Source: Cypionkella sp. (GTDB lineage: Bacteria > Pseudomonadota > Alphaproteobacteria > Rhodobacterales > Rhodobacteraceae). Taken from it: a DNA stretch of 42,359 nt. The notes beneath the pieces were generated by a model. It saw only the letters and a list, made by a program, of their open reading frames with translations, searched no databases and had not been told where the DNA came from. Positions 1 through 42,359 of the stretch are shown in pieces. The stretch is from positions 1 through 42,359 of the forward strand of contig NZ_JAUSBA010000058.1 of the NCBI RefSeq assembly GCF_030652235.1. The letters are read 5' to 3'. Both the position numbers and the translations under genes were made by a program. Numbering within the stretch: position 1 is the stretch's first letter; each line of letters opens with the position of its first letter.

Positions 1-45
1 TTCAAGGCAAGCTCAGCCGCTGCAGCCCAAAAAAAGAAGGAGTGA
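1..45 (+). CDS. istB: C-terminal fragment of an IS21-family IstB-like ATPase (partial at window edge)
   Basis: Frame 1 is open from the window edge to TGA at 43-45 and encodes the tail FKASSAAAAQKKKE. A basic, Ala-rich tail just before a multi-repeat IS end fits the helper ATPase IstB, which is the last gene of IS21-family elements. Only 14 residues are visible, so no ATPase motif can be checked. The call rests on the IS21-type terminal structure directly downstream. Confidence 0.45.
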   Translation, partial: FKASSAAAAQKKKE

Positions 46-141
46 AACTCGCCCTTGACCCAAGCATGACCCAAAATCCATAATCAAAGGTGGGTCAATT
101 CTCGATGAAAAACCCGGGTCACTTCTCAGTGCAAATCAACA
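46..141 (+). mobile_element. right end of an IS21-family insertion sequence
   Basis: Two related terminal repeats are visible: GGGTCAATTCTCGATGAAAA from 92 and GGGTCACTTCTCAGTGCAAA from 116. The element ends in CAACA at 141, so read inward it begins TGTTGATTTGCAC. IS21-family elements start with TG, end with CA and carry several imperfect copies of such repeats near each end, which serve as IstA binding sites. The other end lies outside the window, so a target duplication cannot be checked. Confidence 0.65.
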
Positions 142-179
142 TCTTGGTCGATTTTCGTCGTGATTGTCGCAATGTCCAT
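126..179 (-). pseudogene. small gene cut by the IS21 insertion after 13 codons
   Basis: On the minus strand an ATG at 179-177 has a good Shine-Dalgarno sequence (AGGAG about 7 nt upstream) and reads MDIATITTKIDQD. At codon 14 it crosses the IS boundary (141/142), picks up VDLH from the IS and stops at 126-128. The start signals look real, so this is probably the 5' end of a gene whose remainder lies beyond the IS. The family cannot be identified from 13 residues. Confidence 0.4.
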
Positions 180-403
180 TTTGAAATCTCCTGTGTTTGG
201 AATGAACTACGGTCGCACCATTGCGCCGCACCTGTATTTATGCAGCAGAGTGTAGCGGGCGCAAAGTTGCTTGTTCACGTTTCCGTGATTGGTTCATTAG
301 CTTCGATACGCCAAGACCCGCCTTTGCGAAGCATAGGCAATCCTTAGGCAGAGAAGTAGCCCTAGGGGCAACTACTTGATTTCATTCAAATAAATATGGG
401 AAG

Positions 404-478
404 TGGCAGCCCGTAGGGGAGTCGAACCCCTCTTACCAGAATGAAAATCTGGTGTCCTAACCGATAGACGAACGGGCC
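404..478 (-). tRNA. tRNA-Glu (anticodon UUC)
   Basis: The minus strand folds as a cloverleaf. The acceptor arm is GGCCCGT paired with ACGGGCT (one G-U pair). The anticodon stem CCAGA/TCTGG encloses loop TTTTCAT, giving anticodon TTC, which reads Glu codons. The T arm contains GGTTCGACTCC. The 3' CCA is encoded (TGG at 404-406 on the plus strand). Length is 75 nt. It lies downstream of recJ in the same direction. Confidence 0.95.
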
Positions 479-531
479 ACTGTCGTGCGGCGGTGTTTAA
501 GGGCAGATTTGGCGCTTCGCAAGAGGAAAAA

Positions 532-2274
532 TCAGGCTTTTGCCGCATCTTCCAGGCGAAATTGCACCTTTGTGCGACCGCCCCATGTGTTCAACTCTAG
601 CCGCCCTGCCAAGTGAAAGCGTTGGTGGCCGGGGGTTTCCAAGGCGGGGCCAAGATCGGTGTCAAAGGCACCAAACGCGATGCCTTCGAGGCGGGCACCC
701 AAGCTGTCGCCGAAGCTGATTTTCAGGTGTTTTTCGCCGATGCGGCGGGTGGTGACATGGGTGTCGGCGAAGGCAAAGCGCGGGGCGGGGGCGGAGGCGC
801 CGAACGGGCCTGCGGATTCGATTTGCTCGACAAATCCGGGGGTTGCGGCGGTGGGCATCAGCAGGCTGTCGATGCGCAGGTCTTCGCGCCCACCCGCGCC
901 TGCGCCTTGTTTGGCGAGCAGTTCGGAAAGGCGTTCCATCGCGGCTTCGAGTTTATCGCGCGCCACCGTCAGGCCTGCGGCCATCTTGTGACCGCCGCCT
1001 TTCAACAGCAGTCCTTCGGTGGTCAGACGGTGGATTGCCGCGCCGAGATCAACACCGGTGACAGAGCGGGCGGAGCCTTTGCCTTCGTTGCCATCGAAGC
1101 CGATCACCACGGCGGGGCGGTGGCTGGCTTCTTTCAGCCGGGCCGCGACGATGCCGACAACGCCGGGGTGCCAGCCATCACCCGCAGCCCAGACGAGGGG
1201 GCCGTCCATGCCGCGCATCTCGGCTTGCGAGAGGGCTTCTTCGCGCACGCGGGCTTCGATATCGCGGCGCTCGGTGTTCAAGAGGTCAAGTTTCTCGGCC
1301 AAGGCCGTTGCCTCGGAAGGGCTATCGGTGGACAGCAGCCGCGCGCCGAGGTCGGCTTGGCCAATGCGGCCGCCCGCGTTGACGCGGGGGCCAAGCAGGA
1401 AGCCCAAAGCGTAGGGGGTGGGGGCTTGGTCCATGCGAGCGATATCGGCGAGGGCGCGCAGGCCTGCGCGTTCGCGGCGGGCCATGACCCTGAGGCCTTG
1501 GCGCACGAAGGCGCGGTTGACGCCGATCAGGGGTGCCACATCCGCGACCGTGGCGAGGGCGACGAGATCAAGCAGCGCCATCAGATCAGGGCCTTGGCTG
1601 CCGTCGGCGCGCAACTGCCGATTGGCCTCGACCAGCATCAAGAACACCACGGAAGCCGCACAAAGATGGCCGAGATCACCGTCTTCGTCTTGGCGGTTGG
1701 GGTTCACTACGGCGAAGGCGGCGGGCAGGGTTTCGGCACCCAAGTGGTGATCGAGCACCACGACATCGCATTTTGCGGCGGCGATGGGATCAAAGCTGAG
1801 GGTGCCGCAATCGACGCAGAGGATCAGGTCGTGTTTGCTGCCCAGTTCGGCCATGGCGCGCACGTTGGGGCCGTAACCTTCGTCAATACGGTCTGGGATA
1901 TAGAGCGTGGCCTGGCTGTTCATGGCGCGCAGCCAGATGATCAGCAAGGCGGCAGAGGAGCCGCCATCCACGTCATAATCAGCAAAGATTGCAATGCGTT
2001 GGTGGGTTTTTACCGCATGCAGGAAGCGGGCGGCGGCGCGTGCCATGTCGCGCAGTTTCAGCGGATCGGGCAGCAGATCGCGCAGTTGCGGCGCAAGGAA
2101 AGCCGGGGCGTCTTGCGGGGTGACGCCGCGCGCAACAAGCGTGGCGCAGAGCGCGAGGGGCAGGCGGGTGATTTGCGCCATCGCCTCGGCCAGACGTTCG
2201 GCCTCATCGCCGGGGCCGATCCAGCGGCGCTGGGTGAGCGAGTGTTCGACGGAGAGGAAGGCGCGCGCTGTCAT
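532..2274 (-). CDS. recJ: single-stranded-DNA-specific exonuclease RecJ
   Basis: RecJ degrades single-stranded DNA 5' to 3' in recombination and mismatch repair in the cytoplasm. The 580-residue protein has the DHH phosphoesterase signatures: DYDVDG near residue 99, the CVDCG segment near 153 and LDHH near 174. These are followed by the RecJ segment LGPRVNAGGRIG and a DHHA1 domain with GKGSARSV and the glycine-rich KGGGHKMAAG. Length is normal for the family. I chose ATG at 2274 because MTARAFLSVEHSLT fits the usual alphaproteobacterial N-terminus; a TTG at 2310 would add 12 residues and neither has a clear Shine-Dalgarno. The gene follows glpX on the same strand with a 90-nt gap and probably belongs to a hom-glpX-recJ transcript. 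Confidence 0.93.
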   Translation of the reverse strand: MTARAFLSVEHSLTQRRWIGPGDEAERLAEAMAQITRLPLALCATLVARGVTPQDAPAFLAPQLRDLLPDPLKLRDMARAAARFLHAVKTHQRIAIFADYDVDGGSSAALLIIWLRAMNSQATLYIPDRIDEGYGPNVRAMAELGSKHDLILCVDCGTLSFDPIAAAKCDVVVLDHHLGAETLPAAFAVVNPNRQDEDGDLGHLCAASVVFLMLVEANRQLRADGSQGPDLMALLDLVALATVADVAPLIGVNRAFVRQGLRVMARRERAGLRALADIARMDQAPTPYALGFLLGPRVNAGGRIGQADLGARLLSTDSPSEATALAEKLDLLNTERRDIEARVREEALSQAEMRGMDGPLVWAAGDGWHPGVVGIVAARLKEASHRPAVVIGFDGNEGKGSARSVTGVDLGAAIHRLTTEGLLLKGGGHKMAAGLTVARDKLEAAMERLSELLAKQGAGAGGREDLRIDSLLMPTAATPGFVEQIESAGPFGASAPAPRFAFADTHVTTRRIGEKHLKISFGDSLGARLEGIAFGAFDTDLGPALETPGHQRFHLAGRLELNTWGGRTKVQFRLEDAAKA

Positions 2275-2364
2275 GGGGGTGGGTGTGCCTGACAGCGCGG
2301 CCCGGAGCAAGGCGGAATTTGAGAAATTCCGGCACGATTTCCGGATCGGAAATCGGTTGCACCC

Positions 2365-3330
2365 TTATTTCATTGGGCTTTTATAAAGCATGCGGCGCAC
2401 TGATCCGGTTTTTGACCGCATCAAGATGGTTTCGGTGGTGACCCATCCGGGTTCGATTTTGATGCCTTGCAGGATCGAACCTTGGGTGACGCCCGTGGCC
2501 GCGAAGATCACGTCGGCGGTGACCATCTCATCGCGGGTGTAGATGCGGTTCAGATCGGTGATGCCTGCCTTGTAGGCGCGGGATCTTTCGTCGTCATTGC
2601 GGAACAAAAGCTTACCGTAGATCTGCCCGCCCATGCATTTCAAGGCACTGGCCGCGAGCACACCTTCGGGTGCGCCGCCGGAGCCCATATACATATCAAT
2701 GCCGGTGATTTCGCTTTCGGCGCAGTGGATGACGCCTGCGACATCGCCATCGGTGATCAGGCGGATGGCAGCGCCAGTGGAGCGGACCTCGGCGATCAAA
2801 GCCTCGTGCCGGGGGCGCTCTAGGATACAGACGGTGATCTCGTCGGCGGCCACCCCTTTGGCGCGGGCCAAAGCGCGGACGCGTTGGGCTGGGGCCATGT
2901 CAAGCGTCACCGTGTCACGGGCGTAGCCGGGGCCGATGGCGAGTTTTTCCATATAGACATCGGGAGCGTGCAGCAGGGTGCCGCGCGGGGCCATGGCGAT
3001 GACGGTCAGCGCGTTTGGCATGTCTTTGGCGGTCAGCGTGGTGCCTTCCAGCGGATCAAGTGCGATGTCGACGGCGGGGCCATTTCCGGTGCCGACTTCT
3101 TCGCCGATGTAGAGCATCGGCGCCTCGTCGCGCTCACCCTCGCCGATCACCACGACGCCCGCAATATCCAGCATATTCAACTGGTCGCGCATGGCGTTGA
3201 CCGCAGCCTGATCTGCGGCTTTCTCATCGCCGCGCCCGATCAGTTTGGCCGAGGCGAGGGCTGCGGCCTCAGACACGCGGGCGAGGCCAAGCGAAAGCAG
3301 GCGGTCTTGGAATTCGGTGACGTCGGCCAT
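2365..3330 (-). CDS. glpX: class II fructose-1,6-bisphosphatase
   Basis: GlpX hydrolyses fructose 1,6-bisphosphate to fructose 6-phosphate in gluconeogenesis, using divalent metal. The 321-residue product shows the family metal/phosphate motifs GEGERDEAP (about 63-71) and DPLEGT (about 92-97), and the later GSGGAPEGVLAA segment. The start at 3330 (MADVTEFQDRLLSLG) has AAGGA about 8 nt upstream; an in-frame upstream extension of 20 residues is Arg/Pro-rich and unlikely to be translated. It lies between hom and recJ on the same strand, an order I recall as common in Rhodobacteraceae. Confidence 0.95.
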   Translation of the reverse strand: MADVTEFQDRLLSLGLARVSEAAALASAKLIGRGDEKAADQAAVNAMRDQLNMLDIAGVVVIGEGERDEAPMLYIGEEVGTGNGPAVDIALDPLEGTTLTAKDMPNALTVIAMAPRGTLLHAPDVYMEKLAIGPGYARDTVTLDMAPAQRVRALARAKGVAADEITVCILERPRHEALIAEVRSTGAAIRLITDGDVAGVIHCAESEITGIDMYMGSGGAPEGVLAASALKCMGGQIYGKLLFRNDDERSRAYKAGITDLNRIYTRDEMVTADVIFAATGVTQGSILQGIKIEPGWVTTETILMRSKTGSVRRMLYKSPMK

Positions 3331-3529
3331 GAGATATCCTTGCGGGAAATTGATTTTCCTTCGTCTAGCCGGGGGCGCGCAGGGCGGCAAGGATGGTGGC
3401 GCTAACAGTTTGAGGGCGCTGAGGTAATCCGCCGAGTTGCAAGATTTTAGGGCGTATTGCCGCTGTGCTTAGGCTGCGCTGGCGGGCACAGGGCGAGGCT
3501 TGTGGTCTTCAAGGCTTTGCGAATCGCGG

Positions 3530-4819
3530 TTAAACTTCTTCGATCCGCAACGCCACGGGCGCGCCTACCATCACGCCGGTGCCTGCAAAGCGCCCGGTTG
3601 CGTGATCAATATCGGCGCGGGTGGCTTTGTGGGTGACGATCAGCACGGTGGCTTTGTCGCCTTCGTGGTCGTACTGCCGCATCTGGTCAATCGAGACGCC
3701 AGCCTCGCCCAGACAGGTGGCGATTTTGGCCAGAGCGCCGGGTTTATCCAGCAGGCTCATGCGCAGATAATAGCTGGCGGGGGTCGCGGATTGGGCGGCT
3801 TGCGGGGTGGCAAGCGTGTTTGCGGGCTGGCCGAATGTGGGCAGGCGCAGGCCGCGTGCGATGTCGAGCACGTCGGACATCACGGCGCTGGCGGTGGGGC
3901 CCGTGCCTGCGCCTGCGCCACGCAGCACGATCTGGCCGACGGAATCGCCTTCCAGCACCACCATGTTGGTGCCGCCTTGCAACTGGCCCAGCGGGCTATC
4001 GGCGGGGACAAGGCAGGGGGTCATGCGTTGCTCTAGCCCGCGCCCTGTCATTTGGGCCACGCCCAGCAGTTTGATACGATAGCCCATGTCGGCGGCAAGT
4101 TTGATGTCGTCGATGGAAATCGCACCGATGCCTTCAAGTTCCACTGCGTCAAAGCTGACTTGGGTGCCAAAGGCGATGGCGGCGAGCAGGGCAAGTTTAT
4201 GGCCCGCGTCGATGCCGCCGACGTCGAGGTTCGGGTCGGCCTCTAGGTAGCCGAGTTGTTGGGCGGCGTCGAACACTTCGGCATAAGACAGGCCTTCGTT
4301 CTGCATCCGGGTCAGGATGTAGTTGCATGAGCCATTCATCACGCCCATCACGCGTTTGATTTGGTTGGCGGCCAACCCTTCGGTCAGCGCTTTGATCACC
4401 GGGATGCCACCTGCGACGGCGGCTTCAAAGCGGATGACGCGGCCTGCGGCTTCTGCGGCGAGGGCAAGCGCTTGACCGTGATGGGCGAGCAGGGCTTTGT
4501 TGGCGGTGACCACATCTTTGCCAGCGGCGATAGCGGCTTCGGTGGCCAGTTTGGCGGGGCCTTCGTGGCCGCCCATCACCTCGACAAACACATCGACATC
4601 ATCGCGTTGAGCAAGAGCGACTGGATCGGTTTCCCAAGCGTAGGCGGACAGATCAGCGTCGCGGTTCTTGGTTTTATCGCGGGCGGAGACGGCTGTGATC
4701 TGTATGGCGCGTCCGGTGCGTTTGGCGATCAGATCGGCATGCGCTTGCACGATCTTCACCACCCCGATGCCCACAGTGCCAAGACCAGCGAGACCAATGC
4801 GCAGGGGTTTGGCAGACAT
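3530..4819 (-). CDS. hom: homoserine dehydrogenase
   Basis: This enzyme reduces aspartate semialdehyde to homoserine with NAD(P)H, the branch point to threonine and methionine. The 429-residue protein starts with a Rossmann motif (GLAGLGTVGIGVV, about 9-21), continues with the catalytic domain (GIPVIKALTEGL, MNGSCNYILTRM, LGYLEADPNLDVGGIDAGHKLALLA), and ends with a C-terminal ACT domain (from about 350, SLLDKPGALAKIATCLGEAGVSI) that normally mediates threonine feedback inhibition. Start ATG at 4819 has GGAG 8 nt upstream. It is monofunctional, with no aspartokinase domain. It is probably the first gene of the hom-glpX-recJ unit. Confidence 0.95.
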   Translation of the reverse strand: MSAKPLRIGLAGLGTVGIGVVKIVQAHADLIAKRTGRAIQITAVSARDKTKNRDADLSAYAWETDPVALAQRDDVDVFVEVMGGHEGPAKLATEAAIAAGKDVVTANKALLAHHGQALALAAEAAGRVIRFEAAVAGGIPVIKALTEGLAANQIKRVMGVMNGSCNYILTRMQNEGLSYAEVFDAAQQLGYLEADPNLDVGGIDAGHKLALLAAIAFGTQVSFDAVELEGIGAISIDDIKLAADMGYRIKLLGVAQMTGRGLEQRMTPCLVPADSPLGQLQGGTNMVVLEGDSVGQIVLRGAGAGTGPTASAVMSDVLDIARGLRLPTFGQPANTLATPQAAQSATPASYYLRMSLLDKPGALAKIATCLGEAGVSIDQMRQYDHEGDKATVLIVTHKATRADIDHATGRFAGTGVMVGAPVALRIEEV

Positions 4820-4888
4820 GAGGGAACTCCGTTTCAGATTGCTTGCGCCGGGTGTTAGCTGATGGCGGGCCGGGGTGCAACGCGGGCG

Positions 4889-5107
4889 TTACGGGCTGGA
4901 GCTTTCAACGCGCAAAGCCGCGGCGCGGGCGTTCAGGGTGGCAACCGGGCCTGCCAGCGGATCAGCGGGCGTGGTCTGATTGACGCCAGAGATCAGTTGA
5001 TCCGTGGGCAACAAGTTGGGGGTGGGCAGATTGGTGCGCGCGCCTGCATCCACTTCGGGGAATTGGGCACAGGCGGAAAGGCTGAGCAACAGGAGAAGGG
5101 CGCGCAT
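4889..5107 (-). CDS. small predicted lipoprotein, unknown function
   Basis: The frame encodes MRALLLLLSLSACAQFPEV and continues to 72 residues. A short Leu-rich signal is followed by the lipobox LSAC, with Cys13 as the predicted lipidated residue, and then a Pro/Asn/Thr-rich mature region of about 60 residues. This is a typical lipoprotein architecture anchored in a membrane on the periplasmic side. A second ATG sits immediately upstream (5110) and could be the start; no strong Shine-Dalgarno decides between them. The reading frame stays open far upstream (to 5467) but that part overlaps the pirin gene and a palindrome and is not credible coding. I do not recognise a family. Confidence 0.6.
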   Translation of the reverse strand: MRALLLLLSLSACAQFPEVDAGARTNLPTPNLLPTDQLISGVNQTTPADPLAGPVATLNARAAALRVESSSP

Positions 5108-5251
5108 CATGCTGCAGAGCATACCGCGCGCGGGGGGCAGGTTCAATGCGCGGGTTTCGGCGCGATGAGGGGGCGATCCAAAGCCAAGTTTCTGACCGTA
5201 GAAAGTATTCCCAGCTGGGAGCAACTTGTGGTGTGTGTCTATTTTTGAGAG

Positions 5252-5277
5252 AACAACCACAATATGTTGTGGTTGTT
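5252..5277. terminator. 26-bp perfect palindrome with a T-rich tail on the plus strand
   Basis: Arms AACAACCACAA and TTGTGGTTGTT (11 bp each, perfect) flank TATG. On the plus strand the stem runs into TGGTTTTTTG, the shape of a rho-independent terminator. On the minus strand, where the flanking pirin and lipoprotein genes are read, it is followed only by CTCTCAAAAAT. It may be a two-way terminator after the pirin gene, an operator, or the end of an unannotated plus-strand RNA. Confidence 0.5.
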
Positions 5278-5373
5278 TGGTTTTTTGTTGCGATTGGGCG
5301 CAGGTTTCAGATGCAGTGCGTTTGATCTGGCGCAGCTTTTTAGGGCTTTGCACCAGATCAAAAACAAATGGTT

Positions 5374-6285
5374 TTAATGTGCGGGTTTGATAAAAGTGCC
5401 GTTGCGCAATTCGGCCATGGCTTGTTGCAGCTCGGCTTGGGTGTTCATCACGATGGGGCCGTGCCATGCGACGGGTTCCTGGATCGGGGCACCTGAGACC
5501 AGCAGAAAGCGGATGCCGTTGGGGCCGGCTTGCACGGTGATTTCATCGCCGCGGCCAAATTCAATCAGGGTGCGGTTGCCCGAGAGATCGCGGATGTTCA
5601 GCTCCTCGCCCTTGTATTCCTTTTCCAGCAGCACCCCGCGTGGGCGGGAGCTGTCGGCGAATTTGCCAGCGCCTTCAAAGATATAAGCGAAGGCATGGCG
5701 GCGGGTGTCAATTTTGAAAGTCTTTTTCTTTTCTGGTGGCACAAAGACGTCAAGGTATTGCGGATCAGCGGCGATGCCGTCCACCGGCCCGGTTTTGCCC
5801 CAGAACGACCCCACGATCACCTTCACGATGCTGCCATCGTCATCCATGATTTCCGGAATGTCGTTGGATTTGACGTCTTGGTAGCGCGGCGGGGTCATCT
5901 TGAGAGCTTTGGGCAGGTTGGCCCAAAGCTGGAAGCCATGCATCTGGCCCTTGGCGTTGCCCTTCGGCATTTCCTGATGCAGGATGCCCGACCCTGCGGT
6001 CATCCATTGCACATCGCCGCCTTTCAGCGTGCCGCGATTGCCAAGACTGTCGCCGTGATCAACCGCGCCCGCGAGGACATAGGTGATCGTTTCAATGCCG
6101 CGATGCGGATGCCACGGAAAACCCGCCATGTAATCACGCGGGGTCTCCCCGCGGAAATCGTCGAACAGCAGGAAGGGGTCGAACTGGGTTGGATCGCCAA
6201 AGCCGAAGGCGCGGTGCAGGTGCACGCCTGCGCCTTCGATATGCGGCTGGGCGGTGGATTGGCTGAGGACGGGGCGGAGAGACAT
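5374..6285 (-). CDS. pirin family protein
   Basis: Pirins are bicupin proteins that bind iron; some act as quercetin 2,3-dioxygenases and others as regulators, so substrate and role are open. The 303-residue product has the expected metal ligands in the N-terminal cupin: the two His in FPWHPHRGIETITYVL and the His and Glu in GSGILHQEMP. The second cupin (about 170-290) is present, with FAYIFEGAG and LLEKEY. The start at 6285 (MSLRPVLSQ) has AAAGGAG at optimal distance; an upstream in-frame Met (6342) lacks this. It appears monocistronic, with a palindrome downstream at 5252-5277. Confidence 0.88.
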   Translation of the reverse strand: MSLRPVLSQSTAQPHIEGAGVHLHRAFGFGDPTQFDPFLLFDDFRGETPRDYMAGFPWHPHRGIETITYVLAGAVDHGDSLGNRGTLKGGDVQWMTAGSGILHQEMPKGNAKGQMHGFQLWANLPKALKMTPPRYQDVKSNDIPEIMDDDGSIVKVIVGSFWGKTGPVDGIAADPQYLDVFVPPEKKKTFKIDTRRHAFAYIFEGAGKFADSSRPRGVLLEKEYKGEELNIRDLSGNRTLIEFGRGDEITVQAGPNGIRFLLVSGAPIQEPVAWHGPIVMNTQAELQQAMAELRNGTFIKPAH

Positions 6286-6405
6286 GGCAAGCTCCTTTAA
6301 TTGCGTTGTCTCCAAGGTAGGTCTGGTGCGTATTTGCAGCAAGGCGCGAATGTGTAGGTCTTATGTGCGGATTTGCGCGAATGGATGTTGTGGGCGCGCC
6401 ACGGC

Positions 6406-6972
6406 TTAGGAGATCGGGCAGGGCGTCGCGCTGACGCTTATGCAGGTGAAGAAGCGGGGGCGGGTGACCACGAACTGCTTGATCTCTTCATCATCCATGC
6501 CGACGTCGAAAGCCGGATGATAGCTGACCCATGTTTCGACGATGGTCACGAAATCACCCCCGGCCATCTTGGGGATGCGTGAGGCGTAAGTCTGTAGCGT
6601 GGTCGTGGTCAGTAGCGGCACTGCATTGTCCGGCGAGCGCGACCAGTGAACTTCGAAGCGGGCGTTGGCGTCAGACCAAGTGACGGAAGTGACGCGGATT
6701 CTGACGGTCTGATCGTTGTCAATCAGGTAGCGCATCAGATCGCGCATCCCGGTGATGTAGTTGGCGGGCAGGGTAATCATCTCACGAGAGATCATGTCCG
6801 AGATGGTATAGGCGGCCTTCTGCGAGGTGTTGACCGAGCGGAAGGCGTCCCAATAAACGAACAGCGCGAGGTAGGACCAGAGCATGAAAGGCAGCACGAT
6901 GATAGCCTCGGCCATCAGCACGCCGCTTTCGTCGCGGCCAAAACGGCGGAACATGTTACGAAGCGATTTCAT
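6406..6972 (-). CDS. TadE/TadF-like pilus assembly protein
   Basis: TadE-type proteins are pseudopilin-like membrane proteins of the tight-adherence (Flp pilus) system. The 188-residue product has a basic N-terminus, the motif RDESGVLMAEAIIVLPFML (about 13-31) that matches the TadE prepilin-like segment with a Glu after the hydrophobic start, one transmembrane helix, and a polar extracytoplasmic domain. The start ATG at 6972 has GAGGG 9 nt upstream. It lies 10 nt after the next TadE-like gene in the same operon. The C-terminus holds two Cys (TCISVSATPCPIS), a possible disulfide. Whether it is TadE or TadF cannot be decided here. Confidence 0.75.
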   Translation of the reverse strand: MKSLRNMFRRFGRDESGVLMAEAIIVLPFMLWSYLALFVYWDAFRSVNTSQKAAYTISDMISREMITLPANYITGMRDLMRYLIDNDQTVRIRVTSVTWSDANARFEVHWSRSPDNAVPLLTTTTLQTYASRIPKMAGGDFVTIVETWVSYHPAFDVGMDDEEIKQFVVTRPRFFTCISVSATPCPIS

Positions 6973-6982
6973 AGAGTTACCC

Positions 6983-7516
6983 TCAACTTGGTTCTACCGC
7001 AAAGGCCGAAGTCGAAATCACGCCATAGCCGCCGTGACCGTCTTTCGGCAGGCCAAGGCCGATACCTGTGGTGGGAAACAGCGCGTCTTGCACAACGCAG
7101 ACCCGTATCAACATGAGGTCATTCTGCTGGCCGATTACAAACGAGGTGACCGGCACAATGTCTTCTGAGCGGTCAATACAGGCGACGCCGGTGGTGGGCA
7201 GCGCCCAACCGGTGGTGGTGATCCGGGTCATCTCGATGGTGATGTTGGCCTGACAATCTTTGAAGATCACGGTGCGTTTGCAAATCTCGGTCTTCAGCAA
7301 GGCGGTGTCGGGCAGCGTGTAATGTCCCAAGCGCAACTCGCGCATCGTCATATCGACGGATTGTTCCAGCATGATCGAGCGGATCATCAGCAGACCAGCT
7401 TCAAACGAGGCCATGAAGATGGTGATCAAGAGCGGTACCGCAAGGACAAACTCCATCGCGGCGGTGCCGTCTTCGCGCCGAAACGCAGGACGGAGGCGTC
7501 TGAACCAGCGGATCAT
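6983..7516 (-). CDS. TadE-like pilus assembly protein
   Basis: The 177-residue product shows the TadE-like pattern FRREDGTAAMEFVLAVPLLITIFMASFEAGLLMIRS (residues about 13-48 as a segment: basic stretch, DGTAAMEF, hydrophobic helix), followed by an extracytoplasmic domain with several Cys (CKR, DCQ, ACID, CVV). It overlaps the upstream TadG-like gene by ATGA (7513-7516), so the two are translationally coupled, and it precedes the second TadE-like gene by 10 nt. Role inferred: minor pseudopilin or envelope component of a Tad pilus. No pilin, ATPase or secretin gene is visible nearby. Confidence 0.75.
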   Translation of the reverse strand: MIRWFRRLRPAFRREDGTAAMEFVLAVPLLITIFMASFEAGLLMIRSIMLEQSVDMTMRELRLGHYTLPDTALLKTEICKRTVIFKDCQANITIEMTRITTTGWALPTTGVACIDRSEDIVPVTSFVIGQQNDLMLIRVCVVQDALFPTTGIGLGLPKDGHGGYGVISTSAFAVEPS

Positions 7517-9195
7517 TGCGTCAACCTCAACTGGCTGATGTTGCTGGCAATAGCGCGGAACGCAGTGCGGATTTGCAGGCCCGAGGCGTTGAAATAATGC
7601 GCAGCCGAGGTCGAGCAGTTGCGAATCTGGGTCTGGCCGTTGGTCGGGGCTTCAAACGCGATGCCATAGACGATCACGCCCTGACCTTTGGCCAACCCAC
7701 AGATTTGTTGCAACTGGCTGTCCATCGTGGTGGTTGGGGTCTGGGTGCGCATTGCGGCCATCCGGTTGGCATATTCGATGTTGCGCGCCGAGCTGGTGCT
7801 GCCCAAGGCACGGGCGTAGAATTGCCATGCGACATAGCTGAGGCGCATCGAACTCCAGACCTGTTGCCATGATTGCTGTGTGGCCGTCAGCGTGTTGCTT
7901 GAGTTGGTCCATTTCACGGCTTGGAACCGGCTGAGATGGGGAACCCACCATTGGTTGCCGGAAACGCCGGTATGTTGAATCGAATAGTTGCCATCGACAT
8001 TGCTCTTCCAAATCGGAGACAACGTGGCGCCTTTATAGGCCGCGTTGACCCGTTCTTCGGCAAAATGCTCGCCATCGGTCATCAACACGATTACCTTCAT
8101 CGCCTCGGGATCGGTGAAGCTGTAGGGGCGCCCGCTGAGAGTGACGGCCATTTTGCCCGCGCCAATCAACTGGGTGTACATGGGGGCTGCCGAAGGGTCC
8201 ATCAGCGCCAAACCCCATTTCAACCCGGCATTGATCGAGGTGGCCCCAATCGCGGAAAGCCCGTTGATCTGGGTTTGCAGGGTTGAAATTGTCTCGGCGG
8301 GCAGGCGGATGATGTTGCCGGCAATCGGCGGGCACCAGACGTTCCCCGCGTTATTGGTGACATGGTAGCCGATGGCATAGTTGGTGTCGGTATAAGCCAC
8401 CCATGCGTTGGTCTGGTTGGTGCCGGAATAGGTGTCGGCGTGCGCGGTCATCGACATTGCGGTGTTGGTCGGCAGTGCCGTGGCATTGTAGACGGTGCTG
8501 GGCATATCCACGCATTGCACATTGGTCACGCCGGGATCATCGGTGAGGCCTGTGTATTTGGCGCGCAGGTCGGGGCCGATATTGACCTGACCGTTGAACG
8601 GCACCAGGCCGATCGAAATTTTGTGCTCGGCATCGCTGGACAGCACGGTGTCGACGAATTCATTGGCGGCGGTTTTCAGGTTGACCAGCTTGCTGTTGGA
8701 CGCCATCGAGCCCGACACATCGAGCACCAGCATGATCTCGACGTTGGTGACGCGCTGTTCGGCCATCGAATGGCCCAGTGCATCCAACTTGTCCTGACCA
8801 ATCAGATGCAGAAAATACGGATCAGTGGCGGCAGCGGCATCGGCGGTGACGTTGCGGAAGTTCATGCCCTCGGACACGATGACCCTTTTCAGGTATTTGT
8901 CCATCCCGGCCTTGGTGAAGTAATCTGCCACCACGGTCTTTGGGTCCAGTGTTTGGGTCAGCGCGGCCGATGCCAGCGTGGCGCGGTCAAGGGTGTTTTG
9001 CAGCGTGGTGCGGGTTTGTTCGTAGCGCATCAGATCAACCGCGAGGCCGCCCATCATCACCATCAGCAGGAACAGGGTGAGCGCCAGAATGGTCAGCGAA
9101 CCGTCTTGCGCCGCCCAAAAGCGTTTCAACACCGCAACGCGCGGTTTGGTTTGGCCGCAATCCTGATTTCCAACGTTCGCCATGAACATGGACAC
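7513..9195 (-). CDS. TadG-like protein with von Willebrand factor A domain (copy 1)
   Basis: The 560-residue product begins with a Tad_N-type segment (AAQDGSLTILALTLFLLMVMMGGLAVDLMRYE, one helix about 33-54, shown in part) and a large extracytoplasmic part carrying a VWA domain. The MIDAS motif DVSGSM is at about 159-164, with LMTDGEHFAEERVN further on. VWA domains bind metal and mediate protein contacts. The C-terminus (YGIAFEAPTNGQTQIRNCSTSAAHYFNA) is closely matched in the second copy upstream. Start is uncertain: GTG at 9195, ATG at 9189 (GGGG 7 nt before) or ATG at 9183. It overlaps the following TadE-like gene by 4 nt. Predicted envelope component of a Tad pilus. Confidence 0.82.
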   Translation of the reverse strand: MSMFMANVGNQDCGQTKPRVAVLKRFWAAQDGSLTILALTLFLLMVMMGGLAVDLMRYEQTRTTLQNTLDRATLASAALTQTLDPKTVVADYFTKAGMDKYLKRVIVSEGMNFRNVTADAAAATDPYFLHLIGQDKLDALGHSMAEQRVTNVEIMLVLDVSGSMASNSKLVNLKTAANEFVDTVLSSDAEHKISIGLVPFNGQVNIGPDLRAKYTGLTDDPGVTNVQCVDMPSTVYNATALPTNTAMSMTAHADTYSGTNQTNAWVAYTDTNYAIGYHVTNNAGNVWCPPIAGNIIRLPAETISTLQTQINGLSAIGATSINAGLKWGLALMDPSAAPMYTQLIGAGKMAVTLSGRPYSFTDPEAMKVIVLMTDGEHFAEERVNAAYKGATLSPIWKSNVDGNYSIQHTGVSGNQWWVPHLSRFQAVKWTNSSNTLTATQQSWQQVWSSMRLSYVAWQFYARALGSTSSARNIEYANRMAAMRTQTPTTTMDSQLQQICGLAKGQGVIVYGIAFEAPTNGQTQIRNCSTSAAHYFNASGLQIRTAFRAIASNISQLRLTQ

Positions 9196-9539
9196 ACCCC
9201 AACTTCAGCTCGTGGCTTGCGGTGCGGGGCACCGGGCGACGCAGCATAGAAACACACCTTGAAGCGGCATAAAGCGCGTGGGCTTGGGCAAAACTATGGC
9301 TTTGGTGTTTCAGATTGTGGGCGGCTTGTCGCAAAAGCCATAATTTTGGCGGAAAACTGCGCCGATGGGCGGCATTGTTGCGTGGTTTGGCACAATCACA
9401 GGAAGATTGAACGCAATCTTGGATAGAATGACCCAAATTGGCTTTCCCGCTGTGCGCCCGGGCATCGTAAAGCGGCGGGCGGTGCGAATCAGACGTCATG
9501 TGAGGTTGAGGCATTGATTTGACCGATGCAGGAAATGCG

Positions 9540-9563
9540 CCCCCCGATGCCGGGATCGGGGGG
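9540..9563 (-). terminator. hairpin after the second TadG-like gene
   Basis: Perfect 9-bp arms CCCCCCGAT and ATCGGGGGG enclose loop GCCGGG, starting 7 nt past the stop codon at 9570. There is no long T-run after it on the minus strand, so termination strength is uncertain, but the position suits an end of transcript separating the two TadG-like copies. Confidence 0.6.
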
Positions 9564-9569
9564 CTTGGG

Positions 9570-11195
9570 TTATTGCGTCAGTTTCAACTGGGTCAGGTTC
9601 GAGGCGATGGTCCGAAACGCCGCCTGAATCTCGGCCCCGTTCTGCGCGTCGAAGTAATGTGCAGCCGAGGTGGCGCATTGCATGATCTGCGTTTTGCCAT
9701 TGCTGGGGGCTTCAAACGCGATGCCATAGACCAGCATGTTGTTCTGCTTGGCCTGCCCGCAGCTTTGTTGCAGCGAGGCATTCATGCCGCTGACCGAGTC
9801 ATAGGTCTGTACCATGTCGTTCATCTGGTTGGTGTAGATCGTGCTGCGCGCGGTGCTGCTGCTGCCCAAGGCGCGGGCGTAGAATTGCCAAGCGACATAG
9901 CTGACCTTCAAATTGGTCCAGACGGTTTCCCAGTTTTGCTGCGCACCGCCATTATAGGGGGTGGCCGACCATGTGCCCAAATGCGGCACCCAGTATTTGT
10001 TACCAGCATGTGCGGCCTGATACACCGAATAGTCCCCACCGCTGCTTTTGTAGATCGGCGACGGGCCAGTCTTATAGGTATTAGTGACGCGGTTGTGGGC
10101 AACATGCTCGCCATCGGTCATCAGCACGATGACTTTCATCGACTCGGGGTCGGTGTAATTGAACGGGCGGCCGGACAGGTTCGCGCCCATCTGGCCCGCG
10201 CCGATCAACTCAGTATACATGCCGCGCGCCGCAGGGTCGAGCAGCGATACGCCCCATTTCATCCCCAAAGTGATCGAGGTGTTGCCGCCTGCGACAAGGC
10301 CATTGATCTGGGATTTCAGGGTGGTGGCGTTCTGGCTGGGCAGGCGCACGATATTGGCAGGCTGCTTGGTGCAAAAGGCGGCAGCATAGTTCGGCAGCGC
10401 CGCGCTGGAGGTTGGCGAGACAGCGGCATTGGTCTGGCTGGTGTTATAGTTATGGTCGGCATAGGCCATCATCGGCAAATCGACATTGCGCGGGATGCCG
10501 GGGGCGCTGAACACCGACGTTGGCAGCTCTAGGCAGTTCACGTCGGCCACGCCATGCAGATTGACCGCCTGATACTTCGCCCGCAGCACCGAGCCGAGGT
10601 TAACCTGCGCATTGTAGGGCACGATCGTGATCGAAATGCGGTGATTGGGATCGTTGGCCAGCATGTTATCGACAAACTCGGCAGCGGCAATCTTGAGGTT
10701 GGCGATCTTGGCCCCAGTCATCGAGCCGGACACATCCAGCACCAGCGCGATTTCGACATTGGTGATGGCTTGTTCGGCCCCAGAGGTGCCAAGGGCGTCA
10801 AATTTGTTGATGCCGATCAGGTGCATGAAGAACGGCTTGGTATCGACGCGGCCCTTCGAGACGACGCTGCGCGAATTCAGCGCTTGCGTCACCAGCACGC
10901 TTTGAAGATCGGTGCCAAACCCGGCCTTGTCGACGCAATCCTTGACCACGGATTCAGGATCGAGTCTCTGGTCAAGACTGGCTGCCATCAGGGTGCAGCG
11001 ATCCAGCGTGTTTTGCAGGGCGGTGCGGGTCTGCTCATAGCGCATCATGTCGACGGCAAAGCCGCCCATCATCGCCATCAGCAAGAATAGCACCAGCGCG
11101 AAAATGATCAGCGAGCCGTCTTCCTCGCGCTGAAAGCGCTGGCTGTGATTAATCAGATTGCGCATCAGAGCGCGGGGGGAGGGGGCAAAAACCAC
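9570..11195 (-). CDS. TadG-like protein with von Willebrand factor A domain (copy 2)
   Basis: The 541-residue product is a tandem paralogue of the gene at 7513-9195. It has an N-terminal EEDGSLIIFALVLFLLM segment with one membrane helix (about 26-48), then MRYEQTRTALQNTLDR, the MIDAS motif DVSGSM (about 154-159), LMTDGEHVAHNRV, and the shared C-terminal pattern ending in NLTQLKLTQ. The start is a GTG at 11195 with AAAGGA 9 nt upstream; ATG at 11165 is an alternative. A gap of 374 nt and a hairpin at 9540 separate it from copy 1, so the two copies may be transcribed separately. The 9196-9539 gap holds no gene I can support. Confidence 0.82.
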   Translation of the reverse strand: MVFAPSPRALMRNLINHSQRFQREEDGSLIIFALVLFLLMAMMGGFAVDMMRYEQTRTALQNTLDRCTLMAASLDQRLDPESVVKDCVDKAGFGTDLQSVLVTQALNSRSVVSKGRVDTKPFFMHLIGINKFDALGTSGAEQAITNVEIALVLDVSGSMTGAKIANLKIAAAEFVDNMLANDPNHRISITIVPYNAQVNLGSVLRAKYQAVNLHGVADVNCLELPTSVFSAPGIPRNVDLPMMAYADHNYNTSQTNAAVSPTSSAALPNYAAAFCTKQPANIVRLPSQNATTLKSQINGLVAGGNTSITLGMKWGVSLLDPAARGMYTELIGAGQMGANLSGRPFNYTDPESMKVIVLMTDGEHVAHNRVTNTYKTGPSPIYKSSGGDYSVYQAAHAGNKYWVPHLGTWSATPYNGGAQQNWETVWTNLKVSYVAWQFYARALGSSSTARSTIYTNQMNDMVQTYDSVSGMNASLQQSCGQAKQNNMLVYGIAFEAPSNGKTQIMQCATSAAHYFDAQNGAEIQAAFRTIASNLTQLKLTQ

Positions 11196-11562
11196 GGTCT
11201 ATTTTCCTTTACAAGCCACATCGGATGCTGCCCCCGCAAACACACCGTTTCGCCTTTTTGCTGCCCAGAAGTTATGGCAAAATTGTGGCAACATGGGCAG
11301 GCAGGGGGCATTGTGGGGGGGCTGGAAACACTGGTAATGCAGATATTTTACTGTGGCGAAACCGACGACAGTATACTTTCGTATAGGTTGTACGGGCAGC
11401 CACACTATCGCCCAAATTGTACAATTTCGAATCACTTTTGGTCAAAAGCGGCTCAAATCTGCCTACATTGTTTGCTGGTTTATTAAGCAAACGGCAGTAG
11501 GTGTTGAGGGAGCGTAAAACGCGCTCTGCCGGGTGAGAGACGGCATTTTGGGAGGAATGAGC
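11196..11562. other. intergenic region between divergent tadG-like and gdh genes
   Basis: This 367-bp stretch separates divergently read genes and must hold both promoters. It is AT-richer than its surroundings, especially 11340-11490, and contains one GAATC (GANTC) site near 11430 and a small imperfect hairpin (GAGCG...CGCTC) at about 11511-11526 in the gdh leader. I see no RNA gene or regulator motif that I can name. Confidence 0.5.
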
Positions 11563-12996
11563 ATGAGCGTTGCAGGCGAGCCGAGTTTTCGCGAATCCGT
11601 AGATATGATGTTTCGGCGGGCAACCGCGCTGATGGACCTTGGCCCCGGGCTTCAGGAAAAAATCCGGGTGTGTAACTCGACCTATACGGTGCGGTTTGGC
11701 GTGCGGTTGCGCGGCAAGATGGAGACCTTCGTGGGGTATCGCTCGGTGCATTCCGAACATATGGAACCGGTGAAGGGCGGCATCCGCTATTCATTGGGGG
11801 TCAATCAGGACGAGGTTGAGGCTTTGGCCGCGCTGATGACCTATAAATGTGCGTTGGTCGAGACACCGTTTGGCGGATCAAAGGGCGGTTTGTGCATTGA
11901 TCCGCGGGCTTGGGATGAGCATGAGCTGGAGCAGATCACCCGGCGCTTTGCCTACGAGCTGATCAAGCGCGACCTGATCAACCCGGCGCAGAACGTCCCC
12001 GCCCCGGATATGGGCACGGGCGAGCGCGAAATGGCGTGGATTGCCGACCAATATGCCCGGATGAACACCACCGATATCAACGCCAAGGCCTGCGTCACCG
12101 GCAAGCCACCGCATGCGGGCGGCATACAGGGCCGGGTCGAGGCCACCGGGCGCGGCGTACAGTATGCGCTGCGTGAGTTTTTCCGTAACCCGGAAGATGC
12201 GGCGATGGCGGGTCTGTCGGGCGATTTGGACGGCAAGCGGGTGATTGTGCAGGGCCTCGGCAACGTCGGCTATCACGCGGCGAAATTTCTGTCGGAAGAA
12301 GACGGTGCCAAGGTGATCGCGATCATCGAGCGCGACGGCGCTTTGGTGAACGAAGGCGGTATCGACGTGGAAGATGTGCGGCAATGGATGAACCGCAACG
12401 ATGGCTTGCTCGCGGCCTATCCCAAGGCCAAGCATGTCGTTGATGGGGCCAAGGTGCTTGAAATCGCCTGCGATATCCTGATCCCGGCAGCACTTGAAGG
12501 CGTGATCAATCTTTCCAACGCGGCGCGGATTCAAGCGCCGTTGATCGTCGAGGCTGCCAATGGCCCGATCACTTATGGCGCGGATGAGGTTTTGCGCGCC
12601 AAGGGCTGCGTGATCATTCCCGATATGTATGCCAATGCGGGCGGCGTCACCGTGTCTTACTTTGAATGGGTGAAGAACCTGTCCCACATCCGCTTTGGCC
12701 GGATGCAGCGACGGGCCGAGGAAAGCCGTTCGCGGATTTTGGTCGAAGAATTGGAGCGGTTGTCGAACGACCAGCACCTCGGCTGGCAGTTGACGCCGGA
12801 TTTCAAGAAGAAATTTCTGCAAGGCTCGGACGAGTTGGCACTGGTGCGATCCGGCCTGGATGACACCATGCGCACCGCGTATCAGGCAATGCGTGAGGTT
12901 TGGCATGGCCGGCCCGAAGTGGGCGATCTGCGGGTGGCGGCGTATATCGTGTCAATCGGGCGGATTGCGGCGACCTATAAGTCAAAGGGGCTGTAA
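11563..12996 (+). CDS. glutamate dehydrogenase (Glu/Leu/Phe/Val dehydrogenase family)
   Basis: The enzyme interconverts glutamate and 2-oxoglutarate plus ammonium with NAD(P). The 477-residue product carries the family motifs: substrate-binding KGGIRYS, the catalytic lysine motif PFGGSKGGL, PAPDMGTGEREMAWI, and the Rossmann motif VIVQGLGNVGYHAAKFL. The C-terminal VSYFEWVKN is also typical. I chose ATG 11563 (MSVAGEPSFRES) because GGAGGA lies 6 nt before it; ATG 11557 and GTG 11533 are in frame but overlap or precede the Shine-Dalgarno. It is transcribed alone, followed by a long inverted repeat at 13012. Cofactor preference cannot be read reliably. Confidence 0.92.
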   Translation: MSVAGEPSFRESVDMMFRRATALMDLGPGLQEKIRVCNSTYTVRFGVRLRGKMETFVGYRSVHSEHMEPVKGGIRYSLGVNQDEVEALAALMTYKCALVETPFGGSKGGLCIDPRAWDEHELEQITRRFAYELIKRDLINPAQNVPAPDMGTGEREMAWIADQYARMNTTDINAKACVTGKPPHAGGIQGRVEATGRGVQYALREFFRNPEDAAMAGLSGDLDGKRVIVQGLGNVGYHAAKFLSEEDGAKVIAIIERDGALVNEGGIDVEDVRQWMNRNDGLLAAYPKAKHVVDGAKVLEIACDILIPAALEGVINLSNAARIQAPLIVEAANGPITYGADEVLRAKGCVIIPDMYANAGGVTVSYFEWVKNLSHIRFGRMQRRAEESRSRILVEELERLSNDQHLGWQLTPDFKKKFLQGSDELALVRSGLDDTMRTAYQAMREVWHGRPEVGDLRVAAYIVSIGRIAATYKSKGL

Positions 12997-13011
12997 GGGC
13001 TTTCAGGCTGG

Positions 13012-13075
13012 CTCAAATATCCCCGCCGGAGGCATCCGACATCTGCCGTAGGAGCCTCTGGCGGGGATATTTGAG
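13012..13075. repeat. long inverted repeat, copy A of a dispersed intergenic element
   Basis: The left arm (13012-13033) begins CTCAAATATCCCCGCC and the right arm (13054-13075) is its reverse complement with one mismatch over 22 bp; the loop is 20 nt. It lies 15 nt after the gdh stop. A diverged copy lies at 19383-19446. Such palindromic units scattered after genes fit a REP-like element and could also end transcription or stabilise mRNA ends. Confidence 0.85.
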
Positions 13076-13211
13076 AACAGATGAAACGCTGGCAGCTTGA
13101 CAGGCCTGCGACATGATTTGTCGCGGATGGCACAGTTATTCGGGTTTGACTGTTGAATAACCCATGCAAAGCGGGTTCACTTGCCCGCAAGGCCAAGCAA
13201 GGAGCCACCCC

Positions 13212-14462
13212 ATGCGTTATTCCGGGTTGAAGGTGATCACCGAAGGGTTGTTCGGCAACAAGGGCTGGGGGCCTGCGTGGCGCAATCCAGCGCCGAAGGC
13301 CGAGTATGACGCGATCATCATTGGCGGTGGTGGGCATGGGCTGGCGACGGCGTATTATCTGGCGAAGAACCATGGGCTGACCAATATTGCGGTGCTGGAG
13401 AAGGGCTATCTTGGCGGTGGCAATATCGGGCGCAATACGACGATTGTGCGGGCGAATTACTACATGCCGGGGAATTCCGAGTTCTATTCGCATTCCTTGA
13501 AGCTGTGGGAAGGGCTTGAGGCCGAGTTGAACTATAACGTCATGCACAGCCAGCGCGGCCAGTTGATCTTGGCGCATTCGGATGGCCAGCGCGACACGCT
13601 GGCGCGGCGCGGCAATGCGATGATCAATCAGGGCGACGATGCCGAGTTGTGGAACTTGGATCAGGTCAAGGACTTCGCGCCTTACTTGGATTTCGCGCAG
13701 ACGCGGTTCCCGATTTATGGCGGTTTGATGCACAAGCGCGGTGGCACAGCGCGGCATGACGCGGTGGCTTGGGGCTATGCGCGCGGCGCGGATCGGCGCG
13801 GGGTTGATTTGATCCAGAACTGCGAAGTCACTGGTATTGATATTGTGAACGGCGTTGTGCAGGGCGTGCAGACCACGCGCGGGGCGATCCGGGCGAAGAA
13901 GGTAGGCATGGTGGTGGCGGGGCGTTCCAGTCAGGTCGCGGCGATGGCGGGGATGCGGTTGCCGATTGAAAGCCATGTGTTGCAGGCATTTGTCACCGAG
14001 GGGCTGAAGCCAATCATTGATTCTGTGATCTCGTTCGGGATGGGACACTTTTATATCAGCCAGTCCGACAAGGGTGGTTTGGTGTTCGGCGGTGATCTGG
14101 ATTTCTATGCGTCTTATGCAGCGAGGGGCAATCTGCCGATGGTCGAGCATGTGATGGAGGCCGCGATGACGCTGATGCCGATGATCGGGCGTGCGAAGGT
14201 GCTGCGGTCTTGGGGCGGGATTATGGATATGACGCCGGATGGCAGCCCAATCATCGACAAGACCCCTGTCGATGGGCTGTTTGTCGATGCGGGTTGGAAC
14301 TATGGCGGCTTCAAAGCGGCTCCGGCGAGTGGTTGGTGTATGGCGCATCTGATGGCGACCGGGGACAGCCACGAGGTGGCGCGGCGGTTCCGTCTGGACC
14401 GCTTCCGAACCGGCCATGTGATGGACGAAGAAGCCACCGGCAGCCAACATAACCTGCATTAA
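13212..14462 (+). CDS. soxB: sarcosine oxidase beta subunit
   Basis: SoxB is the flavin-bearing subunit of the heterotetrameric enzyme that demethylates sarcosine to glycine, passing the methyl group to tetrahydrofolate and making H2O2. The 416-residue product has a dinucleotide-binding motif IIGGGGHGLATAYYLAK and the family segment GGGNIGRNTTIVRANYY; a C-terminal DGLFVDAGWNYGGFKAAPASG closes the flavoprotein fold. The start at 13212 (MRYSGLKVITEGLFG) has AAGGAG about 9 nt upstream; a frame extension to 13164 is unlikely. It is the first gene of soxBDAG, 12 nt before soxD. Confidence 0.95.
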   Translation: MRYSGLKVITEGLFGNKGWGPAWRNPAPKAEYDAIIIGGGGHGLATAYYLAKNHGLTNIAVLEKGYLGGGNIGRNTTIVRANYYMPGNSEFYSHSLKLWEGLEAELNYNVMHSQRGQLILAHSDGQRDTLARRGNAMINQGDDAELWNLDQVKDFAPYLDFAQTRFPIYGGLMHKRGGTARHDAVAWGYARGADRRGVDLIQNCEVTGIDIVNGVVQGVQTTRGAIRAKKVGMVVAGRSSQVAAMAGMRLPIESHVLQAFVTEGLKPIIDSVISFGMGHFYISQSDKGGLVFGGDLDFYASYAARGNLPMVEHVMEAAMTLMPMIGRAKVLRSWGGIMDMTPDGSPIIDKTPVDGLFVDAGWNYGGFKAAPASGWCMAHLMATGDSHEVARRFRLDRFRTGHVMDEEATGSQHNLH

Positions 14463-14474
14463 GGGAGTAGAGAG

Positions 14475-14741
14475 ATGCGTATACCTTGCCCCCTTTGTGG
14501 CACGCGGGATCGGCGCGAGTTTTATTACTACGGATCCGAGGATTATCTGAAGCGGCCCACCGATCAGGGGACGGTTGAGGACTTGGACAACCATTTGTTC
14601 CTGCGCGACAATCCGGCGGGGGTGACGCGGGATGTCTGGTATCATGAGACGGGTTGTGGGGCTTGGATGGTGGTGACGCGCAATACGATCACGCATGAGG
14701 TTCTGGGATCGGAACTGGTTGCCAAGAAGAAGGAGGCCTGA
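14475..14741 (+). CDS. soxD: sarcosine oxidase delta subunit
   Basis: The 88-residue product has the zinc ligands expected for SoxD: CPLC near residues 5-8, and His and Cys in HETGCGAWM. SoxD is a structural zinc-binding subunit of the tetrameric enzyme. Spacing is tight, 12 nt after soxB and 2 nt before soxA, and GGGAGTAGAGAG before the ATG serves as ribosome binding site. Confidence 0.94.
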   Translation: MRIPCPLCGTRDRREFYYYGSEDYLKRPTDQGTVEDLDNHLFLRDNPAGVTRDVWYHETGCGAWMVVTRNTITHEVLGSELVAKKKEA

Positions 14742-14743
14742 GC

Positions 14744-17665
14744 ATGCGGATTGCAGGTAAGGGGCTGATTGACCGCATGAGGCCGGTTTCGTTCAAGTTC
14801 GATGGCAAGACCTATCAGGGCTTTAAGGGTGATAACGTGGCTTCGGCGCTGCTCGCCAATGGCGTCAAGTTGGTCGGGCGGTCGTTCAAATATCACCGCC
14901 CGCGTGGGGTTCTCACGGCGGGGTCGGAAGAACCCAATGCGATGATCGAGGTGATTGGGGCGTCGAACCAGACCCCCAATGTGCGCGCCACGGTGCAAGA
15001 GATTTTTGAGGGGCTGAACACGCGCAGTCAGAACCGTTGGCCCAGCCTGCGGTTTGATGTGATGGCGGTGAACGATATGGTGTCGCCGTTCCTGTCGGCG
15101 GGGTTTTACTACAAGACCTTCATGTGGCCGCGCGCGTTTTGGGAGGCGATTTACGAGCCGATCATCCGGCGGGCGGCGGGGCTTGGCAGCCTGTCGGGCA
15201 AGCATGATGAGGGGCATTACGAGAAGGCCTTTGCGTTCTGCGATGTGCTGGTGATTGGCGCTGGGCCTACGGGTTTGATGGCGGCGTTGGAGGCGGCGCG
15301 GGCAGGCGCGGATGTGATCTTGTGCGAGGAGGATTGGCTTTTGGGCGGGCGTCTGCTGGCCGATGACGCGCATCTCGATGGCAAGCCTGCGGGCGAATGG
15401 GTGGCGGCTGTTGAGGCCGAGTTGAAGGCGCTGCCCAACGTGCGGCTCATGGCGCGCACCACGGTGACCGGGGCCTATGACGGCGGGCAGTATTCGGCGG
15501 TGGAACGGGTGGGGCTGCACAAGGGGCCGCGCCCGGATTTGCCGCGCGAGTGTTTCTGGCGGATCACAGCGGCGCGGACGGTGCTGGCGGCGGGGGCGTT
15601 GGAGCGCTCGATTGCCTTCCCGATGAACGATCGTCCAGGGATTATGCTGGCGTCTGCGGTGCAAACATATCTGAACAAGTTCGGCGTGGTGCCCGGCAAG
15701 CGGGTGACTTTGTTCGCCAACAACGACGGCGCGCGGGCTGTGGCGCGGCAGTTGATGGCGGCGGGCGTGACGGTGGCGGCGATTTTGGACAGCCGGACGG
15801 ATGCCAGTGCGGTTGAGGATTGCCCGGTGTATCTGGGCGCGCAAGTTACCGACACCAAGGGGCGTTTGGGGCTGCGGGCGATCACTGGCACGCATGTCGG
15901 CGGTGAATTTGCTTTGGAAACCGATCTGTTGGCGGTGTCGGGTGGTTGGAACCCGACGCTGCATATCACCTGCCATCTGAACGGGCGGCCCCGGTGGGAG
16001 TCGTCTTTGGCGGCCTTTGTGCCGCTGGCGGATGCGGTGCCGCATTTACAAGCGGCGGGGGCTTGTAATGGGGCGTTTGATACGCTTGGTTGTCTGCGCG
16101 AAGGCCAAGCGGCGGCGCAGGCGGCGTTGCGTGGGCTGAATAGGGCGGCAGCGGATGCAGTTTTGCCGACCGCCGAAGGGTTGCCTTATGTGATCGCGCC
16201 CCTGTGGCAGGTGGCTGGCAAGGGACGGGCTTGGCTCGATTTTGCCAATGACGTGACCACCAAGGATGTGAAACTGGCGGCACAAGAGGGGTATTCTTCT
16301 GTCGAGCATATGAAGCGCTATACGACCCAAGGCATGGCACCGGATCAGGGCAAAAACTCGAACGTAGGCGCGCTGGCGGTGCTGGCGGATACCACCGGGC
16401 GGGGGATACCCGAGACCGGGACGACGACATTCCGGCCGCCGTTTGTTCCAACCTCGATTGCGGTTATGGGGGCGGGCGGGCGCGGGGCGGGCTTTGCGCC
16501 GCAACGGTTTTTGACCTCGGATCAGGCCAGCCGCGATAGGGGTGCGCCGATGATTGAGGCTGGGCTGTGGTATCGGCCCAGCTATTTCCCGAAGCCCGGC
16601 GAGGCGAGTTGGCTTGCGTCGTGTAACCGCGAGATTGGCTACGTGCGGGGCGTGGTTGGGGTGTGCGATGTCTCAACCTTGGGCAAGATTGATATTCAGG
16701 GCCGCGACGCGGGGCGGTTCCTTGATCTGGTGTATACCAATATGTTCAGCACCTTGGCCGTCGGGCGCGTGCGCTATGGTTTGATGTTGCGGGCGGATGG
16801 CTATGTGCTGGATGATGGCACCTCGGCACGGCTTGGGGAAAATCACTATCTGATGACCACCACAACGGCGGCTGCGGGTCTGGTGATGCGGCACCTGGAT
16901 TTCGTGCATCAAAGCGAATGCGCGGACTGGGATGTGCGGTTTATCTCGGTAACGGAGTCTTGGGCACAGTTCGCGGTGGCAGGACCAATGGCGCGGGCTT
17001 TGCTGAACGGCTACCTCGATCAGCCTTTGAGCGATTTCCCGTTCATGGCGACGCGGGCGGTGACGGTCGGCGGTGTGCAAGCGCGGCTGTTCCGCATCAG
17101 CTTCTCGGGCGAGGAAGGCTATGAGATTGCGGTGCCGACCCGTTATGGCGAGGCTTTGTTCCGTGACCTTGTGGCGCGGGCGGAAACCATGGGCGGCGGG
17201 CCGTATGGCATGGAAGCGCTGAACGTGCTGCGGATCGAAAAGGGTCTGATCACCCATGCCGAGATTGATGGCCGGGTGACGGCATTTGATATTGGTGCGG
17301 CGAAAATGGTGTCGGCGAAGAAGGATTGCATTGGCAAGCTGGCGGCGACCCGGCCCGGTCTGGTTGGGCCAGAGCGGGCACAGATGGTGGGGTTGAAGCC
17401 TTTGGGGGCGGAAAAGATCACCTCGGGGGCGCATTTGTTCGTGCCGGGGGCTGATTTGAGCCGGATGAATTCTCAGGGCCATATCAGCTCGGTCGGATAT
17501 TCGCCGATGTTTGACCGCGATCTGGGGCTGGGGTTCCTGGTGAACGGTCGGGCGCGCGTGGGTGAGACGGTGCGGGTGATTGACCGTCTGCGCGATATTG
17601 ATGTGCTGGCCGAAGTTTGCGATCCGGTGTTCCACGACAAAGACGGGGAGAAATTGCGTGCCTGA
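14744..17665 (+). CDS. soxA: sarcosine oxidase alpha subunit
   Basis: The 973-residue product has the SoxA layout: an N-terminal 2Fe-2S_4-like domain (FKFDGKTYQGFKGDNVASAL, then SFKYHRPRGVLTAG), a pyridine-nucleotide-type Rossmann domain (VLVIGAGPTGLMAALEAARAG, about 169-189), a mid domain with GALERSIAFPMNDRPGIM, and a C-terminal GcvT-like tetrahydrofolate domain from about residue 590, with GYVRGVVGVCDVSTLGKIDI and SFSGEEGYEI. This subunit carries NAD and the folate site that captures the methyl group as methylene-THF. Length is close to the usual 960-1010. ATGCGGATT at 14744 has AGGAGG upstream. It overlaps soxG by 8 nt. Confidence 0.96.
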   Translation: MRIAGKGLIDRMRPVSFKFDGKTYQGFKGDNVASALLANGVKLVGRSFKYHRPRGVLTAGSEEPNAMIEVIGASNQTPNVRATVQEIFEGLNTRSQNRWPSLRFDVMAVNDMVSPFLSAGFYYKTFMWPRAFWEAIYEPIIRRAAGLGSLSGKHDEGHYEKAFAFCDVLVIGAGPTGLMAALEAARAGADVILCEEDWLLGGRLLADDAHLDGKPAGEWVAAVEAELKALPNVRLMARTTVTGAYDGGQYSAVERVGLHKGPRPDLPRECFWRITAARTVLAAGALERSIAFPMNDRPGIMLASAVQTYLNKFGVVPGKRVTLFANNDGARAVARQLMAAGVTVAAILDSRTDASAVEDCPVYLGAQVTDTKGRLGLRAITGTHVGGEFALETDLLAVSGGWNPTLHITCHLNGRPRWESSLAAFVPLADAVPHLQAAGACNGAFDTLGCLREGQAAAQAALRGLNRAAADAVLPTAEGLPYVIAPLWQVAGKGRAWLDFANDVTTKDVKLAAQEGYSSVEHMKRYTTQGMAPDQGKNSNVGALAVLADTTGRGIPETGTTTFRPPFVPTSIAVMGAGGRGAGFAPQRFLTSDQASRDRGAPMIEAGLWYRPSYFPKPGEASWLASCNREIGYVRGVVGVCDVSTLGKIDIQGRDAGRFLDLVYTNMFSTLAVGRVRYGLMLRADGYVLDDGTSARLGENHYLMTTTTAAAGLVMRHLDFVHQSECADWDVRFISVTESWAQFAVAGPMARALLNGYLDQPLSDFPFMATRAVTVGGVQARLFRISFSGEEGYEIAVPTRYGEALFRDLVARAETMGGGPYGMEALNVLRIEKGLITHAEIDGRVTAFDIGAAKMVSAKKDCIGKLAATRPGLVGPERAQMVGLKPLGAEKITSGAHLFVPGADLSRMNSQGHISSVGYSPMFDRDLGLGFLVNGRARVGETVRVIDRLRDIDVLAEVCDPVFHDKDGEKLRA

Positions 17666-18197
17666 ATTGATCGCAAAGACCGCTTTGGCGGGCAAGACGC
17701 TGGTGGTGGCGGGGACGGTGCTGGCCGAGGTGGATCATGGCGTGGTCTGCTCGATCGCGCCCTATCCGGGACAAAGGGACGCGGTGGGGGATGCATTGAA
17801 GGCGCTTGGCTTTGGCTTTCCTGCGGTAAACAGTTTTACGATGCAGGGTCACGCGATGATCGCTTGGGCGGGGCGCGAGCAGGCGTTTCTGATCGGGGTG
17901 GATTGCCCGGATTTGAGCGGGCTGGCAGCGGTGACGGATCAATCTGGCGGTTGGGTCAGCCTGTCGTTGCAGGGGCCTTTGGCTGTGCAGGCGTTGGCGC
18001 GCTATGTGCCGATGGATTTGCGGCTGAGCGCGTTTCCGGTCGGGGCTGCGGCGCGCACGCCTCTGTATCACATGTCGATGGTGCTGTTGCGCGTGGCCGA
18101 GGATGGCTTCCGGTTGATGCTGTTCAGGTCCATGGCGCGGACGGCGTGGCATGAGATTGAAGTGGCGCTGAAAACCTTGGCGGCGCGGGCGGCGTGA
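17658..18197 (+). CDS. soxG: sarcosine oxidase gamma subunit
   Basis: The 179-residue product starts VPELIAKTALAGKTL from a GTG at 17658 with GGGGAG 7 nt upstream. It overlaps the soxA stop by 8 nt, indicating translational coupling. The pattern QGPLAVQALARYVPMDLRLSAFPVG, then YHMSMVLLRVAEDGFRLMLFRSMARTAWHEI, is typical of SoxG, which resembles the GcvT/YgfZ fold and completes the tetramer. An in-frame ATG upstream (17580) would lie wholly inside soxA and is rejected. It overlaps the next gene at TGATG. Confidence 0.92.
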   Translation: MPELIAKTALAGKTLVVAGTVLAEVDHGVVCSIAPYPGQRDAVGDALKALGFGFPAVNSFTMQGHAMIAWAGREQAFLIGVDCPDLSGLAAVTDQSGGWVSLSLQGPLAVQALARYVPMDLRLSAFPVGAAARTPLYHMSMVLLRVAEDGFRLMLFRSMARTAWHEIEVALKTLAARAA

Positions 18198-19345
18198 TGC
18201 TTTCGGCGCAGGATTTGGGCGCGCTGACCGCGTTTCGGCGTGAGTTGCATCGTTATCCAGAGGTGTCGCGCGAGGAAGCCGCCACAGCGGCGCGTATCGT
18301 GCAGGCTTTGGCGGGGCTTGACCCTGATCACATAGTGACGGGGCTGGGCGGGCATGGCGTGGCTGCGGTGTTCGACGGTGCTGAGGCGGGCCCGACGGTG
18401 CTGTATCGAGCAGAACTTGATGCGCTGCCGATCAGGGAACTGTCAGAGGCTGCGCACCGCTCGACCATTCCCGGCAAGGGGCATCTGTGCGGGCATGACG
18501 GCCATATGACTTTGCTGATCGGGTTGGGCCGATTGATCGCACGCCAAAGGCCCGCACGGGGCAGGGTGGTGTTGATGTTCCAACCTGCCGAGGAGGATGG
18601 CTCGGGGGCGGCTGCGGTGGTGGCTGATCCGCGTTTTGCAGCATTGCGGCCAGATTGGGCGTTCTCGATCCACAACATGCCGGGGCTGCCGTTTGGGCAT
18701 TCAGCCTTGAAGGCGGGGGCGGTGAATTGCGCCAGCCAAGGGTTGAAGATCACACTGACAGGTAAGACTGCGCACGCGTCTTTGCCGGAAACAGGGCTGT
18801 CGCCTGCGCTGGCTTTGGCGCGGCTGATCCCTGCGATTGGCGCGCTGGGGCAGGGCGGGGCTTTGGGCAGGGACTACCGTTTGGTCACAATCACTCATGC
18901 GCGGCTGGGTGAGGCGGCTTTCGGGATTGCGCCGGGAGCGGCGGAACTTTGGGCGACCCTGCGCACGATGGCAGATGACCAAATGGCGGCGTTGCGCAGC
19001 GCTGCGATGGATATGGCGCGGACAGAGGCTGCGACGCAGGGGCTTGGCATCCGCTTCAGCCACCACGACGATTTCGCGGCTTCGGTAAATGATGCGCAGG
19101 CGGTGGCCCATCTGGCCCACGCGCTGGACGCCTTGGGAATGCCATCTGATGCGGGCGATCTGCCGATGCGGGCCTCGGAAGATTTCGGCCGGTTTGGGCA
19201 GGGCGGCACGCGATCTGCGATGTTGTTTCTGGGCGTGGGTAAGCATCATCCGGCGCTGCATAACCCGGACTACGATTTTCCCGATGCGCTGATCCCGCTG
19301 GGCGTGCAGATTTTCCATCAGGTGATGCGCGATCGGCTGGGGTAA
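18197..19345 (+). CDS. M20-family metal-dependent amidohydrolase
   Basis: The 382-residue product belongs to the M20 amidohydrolase group (hippurate hydrolase, N-acyl amino acid amidohydrolase, IAA-amino acid hydrolase types). The metal motifs are YRAELDALPI, GHLCGHDGHMT (Cys/His ligands), FQPAEEDGSGA (Glu pair) and the His in SIHNMPG. The dimerisation segment TGKTAHASLPETG is also present. ATG 18197 overlaps the soxG stop (TGATG), so it is co-translated with sarcosine oxidase. This suggests it releases sarcosine, glycine or a related N-methyl amino acid from an N-acyl or amide precursor; the substrate is inference only. The first metal motif has Glu where many homologues have Asp or Met. Confidence 0.88.
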   Translation: MLSAQDLGALTAFRRELHRYPEVSREEAATAARIVQALAGLDPDHIVTGLGGHGVAAVFDGAEAGPTVLYRAELDALPIRELSEAAHRSTIPGKGHLCGHDGHMTLLIGLGRLIARQRPARGRVVLMFQPAEEDGSGAAAVVADPRFAALRPDWAFSIHNMPGLPFGHSALKAGAVNCASQGLKITLTGKTAHASLPETGLSPALALARLIPAIGALGQGGALGRDYRLVTITHARLGEAAFGIAPGAAELWATLRTMADDQMAALRSAAMDMARTEAATQGLGIRFSHHDDFAASVNDAQAVAHLAHALDALGMPSDAGDLPMRASEDFGRFGQGGTRSAMLFLGVGKHHPALHNPDYDFPDALIPLGVQIFHQVMRDRLG

Positions 19346-19382
19346 ATTGCCTAAAATCTGTCTAAAATTGTCATCCTCTGTG

Positions 19383-19446
19383 CTCAAATATCTCCGCCGG
19401 AGGCACTTTACACTGGCCGTAGAAGCCTCCGGCGGAAGTGTTTAAG
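19383..19446. repeat. long inverted repeat, copy B of the dispersed intergenic element
   Basis: The left arm (19383-19404) begins CTCAAATATCTCCGCC and the right arm (19425-19446) pairs with it over 22 positions with four mismatches; the loop is 20 nt, the same size as copy A at 13012-13075. The left arms of the two copies differ at only one base. It lies 37 nt after the amidohydrolase stop and upstream of dnaG. Confidence 0.82.
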
Positions 19447-19507
19447 CCAATGTGAAATGCAAGCGGCGCACTGGACAGAGGGGCTATCAGACCTGATATA
19501 ACGGGGC

Positions 19508-21478
19508 ATGAGTCTGCCACTTGGTTTCCTTGAAGAATTGCGCACCCGCGTCTCGCTGTCCTCGATTGTGGGCAGGAAAGTGACGTGGGATCCGCGCAAA
19601 TCCAATCAGGGCAAGGGCGATATGTGGGCGCCTTGCCCGTTCCATCAGGAAAAATCCGCGTCCTTTCATGTCGATGACCGCAAGGGGTTTTACTATTGCT
19701 TTGGCTGTCAGGCCAAAGGCGATGCGGTGACGTTTATCAAGGAAACCGACAACCTTGGCTTTATGGAGGCGGTCGAGGTTCTGGCGCGGGAAGCCGGGAT
19801 GCCGATGCCCGCGCGCGACCCGCGGGCGGCGCAGGTGGCGGACAGGCGCACGCAACTGGTTGAGGTGATGGAAGAGGCGGCGAAGTGGTTCCGGCTGCAA
19901 CTGCGCACCTCGGCGGCCTCTGAGGCGCGGGCCTATCTGGCCAAGCGCGGGCTGTCGGTAGAGGCGCAGGATCGTTGGGAGATTGGGTTCGCGCCGGATG
20001 GCTGGCATGGGCTGCAATTAGCGATGAAGCAGAAGGGTATCGCTGATGACCTTCTCGTTGACGCGGGGCTTTGTGCTAGATCAGACAAGGGCGGCGCGCC
20101 CTACGACAGATTCCGGAAACGTATCATCTTCCCAATCCGTGACGGGCGCAGCAGAGCCATTTCACTGGGCGGGCGGGCGATGGACCCTAATGATCCCGCG
20201 AAATATCTGAACGGACCGGAGACCGAGCTGTTCGACAAGGGGCGCAATCTGTTCAACCATGCGCCTGCGCGGGAAGCCTCGGGTAAGGGCGCGGCTTTGG
20301 TGGTGGCCGAGGGCTATATGGACGTGATTGCGCTGTCAGAGGCTGGGTTTAAGGCCTCGGTCGCGCCTTTGGGCACGGCGGTAACGGAAGATCAGTTGCG
20401 GTTGATGTGGCGGATTTCGGATGAGCCGATCATTGCTTTGGATGGCGATACGGCAGGCGTCAGGGCGGCCTTGCGGGTGATTGATCTGGCTTTGCCGCTG
20501 TTGGAGGCGGGCAAAGGCCTGCGCTTTGCGGTGCTGCCGGGGGGCATGGACCCGGATGATTTGATCAAGGCGCAGGGCGCGCAGGCGATGAAGGCGGTGC
20601 TGGATCAAGCGGTGCCGATGGTCAAACTGCTGTGGCAGCGCGAGATCGAGGGCAAGCAATTTGACAGCCCCGAGCGCAAGGCGGCTTTGGACAAATCCCT
20701 GCGCGCGCATTTGAAGCGCATCGCGGACCCGTCGATCCGCAGCCATTACGGCGAGGATATCAAGCAGTTGCGCTGGGAGTTGTTTGGGCAACGTCCGCGT
20801 GTTGCCAGACCTTACACCCCGCGCCAGCCGGGGCAGAAGGGGCGCTTTGGGCCGACGGTTGAAATGCCGCCTGTAGCGTCTACCAAGGATTCCATGCTGG
20901 CCGCTGCTCCTGAACGCGCCGAGGAAGTTTTGCGCGAGGCAGTGATTTTAGCGGTGCTGATCTTTCATCCCCGGCTGATCCGGCGCTTTGAATCTGCGCT
21001 GGAACGCATGGAGTTGATCGGAGACGGCCACCATGCCCTGCGCAGCCAACTGCTGATCGGGCATGATGCCCAGCCTGCCCAGCTTTATGACCAAATTCAG
21101 CAGGCAGCGCCCGCTGCCCTTGATGCGCTGCTTGCCCGCCCCCATGTTCAGATCGCACCGCCGGTGAGAAACCGCACCGACAGCGAGCTTGCCGAATTCT
21201 GCATTGCCGAGGCTCTGACGCATCTGGAAGCCAGCAGGGGGGCGCAGCGTGAGATCGCCGAGGCGATGGAAGATATCGAAGGTCTGGCCGATGAGGGCCT
21301 GACCTGGCGGATATCCCAAGCCAATGTGGCGCGGTTTTCTGCCTCTGCTGGCCCAAAAGGCAAAACGGCCGAGGCGGTTATGGCCAGCAATGGCGTGCAG
21401 ATGGATAAGGACGAATTGGAAGGGGCTCGCAGCTTGTGGGACAGCATCCAGTTCTCTAAGGACGGCCCGAAGCGTTAG
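19508..21478 (+). CDS. dnaG: DNA primase
   Basis: DnaG synthesises RNA primers at the replication fork. The 656-residue product begins with a CHC2 zinc-binding domain whose ligands are visible: Cys43, His46, Cys64 and Cys67 in CPFHQEKSASF and YYCFGCQAKG. The core follows with FRKRIIFPIRDGRSRAISLGGRAM, and the TOPRIM domain with AEGYMDVIALSEAGF and ALDGDTAGVRAA. The C-terminal region (about 440-656) would contact DnaB helicase. Length is normal. It precedes rpoD by 117 nt on the same strand, part of the old macromolecular-synthesis arrangement; rpsU is not present upstream. Confidence 0.96.
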   Translation: MSLPLGFLEELRTRVSLSSIVGRKVTWDPRKSNQGKGDMWAPCPFHQEKSASFHVDDRKGFYYCFGCQAKGDAVTFIKETDNLGFMEAVEVLAREAGMPMPARDPRAAQVADRRTQLVEVMEEAAKWFRLQLRTSAASEARAYLAKRGLSVEAQDRWEIGFAPDGWHGLQLAMKQKGIADDLLVDAGLCARSDKGGAPYDRFRKRIIFPIRDGRSRAISLGGRAMDPNDPAKYLNGPETELFDKGRNLFNHAPAREASGKGAALVVAEGYMDVIALSEAGFKASVAPLGTAVTEDQLRLMWRISDEPIIALDGDTAGVRAALRVIDLALPLLEAGKGLRFAVLPGGMDPDDLIKAQGAQAMKAVLDQAVPMVKLLWQREIEGKQFDSPERKAALDKSLRAHLKRIADPSIRSHYGEDIKQLRWELFGQRPRVARPYTPRQPGQKGRFGPTVEMPPVASTKDSMLAAAPERAEEVLREAVILAVLIFHPRLIRRFESALERMELIGDGHHALRSQLLIGHDAQPAQLYDQIQQAAPAALDALLARPHVQIAPPVRNRTDSELAEFCIAEALTHLEASRGAQREIAEAMEDIEGLADEGLTWRISQANVARFSASAGPKGKTAEAVMASNGVQMDKDELEGARSLWDSIQFSKDGPKR

Positions 21479-21495
21479 ATCACGGGGTTTTCACT

Positions 21496-21553
21496 GATTC
21501 GGCTTTCCCCTGCCGTGATTCGCGCTATTGATTCGATTGACTGACTCTGATTC
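21496..21553. promoter_or_regulatory. cluster of five GANTC sites in the dnaG-rpoD gap
   Basis: GATTC occurs at 21496-21500, 21517-21521, 21530-21534 and 21549-21553, and GACTC at 21543-21547. GANTC is the target of the alphaproteobacterial cell-cycle methyltransferase CcrM. Four of the copies share the longer word TGATTCG. The sites fill the gap just before the rpoD ribosome binding site (TAGGAG at about 21585). Confidence 0.6.
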
Positions 21554-21595
21554 GCTATCTCGACCCGACCACCCCGTTTTGACCTAGGAGCGCTC

Positions 21596-23593
21596 ATGGC
21601 CTCGAAAGACACCGACGACGGCAAACCCGAAGCCGATGAGGCGGACGTTTCCCTTGATATGAGCCAAGCGGCCGTCAAGAAAATGATCGCTGACGCGCGT
21701 GAGCGGGGCTACATCACTTACGAGCAGCTCAACAATGTGATGCCGCCCGAACAGGTGTCGTCCGAGCAAATCGAAGATGTGATGTCGATGCTGTCCGAGA
21801 TGGGCATCAACGTCATTGAAGACGAGGATGTTGAGGAAGGCGAGCCTGTGGTTGGCGGCGATCTGGTGGAAACCGGATCGGGCGCGCGCGACGTGGCTGT
21901 TGTCACCACCACGACCGAGGCGTTGGATCGCACCGATGATCCGGTGCGCATGTATCTGCGCGAGATGGGCAGCGTTGAGTTGCTGTCGCGCGAAGGCGAG
22001 ATCGCGATTGCCAAGCGCATCGAGGCGGGCCGCAACACCATGATCGCGGGGCTTTGTGAAAGCCCACTGACGTTTCAGGCGATCATCATCTGGCGCGACG
22101 AATTGCTGAGCGAAGACATTCTGCTGCGCGACGTGATTGATCTGGAAGCCACCTTCGGGCGGTCTTTGGATGGTGAAGAAGGTCTGGTTGGCGCTGATCT
22201 GGAAGGCGCCGATGTGGAGGCTGCCCCGCGTCGGGCGGCTGGAGACGAACCTGAACTGGATGCTGACGGCAATCCGCTGATGCGTTCGGATGATGATGAT
22301 GATGAGGAGGATGATGGCACCTCGATGTCGCTGGCCGCGATGGAAGCGGCGCTGAAGCCGAAGGTGCTGGAAACGCTGGACCTGATCGCGCGCGACTACA
22401 CCAAGCTGGCCGAGATGCAGGATCTGCGGATGTCTGCGACTTTGTCGGAAAAGTCGCGGTTCTCGGCGACCGAAGAATCGGCCTACCAGAAATTGCGCGG
22501 CGAAATTGTAGTGTTGGTGAATGAGCTTCATCTGCACAACAACCGGATCGAAGCGCTGATTGACCAGCTTTACGGCATCAACCGCAAGATCATGGCGATC
22601 AATTCCGGCATGGTGAAGCTGGCCGATGCAGCTAGGATCAACCGCCGCGAGTTTATCGACGAATATCAAGGCTACGAGTTGGACCCGAACTGGCTGGACA
22701 AGATGGCCGCCAAAGCGGGCCGTGGCTGGCAGGCGCTGATCGAGAAAAGCCGCGACAAGGTGGAAGATTTGCGCGCCGAGATGGCGCAAGTCGGCACCTA
22801 TATCGGTGTCGATATCTCCGAATTCCGCCGGATCGTGAACCAAGTGCAGAAGGGCGAGAAAGAAGCCCGTCAGGCCAAGAAAGAAATGGTCGAGGCCAAC
22901 CTGCGTTTGGTGATCTCGATTGCGAAGAAATATACCAACCGCGGGCTGCAGTTTCTGGATTTGATTCAGGAAGGCAATATCGGCCTGATGAAGGCGGTTG
23001 ATAAGTTTGAATATCGCCGGGGCTATAAGTTCAGCACCTATGCGACATGGTGGATCCGTCAGGCGATCACCCGCTCGATCGCCGACCAAGCCCGCACCAT
23101 CCGTATTCCGGTGCATATGATCGAGACGATCAACAAGCTGGTGCGCACCGGCCGGCAAATGCTGCACGAAATCGGCCGCGAACCGACGCCGGAAGAATTG
23201 GCTGAAAAGCTGCAAATGCCATTGGAAAAAGTCCGCAAGGTGATGAAGATCGCCAAAGAGCCGATTTCCTTGGAAACCCCGATTGGCGACGAAGAAGACA
23301 GCCAGCTTGGCGACTTCATCGAAGATAAGAACGCGATTTTGCCGCTGGATTCGGCTATTCAGGAAAACCTGAAAGAGACGACGACTCGGGTTCTGGCCAG
23401 CCTGACGCCACGGGAAGAACGGGTGTTGCGGATGCGGTTTGGCATCGGGATGAACACCGATCACACTTTGGAAGAAGTGGGCCAGCAATTCTCGGTGACG
23501 CGCGAGCGTATCCGGCAGATTGAGGCGAAGGCTTTGCGCAAGCTGAAGCACCCGAGCCGTTCGCGCAAGCTGCGGAGTTTCCTTGATCAATAA
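21596..23593 (+). CDS. rpoD: RNA polymerase sigma factor RpoD (sigma-70)
   Basis: This is the primary sigma factor. The 665-residue product has region 1.1 at the N-terminus ([23 protein letters not shown]), region 1.2 ([23 protein letters not shown]), a variable acidic insert (DDDDDEEDD, about residues 228-236), regions 2.1-2.4 ([42 protein letters not shown]), region 3 ([20 protein letters not shown]) and region 4 ([16 protein letters not shown], then [20 protein letters not shown]). Start ATG follows TAGGAGCGCTC. Length is typical for alphaproteobacteria. A GANTC cluster sits in its upstream region. Confidence 0.97.
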
Positions 23594-23605
23594 GCGAGGC
23601 GCGCC

Positions 23606-23824
23606 ATGATTGGCGCGCTTGTTCTTTTCGTGCTGGGCCTGCTGGGATTCATGCAGGCCCCGGCATGGCTGATCTTGCCTTTTGCCGCTGCGATGGCGCT
23701 GGTTTCCCGGTTTATTCCGTTGATCGGGCGCATCGGCTGGGCCGGCAGGGCGATGATTTCTTTAGCGACCACCGCCTTGGTCTACGGCGTCGGTGCGTCA
23801 GTCGGCGCCGGGCCGCCAGGCTGA
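23606..23824 (+). CDS. small two-helix membrane protein, unknown function
   Basis: The 72-residue product starts MIGALVLFVLGLLGFMQAP and has two or three hydrophobic segments (about 2-15, 18-34, and 48-66) separated by short loops with an Arg-rich turn (SRFIPLIGRIGWAGRA). The ATG lies 13 nt after the rpoD stop with a weak GAGG upstream, so it probably shares the rpoD transcript. No family recognised; coding is supported by position and hydrophobic pattern only. Confidence 0.55.
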   Translation: MIGALVLFVLGLLGFMQAPAWLILPFAAAMALVSRFIPLIGRIGWAGRAMISLATTALVYGVGASVGAGPPG

Positions 23825-23854
23825 AATATCCTGTAAACGGCAGGTCTGAAGGGC

Positions 23855-24226
23855 GTGAAGAAAGTGTCTCTTTTGGCCGAGTTCATCGAAACCCGCATCT
23901 GCGAACTGCGCCCGCGCAAATCACAGATCAAGATCGCCACCGAAACCGGATAGGTGAACCCGAAAGTGCCTGCGGGGATCAAGAATGGCTTATCGAAGCT
24001 ACCCATTGACCGGGTGCCCGACGCAGCCAAGGGTTTGAAGTGCGACCCGAAGTTGCTGTTCCAGCTTGCTGACCTCGCCCCCGGTCGTTCCTCGGTCATA
24101 GCGACAGTCCTTGGGGGTGATCGTCGTCGGTTTCTGGCTGAGCAAGGGTTTCGGGTGTGGCGCAGTGCGACACGCAAATGGCATGCGCGGGAAACGCGTT
24201 GCGGCAGCACTGAAAACTGTAACTGA
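23855..24226 (+). pseudogene. helix-turn-helix (XRE-like) regulator broken by an in-frame stop
   Basis: From a GTG at 23855 the frame reads LAEFIETRICELRPRKSQI, then KIATETG followed by TAG (23951-23953), then VNPKVPAGIKNGLSKLPIDR and VPDAAKGLKCDPKLLFQLAD to about 24073. The pieces on both sides of the TAG join into a single small DNA-binding protein of a kind I recall from Rhodobacteraceae: a short N-terminal helix, then a helix-turn-helix with IKNG...KLPIDRVP. After about 24073 the frame stays open to 24226 but no longer resembles the family. The stop could be bypassed only if the downstream GTG at 23954 restarts, which would lose the first helices. Confidence 0.6.
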
Positions 24227-24272
24227 CGCGTTCGATAGAACTTTGGACGCTTGGCCACACTTCAGTGACCAC

Positions 24273-24309
24273 TATCACGCGCGCCGAGCTTTATCACCCG
24301 CGCCGAGCT
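24273..24309. repeat. 18-bp direct repeat pair
   Basis: TATCACGCGCGCCGAGCT (24273-24290) and TATCACCCGCGCCGAGCT (24292-24309) differ at one base and are one base apart. They lie in the gap between the broken regulator and the C-terminus of the large RTX gene. This could be a footprint of a departed element or a binding site; nothing else identifies it. Confidence 0.55.
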
Positions 24310-24344
24310 GGGGGTAACACCGCAAATCCCGTTTTATGCAGTGC

Positions 24345-27300
24345 TTAACTCCACATGAAATCCATCGTGCTGAGTTGCCCGGCGTTTGTCAGGCCGCTTA
24401 CGGTGATGAGGATATCCGCCGTACCGTCGCCGTTCACGTCGACCTGCACCCGCGTTCCAACAAACCTTGCCTCGGAATTGTCCGACCCACCCGAAAACGC
24501 AGCATCCCCCATATAGGCGAAGGTGCCGATCAACAGCCCGTTAAACTCGAAGACATCGCCTTGGTCCGCACCACCCGACAGCGCGCTGAAATCGGTGATC
24601 GTGTCGACGCCATTGCCGTTGGCCATGGTGAAGACGAAGTGGTCGGCACCCGCGCCGCCCGTCAGCGTGTCGTTGCCTGCGTTTCCGGTCAGCGAGTCAT
24701 CGCCTGCCAGTCCAAGCAAGCGATTGGCCGCACCATTGCCGGTGATGGCGTTGGCCTGCGCATTTCCCGTGCCGCTGGAGGCTGTTGATCCGGACAGCAT
24801 CAGGTCTTCAAACCCGCTGCCGAGCGTCCAGTTGACCGAACTTGTGACAAGATCTGTACCTTCATCGGCAAATTCAAACAGCATATCCAAGACGGAGTCG
24901 ACAGTATAGCTGTCATTGCCCAAGCCGCCGATCATCGTATCGCGCCCGGCAAGGCCCGACAGTAGGTTATCAGCCGTGTTTCCAATCAGCAGGTTGCTTG
25001 CCGCGTTGCCGATGGCGTTGATCGCCGCTTGTCCGGTGAGGGTCAGATTTTCGACATTGGCCGCCAGTGTCAGGCTGACCGAGGACAGCACGGCGTCGGT
25101 CCCGCCATAGGCAGCCTCGGTTACGCTGTCGAAGGTCGTATCGACAACATAGGTGTCGTCGCCATTGCCGCCCTTCATGGTGTCCGCACCAAGACCGCCA
25201 TCCAATGTGTCGTTGCCGCCGCCGCCCGTCAGCGTGTCATTCCCGGCCATCCCGAACAACGCGTTGTCGCCCGTGTTGCCGTAGATCAGGTTGGCTTCGG
25301 AATTGCCGATGCCGTTCAAATTATCTGTACCATCAAGGATCAGCGTTTCAAAGTTGCTGCCCAAGGTCCAGTCCACGACCGCGATCACTGTATCGGTGCC
25401 GCTCGCGGTTTGGTCGGTCAGCACATCGCCAAGGCTATCGACATAATAGGTATCGTTGCCTGTGCCGCCTTGCATATTGTCGTCGCCAGCACCGCCATCC
25501 AGCGTATCCGCGCCGTCTGCACCCAAAAGGGTATCATCGCCCCGCATGCCCCAAAGATGGTTTGAGCCGTTGTTGCCGACCAGCAGGTTATCGCTGGCAG
25601 AACCGGTTGCATCCAGTGCAGCAGAGCCGATCAGGATAAGGGATTCGATATTATCGCCAAGGGTGTAGCTGACCGAGGTTACGACCGTATCAAAGCCACC
25701 GTTGTAAAGTTCGACCACCAAATCGTTGCCCGAGTCGACGTGGTAGGTGTCATCGCCCAGACCGCCGCGCATGGTGTCTGCCCCTAAGCCGCCATCTAAA
25801 CTGTCATTCCCGGCGCTGCCGATGAGGGTGTTGTCCTGCGTGTTGCCCGTCCCGGTAAAGCCGGCCACACCCATGGCCACAAGCGTTTCAAGGTTGGCGC
25901 CCAGCGTATAGCTGGCAAGCGTGGTGAGAACCGTGTCCAAGCCGCCATAGGCATCTTCGGTCACGGTATCACCCGCAGACTCAACGCTATAGGTGTCATC
26001 GCCCGGCCCGCCAGCCATCATGTCGTCGCCACTGCCACCGTCGAGCGACTCAGCCCCGAAATTGCCCAGCAGCGTGTCGTTGCCCGCCCCGCCGATCAGG
26101 GTGTCGTTGCCCTGAAGATCGGCACAAGGGCTCCAACTTGGGCCTTCAATCACCACCATAACGACGCAGTCAGTTCCACCACTTACCAGCAGATCATCGC
26201 CGTCACCGCCCAGCAAACTGTCGGTGCCGTTGCCGCCGTAAAGCGTATCATCTCCGGGGCCACCGGCTAGAGTATCGTCGCCATCATTGCCCAGCAGCAG
26301 GTCATTTCCCGCGCCTCCCAGCACAGTGTCTGGGCCTTCGGTGCCCGAAAACACACCGTTGATTGGTGTGTCTTCGGGGGGATGGTCGGTTGGGGTGATA
26401 TCAACGGTGAAACTGCCCAGCGTGACAGCGCCATCGCAATCACCGGCAGTGACGGTGACTGCGGCAGCTGCGTCGCCCACCGCATCCAAAGCGCCCATGT
26501 AAAGGATGTTGGTCATGGCGTTGAGATAGCTGTCAATATCCTCTGCCGCGCCTGTCAGGGAGATGGCATCTGAGCCAGAGTTGCTGACTGTCACGCCATC
26601 ATGGCTTTCGGCGTTGAGTGTGCCTGCCGTGGCGCTGACCACGACGGTCAGATCCTCGCAACAATCCGAGTTCGAGACGGTCAGCGACGATAAATCCAGC
26701 GCCGAGGCGGTATCTTCCACCACGCTCAGATGTGTCGGGGCAGGGGGAGGGGCCACTTCAACGGCGATATCGGTGATCTGTTCGATGTTGCTGAAGGACA
26801 GGCTTTCGGTGGTGCGCTGCCCCTGTGCATCCAGCCGATAGACGGTGCCATTTTCGCCGTTCAGGGGGTCGTAGACGATTTCATATGGCCCGATGCCGTG
26901 CAGGTTAAGCGTGTCAAGATCGGAACCGCCTTCGCCTCCGTCAATCACATCGCCAATACCGCCAAGGATCAGGTCAGAGCCTGCGCCGGCTGCGACATGA
27001 TCCTGTCCCGCACCTGCGTCGATGGTGTCATCGCCACCGCCCGTCGCCAGCCAATCATCGCCTGATCCGCTGCGCAGGTTGAATGTCTCAATACCCGCAA
27101 AGGTGGCAACGCCCAAGCCCGAGACGTTTCCGGCGTATCCAGCGCTGTAGGTGCCCGCAAGCGCGCTGATCACGACAGGGCCAGTCGCTGCGGAAAAATC
27201 GACGATCAGCACGTCTGATCCAGCGCCGCCCGCGATGCCATCTGTGCCACCGTTGATGGTAATGCTGTCGTCGCCCGCGCCCGCATCGACGGTGTCGATG

Positions 27301-28532
27301 TCAACGCCGGTGATGATGGTGTCGTCTCCGGCCCCGGTTGCGATGGTGTTGGCCCCGTTGCCCGCCGCGATGTAATTGCCGCCATCGGATGTCGCGATGG
27401 TGTCTGCGCCGTTACCGCTGATGATGGTGTTGTGGCCCGAGGTGGCGGTGATGGTGTTGGCGCCATCCCCGGCATGGATGGTGTTGTTGCCGCTGGTCAC
27501 AGTGATGGTGTCGGCACCACTGCCCGTGACGATGGTGTTGTTGCCAGAGGTCGCGGTGACGGTGTTTGCGCCCTCGCCCACACAGATCGCGTTGTTGCCC
27601 GAGGTGACGGTGACGGTATCGGCCCCAGCCCCCGCCGTGATGATATTGTTGCCGGACGTCGCGGTGATGGTGTTGGCACCGCCCTCGGCCCGGATCACAT
27701 TGTGGCCCGAGGTCAGCGTGATGGTATCAGCCCCGTCACCCGCCCAGATTTTGCTGTTGCCCGAAGTGCCGGTGATCGTATTGGCCCCAGCCCCGGCGTG
27801 GACCGTGTTGTTGCCGGTGGTGAAGGTGATGGTATCGGCACCCGCAGCGGCGGTGATGATCTTGTCGCCGCCGAGGCCCGTGATGGTATTTGCCCCGTCG
27901 CCTGCCATGATGATGTCGCGACCGCCCCCCACGGTGATGGTATCAGCGCCAGCCCCCGTGATCACCGTGTTGTCGCCGTCGCCCGCCGCGATGGTGTTGG
28001 CGCTGGACCCGGCGGTTTCGATGCGGTCATCGCCAGCGCCGGTGGTCAATGTATTGATGCCCGATCCGGCCAGAATGGTGAAATGTTCAATCGTTCCGGC
28101 AGTGACCGTGACCAAGCCTGCATCGGCGGCGGCAAAGCCGCTGTCTGACGAGCCGTTCATTGCAGCCGTTGCAGAATGATAGTCGATGACAAGGCGATCA
28201 TCGCCCAAACCGCCATCGACGTGATCCGTGCCACCCGTCACCGTGATCAGATTATCGCCCGCGTTGCCGCTGATCACGTTCCCCGATCCAGCGTCCAACA
28301 CGTTGATCGAAGCGGTTCCGGCCAGATGCAGGTTGGCAACCCCCGGCGCAAGGTGCAGATGAATGCCCGACGATAAAGCACCCGCATCAATTGTTATGTT
28401 GTCTTGGGTGATTGTGGCGATCTCGTTGCTGTAGCCAGCCTGCAACATGATGGTATCGCCCGGAAAAGCTGCAGCCATTGCCGCTTGAATCGTCTGGTAC
28501 GCAGACGTCGGTCCAACAGTGAGGATTGTCAT
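24345..28532 (-). CDS. large secreted RTX-type calcium-binding repeat protein (1395 aa)
   Basis: There is no N-terminal signal peptide. Residues 1-160 form a conserved opening (YQTIQAAMAAAFPGDTIML). Residues about 160-430 are 18-residue tandem repeats alternating GADTITVTSGNNTIHAGD-like and GANTITATSGNNTI-like units. About 430-590 is a conserved module (DTLNLHGIGPYEIVYDPLNG). About 600-715 is a beta-rich domain. From about 728 on there are classic nonapeptides (GGAGNDLLLGNDGDDTLAGG) and several longer units of the LGANLETLVA...DNTLIGSAGNDSLDGG type. The C-terminal 90 residues (GADHFVFTMANGNGVDTITD) match the end module of type I secretion substrates. ATG 28532 has AAAGG upstream. Predicted role: calcium-folded surface or matrix protein exported by a type I system encoded elsewhere. 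It is a paralogue of the next gene over residues 1-585. Confidence 0.85.
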   Translation of the reverse strand: MTILTVGPTSAYQTIQAAMAAAFPGDTIMLQAGYSNEIATITQDNITIDAGALSSGIHLHLAPGVANLHLAGTASINVLDAGSGNVISGNAGDNLITVTGGTDHVDGGLGDDRLVIDYHSATAAMNGSSDSGFAAADAGLVTVTAGTIEHFTILAGSGINTLTTGAGDDRIETAGSSANTIAAGDGDNTVITGAGADTITVGGGRDIIMAGDGANTITGLGGDKIITAAAGADTITFTTGNNTVHAGAGANTITGTSGNSKIWAGDGADTITLTSGHNVIRAEGGANTITATSGNNIITAGAGADTVTVTSGNNAICVGEGANTVTATSGNNTIVTGSGADTITVTSGNNTIHAGDGANTITATSGHNTIISGNGADTIATSDGGNYIAAGNGANTIATGAGDDTIITGVDIDTVDAGAGDDSITINGGTDGIAGGAGSDVLIVDFSAATGPVVISALAGTYSAGYAGNVSGLGVATFAGIETFNLRSGSGDDWLATGGGDDTIDAGAGQDHVAAGAGSDLILGGIGDVIDGGEGGSDLDTLNLHGIGPYEIVYDPLNGENGTVYRLDAQGQRTTESLSFSNIEQITDIAVEVAPPPAPTHLSVVEDTASALDLSSLTVSNSDCCEDLTVVVSATAGTLNAESHDGVTVSNSGSDAISLTGAAEDIDSYLNAMTNILYMGALDAVGDAAAAVTVTAGDCDGAVTLGSFTVDITPTDHPPEDTPINGVFSGTEGPDTVLGGAGNDLLLGNDGDDTLAGGPGDDTLYGGNGTDSLLGGDGDDLLVSGGTDCVVMVVIEGPSWSPCADLQGNDTLIGGAGNDTLLGNFGAESLDGGSGDDMMAGGPGDDTYSVESAGDTVTEDAYGGLDTVLTTLASYTLGANLETLVAMGVAGFTGTGNTQDNTLIGSAGNDSLDGGLGADTMRGGLGDDTYHVDSGNDLVVELYNGGFDTVVTSVSYTLGDNIESLILIGSAALDATGSASDNLLVGNNGSNHLWGMRGDDTLLGADGADTLDGGAGDDNMQGGTGNDTYYVDSLGDVLTDQTASGTDTVIAVVDWTLGSNFETLILDGTDNLNGIGNSEANLIYGNTGDNALFGMAGNDTLTGGGGNDTLDGGLGADTMKGGNGDDTYVVDTTFDSVTEAAYGGTDAVLSSVSLTLAANVENLTLTGQAAINAIGNAASNLLIGNTADNLLSGLAGRDTMIGGLGNDSYTVDSVLDMLFEFADEGTDLVTSSVNWTLGSGFEDLMLSGSTASSGTGNAQANAITGNGAANRLLGLAGDDSLTGNAGNDTLTGGAGADHFVFTMANGNGVDTITDFSALSGGADQGDVFEFNGLLIGTFAYMGDAAFSGGSDNSEARFVGTRVQVDVNGDGTADILITVSGLTNAGQLSTMDFMWS

Positions 28533-28617
28533 AACAGCCTTTCATCAACGCGCAGCTGGACACACTAGCCGCTACGATTGCGTCTTATTTGAGTGTGTGC
28601 GAGGTGTTGCCGCGAAG

Positions 28618-28654
28618 TCGCCACATCAGCGACACAGATTTGCTGATGTGGCGA
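28618..28654. terminator. strong hairpin between the two RTX genes
   Basis: Arms TCGCCACATCAGC and GCTGATGTGGCGA (13 bp, perfect) enclose an 11-nt loop. It lies 38 nt past the stop of the Hint-RTX gene on the minus strand. There is no T-run, so it may act as an mRNA-end stabiliser, a partial terminator, or a processing site that sets different levels of the two proteins. Confidence 0.55.
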
Positions 28655-28691
28655 CCGCGCAGCGCAGCGATCGAGACTTTGTGCCGCCTTG

Positions 28692-30830
28692 CTAGGCCGC
28701 CAGCAAGACGAGCGCCTCATGGGCTTTCAGCGTAAGTCGCGCCGCGTCAAACTCTGCGAAGCGATTCGCGTCAGAAAGCTCGGGAAAGATTGCCGCCAGT
28801 TCTTGCCGCTGGTCGGCATCGATCCCAGCCAGGGTGCGATCCCCGGGCTGAAAACTTTCGCTCCATGCGCCATCGGCAAGCACAATCTCGTGCTGATCGA
28901 ACATGATATGTATGTAAGTCACCGACTCTAAATAGACTTCCTCGATGCCGGGAAGCGAAACAAGATGCTTTGCCCGGACCAAGACTTCATGGGTATCAAA
29001 CAGCAGTTCGGCTCTTGGACTGGACACCATCATGCGATGCTGACGCGATACCAGCATATCGCGGTTGGGGGTGTCGTTGCCAAAGGCCCCGCGCTGAATT
29101 GAGATCGGTTGCAGCGCAGCATCTGCCGCGAGCAGCGCGCTCGATAGGCGCTTGATTCCGACCCACACAATAGGTCTGAAGCCGTGATCCAGCGTCAGCA
29201 CCAGATCGCCCGCCTTCAGAGTCTCGATCGCATGTGCACCCTGAGGTGTGGCAATCAATGTACCGGGTGTGAAACAGGCGACGATGTTCTCAACATTGGT
29301 GAAGGACAGAGTTTCGCCGGTTCTTCCTCCTTCTGCATTCAGCAGATAGACGGTGCCGTTTTCGCCATTCATTGGATCATAGTCGATTTCGTAGCGCCCG
29401 ATGCCGTATAGGTTGAGCGTGTCAAAGTCTGTTCCGGTCTCACCCCCGTCAATCTCATCGCCGACGCTGCCATAAATCAGGTCAGCCCCCCCCCCGGCAT
29501 GAACGTGATCCGCGCCTGCGCCGGTATTGATGGTGTCATTGCCACCCCCGGTGTAGATTAAATCGTCGCCGCTGCCCGTTCTGATATCGAACGTTTCAAT
29601 TCCCGCGTAGGTAACCGTTCCAGTAACACCCTTGGTAAAGGCACCTGCATACCCGGTGTCCAAAATGCCCACGGGTATCGTGCTTATGACGTCTGTCGTC
29701 GCGTTGGCGTAATCAACCACAAGTGTGTCATTGCCCACGCCGCCTGCAACCCCGTCTGTGCCGCCCCTTACCGTGATGCTATCGTCGCCTGCACCAGTGA
29801 AGATGGTGTCGGTATCGGTACCGGAAATAATGGTGTCATTTCCAGAGCTTGCGGTGATTGTGTTGGCGCCATTGCCGGCATCGATGTAGTTGCCGCCGCT
29901 CGTCACGGCGATGGTGTCAACACCAGTACCGCCGTAAATGGTGTTGTTGCCCGAGGTGGCTGTGATCGTATTGGCACCATCCCCCGCATAAATTATGTTT
30001 GTGCCAGAGGTCACGGTGATCGTATCGACACCACTGCCAGCGTGGATAATGTTATTGCCACGGACGGCTGTGATCGTATTGGCGCCTTCGCCCGCGAAGA
30101 TGTTGTTGTTACCATCCGTCACGGTGATGGTATCGGCCCCGGCACCCGTGACGATAAGTTTATCCCCACCAATCCCCGTGATGGTGTTGGCGCCTTCGCC
30201 CGCGTTGATGATATCGTTACCGCTACCGACGGTGATCGTATCGACACCGGCACCGGTTTTTACGGTATTGTTGCCTTCGCCCGCATCGATCAGGTTGTCG
30301 CCGGCCCCCGCAGTTTCAATATAGTCATTTCCCGCACCTGTGGTCAGCGTGTTAGAGCCTGACCCGGCAAGAACGGTGAAATGTTCAATACTGCCCGGCG
30401 TCGTGGTGACAGAGCCAGTGCCGAGTGCCGCGAACCCGGTGGTCGCGGTGCCAATCACCGAGTTAGTTGCGGTGTGATAGTCAATGACCAGGCGATCATC
30501 GCCCAAGCCGCCATTGACCACATCGAGTCCACCCGTCACGGTGATCACGTTATCGCCCGCATTTCCGGTGATCGTATTGCTTGACGTGTTGTCCACCACG
30601 TCGATTGCGCCGGTTCCGGTCAGCTGCACATTTGCGATTCCCGTCGCAAGCTTCAAATGAATACCCGCTGACAAAGCCCCCGAATCGACGGTGATGTTGC
30701 TTTTGGTGATCGTCGCGGTTTCATTGCTGTAACCCACCGCCAACTTGATCGTATCGCCGGGCAAGGCCGCAACCAGTGCGGCTTGAATTGTCGGGTAGGT
30801 GGAAAGCAGTCCAACGGTCAAGGTTGCCAT
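28692..30830 (-). CDS. RTX-like repeat protein with C-terminal Hint domain (712 aa)
   Basis: Residues 1-515 parallel the neighbouring 1395-aa protein almost position by position: the YPTIQAALVAALPGDTIKL opening, 18-residue repeats from about 160 to 358, and the module DTLNLYGIGRYEIDYDPMNG. At about 518 it switches to a Hint (hedgehog/intein) domain: ACFTPGTLIATPQG supplies the Cys that starts such domains, followed by VLTLDHGFRPIVWVG, SRQHRMMV and VYLESVTYIHIMFDQHEIVLADG. Hint domains can cleave and ligate protein; in roseobacter RTX proteins of this type they sit at the C-terminus with unproven function. I chose ATG 30830 (MATLTVGLLS), which has AAGGA upstream and matches the paralogue's start. 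An upstream Met at 30866 is less likely. Confidence 0.85.
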   Translation of the reverse strand: MATLTVGLLSTYPTIQAALVAALPGDTIKLAVGYSNETATITKSNITVDSGALSAGIHLKLATGIANVQLTGTGAIDVVDNTSSNTITGNAGDNVITVTGGLDVVNGGLGDDRLVIDYHTATNSVIGTATTGFAALGTGSVTTTPGSIEHFTVLAGSGSNTLTTGAGNDYIETAGAGDNLIDAGEGNNTVKTGAGVDTITVGSGNDIINAGEGANTITGIGGDKLIVTGAGADTITVTDGNNNIFAGEGANTITAVRGNNIIHAGSGVDTITVTSGTNIIYAGDGANTITATSGNNTIYGGTGVDTIAVTSGGNYIDAGNGANTITASSGNDTIISGTDTDTIFTGAGDDSITVRGGTDGVAGGVGNDTLVVDYANATTDVISTIPVGILDTGYAGAFTKGVTGTVTYAGIETFDIRTGSGDDLIYTGGGNDTINTGAGADHVHAGGGADLIYGSVGDEIDGGETGTDFDTLNLYGIGRYEIDYDPMNGENGTVYLLNAEGGRTGETLSFTNVENIVACFTPGTLIATPQGAHAIETLKAGDLVLTLDHGFRPIVWVGIKRLSSALLAADAALQPISIQRGAFGNDTPNRDMLVSRQHRMMVSSPRAELLFDTHEVLVRAKHLVSLPGIEEVYLESVTYIHIMFDQHEIVLADGAWSESFQPGDRTLAGIDADQRQELAAIFPELSDANRFAEFDAARLTLKAHEALVLLAA

Positions 30831-31276
30831 TTTTATTCCTTCAGCGACGGCGGGACGTGACTTCACATCCGGGCCAAGCGCGGTACTTGTTAATTTCTAT
30901 GGATTTTATCGGTCGGTCAGACAGGTTTCTTGTGCCGTACCTGACCGTTTGCGGGCATGCGCCGCATCTTGGCGCTATGCGCGTTGCGTCAGCTGAATGG
31001 TCGACGCCACATTGCAAACCAGTGTAAGCAATACCTATCGTGCTCTGCCCCGAGTAAGGGCAGGTGTTTCAGATGCCTTTTGGCTTTCATAAAATGCCTG
31101 TTGGTCGATCACCCCAGGTCCGCCACCCAGAGTAAATTTGTTGCCCAATTTTTACTAGCATGCGGTAGTGCCAAACGGCGTGGCGCAAAGGCATAACCGG
31201 CGCTATCTTCCGCGTGAGAGGCTGTGCCAAAGATAGTGAGGTCTCGGGTTTTTGACGATCAGACCGCTGCAGGGCC
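30831..31276. other. intergenic region upstream of the Hint-RTX gene
   Basis: These 446 bp lie between the end of the histidine kinase gene and the start of the Hint-RTX gene, both on the minus strand. The part next to 30830 must hold the RTX promoter; 30885-30920 is AT-rich and is the likeliest place. I find no gene, tRNA or clear repeat. Because the gap is long, the RTX genes are probably transcribed separately from the kinase. Confidence 0.4.
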
Positions 31277-33877
31277 TTAGGTGTTTGCACCAACCAGCAG
31301 TGGAAATGGTGTCTCAAACCACTCGTCCGTGTCTTGTTTGGCCGCGATGGCCGCATCCAGCAGCGTGGCAATTGCCATGTACTGGCCGGCCCTTATCGCA
31401 TCCTCAAGCGCGCAAAGCAGCTTATACAACCGATGCGCCCCAATCACTGCGACTGACCCGGCGGCTTGGTGCATTTGCGTGGCCAGCGCATCGTCCAAGG
31501 GCGCATCGCGGGCGCTGATCAAGGCAAGGTTTGCATCGCTCAGGGCAGTATGCACCAACGCCAGAAAATCATCGCGTTGTAACACAGCCTGCATGTCGCG
31601 CAGACTTTCAACGGCGATCAGCGGGTGTGGGTTGTCCTGCGCAGTCGCAGGCGCAGGAGGAGGCGCAGAGGCCAAACCCTGCAAATGGATCGCCAATGCA
31701 GCCGAGGTGATCGGTTTGACCCGTGTGCAGTTCATTCCAGCCGCTATGAACCGCGCGAAGTCTTGCGGCATGGCATTGGCGGTCACCCCCATGATCGGAA
31801 CCTTGGCCGAGGCCCCACTGGCGCGAATCAACCGCGTGGCTTCCAAACCGTTCATTTCCGGCATGTTGATATCCATCAGGATCAAGTCGAACTGGCGCTG
31901 AGCTGCGACTTTGACGGCGACCGCCCCATCACTCGCCAATTCGACGCTATGCCCCAGCCGCTTTAGCATTTGTTCCAGCAGCAATCGGTTCACCACGTTG
32001 TCATCCACCACCAGCACAGTCAGCGGCGAAACCGATGCCTCATCCTGCGCCGCCTCGACGCGATCAACGGGTATGAGCGGTGCGATGCTTTGCGGAATGT
32101 CGAACCAGAAGCGGCTGCCGTTTCCGAAGGTGCTTTCAAGCTGCAATGTGCCGCCCATTAAATCGACGGCACGGCGCACGATACCCAACCCAAGACCCGA
32201 TGCGCCAAAGGATTCCAGCCTCGGATCGGCCACGGTCACAAAATCATCAAAAATGCGGGTCAGGTGCTGGGGTTCAATGCCAATCCCTGTATCGCGCACT
32301 TCAACCCGCATTTTCCCCACCATGTCAGGCGTCGGGAAAATCCGTACAGTGATCGTGCCCTGTTTGGTGAATTTGATCGCGTTGCCCACCAGATTGGCCA
32401 ATGCGCTGCGAAACGCGCGGCGATTGCCCAGCATCGGCCCCGACAAAGCGGGGTCGAAATCAAGCGACAGCAAGGTAGTATTGGCAGATGCAAGGTACTG
32501 CATCTGATCCACGATTAACTTTGCAAGCTCGACTGGAAAAAATGTCAACACCACACCCGGAACATCTGCCGCATCGTCCGAGGCCAGTTGCAGCACCTCT
32601 TCAATCTGCTCAAGCGCGGCACCCGCGCAATCCCGTGCAATTTTTCGCAATGGCCGTCTTTGTGCGTCCGTGGTAGTCCCACCCAAAAGGTCGATTGCCG
32701 CGATGACGCCATGCAACGGCGTGCGCATTTCGTGGCTCATCACCGCCAGAAAGCGCGCGTTGGCGGCAGCCCTGCGTTCGGCTTCAAGCCGCGCCGCCCG
32801 TTGTATTGCATCGGCCTCGACCAGTTTTGTGATATCGCGCAGAAAGGCGAGGAAGATCGGCTTGCCGTCGACGTCCACATCCGAAGCGATGGCAACCTCT
32901 GCCATGAAATCAGAGCCGTCGCTTTTTTGCAGCGTCAGACGCACCCGACCCTTGTTGGCCGAACGTACCAGGTTTGCTGCTATCTGCCGCCCGCTCAGTT
33001 GGCCCTTTCGCTGGGCACGATCGTCGCGGTGCAACAGGTTTTCGACAAGATCGCCCTTCACCTCGGCAAGGCTGTGGCCAAACATGGTTTCAGCCGCCGT
33101 GTTAAAGCTGCTGATCCGGCCAGAAACATCGGTGATGATCACCGCATCCAGCGATGTTTCGATCGCTTTGGTTAAATTCGCGCTGATGCGGGCGAAATCC
33201 ACAGTGCGCCGCGTCAACAACGAAGATTGCCGCAGCACGAACACCGCGATGCCCCCCAACAAGATGGCGGCGCCTTGGGTCAGCACCATCAGCCATTTCA
33301 GCACAAGCACGCGGTTCGAGAATTCTGTCGTGTCGTTGCGCACGATCCCGTCAAGGGTGTCCATAGCGTTCTGCCGCAAAACTGGTAAAATTAACTCGGC
33401 CTCGGCCAAAAGCCTCCGAAAATAATCGGCGTTCTGCCCCGCACTGTTGTCAACAAGCGGCGCAAGCTCGCGCAGATGGGCCTCGATCTTGGACATCCCC
33501 AGACGCAGCGCAAGTCGTTTATTATCTTCAATGCGAAAGTAGTTTATGCGCGCCGAAACGATGCTGATGCGCCTAAAATAAATGTCAAAACTGTTGACAA
33601 CCGCGGCAATGGCGTTGGGCCTGCTGGCCAAAGGCGCATCAACAGCGTTGTGCGTTGCCAGAAGAAAGCGTTGAAACTCGACTTCCAGTTGCGACACGGT
33701 CCAGATGGAATTGTCGAATCGACCGGACTTCAGAGCATCCATCTTTTTCATGACAACCAGGGCTGTCAGCTCTAACCCAATGATCCCTACTATAATGAGG
33801 GCCGCAGTGAAGTTGCCCAGACCGCGGTTGGTTACGTTTTTTCTTAACCAAGCCCAAATTGGGATCGTGATGCGCAT
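31277..33877 (-). CDS. hybrid sensor histidine kinase (TM-periplasmic-TM-PAS-HisKA-HATPase-REC-HPt)
   Basis: The 866-residue protein has helices at about 23-43 and 196-215 that flank a roughly 150-residue helical periplasmic domain. A PAS domain (about 235-350, ETSLDAVIITDVSGRISSFN) is followed by HisKA (FLAVMSHEMRTPLHG, His382), HATPase_c (N box LVGNAIKF, G1 DTGIGI, G2 GASGLGLGI), a receiver domain (VVDDN, phospho-Asp669 in LMDINMPEMNG, Lys721) and an HPt-like domain (His803 in MHQAAGSVAVIG). All residues for a His-Asp-His relay are present, so it should phosphorylate a separate response regulator. Its ATG (33877) directly follows the TAA of the SUOX-fold gene (TAAATG), so the two are co-translated. 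That protein is the natural candidate ligand-binding partner for the periplasmic domain. Confidence 0.93.
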   Translation of the reverse strand: MRITIPIWAWLRKNVTNRGLGNFTAALIIVGIIGLELTALVVMKKMDALKSGRFDNSIWTVSQLEVEFQRFLLATHNAVDAPLASRPNAIAAVVNSFDIYFRRISIVSARINYFRIEDNKRLALRLGMSKIEAHLRELAPLVDNSAGQNADYFRRLLAEAELILPVLRQNAMDTLDGIVRNDTTEFSNRVLVLKWLMVLTQGAAILLGGIAVFVLRQSSLLTRRTVDFARISANLTKAIETSLDAVIITDVSGRISSFNTAAETMFGHSLAEVKGDLVENLLHRDDRAQRKGQLSGRQIAANLVRSANKGRVRLTLQKSDGSDFMAEVAIASDVDVDGKPIFLAFLRDITKLVEADAIQRAARLEAERRAAANARFLAVMSHEMRTPLHGVIAAIDLLGGTTTDAQRRPLRKIARDCAGAALEQIEEVLQLASDDAADVPGVVLTFFPVELAKLIVDQMQYLASANTTLLSLDFDPALSGPMLGNRRAFRSALANLVGNAIKFTKQGTITVRIFPTPDMVGKMRVEVRDTGIGIEPQHLTRIFDDFVTVADPRLESFGASGLGLGIVRRAVDLMGGTLQLESTFGNGSRFWFDIPQSIAPLIPVDRVEAAQDEASVSPLTVLVVDDNVVNRLLLEQMLKRLGHSVELASDGAVAVKVAAQRQFDLILMDINMPEMNGLEATRLIRASGASAKVPIMGVTANAMPQDFARFIAAGMNCTRVKPITSAALAIHLQGLASAPPPAPATAQDNPHPLIAVESLRDMQAVLQRDDFLALVHTALSDANLALISARDAPLDDALATQMHQAAGSVAVIGAHRLYKLLCALEDAIRAGQYMAIATLLDAAIAAKQDTDEWFETPFPLLVGANT

Positions 33878-34393
33878 TTATGGGGCGTTCACACGCAACT
33901 GGATCAGTTGCCACACGCTTTGTGAGTAAATCAGATCGTTTCTGTATTTTTCATATGAATCAAATGGGTAGATCAGCCAAATTGGCCCCGACTCGCGCAG
34001 CGAAAATGGCAGGCCGTTCTTGCGTGTCGCCAGAATCGGATAAGATGCATCTACAGTGTCAGGCGAAAGCGCGATGCTGTATTCGTTGGCGGCAATGGCC
34101 GTGATCTGCCCTGGCTCGGCTTCGATCGAATCCAGCACCGACATCAGAGTAGGGCCCGAAAAAGATACCATACCTTCGGTCCAGATTGTGGTGGTGCTAA
34201 AGCTGGTTTGTGGCAAAGCGTCCAGCATGGCAAGGTCAAACTGGGCTGTCGTGCCTGCGTTTCGCCGATGGATGGCGCCATCTGCTTCCAACAGCACCGT
34301 GCCCTGCGGCATCGCAAGGGCGGGCGTCTGTGCCAAAGCCGAGATCGGCACCCAACAGGCAAGTGAAGCCACAAATGTACGCCTTGATATCAT
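33878..34393 (-). CDS. exported SUOX-fold (PruR-like) putative pterin-binding protein
   Basis: The 171-residue product has a signal peptide (MISRRTFVASLACWVPISALAQ; cleavage expected after Ala-Gln 22) and a mature domain resembling the molybdopterin-binding core of sulfite oxidases. Recognisable parts are FSGPTLMSVLDSI, AANEYSIALSPDTV, YPILATRKNG and GPIWLIYPFDSYEKYRND. The catalytic Cys of true sulfite oxidases is not seen. PruR of Agrobacterium tumefaciens is a periplasmic protein of this type that binds pterins and controls the membrane protein DcpA. Here the gene is fused in translation with a hybrid kinase. ATG 34393 follows GGAAAGGG; a frame extension to 34456 is not needed. The pterin-binding role is inferred from family likeness. 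Alternatively it could bind another ligand. Confidence 0.7.
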   Translation of the reverse strand: MISRRTFVASLACWVPISALAQTPALAMPQGTVLLEADGAIHRRNAGTTAQFDLAMLDALPQTSFSTTTIWTEGMVSFSGPTLMSVLDSIEAEPGQITAIAANEYSIALSPDTVDASYPILATRKNGLPFSLRESGPIWLIYPFDSYEKYRNDLIYSQSVWQLIQLRVNAP

Positions 34394-34478
34394 TCGATAT
34401 GCCCTTTCCACGGCCAAACGACACATTGACCTCTCTATCGCATGACGCGCGTGCATGAAATACAGCAGAGTTGATAGT

Positions 34479-34552
34479 TATACTTTAGATAGATTGGCGC
34501 AGGGTCATATACTTTAGTAACTGATCTATGTTGTTGCATATCCTATGGATAT
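34479..34552. promoter_or_regulatory. direct repeats and palindrome between the sensor genes and the response regulator
   Basis: The divergent gap (34394-34642) holds two copies of TATACTTTAG (34479-34488 and 34508-34517, 29 bp apart) and a 15-bp palindrome ATATCCTATGGATAT (34538-34552). The gap is AT-rich compared with both genes. These are candidate promoter elements or binding sites for the LuxR-type regulator, whose gene starts 90 bp further on. Confidence 0.4.
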
Positions 34553-34642
34553 CATGCGAATTCATTGGAATGTGCCAGTGCCAGAAGGTCATGTAAGTGT
34601 GCCAAAAACAAGAAAAATGTGCAGAGAAAGCCGCACCTTCGT

Positions 34643-35296
34643 ATGGAAAAATCACACACCCACTCCACAGTTTCCGTTCTGATTGCGGATGATCACGACC
34701 TTGTGCGGGACGCATTGGCGCAGGCTCTGTCGTTCGATAAACGGTTTTCCGTAACCACAGCAGACAGCTACATGGCGGCTTTGGCCGCAATCTCTAAACT
34801 TGGCAAAGTCGATGTGCTGTTGTTGGATATCGTCATGCCGGGGATGAATGGGCTGAAAAGCATCGAGGATTTCGTCAAGGTGAACGCCGACGGCGCGGTT
34901 GTGGTGTTTTCGGGCAATATCGCTCCTGACTTTATCACGCAGGCCTTGGCGCTGGGGGCACGCGGTTTCATCCCAAAGACGCTGCCGCTAAAATCGCTTG
35001 CGACAGCGATCCATCTGATAGCCTCGGGGCAGATTTTTGTGCCCTTCGTCGCATATAGCCCGCCAAAAGAGCCGGAAATCGAAGATCTGGAGCGCCTATC
35101 ACTCAAGGAACTGCGCATCCTGAACCACGTCTCTGACGGTCTGACCAACAAAGAAATTGCTTGGAAAGTTGATGTTGCAGAAGTGACCGTGAAAATGCAC
35201 ATGCGGTCGATTTGCACAAAACTGAAAGCAAAAAACCGTGCCCATGCGGCAATTATCGCCGCGCAGAATGGGCTGTTGCTGCACAACACCTTTTAG
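34643..35296 (+). CDS. LuxR/NarL-type response regulator
   Basis: The 217-residue product has a receiver domain (VLIADDHDLVRDALAQAL, phospho-Asp62 in LLLDIVMPGMNGL, Lys112 in FIPKT) and a C-terminal LuxR helix-turn-helix (LSLKELRILNHVSDGLTNKEIA, then VTVKMHMRSICTKLKAKNR). It is transcribed away from the SUOX-fold/hybrid kinase pair, so it is the probable output of that relay. ATG 34643 (MEKSHTHSTVSVLIADDH) is preferred because the receiver fold begins directly after it; a frame extension to 34565 is Cys/Lys-rich and unconvincing. Its target genes are not shown by sequence; the adjacent RTX genes are candidates. Confidence 0.9.
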   Translation: MEKSHTHSTVSVLIADDHDLVRDALAQALSFDKRFSVTTADSYMAALAAISKLGKVDVLLLDIVMPGMNGLKSIEDFVKVNADGAVVVFSGNIAPDFITQALALGARGFIPKTLPLKSLATAIHLIASGQIFVPFVAYSPPKEPEIEDLERLSLKELRILNHVSDGLTNKEIAWKVDVAEVTVKMHMRSICTKLKAKNRAHAAIIAAQNGLLLHNTF

Positions 35297-35819
35297 GCTG
35301 AATGGGTTTGCTGGCTGTGCCATCCCGGCACATTGCATCGATCCTAGCTGCCTGCGCGTGTTCAGCGCAAGGTCCGTGCCGTCATTGCGGTTTGGGTGAC
35401 CCACGACAACACACAGCCCCCCATCCGGCCTTTGGCGACCTGACGCAGGCGTTGCCCCCTTGTCGGACAGAGACTGCAGGGCCATCGGGGTGGCGTCGGC
35501 ATTGCCCGCGTTGCTTTGGAAAGATTGCACCATCAAAGCCCGGGATCAAACAGCTAGGGTTCGAAGTCAGTGATGGACCAAGCATAGGCCGCAACAGTGG
35601 TGGCCAGTGTGGCCGCCAGATTCTTTCTTATGATCAGCTTCCGATGATTTCACATTCCATATGCTAAATGTAATGTCGCGCGGCCGTTCTGCGGATGATC
35701 TGGATCATATTTGACGCCAAAATTCTCAGATAGACTTACCCAAACGGCCCGCGCGTCTGAACCTGAGCGCTCGGGATACGGCCAGTTGCGGCATTTTCTT
35801 GCAAATTATACATTTACAA
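35297..35819. other. intergenic region before the sulfide operon, no gene supported
   Basis: This stretch of 523 bp holds only weak frames without ribosome binding sites or family likeness. Composition shifts from GC-rich (35300-35560) to AT-rich (35780-35820). The GC-rich half may be decayed coding DNA but I cannot identify it. The right edge leads into the operator at 35820 and so carries the promoter of the sulfide operon. Confidence 0.4.
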
Positions 35820-35835
35820 ATTCATATATAAGAAT
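35820..35835 (+). promoter_or_regulatory. SqrR/BigR-type operator (ATTC-N8-GAAT)
   Basis: ATTC at 35820-35823 and GAAT at 35832-35835 are separated by exactly 8 bases (ATATATAA). From memory this is the consensus for SqrR of Rhodobacter capsulatus. The site lies 33 nt upstream of the RND adaptor start, in an AT-rich stretch with nested half-sites CATAT/ATATG. The cognate repressor is encoded as the last gene of the operon (41709-42041), so autoregulation is expected. Confidence 0.75.
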
Positions 35836-35867
35836 ATGTATGCTGCACCGAAGTGAGGACCTGAATC

Positions 35868-36851
35868 ATGCGCTCTGCCCTGAAAAGCCTTTTATGCGCC
35901 GTGCTGCCCTTGTTTGGCGGCTTGGCTTATGCTGAAACGCCAGCCCTGCAGCCGACCACGATCATCGAGTGGAAGGCGGTTTACGGTCAGGTCGAGGCAA
36001 GGGACCGCATCCCCGCGCGGGCTCGCCTTGGTGGTACATTGATTGGGTTGACCGTTGTCGAGGGAGATCTGGTCACCGCGGGTCAGCCCATCGGGCGGAT
36101 AGAAGATGAAAAGCTGGCGTTTCAACTCTCGGCGCTTTCTGCGCAGCGGGGCGCGTTGGAAGCACAGTTGACGAATGCGCAAGCCGAACTCACGCGGGGC
36201 GAAAGCCTGCTGAAGCAGGGGGTGACGACAGCGCAGGGGTTGGATGCCTTGCGCACGCGGGTCGATGTGTTCAAGGGCCAGATCGCGGCGCTGGATGCGC
36301 AGACCGAGGTGATCAGCCAACAGGTCAAAGAGGGCACGGTGCTGGCGCCTGCCGATGGGCGGGTGCTGGATGTGCCCGTCTCGAAAGGCGGGGTGGTGAT
36401 GCCGGGCGAGGAGATTGCCCTGATCGGCGGTGGCGGAACCTTCCTGCGGATCTCTATTCCTGAACGTCATGCCCCCAGCCTGCATCAGGGCGACAAGATC
36501 GAGATTTCCGCAGGCGATACGACCCAGACGGGCACCCTGTCGCGGATTTACCCGCTGATTCAGAATGGAAGGGTGATTGCCGATGTTGAACTGGCAGGTC
36601 TGCCCGATACCTTCGTCCAAGCGCGAATGCTGGTGCGGCTGCCGGTTGGCCAGCGGAACGCGCTGATGGTGCCGGTGACGGCGATTTCGTCAACCGCCGG
36701 TCTGGATTTTGTTGGCGTCGAAACGGCCTCTGGGCCGGTTCAACGCAGCGTCGTTCCGGGAGAACACGCGATCATTGACGGGGTCGAGATGGTTGAGATT
36801 CTGTCAGGCCTTGAAGCGGGTGACCACATCCTACCCAGTGCCGCAAAATGA
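35868..36851 (+). CDS. RND efflux periplasmic adaptor (membrane fusion protein)
   Basis: The 327-residue product has an N-terminal signal (MRSALKSLLCAVLPLFGGLAYA), a lipoyl-like half-motif (GGTLIGLTVVEGDLVTAGQPIGRIED), a coiled-coil hairpin (about 80-155, LSAQRGALEAQLTNAQAELT), the second lipoyl half (APADGRVLDVPVSKGG) and a beta-barrel part (GDKIEISAGDTTQTGTLSRI). It links the inner-membrane pump to an outer-membrane channel; no outer-membrane factor gene is in the window. The start follows GTGAGGACCTGAATC. It overlaps the permease gene by ATGA at 36848. First gene of the operon behind the SqrR-type operator. Confidence 0.9.
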   Translation: MRSALKSLLCAVLPLFGGLAYAETPALQPTTIIEWKAVYGQVEARDRIPARARLGGTLIGLTVVEGDLVTAGQPIGRIEDEKLAFQLSALSAQRGALEAQLTNAQAELTRGESLLKQGVTTAQGLDALRTRVDVFKGQIAALDAQTEVISQQVKEGTVLAPADGRVLDVPVSKGGVVMPGEEIALIGGGGTFLRISIPERHAPSLHQGDKIEISAGDTTQTGTLSRIYPLIQNGRVIADVELAGLPDTFVQARMLVRLPVGQRNALMVPVTAISSTAGLDFVGVETASGPVQRSVVPGEHAIIDGVEMVEILSGLEAGDHILPSAAK

Positions 36852-39800
36852 GTAATTTCTCTGACAAGCCGGCAGACAAGCCTTTGGGTCTCGCCGGACG
36901 TCTGACTCAGGCCTTCATTCAATCGGCCCTGACCCCGCTGTTCATTCTGGCCGCCCTCGCCGCCGGGATGTTGGCCGTCGTCTCGCTTCCGCGCGAGGAA
37001 GAGCCGCAAATCTCGGTGCCGATGGTCGATATCCATGTGCAAGCGCAAGGCTTGAAGGCTGAGGATGCCGTCAAGCTGGTAACCGAACCCCTTGAGGTCA
37101 TCGTAAAGGGGATCAACGGGGTGGAGCATGTCTATTCTTCGACCCGCGACGACGCGGCCATGGTCACGGCGCGCTTCGCCGTGGGGACCAATGCCGACGA
37201 AGCGATGCTGCGCGTGCATGACAAGGTGCGCGCCAACATGGACCGGATTCCCTTGGGCATCCCCGAACCCCTGATCATCGGGCGCGGCATTGATGATGTG
37301 GCGATCTTGTCCCTGACGCTGTCTTCAGCCCCCGGCGAGAACATTTCGGCCAACGACCTGACCCGCATCGCCCGCACCCTGCAGACCGAGGTTGCCAAGG
37401 CCGACAACGTCGGACTGACCTATCTGGTCGGCGACGCGCAGGATGCCATCCAGATCCAGCCTGATCCGGATCGGTTGGCGCTTTACGGTGTGACGCTGCA
37501 ACAACTGGCGCTGAAGGTGGGACAAGCGAACCGCACGCTGAACACCGGCAAGCTGCGCGACGGCGGTCAACAGATCGACCTTGTGGCGGGCCAGACACTG
37601 ACCGCGCCAGCCGCTGTGGCGCAGCTTTTGCTGACCACGCGGGATGGCCGCCCGGTCTATGTTTCTGACGTGGCCGCGGTCGTCTATGTGGCCGATACCT
37701 CTGACCATACCGTCGCCAACATCATCCGCAACGCCGATGGGTCGATCACCCGGTCCCCCGCCGTTACGCTGGCCATTGCCAAGCGCGCTGGCGCCAATGC
37801 GGTTGTGGTGGCCGAACAGGTCCTTACGCAGGTCGAGGCGCTTAAGGGCCATCAAATCCCTGACTCGGTGACCGTCACCGTCACCCGCGACTATGGTGAG
37901 ACCGCCAATGAGAAAGCCAACGAGCTGCTGTTCCACCTTGGACTTGCCACGGTGTCGATCATCGTTCTGGTCCTGTTTGCCATCGGCTGGCGCGAGGCCA
38001 TCGTGGTGGCCATCGTCATCCCGGTCACGATCCTGCTGACGCTGTTTGCGGCGTGGATCATGGGTTACACGCTGAACCGCGTTAGCCTGTTTGCGCTGAT
38101 TTTCTCGATCGGGATTCTGGTCGACGATGCCATCGTGGTGATCGAGAACATCGCGCGGCATTGGGGCATGAAGGATGGCCGCAGCCGGTCCGCCGCCGCC
38201 ATCGACGCGGTGGCCGAGGTGGGCAATCCCACCATCGTGGCCACACTGACCGTGGTGGCGGCGCTGCTGCCGATGCTATTCGTCTCGGGCCTGATGGGGC
38301 CGTATATGTCGCCCATCCCGGCCAATGCCAGCGCCGCGATGATCTTCTCGTTCTTTGTGGCCGTCATCATCACCCCGTGGCTGATGGTCAAGATCGCGGG
38401 CCGGGCCGATATAACGGCGCACGGCGATGACGACATCTCTGGCGAGCATCACGGCGGCTGGATGGCGCGCGCCTATAACCGCGTGGCCCGGCCCTTGCTG
38501 CAGTCAAAGGCGCGGTCGCTGACCTTCCTGCTTGTGACTGCGGCGCTGTCCTTCGGCTCGCTGGTTGCCCTGTATACCCGCGATGTCACGGTCAAGCTTT
38601 TGCCCTTCGACAATAAATCTGAACTGTCGGTGATGATCGACCTGCCCGAAGGGTCTTCGGTCGAAGCGACCGACCGCGTCGCACAGGACGTGGCCGCGAT
38701 CGTCATGCAGATGCCGGAGGTGACCACCGTGCAGACCCATGCCGGAACCGCGGCCCCCTTCAACTTCAACGGTCTGGTGCGGCACTACTACCTGCGTCAG
38801 GAACCGCAATTGGGCGAAGTGGCGATCAATCTGACGCCAAAGGGCGACCGTGCCCGCGCCAGCCATGCCATAGCACTGGACATCCGCACCAAGCTGGCCG
38901 CACTGACCATGCCGGCCGGCAGCAGCCTGAAAGTGGTCGAACCGCCGCCCGGCCCGCCGGTGATCTCGACCCTTCTGGCCGAGGTCTATGGCCCCGACGC
39001 CGCCACCCGCCGCGCTGCCGCCGCCAAGATTCAAATGGCGTTTGAGGCGGTCCCCTTCATCGTCGATGTTGATAACAGTTACGGCACCCCGGCGCGCCGG
39101 TTGCGGGCGACGGTGTCGACCGACAACCTCGACTTCTTCGGGGTGCAGGAACAAGACGTGTTCGACACCATCGCCTTGCTGAACGGCGGGCAGACGGTGG
39201 GCTATTCCAACCGGGGCGAGGGGCGGCTCCCGATCCCGCTGCAGGTCGCGCGGCCCAAGTCTGACCGCGTGATGGACCAGCGATTCATGACCACGCCGAT
39301 CCCTGCCAATGTGCTGCCCGGCGCCAAATCGGTGGTGGAACTGGGCGATGTCGTGACAGTGGCGGAAGAGCCCGCTTCTTATCCGATCTTCCGCCACAAT
39401 GGCCGCTACGCCGAGATGGTGACGGCGGAACTGGCTGGGCAATTTGAAGCGCCTTTGTACGGCATGCTCGCCGTGGCCGATCAAATCAGCAAACAGGACT
39501 GGCCGAACGGCAAGCCCACCATCAGCTTGCACGGCCAGCCGCAGGACGAAAGCCGCGTCACGCTTCTGTGGGATGGCGAGTGGGAAGTCACCTTCGTCAC
39601 CTTCCGCGACATGGGGGCGGCCTTCGGCGTGGCCTTGCTGGGCATTTACATCCTTGTGGTCGCCCAATTTGGCTCGTTCCGGCTGCCCTTGGTAATCCTG
39701 ACGCCAATCCCGTTGACTTTCCTTGGCATCGTAGCGGGACACTGGCTGTTTGGCGCGCCCTTCTCGGCCACCTCGATGATCGGCTTCATCGCCCTGGCGG

Positions 39801-40069
39801 GGATCATCGTCAGGAACTCGATCCTGCTGGTCGACTTCATCCGCAACAGCGGCAACGGCCTGGTCACCATCGACATTCTGGTCGAGGCCGGGGCGGTCCG
39901 CTTCAAGCCGATCCTCTTGACGGCTATTGCCGCCATGATCGGGGCCGTGGTGATCCTGTCCGACCCGATCTTCCAGGGCCTGGCGATCTCGCTGCTGTTC
40001 GGGCTGCTGTCGTCAACCCTGCTGACCGTGCTGGTCATCCCGGCGATCTACCGCGTGTTCAAGACCTGA
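36848..40069 (+). CDS. RND efflux transporter permease
   Basis: The 1073-residue inner-membrane pump has the family layout: helix 1 near 33-50 followed by LPREEEPQISVPMVDIHV, a first periplasmic loop, a helix cluster (about 365-520, with VSIIVLVLFAIGWREAIVVAIVIP, GILVDDAIVVIENIARH and AALLPMLFVSGLMGPYM), a second large loop, and the C-terminal cluster (LLGIYILVVAQFGSFRLPLVI, GIIVRNSILLVDFIRNS). Asp residues in LVDDAIVVIEN fit the proton-relay region. Translational coupling to the adaptor indicates one pump. Substrate is unknown; because it sits behind a sulfide/persulfide-type operator, export of a reactive sulfur compound or another thiol stress product is a reasonable guess. Confidence 0.93.
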   Translation: MSNFSDKPADKPLGLAGRLTQAFIQSALTPLFILAALAAGMLAVVSLPREEEPQISVPMVDIHVQAQGLKAEDAVKLVTEPLEVIVKGINGVEHVYSSTRDDAAMVTARFAVGTNADEAMLRVHDKVRANMDRIPLGIPEPLIIGRGIDDVAILSLTLSSAPGENISANDLTRIARTLQTEVAKADNVGLTYLVGDAQDAIQIQPDPDRLALYGVTLQQLALKVGQANRTLNTGKLRDGGQQIDLVAGQTLTAPAAVAQLLLTTRDGRPVYVSDVAAVVYVADTSDHTVANIIRNADGSITRSPAVTLAIAKRAGANAVVVAEQVLTQVEALKGHQIPDSVTVTVTRDYGETANEKANELLFHLGLATVSIIVLVLFAIGWREAIVVAIVIPVTILLTLFAAWIMGYTLNRVSLFALIFSIGILVDDAIVVIENIARHWGMKDGRSRSAAAIDAVAEVGNPTIVATLTVVAALLPMLFVSGLMGPYMSPIPANASAAMIFSFFVAVIITPWLMVKIAGRADITAHGDDDISGEHHGGWMARAYNRVARPLLQSKARSLTFLLVTAALSFGSLVALYTRDVTVKLLPFDNKSELSVMIDLPEGSSVEATDRVAQDVAAIVMQMPEVTTVQTHAGTAAPFNFNGLVRHYYLRQEPQLGEVAINLTPKGDRARASHAIALDIRTKLAALTMPAGSSLKVVEPPPGPPVISTLLAEVYGPDAATRRAAAAKIQMAFEAVPFIVDVDNSYGTPARRLRATVSTDNLDFFGVQEQDVFDTIALLNGGQTVGYSNRGEGRLPIPLQVARPKSDRVMDQRFMTTPIPANVLPGAKSVVELGDVVTVAEEPASYPIFRHNGRYAEMVTAELAGQFEAPLYGMLAVADQISKQDWPNGKPTISLHGQPQDESRVTLLWDGEWEVTFVTFRDMGAAFGVALLGIYILVVAQFGSFRLPLVILTPIPLTFLGIVAGHWLFGAPFSATSMIGFIALAGIIVRNSILLVDFIRNSGNGLVTIDILVEAGAVRFKPILLTAIAAMIGAVVILSDPIFQGLAISLLFGLLSSTLLTVLVIPAIYRVFKT

Positions 40070-40125
40070 CGTTCTGCCCGCCGGGCGGGAGGCCCTGCGG
40101 TTCATACGTAACAGAGGAGTTTGCA

Positions 40126-41412
40126 ATGGCGCATGTCGTCGTACTTGGAGCGGGACTTGGCGGGGCCATCATGGCCTACGAACTCAAGGACCAGCTTCGC
40201 AAAGAAGACACGGTCACCGTGGTGACCAAGGACCCGACCTATCACTTCGTCCCCTCGAACCCGTGGATTGCGGTGGGTTGGCGCAAGCGCGCGGAGATTA
40301 CCGTCGATCTGGCCCCGACAATGGCCAAGAGGAAGATCAACTTTATCCCTGTTGCCGCCGAACGTCTGCACCCGCAGGAGAACCGCATTGAACTGGTTGA
40401 CGGCCAATCGGTGGCTTACGACTATCTTGTGATTGCCACCGGCCCTGAGCTGGCCTTTGACGAGGTTCCGGGCCTTGGCCCGCAGGACGGCTTTACCCAG
40501 TCGGTCTGCCACATCGACCATGCTGAAAAGGCCGAACTGGCCTTCCAGCACCTGCTGAAGAACCCCGGCCCGGTGATCATCGGGGCGGCACAGGGGGCAA
40601 GCTGCTTCGGCCCGGCGTATGAGTTTCTGTTCATCCTTGAAACCGCTCTGCGCCGCGCGGAAATCCGCGACAAGGTGCCGATGATCTTCGTGACCCCCGA
40701 GCCCTATGTCGGCCACCTGGGCATTGATGGCGTGGGCGACACCAAGGGCCTTCTGGAATCCGAGATGCGGTCCAAGACGATCAAATGGATGACCTCGACC
40801 CGGATCAAAAAGGTCGAAGACGGCAAGATGACCGTGGAGGAGGTTGGTGAAGATGGCGTGGCCAAGCCCGAAAAGGTTCTGCCCTTCGCCTATTCCATGA
40901 TGCTGCCCGCCTTTCGCGGCATCAAACCGGTGTCGGGGATTGAAGGTCTGTCCAATCCGCGCGGCTTTACCCTTGTCGATCAGCACCAGCAGAACCCAAG
41001 GTTCAAGAATATCTTTGCCGTGGGCGTCTGTGTGGCCATCCCGCCGCTTGCGCCTACTCCGGTGGCCTGCGGCGTGCCCAAGACCGGCTTCATGATTGAA
41101 TCCATGGTTACAGCCACCGCCCACAACATCGGTAAACTGGTGCGCGGCGCAGAGCCTGATCAGGTCGGCACCTGGAACGCCATCTGTCTGGCTGATTTCG
41201 GCGACGGCGGCATCGCCTTTGTGGCGCAACCGCAAATCCCGCCGCGCAACGTGAACTGGTCGTCCAGTGGGAAATGGGTTCACCTCGCCAAGGTGGGATT
41301 CGAGAAATACTTCATGCGCAAGCTACGGCAGGGCAAGTCCGAGCCGTTCTACGAAAGCCTGGCACTCAAGGTGCTGGGCATCGACAAACTGAAAGAAACC
41401 AAAAAGGGCTAA
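40126..41412 (+). CDS. sqr: sulfide:quinone oxidoreductase-like flavoprotein
   Basis: The 428-residue product starts with an FAD-binding motif (VVVLGAGLGGAIMAYEL, about 4-20). Cys128 (SVCHIDHAEKAE), Cys160 (GAAQGASCFGP) and Cys315 (TPVACGVPKTGFMIE) occupy places comparable to the three catalytic cysteines of sulfide:quinone oxidoreductases; Cys302 is extra. KNIFAVGVCVAIPP is the late FAD-contact segment. SQR oxidises sulfide to polysulfide or persulfide and passes electrons to quinone at the inner membrane. ATG 40126 has GAGGAG 6 nt upstream; the frame is open far upstream but that overlaps the permease gene. The context with an SqrR-like repressor supports the call. The SQR subtype is not assigned. 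Confidence 0.85.
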   Translation: MAHVVVLGAGLGGAIMAYELKDQLRKEDTVTVVTKDPTYHFVPSNPWIAVGWRKRAEITVDLAPTMAKRKINFIPVAAERLHPQENRIELVDGQSVAYDYLVIATGPELAFDEVPGLGPQDGFTQSVCHIDHAEKAELAFQHLLKNPGPVIIGAAQGASCFGPAYEFLFILETALRRAEIRDKVPMIFVTPEPYVGHLGIDGVGDTKGLLESEMRSKTIKWMTSTRIKKVEDGKMTVEEVGEDGVAKPEKVLPFAYSMMLPAFRGIKPVSGIEGLSNPRGFTLVDQHQQNPRFKNIFAVGVCVAIPPLAPTPVACGVPKTGFMIESMVTATAHNIGKLVRGAEPDQVGTWNAICLADFGDGGIAFVAQPQIPPRNVNWSSSGKWVHLAKVGFEKYFMRKLRQGKSEPFYESLALKVLGIDKLKETKKG

Positions 41413-41420
41413 GGCCCGCC

Positions 41421-41441
41421 GCCGGGACGTTTCGCCCCGGC
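41421..41441 (+). terminator. small GC hairpin between sqr and the DUF2892 gene
   Basis: Arms GCCGGG (41421-41426) and CCCGGC (41436-41441) enclose a 9-nt loop, 8 nt after the sqr stop. It may lower read-through into the last two genes or protect the mRNA end. No T-run follows, so it is unlikely to be a full terminator. Confidence 0.3.
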
Positions 41442-41463
41442 CCCCAACCTTAAGGAAACTGAA

Positions 41464-41667
41464 ATGACCCTCGATCGTTCCGTTCTGTTGTTCGCAGGCT
41501 GCATGACCCTGCTTAGCGTGGTCTTGACGGCCTTCGTCTCCCCCCATTTCGTCTGGTTCACCGTTTTTATTGGGGCGAACCTGATTCAGTCCTCCCTCAC
41601 GGGCTTTTGCCCGGCAGCTTCGGTTTTCCGCGCGTTCGGAATCAAGAAGGGTTGCGCCTTCGAGTAA
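41464..41667 (+). CDS. DUF2892/YgaP-type small membrane protein
   Basis: The 67-residue product has two helices (about 6-25 and 30-45) and the typical end TGFCPAASVFRAFGIKKGCAFE, with two Cys around a short helix. This pattern is seen in the DUF2892 family, which is often next to sulfide:quinone oxidoreductases, rhodanese domains and ArsR-type persulfide sensors. ATG 41464 follows AAGGAAACTGAA. It lies 51 nt after sqr and 41 nt before the repressor gene. The exact role is unknown; a part in membrane sulfur handling is inferred from context. Confidence 0.82.
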   Translation: MTLDRSVLLFAGCMTLLSVVLTAFVSPHFVWFTVFIGANLIQSSLTGFCPAASVFRAFGIKKGCAFE

Positions 41668-41708
41668 GCCGCGCATAAACATCAAGGCCCACAGTTGCAG
41701 GAGCCTCC

Positions 41709-42041
41709 ATGACGAGACCCGTTCTTGACGCAGAAGGTTTTGGCGGCAGTGCCAATGCCGTGGCCAAGGCCGTGAACTTCCTGAAGACCCTATCGCATGA
41801 GGGGCGCTTGCAAATTCTGTGCCTTTTGCTGGATCAAGAGCTTTCGGTAGGCAGCCTCTCCGACGCGCTTGGTCTGTCACAGCCAACAGTTTCTCAGCAA
41901 CTTATGCGACTGCGGGCCGAAGGCTATGTTGGGACACGTCGAGACGGAAAAACCGTGATCTACAATCTCTTGCGTGACGACGTTAAACCGGTAATCGCAG
42001 CGTTGCGCGACGCCTTTTGTCCTCCGCCCACAGCTATTTGA
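41709..42041 (+). CDS. sqrR: ArsR-family sulfide/persulfide-responsive repressor (SqrR/BigR type)
   Basis: The 110-residue product is a winged-helix ArsR/SmtB-type repressor: helix KAVNFLKTLSHEGRLQILCLL, recognition helix LSQPTVSQQLMRLRAEG, and the wing VGTRRDGKTVIYNL. It keeps two cysteines, Cys38 in RLQILCLL and Cys104 in RDAFCPPP, at positions equivalent to the pair that forms a polysulfide bridge in SqrR (Cys41 and Cys107 in R. capsulatus, from memory) and BigR. It lacks the usual metal-site CVC motif. CAGGAG precedes the ATG. It is the last gene of the operon, so it should sense sulfide oxidation products and repress the ATTC-N8-GAAT site at 35820. Confidence 0.88.
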   Translation: MTRPVLDAEGFGGSANAVAKAVNFLKTLSHEGRLQILCLLLDQELSVGSLSDALGLSQPTVSQQLMRLRAEGYVGTRRDGKTVIYNLLRDDVKPVIAALRDAFCPPPTAI

Positions 42042-42202
42042 GACGTATCGGCCTGTAGAGTGGACCGCGCTATGGTTGAATTTGGGTGACGCGGATGATT
42101 AGGCGGCGCGGTTTGTGGCGTCTGGACCGCCTCACTGCGCTGCAACAGTTCTTCCCGATGCAACTTCGCCACGTGGGCAGCAGGCATAGAGCGAACGCCA
42201 CG

Positions 42203-42221
42203 CACGGCAGCAAGTGCCGTG
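42203..42221. terminator. short perfect hairpin after the sulfide operon
   Basis: CACGGCA and TGCCGTG (7 bp) enclose GCAAG, about 160 nt past the sqrR stop and just before the IS3-type sequence. The surrounding 42042-42232 holds no gene I can support. There is no T-run, so termination is only possible. Confidence 0.3.
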
Positions 42222-42232
42222 GTAATCCCCCC

Positions 42233-42359
42233 TGAAAGTAAGGGGCTGCATAAGTAGAATTTTCTCGGCAATATGAACGAGGAGATTCCGAATGAAGACA
42301 AGCAGATACACTGAGGCGCAGATCCTCGCGATCCTGCGTCAGGCTGAAGGCGGGATGCC
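42233..42359 (+). mobile_element. left end of an IS3-family insertion sequence (runs off the window)
   Basis: An IS3-type orfA begins at 42292. Upstream, TGAAAGTAAGGGGCTGCAT starts with TG at 42233, as IS3-family ends do. The exact end is a guess because the other inverted repeat and the target duplication are outside the window. Confidence 0.45.
42292..42359 (+). CDS. IS3-family transposase OrfA, N-terminal fragment (partial at window edge)
   Basis: ATG at 42292 follows GAGGAG and reads MKTSRYTEAQILAILRQAEG before the window ends. The pattern K-x-S-R-[FY]-T-E-x-Q-I-x-x-I-L-[KR]-x-A-E is typical of the first helix of the OrfA helix-turn-helix in the IS3 family. Only the first 22 residues are present, so the subgroup and intactness are unknown. 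Confidence 0.75.
   Translation, partial: MKTSRYTEAQILAILRQAEGGM

Follow-up and report, generated by a model that had tools for sequence, protein, structure and literature searches.

The window analysed here, a stretch of 42,359 nucleotides from a Cypionkella species, contains a three-gene module (Table 1). The TAA of a pruR-like gene abuts the ATG of a hybrid histidine kinase gene on one strand, and a response regulator gene is divergent from this pair. As judged from gene positions, the kinase gene lies directly downstream of the pruR-like gene in the same predicted operon, which is the arrangement of PruR-DTB pairs. A preliminary description of this DNA had listed the same open reading frames, junction and divergent regulator; what it observed is confirmed, while its interpretation is partly supported. 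The order pruR–kinase–regulator recurs in many relatives, suggesting that the arrangement is more than chance.

Table 1. Positions in the window of the module and of features around its best operator match
Feature	Position	Strand	Basis or remark
pruR-like gene, 171 aa	33878-34393	-	ORF, PruR structure matches, fold model
DTB-type hybrid histidine kinase, 866 aa	31277-33877	-	ORF, Pfam; H382, D669, H803
Predicted four-helix periplasmic domain of the kinase, residues 44-195	33293-33748	-	WX7E = W59/E67; profile match
C-terminal part of the kinase with HPt, residues 756-866, H803	31280-31612	-	Pfam sub-threshold and profile
Divergent NarL/LuxR-type response regulator, 217 aa, D62	34643-35296	+	ORF, Pfam REC and GerE
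Promoter region common to pruR and regulator	34394-34642	.	Degenerate operator-like elements
Highest-scoring operator match in the window, 18.3 bits, intergenic	11369-11388	.	Motif scan
TadG-like gene	9570-11195	-	11369-11388 site upstream
Glutamate/leucine-type dehydrogenase ORF	ends 12996	+	11369-11388 site upstream

The PruR-like protein and its kinase partner

Searches with phmmer retrieved the PruR structures 7kos (E 3.5e-25), 7rkb (1.2e-23), 7kom (1e-16) and 7kp2 (2e-16) with the 171-aa protein, to which neither Pfam (E up to 10) nor NCBIfam (E up to 1) assigned a family. The SUOX fold and likeness to PruR claimed in the preliminary description are borne out by the structure prediction that it had proposed as a check: a model containing the protein has the SUOX-type fold, superposes on Agrobacterium PruR with a TM of 0.91-0.93 over the solved chain, and has PruR entries as its seven best solved-structure matches. 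An export signal is discernible by eye at the N-terminus, and the alignment places N103, Y105 and W161 at the pterin-contact positions, as in PruR. With its length of about 170 aa, SUOX-type fold, the Trp and Tyr of the site and no molybdenum-ligating Cys, the product is supported as a PruR-type, putatively pterin-binding protein. Alternatively, the small protein could be a molybdenum enzyme or electron carrier of the sulfite oxidase family, the kinase sensing its redox product, as might be imagined from public records in which such genes are annotated 'molybdopterin-dependent oxidoreductase'. This reading is very improbable and was rejected, since the Cys ligand of molybdenum is absent: the sole Cys, C13, lies within the signal peptide, leaving none in the mature protein, and the four Cys-richest columns among 220 relatives precede residue 12 of the window protein. 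Besides the PruR-like W161, Y105 and structure matches, the Pfam family Oxidored_molyb gave no match at E 10. A Cys column in 73 of the 220 rows (76 on rerun) was an artefact: it falls ahead of residue 1, in a stretch of the stop-to-stop ORFs that is not translated.

Pfam places PAS (237-349), HisKA (373-436), HATPase (485-596) and REC (621-729) domains in the kinase, the core of which is TorS/BaeS-like, as in PruR-DTB; its best NCBIfam match is TorS, at 259 bits, below the TorS cut-off of 676.5. The HPt domain (769-841) is sub-threshold in Pfam (E 0.0015, 19.2 bits against a cut-off of 24.6), and by profile it is present in 151 of 162 HK+REC partners, the window kinase among them. The periplasmic, REC and HPt domains ascribed to the kinase in the preliminary description are thus found, with H803 as the HPt histidine and D62 as the regulator aspartate. 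The predicted phospho-residues H382 (HisKA), D669 (REC) and H803 are invariant in 150/150 HPt-class kinases, and D62 is kept in 141/141 linked regulators. Such a HisKA–REC–HPt protein with a separate receiver, its key residues invariant in the relatives counted, has the make-up of a four-step phosphorelay.

The periplasmic domain is of DcpA type and carries the WX7E motif. Of 150 HPt-class kinases, 146 have W at the W59 column; at the E67 column, 109 have E and 33 have D. Its profile matches the corresponding region of five cyclase-type PruR partners (probability 93.9, E 1.6e-7), these being L211, L242, L245 and L250, classed as DcpA, and L251, classed as DcpA-EAL in one classification and as 'other' in another. 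The domain is predicted to be all-helical, as in four-helix sensor kinases of the NarQ/QseE type, and the fold matches are weak: none was obtained at E 0.001, the nearest being chain C of 9m08, a QseG-QseE complex entry (E 0.014), and NarQ. Across 118 loci, the strongest tie of PruR distances is to the periplasmic domain, at a partial correlation of 0.29 against 0.14 for the next (given without a significance test). A model of PruR and kinase as a single fused chain reached a pTM of 0.55 and does not demonstrate docking.

The regulator and the HPt domain

Linkage was compared in 220 related loci from two draws, a family draw and a named set; 140 loci were fetched out of at least 149 matches outside the window's genome. 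In the family draw the regulator is near in 70/78 loci with HPt kinases, as against 0/8 hybrids without HPt, 0/3 DcpA types and 1/23 plain kinases, counts that are not independent, since the loci are related. They omit truncated partners (in the family draw 3 HK, 1 DcpA and 1 other) and regulator-less loci whose upstream flank is shorter than 2 kb (family draw: 2 HPt, 2 HK and 1 HK+REC; named set: 3 HPt and 1 HK). Partners classed as 'none' and 'other' stand outside the contrast, some being misread ORFs (L120 has a kinase, REC and regulator). The plain-kinase exception, L124, is a split gene with the HPt in the next ORF, and L032, L098 and L105 in the named set likewise have their HPt there; a list of kinases with a regulator but no HPt dissolved once the next ORF was examined. 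That regulator presence follows the kinase HPt is supported, and the survey of neighbours of PruR homologues suggested in the preliminary description shows HPt-bearing kinases to recur. Another REC gene occurs within 3.5 kb in 16/27 plain kinases without the regulator, as against 8/129 HPt kinases with it.

The PruR-driven relay proposed in the preliminary description is supported by the identity of PruR, the DcpA-type periplasmic domain, the invariant phospho-residues and this linkage. It might be objected that the genes form an ordinary PruR-DTB pair, with the regulator a mere neighbour and phosphate passing elsewhere, for example to a global regulator. Indeed, 8/78 (family draw) and 8/67 (named set) of the HPt loci that have sufficient flank show no regulator nearby, which counts against the relay, and co-variation between the regulator receiver and the HPt is slight (partial 0.04) with none specific. 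This possibility nevertheless appears rather improbable, given how closely regulator linkage tracks the HPt and that the palindrome described below tracks the same kinase class.

A palindrome at pruR promoters

The palindrome ACCTATMC-N4-GKATAGGT marks pruR promoters in the HPt-plus-regulator class. Its EM log-likelihood, obtained with a motif seeded from dyads, was 579, as compared with 26-43 in five shuffled sets; without a seed the search settled on a different motif of poorer fit (140.7), and shifting the seed led in two cases to a TATAC variant (283.8). In split-half tests, with one seed word as the starting point for both halves, 29/58 and 28/46 loci scored at least 15 bits, as against about 0.1% of shuffles. 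The palindrome is present in 24/25 held-out loci, outside the training class, in which the regulator lies 0.7-3 kb away; in the training class itself no more than 59/96 loci reach 15 bits, which counts against the proposed operator.

The regulator is the candidate to bind this palindrome. Alternatively, a different regulator might act there, controlling pruR and polysaccharide genes while the relay regulator has other targets. The palindrome does occur in 9/21 HPt loci without a nearby regulator, as well as in 1/10 hybrids without HPt and 2/14 'other' loci without regulator, and the window regulator is adjoined by degenerate sites only. We nonetheless consider such a second regulator unlikely: no pruR gene of a regulator-less plain-kinase locus (0/27) or of a DcpA type (0/4) has the palindrome in front of it, and the palindrome stands beside a regulator at two sites away from PruR. 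At L286 it is flanked, with no pruR detected, by a regulator gene and by a kinase gene matching the same profiles, and at L272 it adjoins regulator and wzz genes, the nearby kinase being of another make-up.

Of the ten exact copies in four complete genomes, nine stand at PruR modules, the reversed-pattern control giving 1 match; the tenth copy (L256) is near what appears by eye to be a transposase-like ORF. Over 198 genomes the exact pattern matches 106 times and the reversed control 118 times, so that most copies away from PruR are chance expectation; in the host genome the figures are 1 and 4. Twenty stretches at palindromes away from PruR, mostly with A/T-rich centres, were picked by hand from 51 sites more than 6 kb from a PruR match, themselves drawn from 75 listed of the 106 exact matches. 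Their genes were partly run through Pfam and otherwise judged by eye, and 13 stretches had no evident link. At L269 and L271 the palindrome adjoins genes of FIST proteins, to which NosP belongs, with no PruR beside the sites.

In the window, the gap between pruR and the regulator holds TATACTTTAG at 34479 and 34508, with a best 20-mer of 9.6 bits at 34505, and ATATCC-TAT-GGATAT at 34538-34552. The palindrome is thus degenerate here and none of the five polysaccharide seed genes lies near the module, both of which count against control of matrix genes through this site. The 11369-11388 site is no more than a candidate for a distant target and could be due to chance. That the module controls the RND genes next to it (35868-40069) is not supported, as the twelve highest palindrome scores in the window all fall elsewhere, and a riboswitch considered near 11500 was dropped, as Rfam at the gathering threshold gives only a tRNA in the window. 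Regulator matches at E <= 1e-40 occur in only 5/15 genomes of the genus, the host's included.

As a separate observation, Hint ORFs are found in 13/129 HPt-plus-regulator loci and 3/91 others, and the host genome has 12 Hint matches; any link of the module to RTX/Hint proteins, such as that at 28692-30866 of the window, is weak.

Known systems and a possible route to matrix genes

A kinase output for PruR, put forward in the preliminary description as a new signalling route, had already been described: a 2026 review reports, under the name PruR-DTB, pairs of PruR and a kinase whose periplasmic domain is of DcpA type, with Ruegeria pomeroyi WP_011045932.1 as an example (PMC13259868). The window module shares with that example PruR, the DcpA-type periplasmic domain with WX7E, PAS, HisKA, HATPase and REC domains and a TorS-like core. 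To PruR-DTB as reviewed it adds the HPt, the conserved divergent NarL-type regulator and the candidate operator, and part of its relatives add exopolysaccharide genes. The terms 'response regulator', 'phosphorelay' and 'LuxR' are absent from the main text of the review, in which PruR-DTB is given neither a regulator nor a DNA site nor a target (PMC13259868); judged from search results, the literature apart from this review yielded nothing on a regulator, operator or polysaccharide link. With Agrobacterium PruR-DcpA (Atu3496, 7kos) the module has in common the PruR fold and residues and a homologous periplasmic region of the partner, the output of which is a kinase with REC and HPt domains instead of GGDEF-EAL. 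The heme-responsive protein NosP and its kinase NahK (PMC13259868) are similar in that biofilm control involves a sensor protein working through a hybrid kinase, and FIST genes adjoin the palindrome at two sites; the sensor family is different, and those two sites are without PruR.

In relatives, at least two of the five polysaccharide seeds occur in 11/70 and 12/59 HPt-plus-regulator loci, the module lying there among exopolysaccharide genes, and palindromes are located at promoters of these neighbouring genes. We consider that the module is probably a PruR-DTB system with its own output regulator, acting on the palindrome and on matrix genes of some relatives. The host genome encodes an SDR with TGX3RXG (TGAGKRLG) and YX3K, the motifs given for pteridine reductases (PMC13259868), and a PruA-like reductase of this kind would make the reduced pterin that PruR binds once it has entered the periplasm. 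Loaded with pterin, PruR would then dock on the four-helix periplasmic domain and set the balance between kinase and phosphatase activities, phosphate presumably flowing from H382 via D669 and H803 to D62 of the divergent regulator. The latter would bind the palindrome in front of pruR and, in some relatives, also in front of exopolysaccharide genes; matrix production would thereby be raised or lowered via transcription rather than c-di-GMP. As far as homology and gene neighbourhood allow us to judge, the most likely reading is that pterin and PruR gate a His-Asp-His-Asp relay and that, in relatives, matrix genes are under the control of this relay.

It is tempting to go further, albeit tentatively and with somewhat less than even confidence, and to view the system as a pterin-responsive switch of matrix transcription that runs alongside the PruR-DcpA route through c-di-GMP without depending on it. 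The NarL-type regulator and its palindrome might then be a common output for exopolysaccharide and perhaps pilus genes, into which different sensors are plugged, PruR-DTB here and perhaps FIST proteins elsewhere. PruR-DTB has been known from genome surveys, and a candidate regulator, a palindrome and, in relatives, a neighbouring exopolysaccharide cluster can now be named for it. If the proposal is true, periplasmic pterins would govern matrix production by transcription as well as via c-di-GMP.

The small protein and its kinase

The gene layout of the preliminary description was borne out: the ATG of the kinase directly follows the TAA of the small protein on the same strand, and the regulator is divergent. 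In the kinase, Pfam recognizes PAS, HisKA, HATPase and REC domains; its HPt, lying below the Pfam cut-off, was recovered with a profile built from relatives. The regulator consists of REC and GerE domains (Pfam).

Coordinates of the module genes in the window
Feature	Position	Strand	Basis
PruR-like gene, 171 aa	33878-34393	minus	ORF reading
Kinase, 866 aa	31277-33877	minus	ORF reading
Regulator, 217 aa, divergent	34643-35296	plus (divergent from the pair)	ORF reading

The 171-aa protein has no match in Pfam or NCBIfam; it does match four solved pterin-binding proteins, the best being Agrobacterium PruR (7kos, E 3.5e-25). A model of the protein together with the kinase N-terminus reached TM 0.91-0.93 to the Agrobacterium PruR chains, over the solved chain. 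In a review, the pterin-site residues of PruR are Asn102, Tyr104 and Trp160 (PMC13259868), whose places are occupied by N103, Y105 and W161. Among 220 foreign loci (80 named and 140 from one draw of 198 family genomes), W161 is kept in 219 and the Y105 column holds Y or F in all. The sole cysteine lies within the signal peptide. By sequence and model, the small protein is a PruR, which upholds the SUOX-fold, PruR-like identity first proposed. Since its signal peptide carries a Tat-like SRRTF motif (34373-34387, read by eye), this PruR may leave folded, with its ligand.

According to the same review, PruR can be followed by a kinase that has a WX7E motif and whose periplasmic domain is of the DcpA type, an arrangement called PruR-DTB and exemplified by Ruegeria pomeroyi (PMC13259868). 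Judged from its sequence, the window kinase belongs to this published kind: its WX7E is W59-X7-E67, and its N-terminal profile matched five PruR partners with cyclase-type ends (probability 93.9%, E 1.6e-7), a comparison set that includes L251, a locus classed as 'other' in one classification. The periplasmic domain is predicted to be all-helical (pLDDT 89.7) and resembles four-helix sensors of solved structure only weakly (best E 0.014), and the best NCBIfam match of the kinase, TorS, is below cut-off. A phosphorelay output had been put forward as a different, new signalling route; because the review describes PruR-DTB kinases (PMC13259868), this idea is already in print at the kinase level.

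The fused PruR-kinase model had a pTM of 0.55, so docking of PruR on the kinase is a possibility; with the other domains accounted for, PruR distances correlate most strongly with the kinase periplasmic domain (0.29), the next value being 0.14. The genome also encodes an SDR bearing the motifs TGX3RXG and YX3K, which are marks of pteridine reductases in the review (PMC13259868); it scores under the cut-offs of the FolM and pteridine reductase models and passes one model among 25 listed, the generic 'SDR family oxidoreductase'.

Linkage of HPt kinases to a NarL-type regulator

A survey of PruR neighbours for kinases, as the preliminary description had suggested, found a PruR match at E 1e-5 in 111 of the 198 genomes of the family draw; an HPt is present in 151 of 162 HK+REC partners, the window counted. 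Within the family draw, where flanks sufficed, 70/78 HPt loci have a NarL-type regulator close by: it is divergent and no more than 0.7 kb away in 55, divergent but 0.7-3 kb away in 13, and otherwise placed in 2. The corresponding counts are 0/8 for hybrids without HPt, 1/23 for plain kinases and 0/3 for DcpA types; the named set gives 59/67 for HPt loci. The loci are related, so these are not independent trials. In the fetched loci L124, L032, L098 and L105, exceptions in that the regulator accompanies a kinase gene without HPt, the HPt is encoded in the next ORF. Another REC gene occurs within 3.5 kb in 16/27 plain kinases lacking this regulator. H382, D669 and H803 of the kinase are invariant (150/150), as is D62 of the regulator (141/141). 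That HPt presence tracks regulator presence fits the requirement of a four-step relay. Literature listings, of which the review alone was examined in its text, gave no regulator, DNA site or polysaccharide link for PruR-DTB; the linkage is not claimed to be unpublished.

A palindrome upstream of pruR

CTATCC-N4-GGATAG dyads are abundant in the 105 shared pruR-regulator regions (window counted), and CTAT-N8-ATAG occurs in 33 of them against a shuffle mean of 0.53. A palindromic EM model seeded from the dyads converged on ACCTATMC-N4-GKATAGGT, with a log-likelihood of 579 versus 26-43 for five shuffled sets. In split-half tests, both halves of which started from the same seed word, 29/58 and 28/46 unseen regions reached at least 15 bits, as did about 0.1% of shuffles; the training class gave 59/96. 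Among loci with the regulator farther off, which were outside training, the site immediately precedes pruR in 24/25. The palindrome is found in 9/21 HPt loci without a nearby regulator, 1/10 hybrids without HPt and regulator and 2/14 'other' loci without regulator, and upstream of pruR in 0/27 plain kinases without regulator and 0/4 DcpA types. Outside those upstream windows, 2.32 Mb of fetched DNA held 77 matches, including polysaccharide promoters.

In four whole genomes, nine of ten exact CTATMC-N4-GKATAG copies are at PruR modules (one of the nine at an additional module in its genome), as compared with one copy of the reversed pattern. Across 198 genomes, 106 exact copies in 70 genomes face 118 for the reversed control; the number alone therefore does not exceed chance. 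Among the copies listed, 24/75 are no more than 6 kb from a PruR match, a zone that makes up an estimated 0.24% of the sequence; this proximity is partly circular, as some loci trained the motif.

The window promoter region itself holds degenerate elements only (9.6 bits), and the relatives L032, L033, L035 and L036 are also low (<8 bits). The top window site (18.3 bits, 11369-11388) is situated upstream of a gene of the TadG type (TadG-like; tight adherence); a single match of this strength in 42 kb could arise by chance. Locus L287, from another genome, has a palindrome ahead of an ORF that is Flp-pilin-like by eye, with no Pfam match, and either placement may be fortuitous. The sole exact palindrome of the window's own genome (L282, G000:C1:11182-11197) precedes a 146-aa ORF to which no identity was assigned; in this genome the reversed pattern has four copies. 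None of five polysaccharide seeds sought in the stretch lies near the module, whose neighbours are RTX/Hint proteins (two large RTX-repeat proteins at 24345-30866, one with a Hint domain; 12 Hint_2 matches in the genome) and an RND pump, after which a sulfide:quinone-reductase-like gene (40126-41412) and an ArsR-type regulator (41709-42041) were read by eye. 

Polysaccharide genes and other candidate outputs

In 11/70 family-draw and 12/59 named HPt+regulator loci, the fetched stretch holds homologues of at least two of the five seeds (Wzz, WecG-sugar transferase, GalU, Wza, Wzx); these were taken from locus L061 with Pfam identities, apart from Wzz, which has no Pfam match and owes its name to position and appearance. 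Ruegeria sp. B32 and Sulfitobacter faviae have annotated plasmids that encode, in order, O-antigen ligase, a hypothetical protein (Wzz-like place), regulator, WecB/TagA/CpsF glycosyltransferase, UTP-glucose uridylyltransferase, PruR, hybrid kinase, polysaccharide export protein, flippase and glycosyltransferases, with one further gene before PruR in S. faviae. Seven palindromes of at least 13 bits lie between genes in these two stretches, one overlapping the regulator end by two bases; none of that score is at the export/flippase promoter of the Ruegeria stretch. Afifella, Notoacmeibacter and Flavimaribacter (L044, L052, L079) have HPt-type PruR kinases, the palindrome upstream of pruR, no nearby regulator, and Wza and Wzx homologues. 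In L139, L143, L166 and L236, PruR is followed directly by neither kinase nor cyclase, but by a SelO/YdiU-like gene (by eye).

Among 20 stretches, of our own choosing, at palindromes away from PruR, seven (L269, L270, L271, L272, L283, L286, L288) contain matrix genes, FIST genes or a regulator paired with a kinase, both matching the profiles used here; the other thirteen have no evident link and may reflect chance. Two genomes have FIST-domain genes next to the palindrome (L271:1127-2434, L269:2344-3582). In one of these, a 55.7-kb contig has regulator and Wzz-like genes (L272) at one end and WecG-GalU (L271) at the other, with a palindrome at each; its kinase is of another make-up, and the sole listed PruR match of the genome is weak and on another contig. 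The FIST genes by the palindrome and this contig suggest that different sensors may be plugged onto one output module.

Follow-up and report, generated by a model that had tools for sequence, protein, structure and literature searches.

In the TorT–TorS–TorR system, the kinase carries REC and HPt domains, receives its signal from a periplasmic protein and drives a regulator, and NosP–NahK and H-NOX-linked hybrid kinases are associated with haem-type sensors. Agrobacterium tumefaciens PruR–DcpA is a two-gene operon that pairs PruR with a protein carrying a periplasmic WX7E domain and a GGDEF/EAL output. A 2026 review (PMC13259868, section 8) named PruR-linked sensor kinases ‘PruR-DTB’ systems, figured one from Ruegeria pomeroyi (WP_011045932.1), mentioned NosP–NahK in passing and, in the section concerned, left the outputs of the DTB kinases open.

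The window, the whole 42,359-nucleotide stretch of DNA analysed here, carries a further PruR-DTB case, with the following genes at and beside the locus:

33878–34393, minus strand: PruR-like open reading frame, 171 aa
31277–33877, minus strand: hybrid histidine kinase of the DTB type, 866 aa (Pfam; nearest NCBIfam model TorS, under its cut-off)
34643–35296, plus strand: divergent NarL/LuxR-type response regulator, 217 aa from the ATG at 34643 (Pfam REC and GerE)
28692–30866, minus strand: RTX repeat protein with a Hint domain (Pfam)
24345–28532, minus strand: RTX repeat protein, 1395 aa (Pfam)

The locus shares with the R. pomeroyi system a PruR-type gene directly upstream of the kinase, a DcpA-type periplasmic domain, the WX7E motif and the order PAS-HisKA-HATPase-REC, and adds an HPt domain and, divergently encoded beside an operator-like site, a LuxR-type regulator, additions that the DTB section of PMC13259868 does not mention. 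PruR, the two-gene operon and the periplasmic WX7E domain are common to A. tumefaciens PruR–DcpA, but the output here is a kinase, with no Pfam match to a GGDEF or EAL domain. TorS is the best NCBIfam match of the kinase, yet the equivalog hit (259.3 bits, E 7.5e-77) falls under the curated cut-off of 676.5, and the window has PruR in place of TorT and a regulator of the LuxR type. A match to the near_NosP_CTERM model (E 1e-31) is likewise below cut-off, and NosP–NahK and H-NOX kinases are not known to involve PruR or a DcpA-type domain. The first-pass annotation had presented a kinase output for PruR as a different signalling route; this is already published as PruR-DTB (PMC13259868, section 8). 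Its candidate pterin-sensing relay stands in its phosphorelay architecture and conserved LuxR-type partner but not in its novelty. Relative to that section, what is added is the HPt domain and LuxR partner in Rhodobacteraceae, a widespread marine family, together with a palindrome, polysaccharide genes and a FIST/H-NOX pairing.

The 171-aa protein can be firmly assigned as PruR-like from its match to solved PruR, its modelled fold and its retained pterin-site residues. It matches 7kos at E 3.5e-25 (phmmer), and its model superposes on that structure with an r.m.s.d. of 1.4 Å over 144 columns (TM 0.91, by target length), the next structural matches being 7rkb, 7kom and 7kp2. Structure prediction, set beforehand as a check on the SUOX fold proposed in the first-pass annotation, found that fold, and the fold alignment gives 36–37% identity to A. 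tumefaciens PruR. Residues W49, N81, Y83 and W139 (alignment A2 numbering) are invariant in 23/23 rows, A2 having taken in 23 of the 29 PruR rows at hand. The spacing of N81, Y83 and W139 equals that of Asn102, Tyr104 and Trp160, the pterin-site residues of A. tumefaciens PruR, in which a Trp replaces the Moco cysteine (as given in the relevant part of PMC13259868). Which A2 tryptophan would stand for that cysteine is our own assignment, and the 171-aa protein would by these residues be a pterin binder. Its N terminus bears a secretion signal, MISRRTFVASLACWVPISALAQ (judged by eye). An in-frame ATG at 34456, 5′ of this start, would give a 192-aa PruR; the shorter form is favoured because it fits both the operator-like sites at 34479–34522 and a twin-arginine-like MISRRTF (by eye). 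The pruR TAA (33880–33878) abuts the kinase ATG (33877), with both genes in the same frame, so the proposed TAA|ATG coupling at the 33878/33877 junction is present.

The kinase runs, in order, through a transmembrane segment, a periplasmic helical domain, a second transmembrane segment, PAS, HisKA, HATPase, REC and HPt, bearing out the periplasmic, REC and HPt domains described earlier; the PAS domain was absent from that description.

33293–33748, minus strand: DcpA-type periplasmic domain, residues 44–195, predicted four-helix bundle
33677–33703, minus strand: WX7E motif of the PruR-partner periplasmic domain, W59–E67 (sequence)
Residues 237–349: PAS (Pfam)
Residues 373–436: HisKA (Pfam)
32732–32734, minus strand: His382, putative HisKA autophosphorylation site
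Residues 485–596: HATPase (Pfam)
Residues 621–729: REC (Pfam)
31871–31873, minus strand: Asp669 of the kinase REC, putative relay step
Residues 769–841: HPt (Pfam E 0.0015, below its cut-off)
31469–31471, minus strand: His803 of HPt, putative relay step

AlphaFold2 modelled residues 30–183 with a pLDDT of 88.3. Strict W-X7-E occurs in 73 of 103 partner kinases, and the inner Gln and Glu of the stretch are invariant in 27/27 rows (alignment A1). A fused model of PruR and the periplasmic domain reached a pTM of only 0.61 and so gives no confident docking; PruR may contact the kinase at this domain.

We consider it probable that the locus is a PruR-DTB pterin-sensing phosphorelay with a LuxR-type output. 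In the periplasm, PruR would bind a reduced pterin and pass the signal to the WX7E face of the kinase’s helical periplasmic domain; the kinase would pass phosphate from His382 to Asp669 to His803, and His803 would pass it on to Asp62, the REC phospho-acceptor of the divergent regulator (34826–34828, plus strand). The regulator would then act at palindromes in the interval that separates its gene from pruR, which would amount to autoregulation, and in relatives also at polysaccharide operons, giving access to the attached state by transcription, in place of the c-di-GMP route of PruR–DcpA.

The module is common in the family. The PruR of the window was matched in 219 of 394 genomes (E ≤ 1e-8), and the proposed survey of neighbours, with genes called using a codon-usage score, placed a partner kinase in 88 of 97 Rhodobacteraceae-type PruR rows. 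An HPt profile was found in 76 of these 88 kinases, and a REC-GerE gene lay within 3 kb of 70 of the 76, in a non-random sample of loci. The window’s own divergent gene encodes REC and GerE, as the first-pass annotation had read it, and the frequency of PruR and of REC-GerE beside HPt kinases argues that the three-gene arrangement is not due to chance. HPt and REC-GerE were absent from all 15 Rhizobiales rows, where REC-HD homologues follow the sensor in 14 of 15 loci (HD-GYP motif in 9/9 checked), so outputs of the PruR-linked sensor do change. This change, and the six of 76 HPt kinases with no REC-GerE gene within 3 kb, fit an unlikely alternative in which the sensor is PruR-DTB but the adjacent regulator is not its target, or not its only one: HPt would feed another regulator, for example one leading to c-di-GMP, with the divergent gene a mere neighbour. 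The adjacency in 70 of 76 cases and the palindrome common to the regulator–pruR interval count against it. Where a PruR module had no nearby REC-GerE gene, regulators were present elsewhere at E ≤ 1e-30 in G053 (four) and G142 (one), a weak one (37%) in G041 and none at this threshold in G376. In G229, one PruR module lacks any regulator within 6 kb, and the only member of the regulator clade in that genome (E ≤ 1e-30) adjoins its FIST operon, which would fit a FIST-side regulator shared with the PruR module, but G229 also has a second PruR match.

The palindrome, CTATnCnnnnGnATAG, exceeds the 99% shuffle level in 41 of 55 regulator–pruR intergenic regions (PWM search with the start of the regulator’s REC coding region masked). 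It is enriched in PruR genomes relative to others (Fisher p 2e-6), with 127 matches against 19 for the control in the 219 PruR genomes and 16 against 18 in the 175 genomes without a PruR match. Two sites lie in the window:

34479–34491, no strand: operator-like site A, TATACTTTAGATA, canonical palindrome minus one base
34507–34522, no strand: operator-like site B, ATATACTTTAGTAACT, PWM 9.5 (99% of shuffle maxima <9.25)

The window regulator falls in a divergent branch in which the palindrome is weak or degenerate, with site scores of 9.5 in the window, 5.0 in L062 and <3 in L060, L063, L065, L104 and L116. Palindromes with up to two mismatches are not enriched in the window’s own genome (28 versus 87 for the control). 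Eleven site-bearing genomes have no PruR match, and in seven of these a 57–64% identical regulator occupies the same neighbourhood; there this regulator clade and palindrome accompany hybrid kinases of the FIST or H-NOX type. We favour binding of the palindrome by this regulator. That another factor owns the site, its position beside pruR reflecting control of the module by that factor, appears slightly less likely than the neighbour alternative; degeneracy in the window’s branch despite the presence of the regulator would suit it, but the related regulator in seven of 11 genomes does not, nor does the lack of enrichment over control when all genomes without a PruR match are taken together. 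Least probable is a PruR that is vestigial or binds another ligand, with the four-helix domain of the kinase itself sensing a different signal directly, given that the pterin-site residues are retained and that the two genes are coupled in 88 of 97 rows.

These pairings suggest that pterin and NO-type inputs are interchangeable upstream of one regulator. Tentatively, and at somewhat less than even expectation, we propose that one LuxR-type regulator clade and one palindromic operator form a fixed output in Rhodobacteraceae for surface polysaccharide, perhaps RTX, genes, while the sensor would be exchanged: PruR-DTB in most genomes, elsewhere NO/haem-type hybrid kinases of the FIST (NosP-like) or H-NOX kind, and sometimes both in a single genome. 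The window would represent a divergent branch, and the rhizobial sensor would have lost, or never had, HPt and would address a REC-HD-GYP c-di-GMP enzyme. FIST had no match in the window’s own genome. Among the papers listed, titles and abstracts yielded no tie of FIST/NosP or H-NOX to a LuxR regulator, exopolysaccharide or biofilm in Rhodobacteraceae, and no Roseobacter link among a sulfite-oxidase-like protein, a hybrid kinase and LuxR. If true, the pairing would join pterins and nitric oxide, both redox-linked signals, in a single attachment programme. With an operator named, a partner regulator at hand and polysaccharide genes as candidate targets, the output of pterin-sensing kinases becomes directly testable.

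A link of the palindrome and regulator to surface-polysaccharide genes in relatives is likely. EPS or RTX genes lay within 7.2 kb of 22 of 73 module loci, compared with one of 20 control stretches (p 0.015), and none at the other 51. Among 101 distinct palindrome sites inspected, 12 preceded a polysaccharide gene, 47 preceded other genes and 21 had no gene start within 450 bp; the polysaccharide genes are candidate targets of the regulator. In the window, the RTX protein with a Hint domain is by position a possible surface target, and the 1395-aa RTX protein is also tied to the module by position alone. Neither was retained as a direct target, none of the window’s 12 best sites being upstream of either. 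The best site (11371–11386, PWM 18.2) precedes a Tad-type pilus gene and is flanked on its other side by a glutamate-dehydrogenase-like gene. Its counterpart is weaker (10.2), at about the same spacing, in the nearest orthologue (L309, 93%), from a genome with no kinase match at E ≤ 1e-60 (G004), and is missing from the corresponding upstream region in eight of the nine full-length orthologues of the genus (L310–L317); we attribute the site to chance or drift. In the window’s own genome, the one exact palindrome (G000:C1:11182) lies before the gene of a 130-aa protein that has no Pfam match, and a glycosyltransferase-family gene lies nearby on the other strand.

The window locus is a PruR-DTB system, a published kind of PruR-linked sensor kinase (PMC13259868). 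The first-pass annotation had proposed a candidate pterin-sensing phosphorelay of a SUOX-fold, PruR-like protein, a hybrid kinase and a divergent LuxR regulator. Re-derivation from the sequence returned all three genes at the positions and in the layout claimed; the observation is sound and its family reading correct, and its claim to novelty falls to PMC13259868. The sections of that review consulted make no mention of cognate regulators, HPt domains or operators. What we add, by computation only, is the constancy of the module, a candidate operator, a probable link to polysaccharides and a possible exchange of sensors, all of which emerge more clearly for the family than for the window. The module comprises:

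33878-34393, minus strand: pruR-like gene, 171 aa
31277-33877, minus strand: kinase gene, beginning right behind the pruR TAA
34643-35296, plus strand: regulator gene

Pfam and NCBIfam searches with the 171-aa protein returned no hit. Its matches are pterin-binding proteins of solved structure (7kos, E 3.5e-25; 7rkb, 7kom and 7kp2), with entry titles that identify them as PruR from Agrobacterium, Klebsiella and Vibrio. In a model predicted from 23 aligned rows, the PruR part superposes on 7kos at 1.4 Å across 144 columns, bearing out the SUOX-fold assignment. The pterin-pocket residues named in PMC13259868 are retained, and we infer that the window protein binds pterin. It is the single match in its own genome (4.8 Mb, 76 contigs). 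The periplasmic part of the kinase is predicted to form four helices (pLDDT 88.3) and carries a WX7E motif. All 27 of 27 aligned rows keep its Glu and an inner Gln, and the Trp is replaced by Tyr at one locus (L003); counting split frames, 73 of 103 partner kinases have the strict W-X7-E. In a fused PruR-kinase model (pTM 0.61) both parts are predicted to fold, with their relative placement not settled.

The module is conserved across the family. Loci (L numbers) were sampled by pattern (29), at listed PruR matches (80 stretches: the 60 best after the window's own and 20 chosen as second copies, odd frames or others) and at genus kinase matches (8, including L142 with a kinase only and L146 and L147 with neither PruR nor periplasmic domain). 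Dropping 4 duplicates left 112 PruR rows, window included. The 97 rows termed Rhodobacteraceae-type, with Phaeobacter, Ruegeria, Thioclava, Yoonia and others among the named relatives, represent 96 loci, L060 being counted twice for its interrupted pruR. The survey of PruR neighbours proposed in the first-pass annotation found a partner kinase with the periplasmic domain in 88/97 of these rows. HPt is present in 76 of the 88 partners, a REC-GerE gene lies within 3 kb of 70 of those 76, and the REC-GerE gene is divergent and adjacent in 54 rows.

The 12 HPt-less partners are cut short (L027, L030), split between frames (L060 twice, L063, L138), a short protein bearing a GGDEF-type motif (L108) or full frames (L070, L105, L131, L136, L137). 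By the distance rule nine rows lack a partner; in three (L069, L099, L121) the kinase is there, missed because its frame was called too long. L005 has PruR alone. L095 has PruR, a divergent regulator and a canonical operator, but the kinase's place is taken by a frame of 820 aa that resembles metal ATPases at its N-terminus. The other four homologues (L029, L119, L132, L135) are next to a SelO-like gene (assigned by Pfam in L135, by N-terminal resemblance in the rest), a second PruR-type setting, perhaps non-signalling. In all 15 Rhizobiales rows the kinase lacks HPt and no REC-GerE gene is present; in 14, REC-HD homologues come next (Pfam for L018, the rest as homologues; L008 in two frames), with an HD-GYP motif in 9/9 checked.

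An EM search of 55 regulator-pruR intergenic regions yielded the palindrome CTATnCnnnnGnATAG, with 41/55 regions above the 99th percentile of shuffle maxima for a matrix trained on the same regions. A genome-wide count, controlled by the reversed palindrome, provided an independent test: CTATMCNWWNGKATAG occurs 143 times, spread over 103 of 394 family genomes, against 37 times in 35 for the control. PruR-bearing genomes (n=219) account for 127 matches versus 19, and genomes without a PruR match (n=175) for 16 versus 18. The 42 matches whose distance was computed lie 82-229 bp upstream of the start of a listed PruR match, which is not the start codon in every case.

Eleven genomes without a PruR match contain the exact site. 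Seven encode a regulator 57-64% identical to a PruR-module regulator; the other four have none or distant ones only (up to 36%). Five of the seven (G385, G153, G049, G194, G018) carry operons of FIST, hybrid kinase and regulator, close to a globin gene, G021 has an H-NOX (HNOB)-kinase-regulator operon, and G199 has FIST-kinase and kinase-regulator at opposite ends of a single, perhaps circular contig. In these seven the site falls right before the FIST or H-NOX frame as called, sometimes just within; they were found through the motif, so that site presence reflects selection, and the regulator and its place do not. All except G194 and G021 have RTX-like, UDP-glucose-dehydrogenase-like or EPS-like genes near (N-terminal resemblance). 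FIST operons with such a regulator also occur in PruR-bearing G257, G244, G229 and G361. A tree of 92 regulators places PruR-, FIST- and H-NOX-linked members on one side of a branch from six other LuxR-type proteins (SH-aLRT 100); the FIST/H-NOX label changes five times, at least two changes being forced by well supported branches (quick method).

We inspected 101 distinct sites, selected preferentially at a distance from pruR. Fourteen precede pruR, 2 the regulator alone, 5 FIST genes, 47 other genes and 12 polysaccharide genes, 3 of these common to the regulator promoter; 21 have no gene start within 450 bp. Pfam of representatives gave the polysaccharide genes as a Wzx/export pair, PS_pyruv_trans, GalU, WecG/Bac_transf and HlyD-type; a Wzc-like representative and a 421-aa neighbour had no Pfam hit, the former being named by resemblance. 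An EPS or RTX gene lies within 7.2 kb of 22/73 module loci (23/74 with L060 counted twice) versus 1/20 control stretches from 20 of the same genomes (p 0.015), and an EPS gene alone near 20/73 versus 0/20 (p 0.004), with an EPS reference set drawn from module neighbourhoods and thus biased in favour of modules. Within the control genomes alone, 5/16 module loci have an EPS/RTX gene near. Elsewhere, the palindrome stands beside folK, which encodes the pterin enzyme HPPK, and an NYN-domain gene in two genomes (L166, site 1501, by Pfam; L252, site 3001, by resemblance), and in three (L204, L228, L241) upstream of a frame with an RluD-like segment, by resemblance.

The window regulator belongs to a divergent branch of the regulator tree, nearest to L060 (73%), and intergenic regions of this branch have weak or absent canonical sites. 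L060 (G381:C2), the nearest relative, has a PruR 58% identical, an in-frame TAG within pruR (region 6956-7516) and a kinase frame that stops ahead of a separate HPt frame; the module looks decayed. TATACTTTAG, bases 2-11 of CTATACTTTAGTATAG and a pattern picked after it was seen, has exactly two copies in the 42-kb window, 29 bp apart and both in the regulator-pruR intergenic region. The genes next to the module encode two RTX proteins, one of which contains a Hint domain (Pfam), and lack the operator. The top-scoring window site (11371) is weakly retained in one of nine full-length genus orthologues. The window also holds tandem, related genes:

9570-11195, minus strand: Tad/VWA pilus-like protein (Pfam)
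7513-9195, minus strand: related Tad/VWA pilus-like protein

Both proteins are present in most genomes of the genus.
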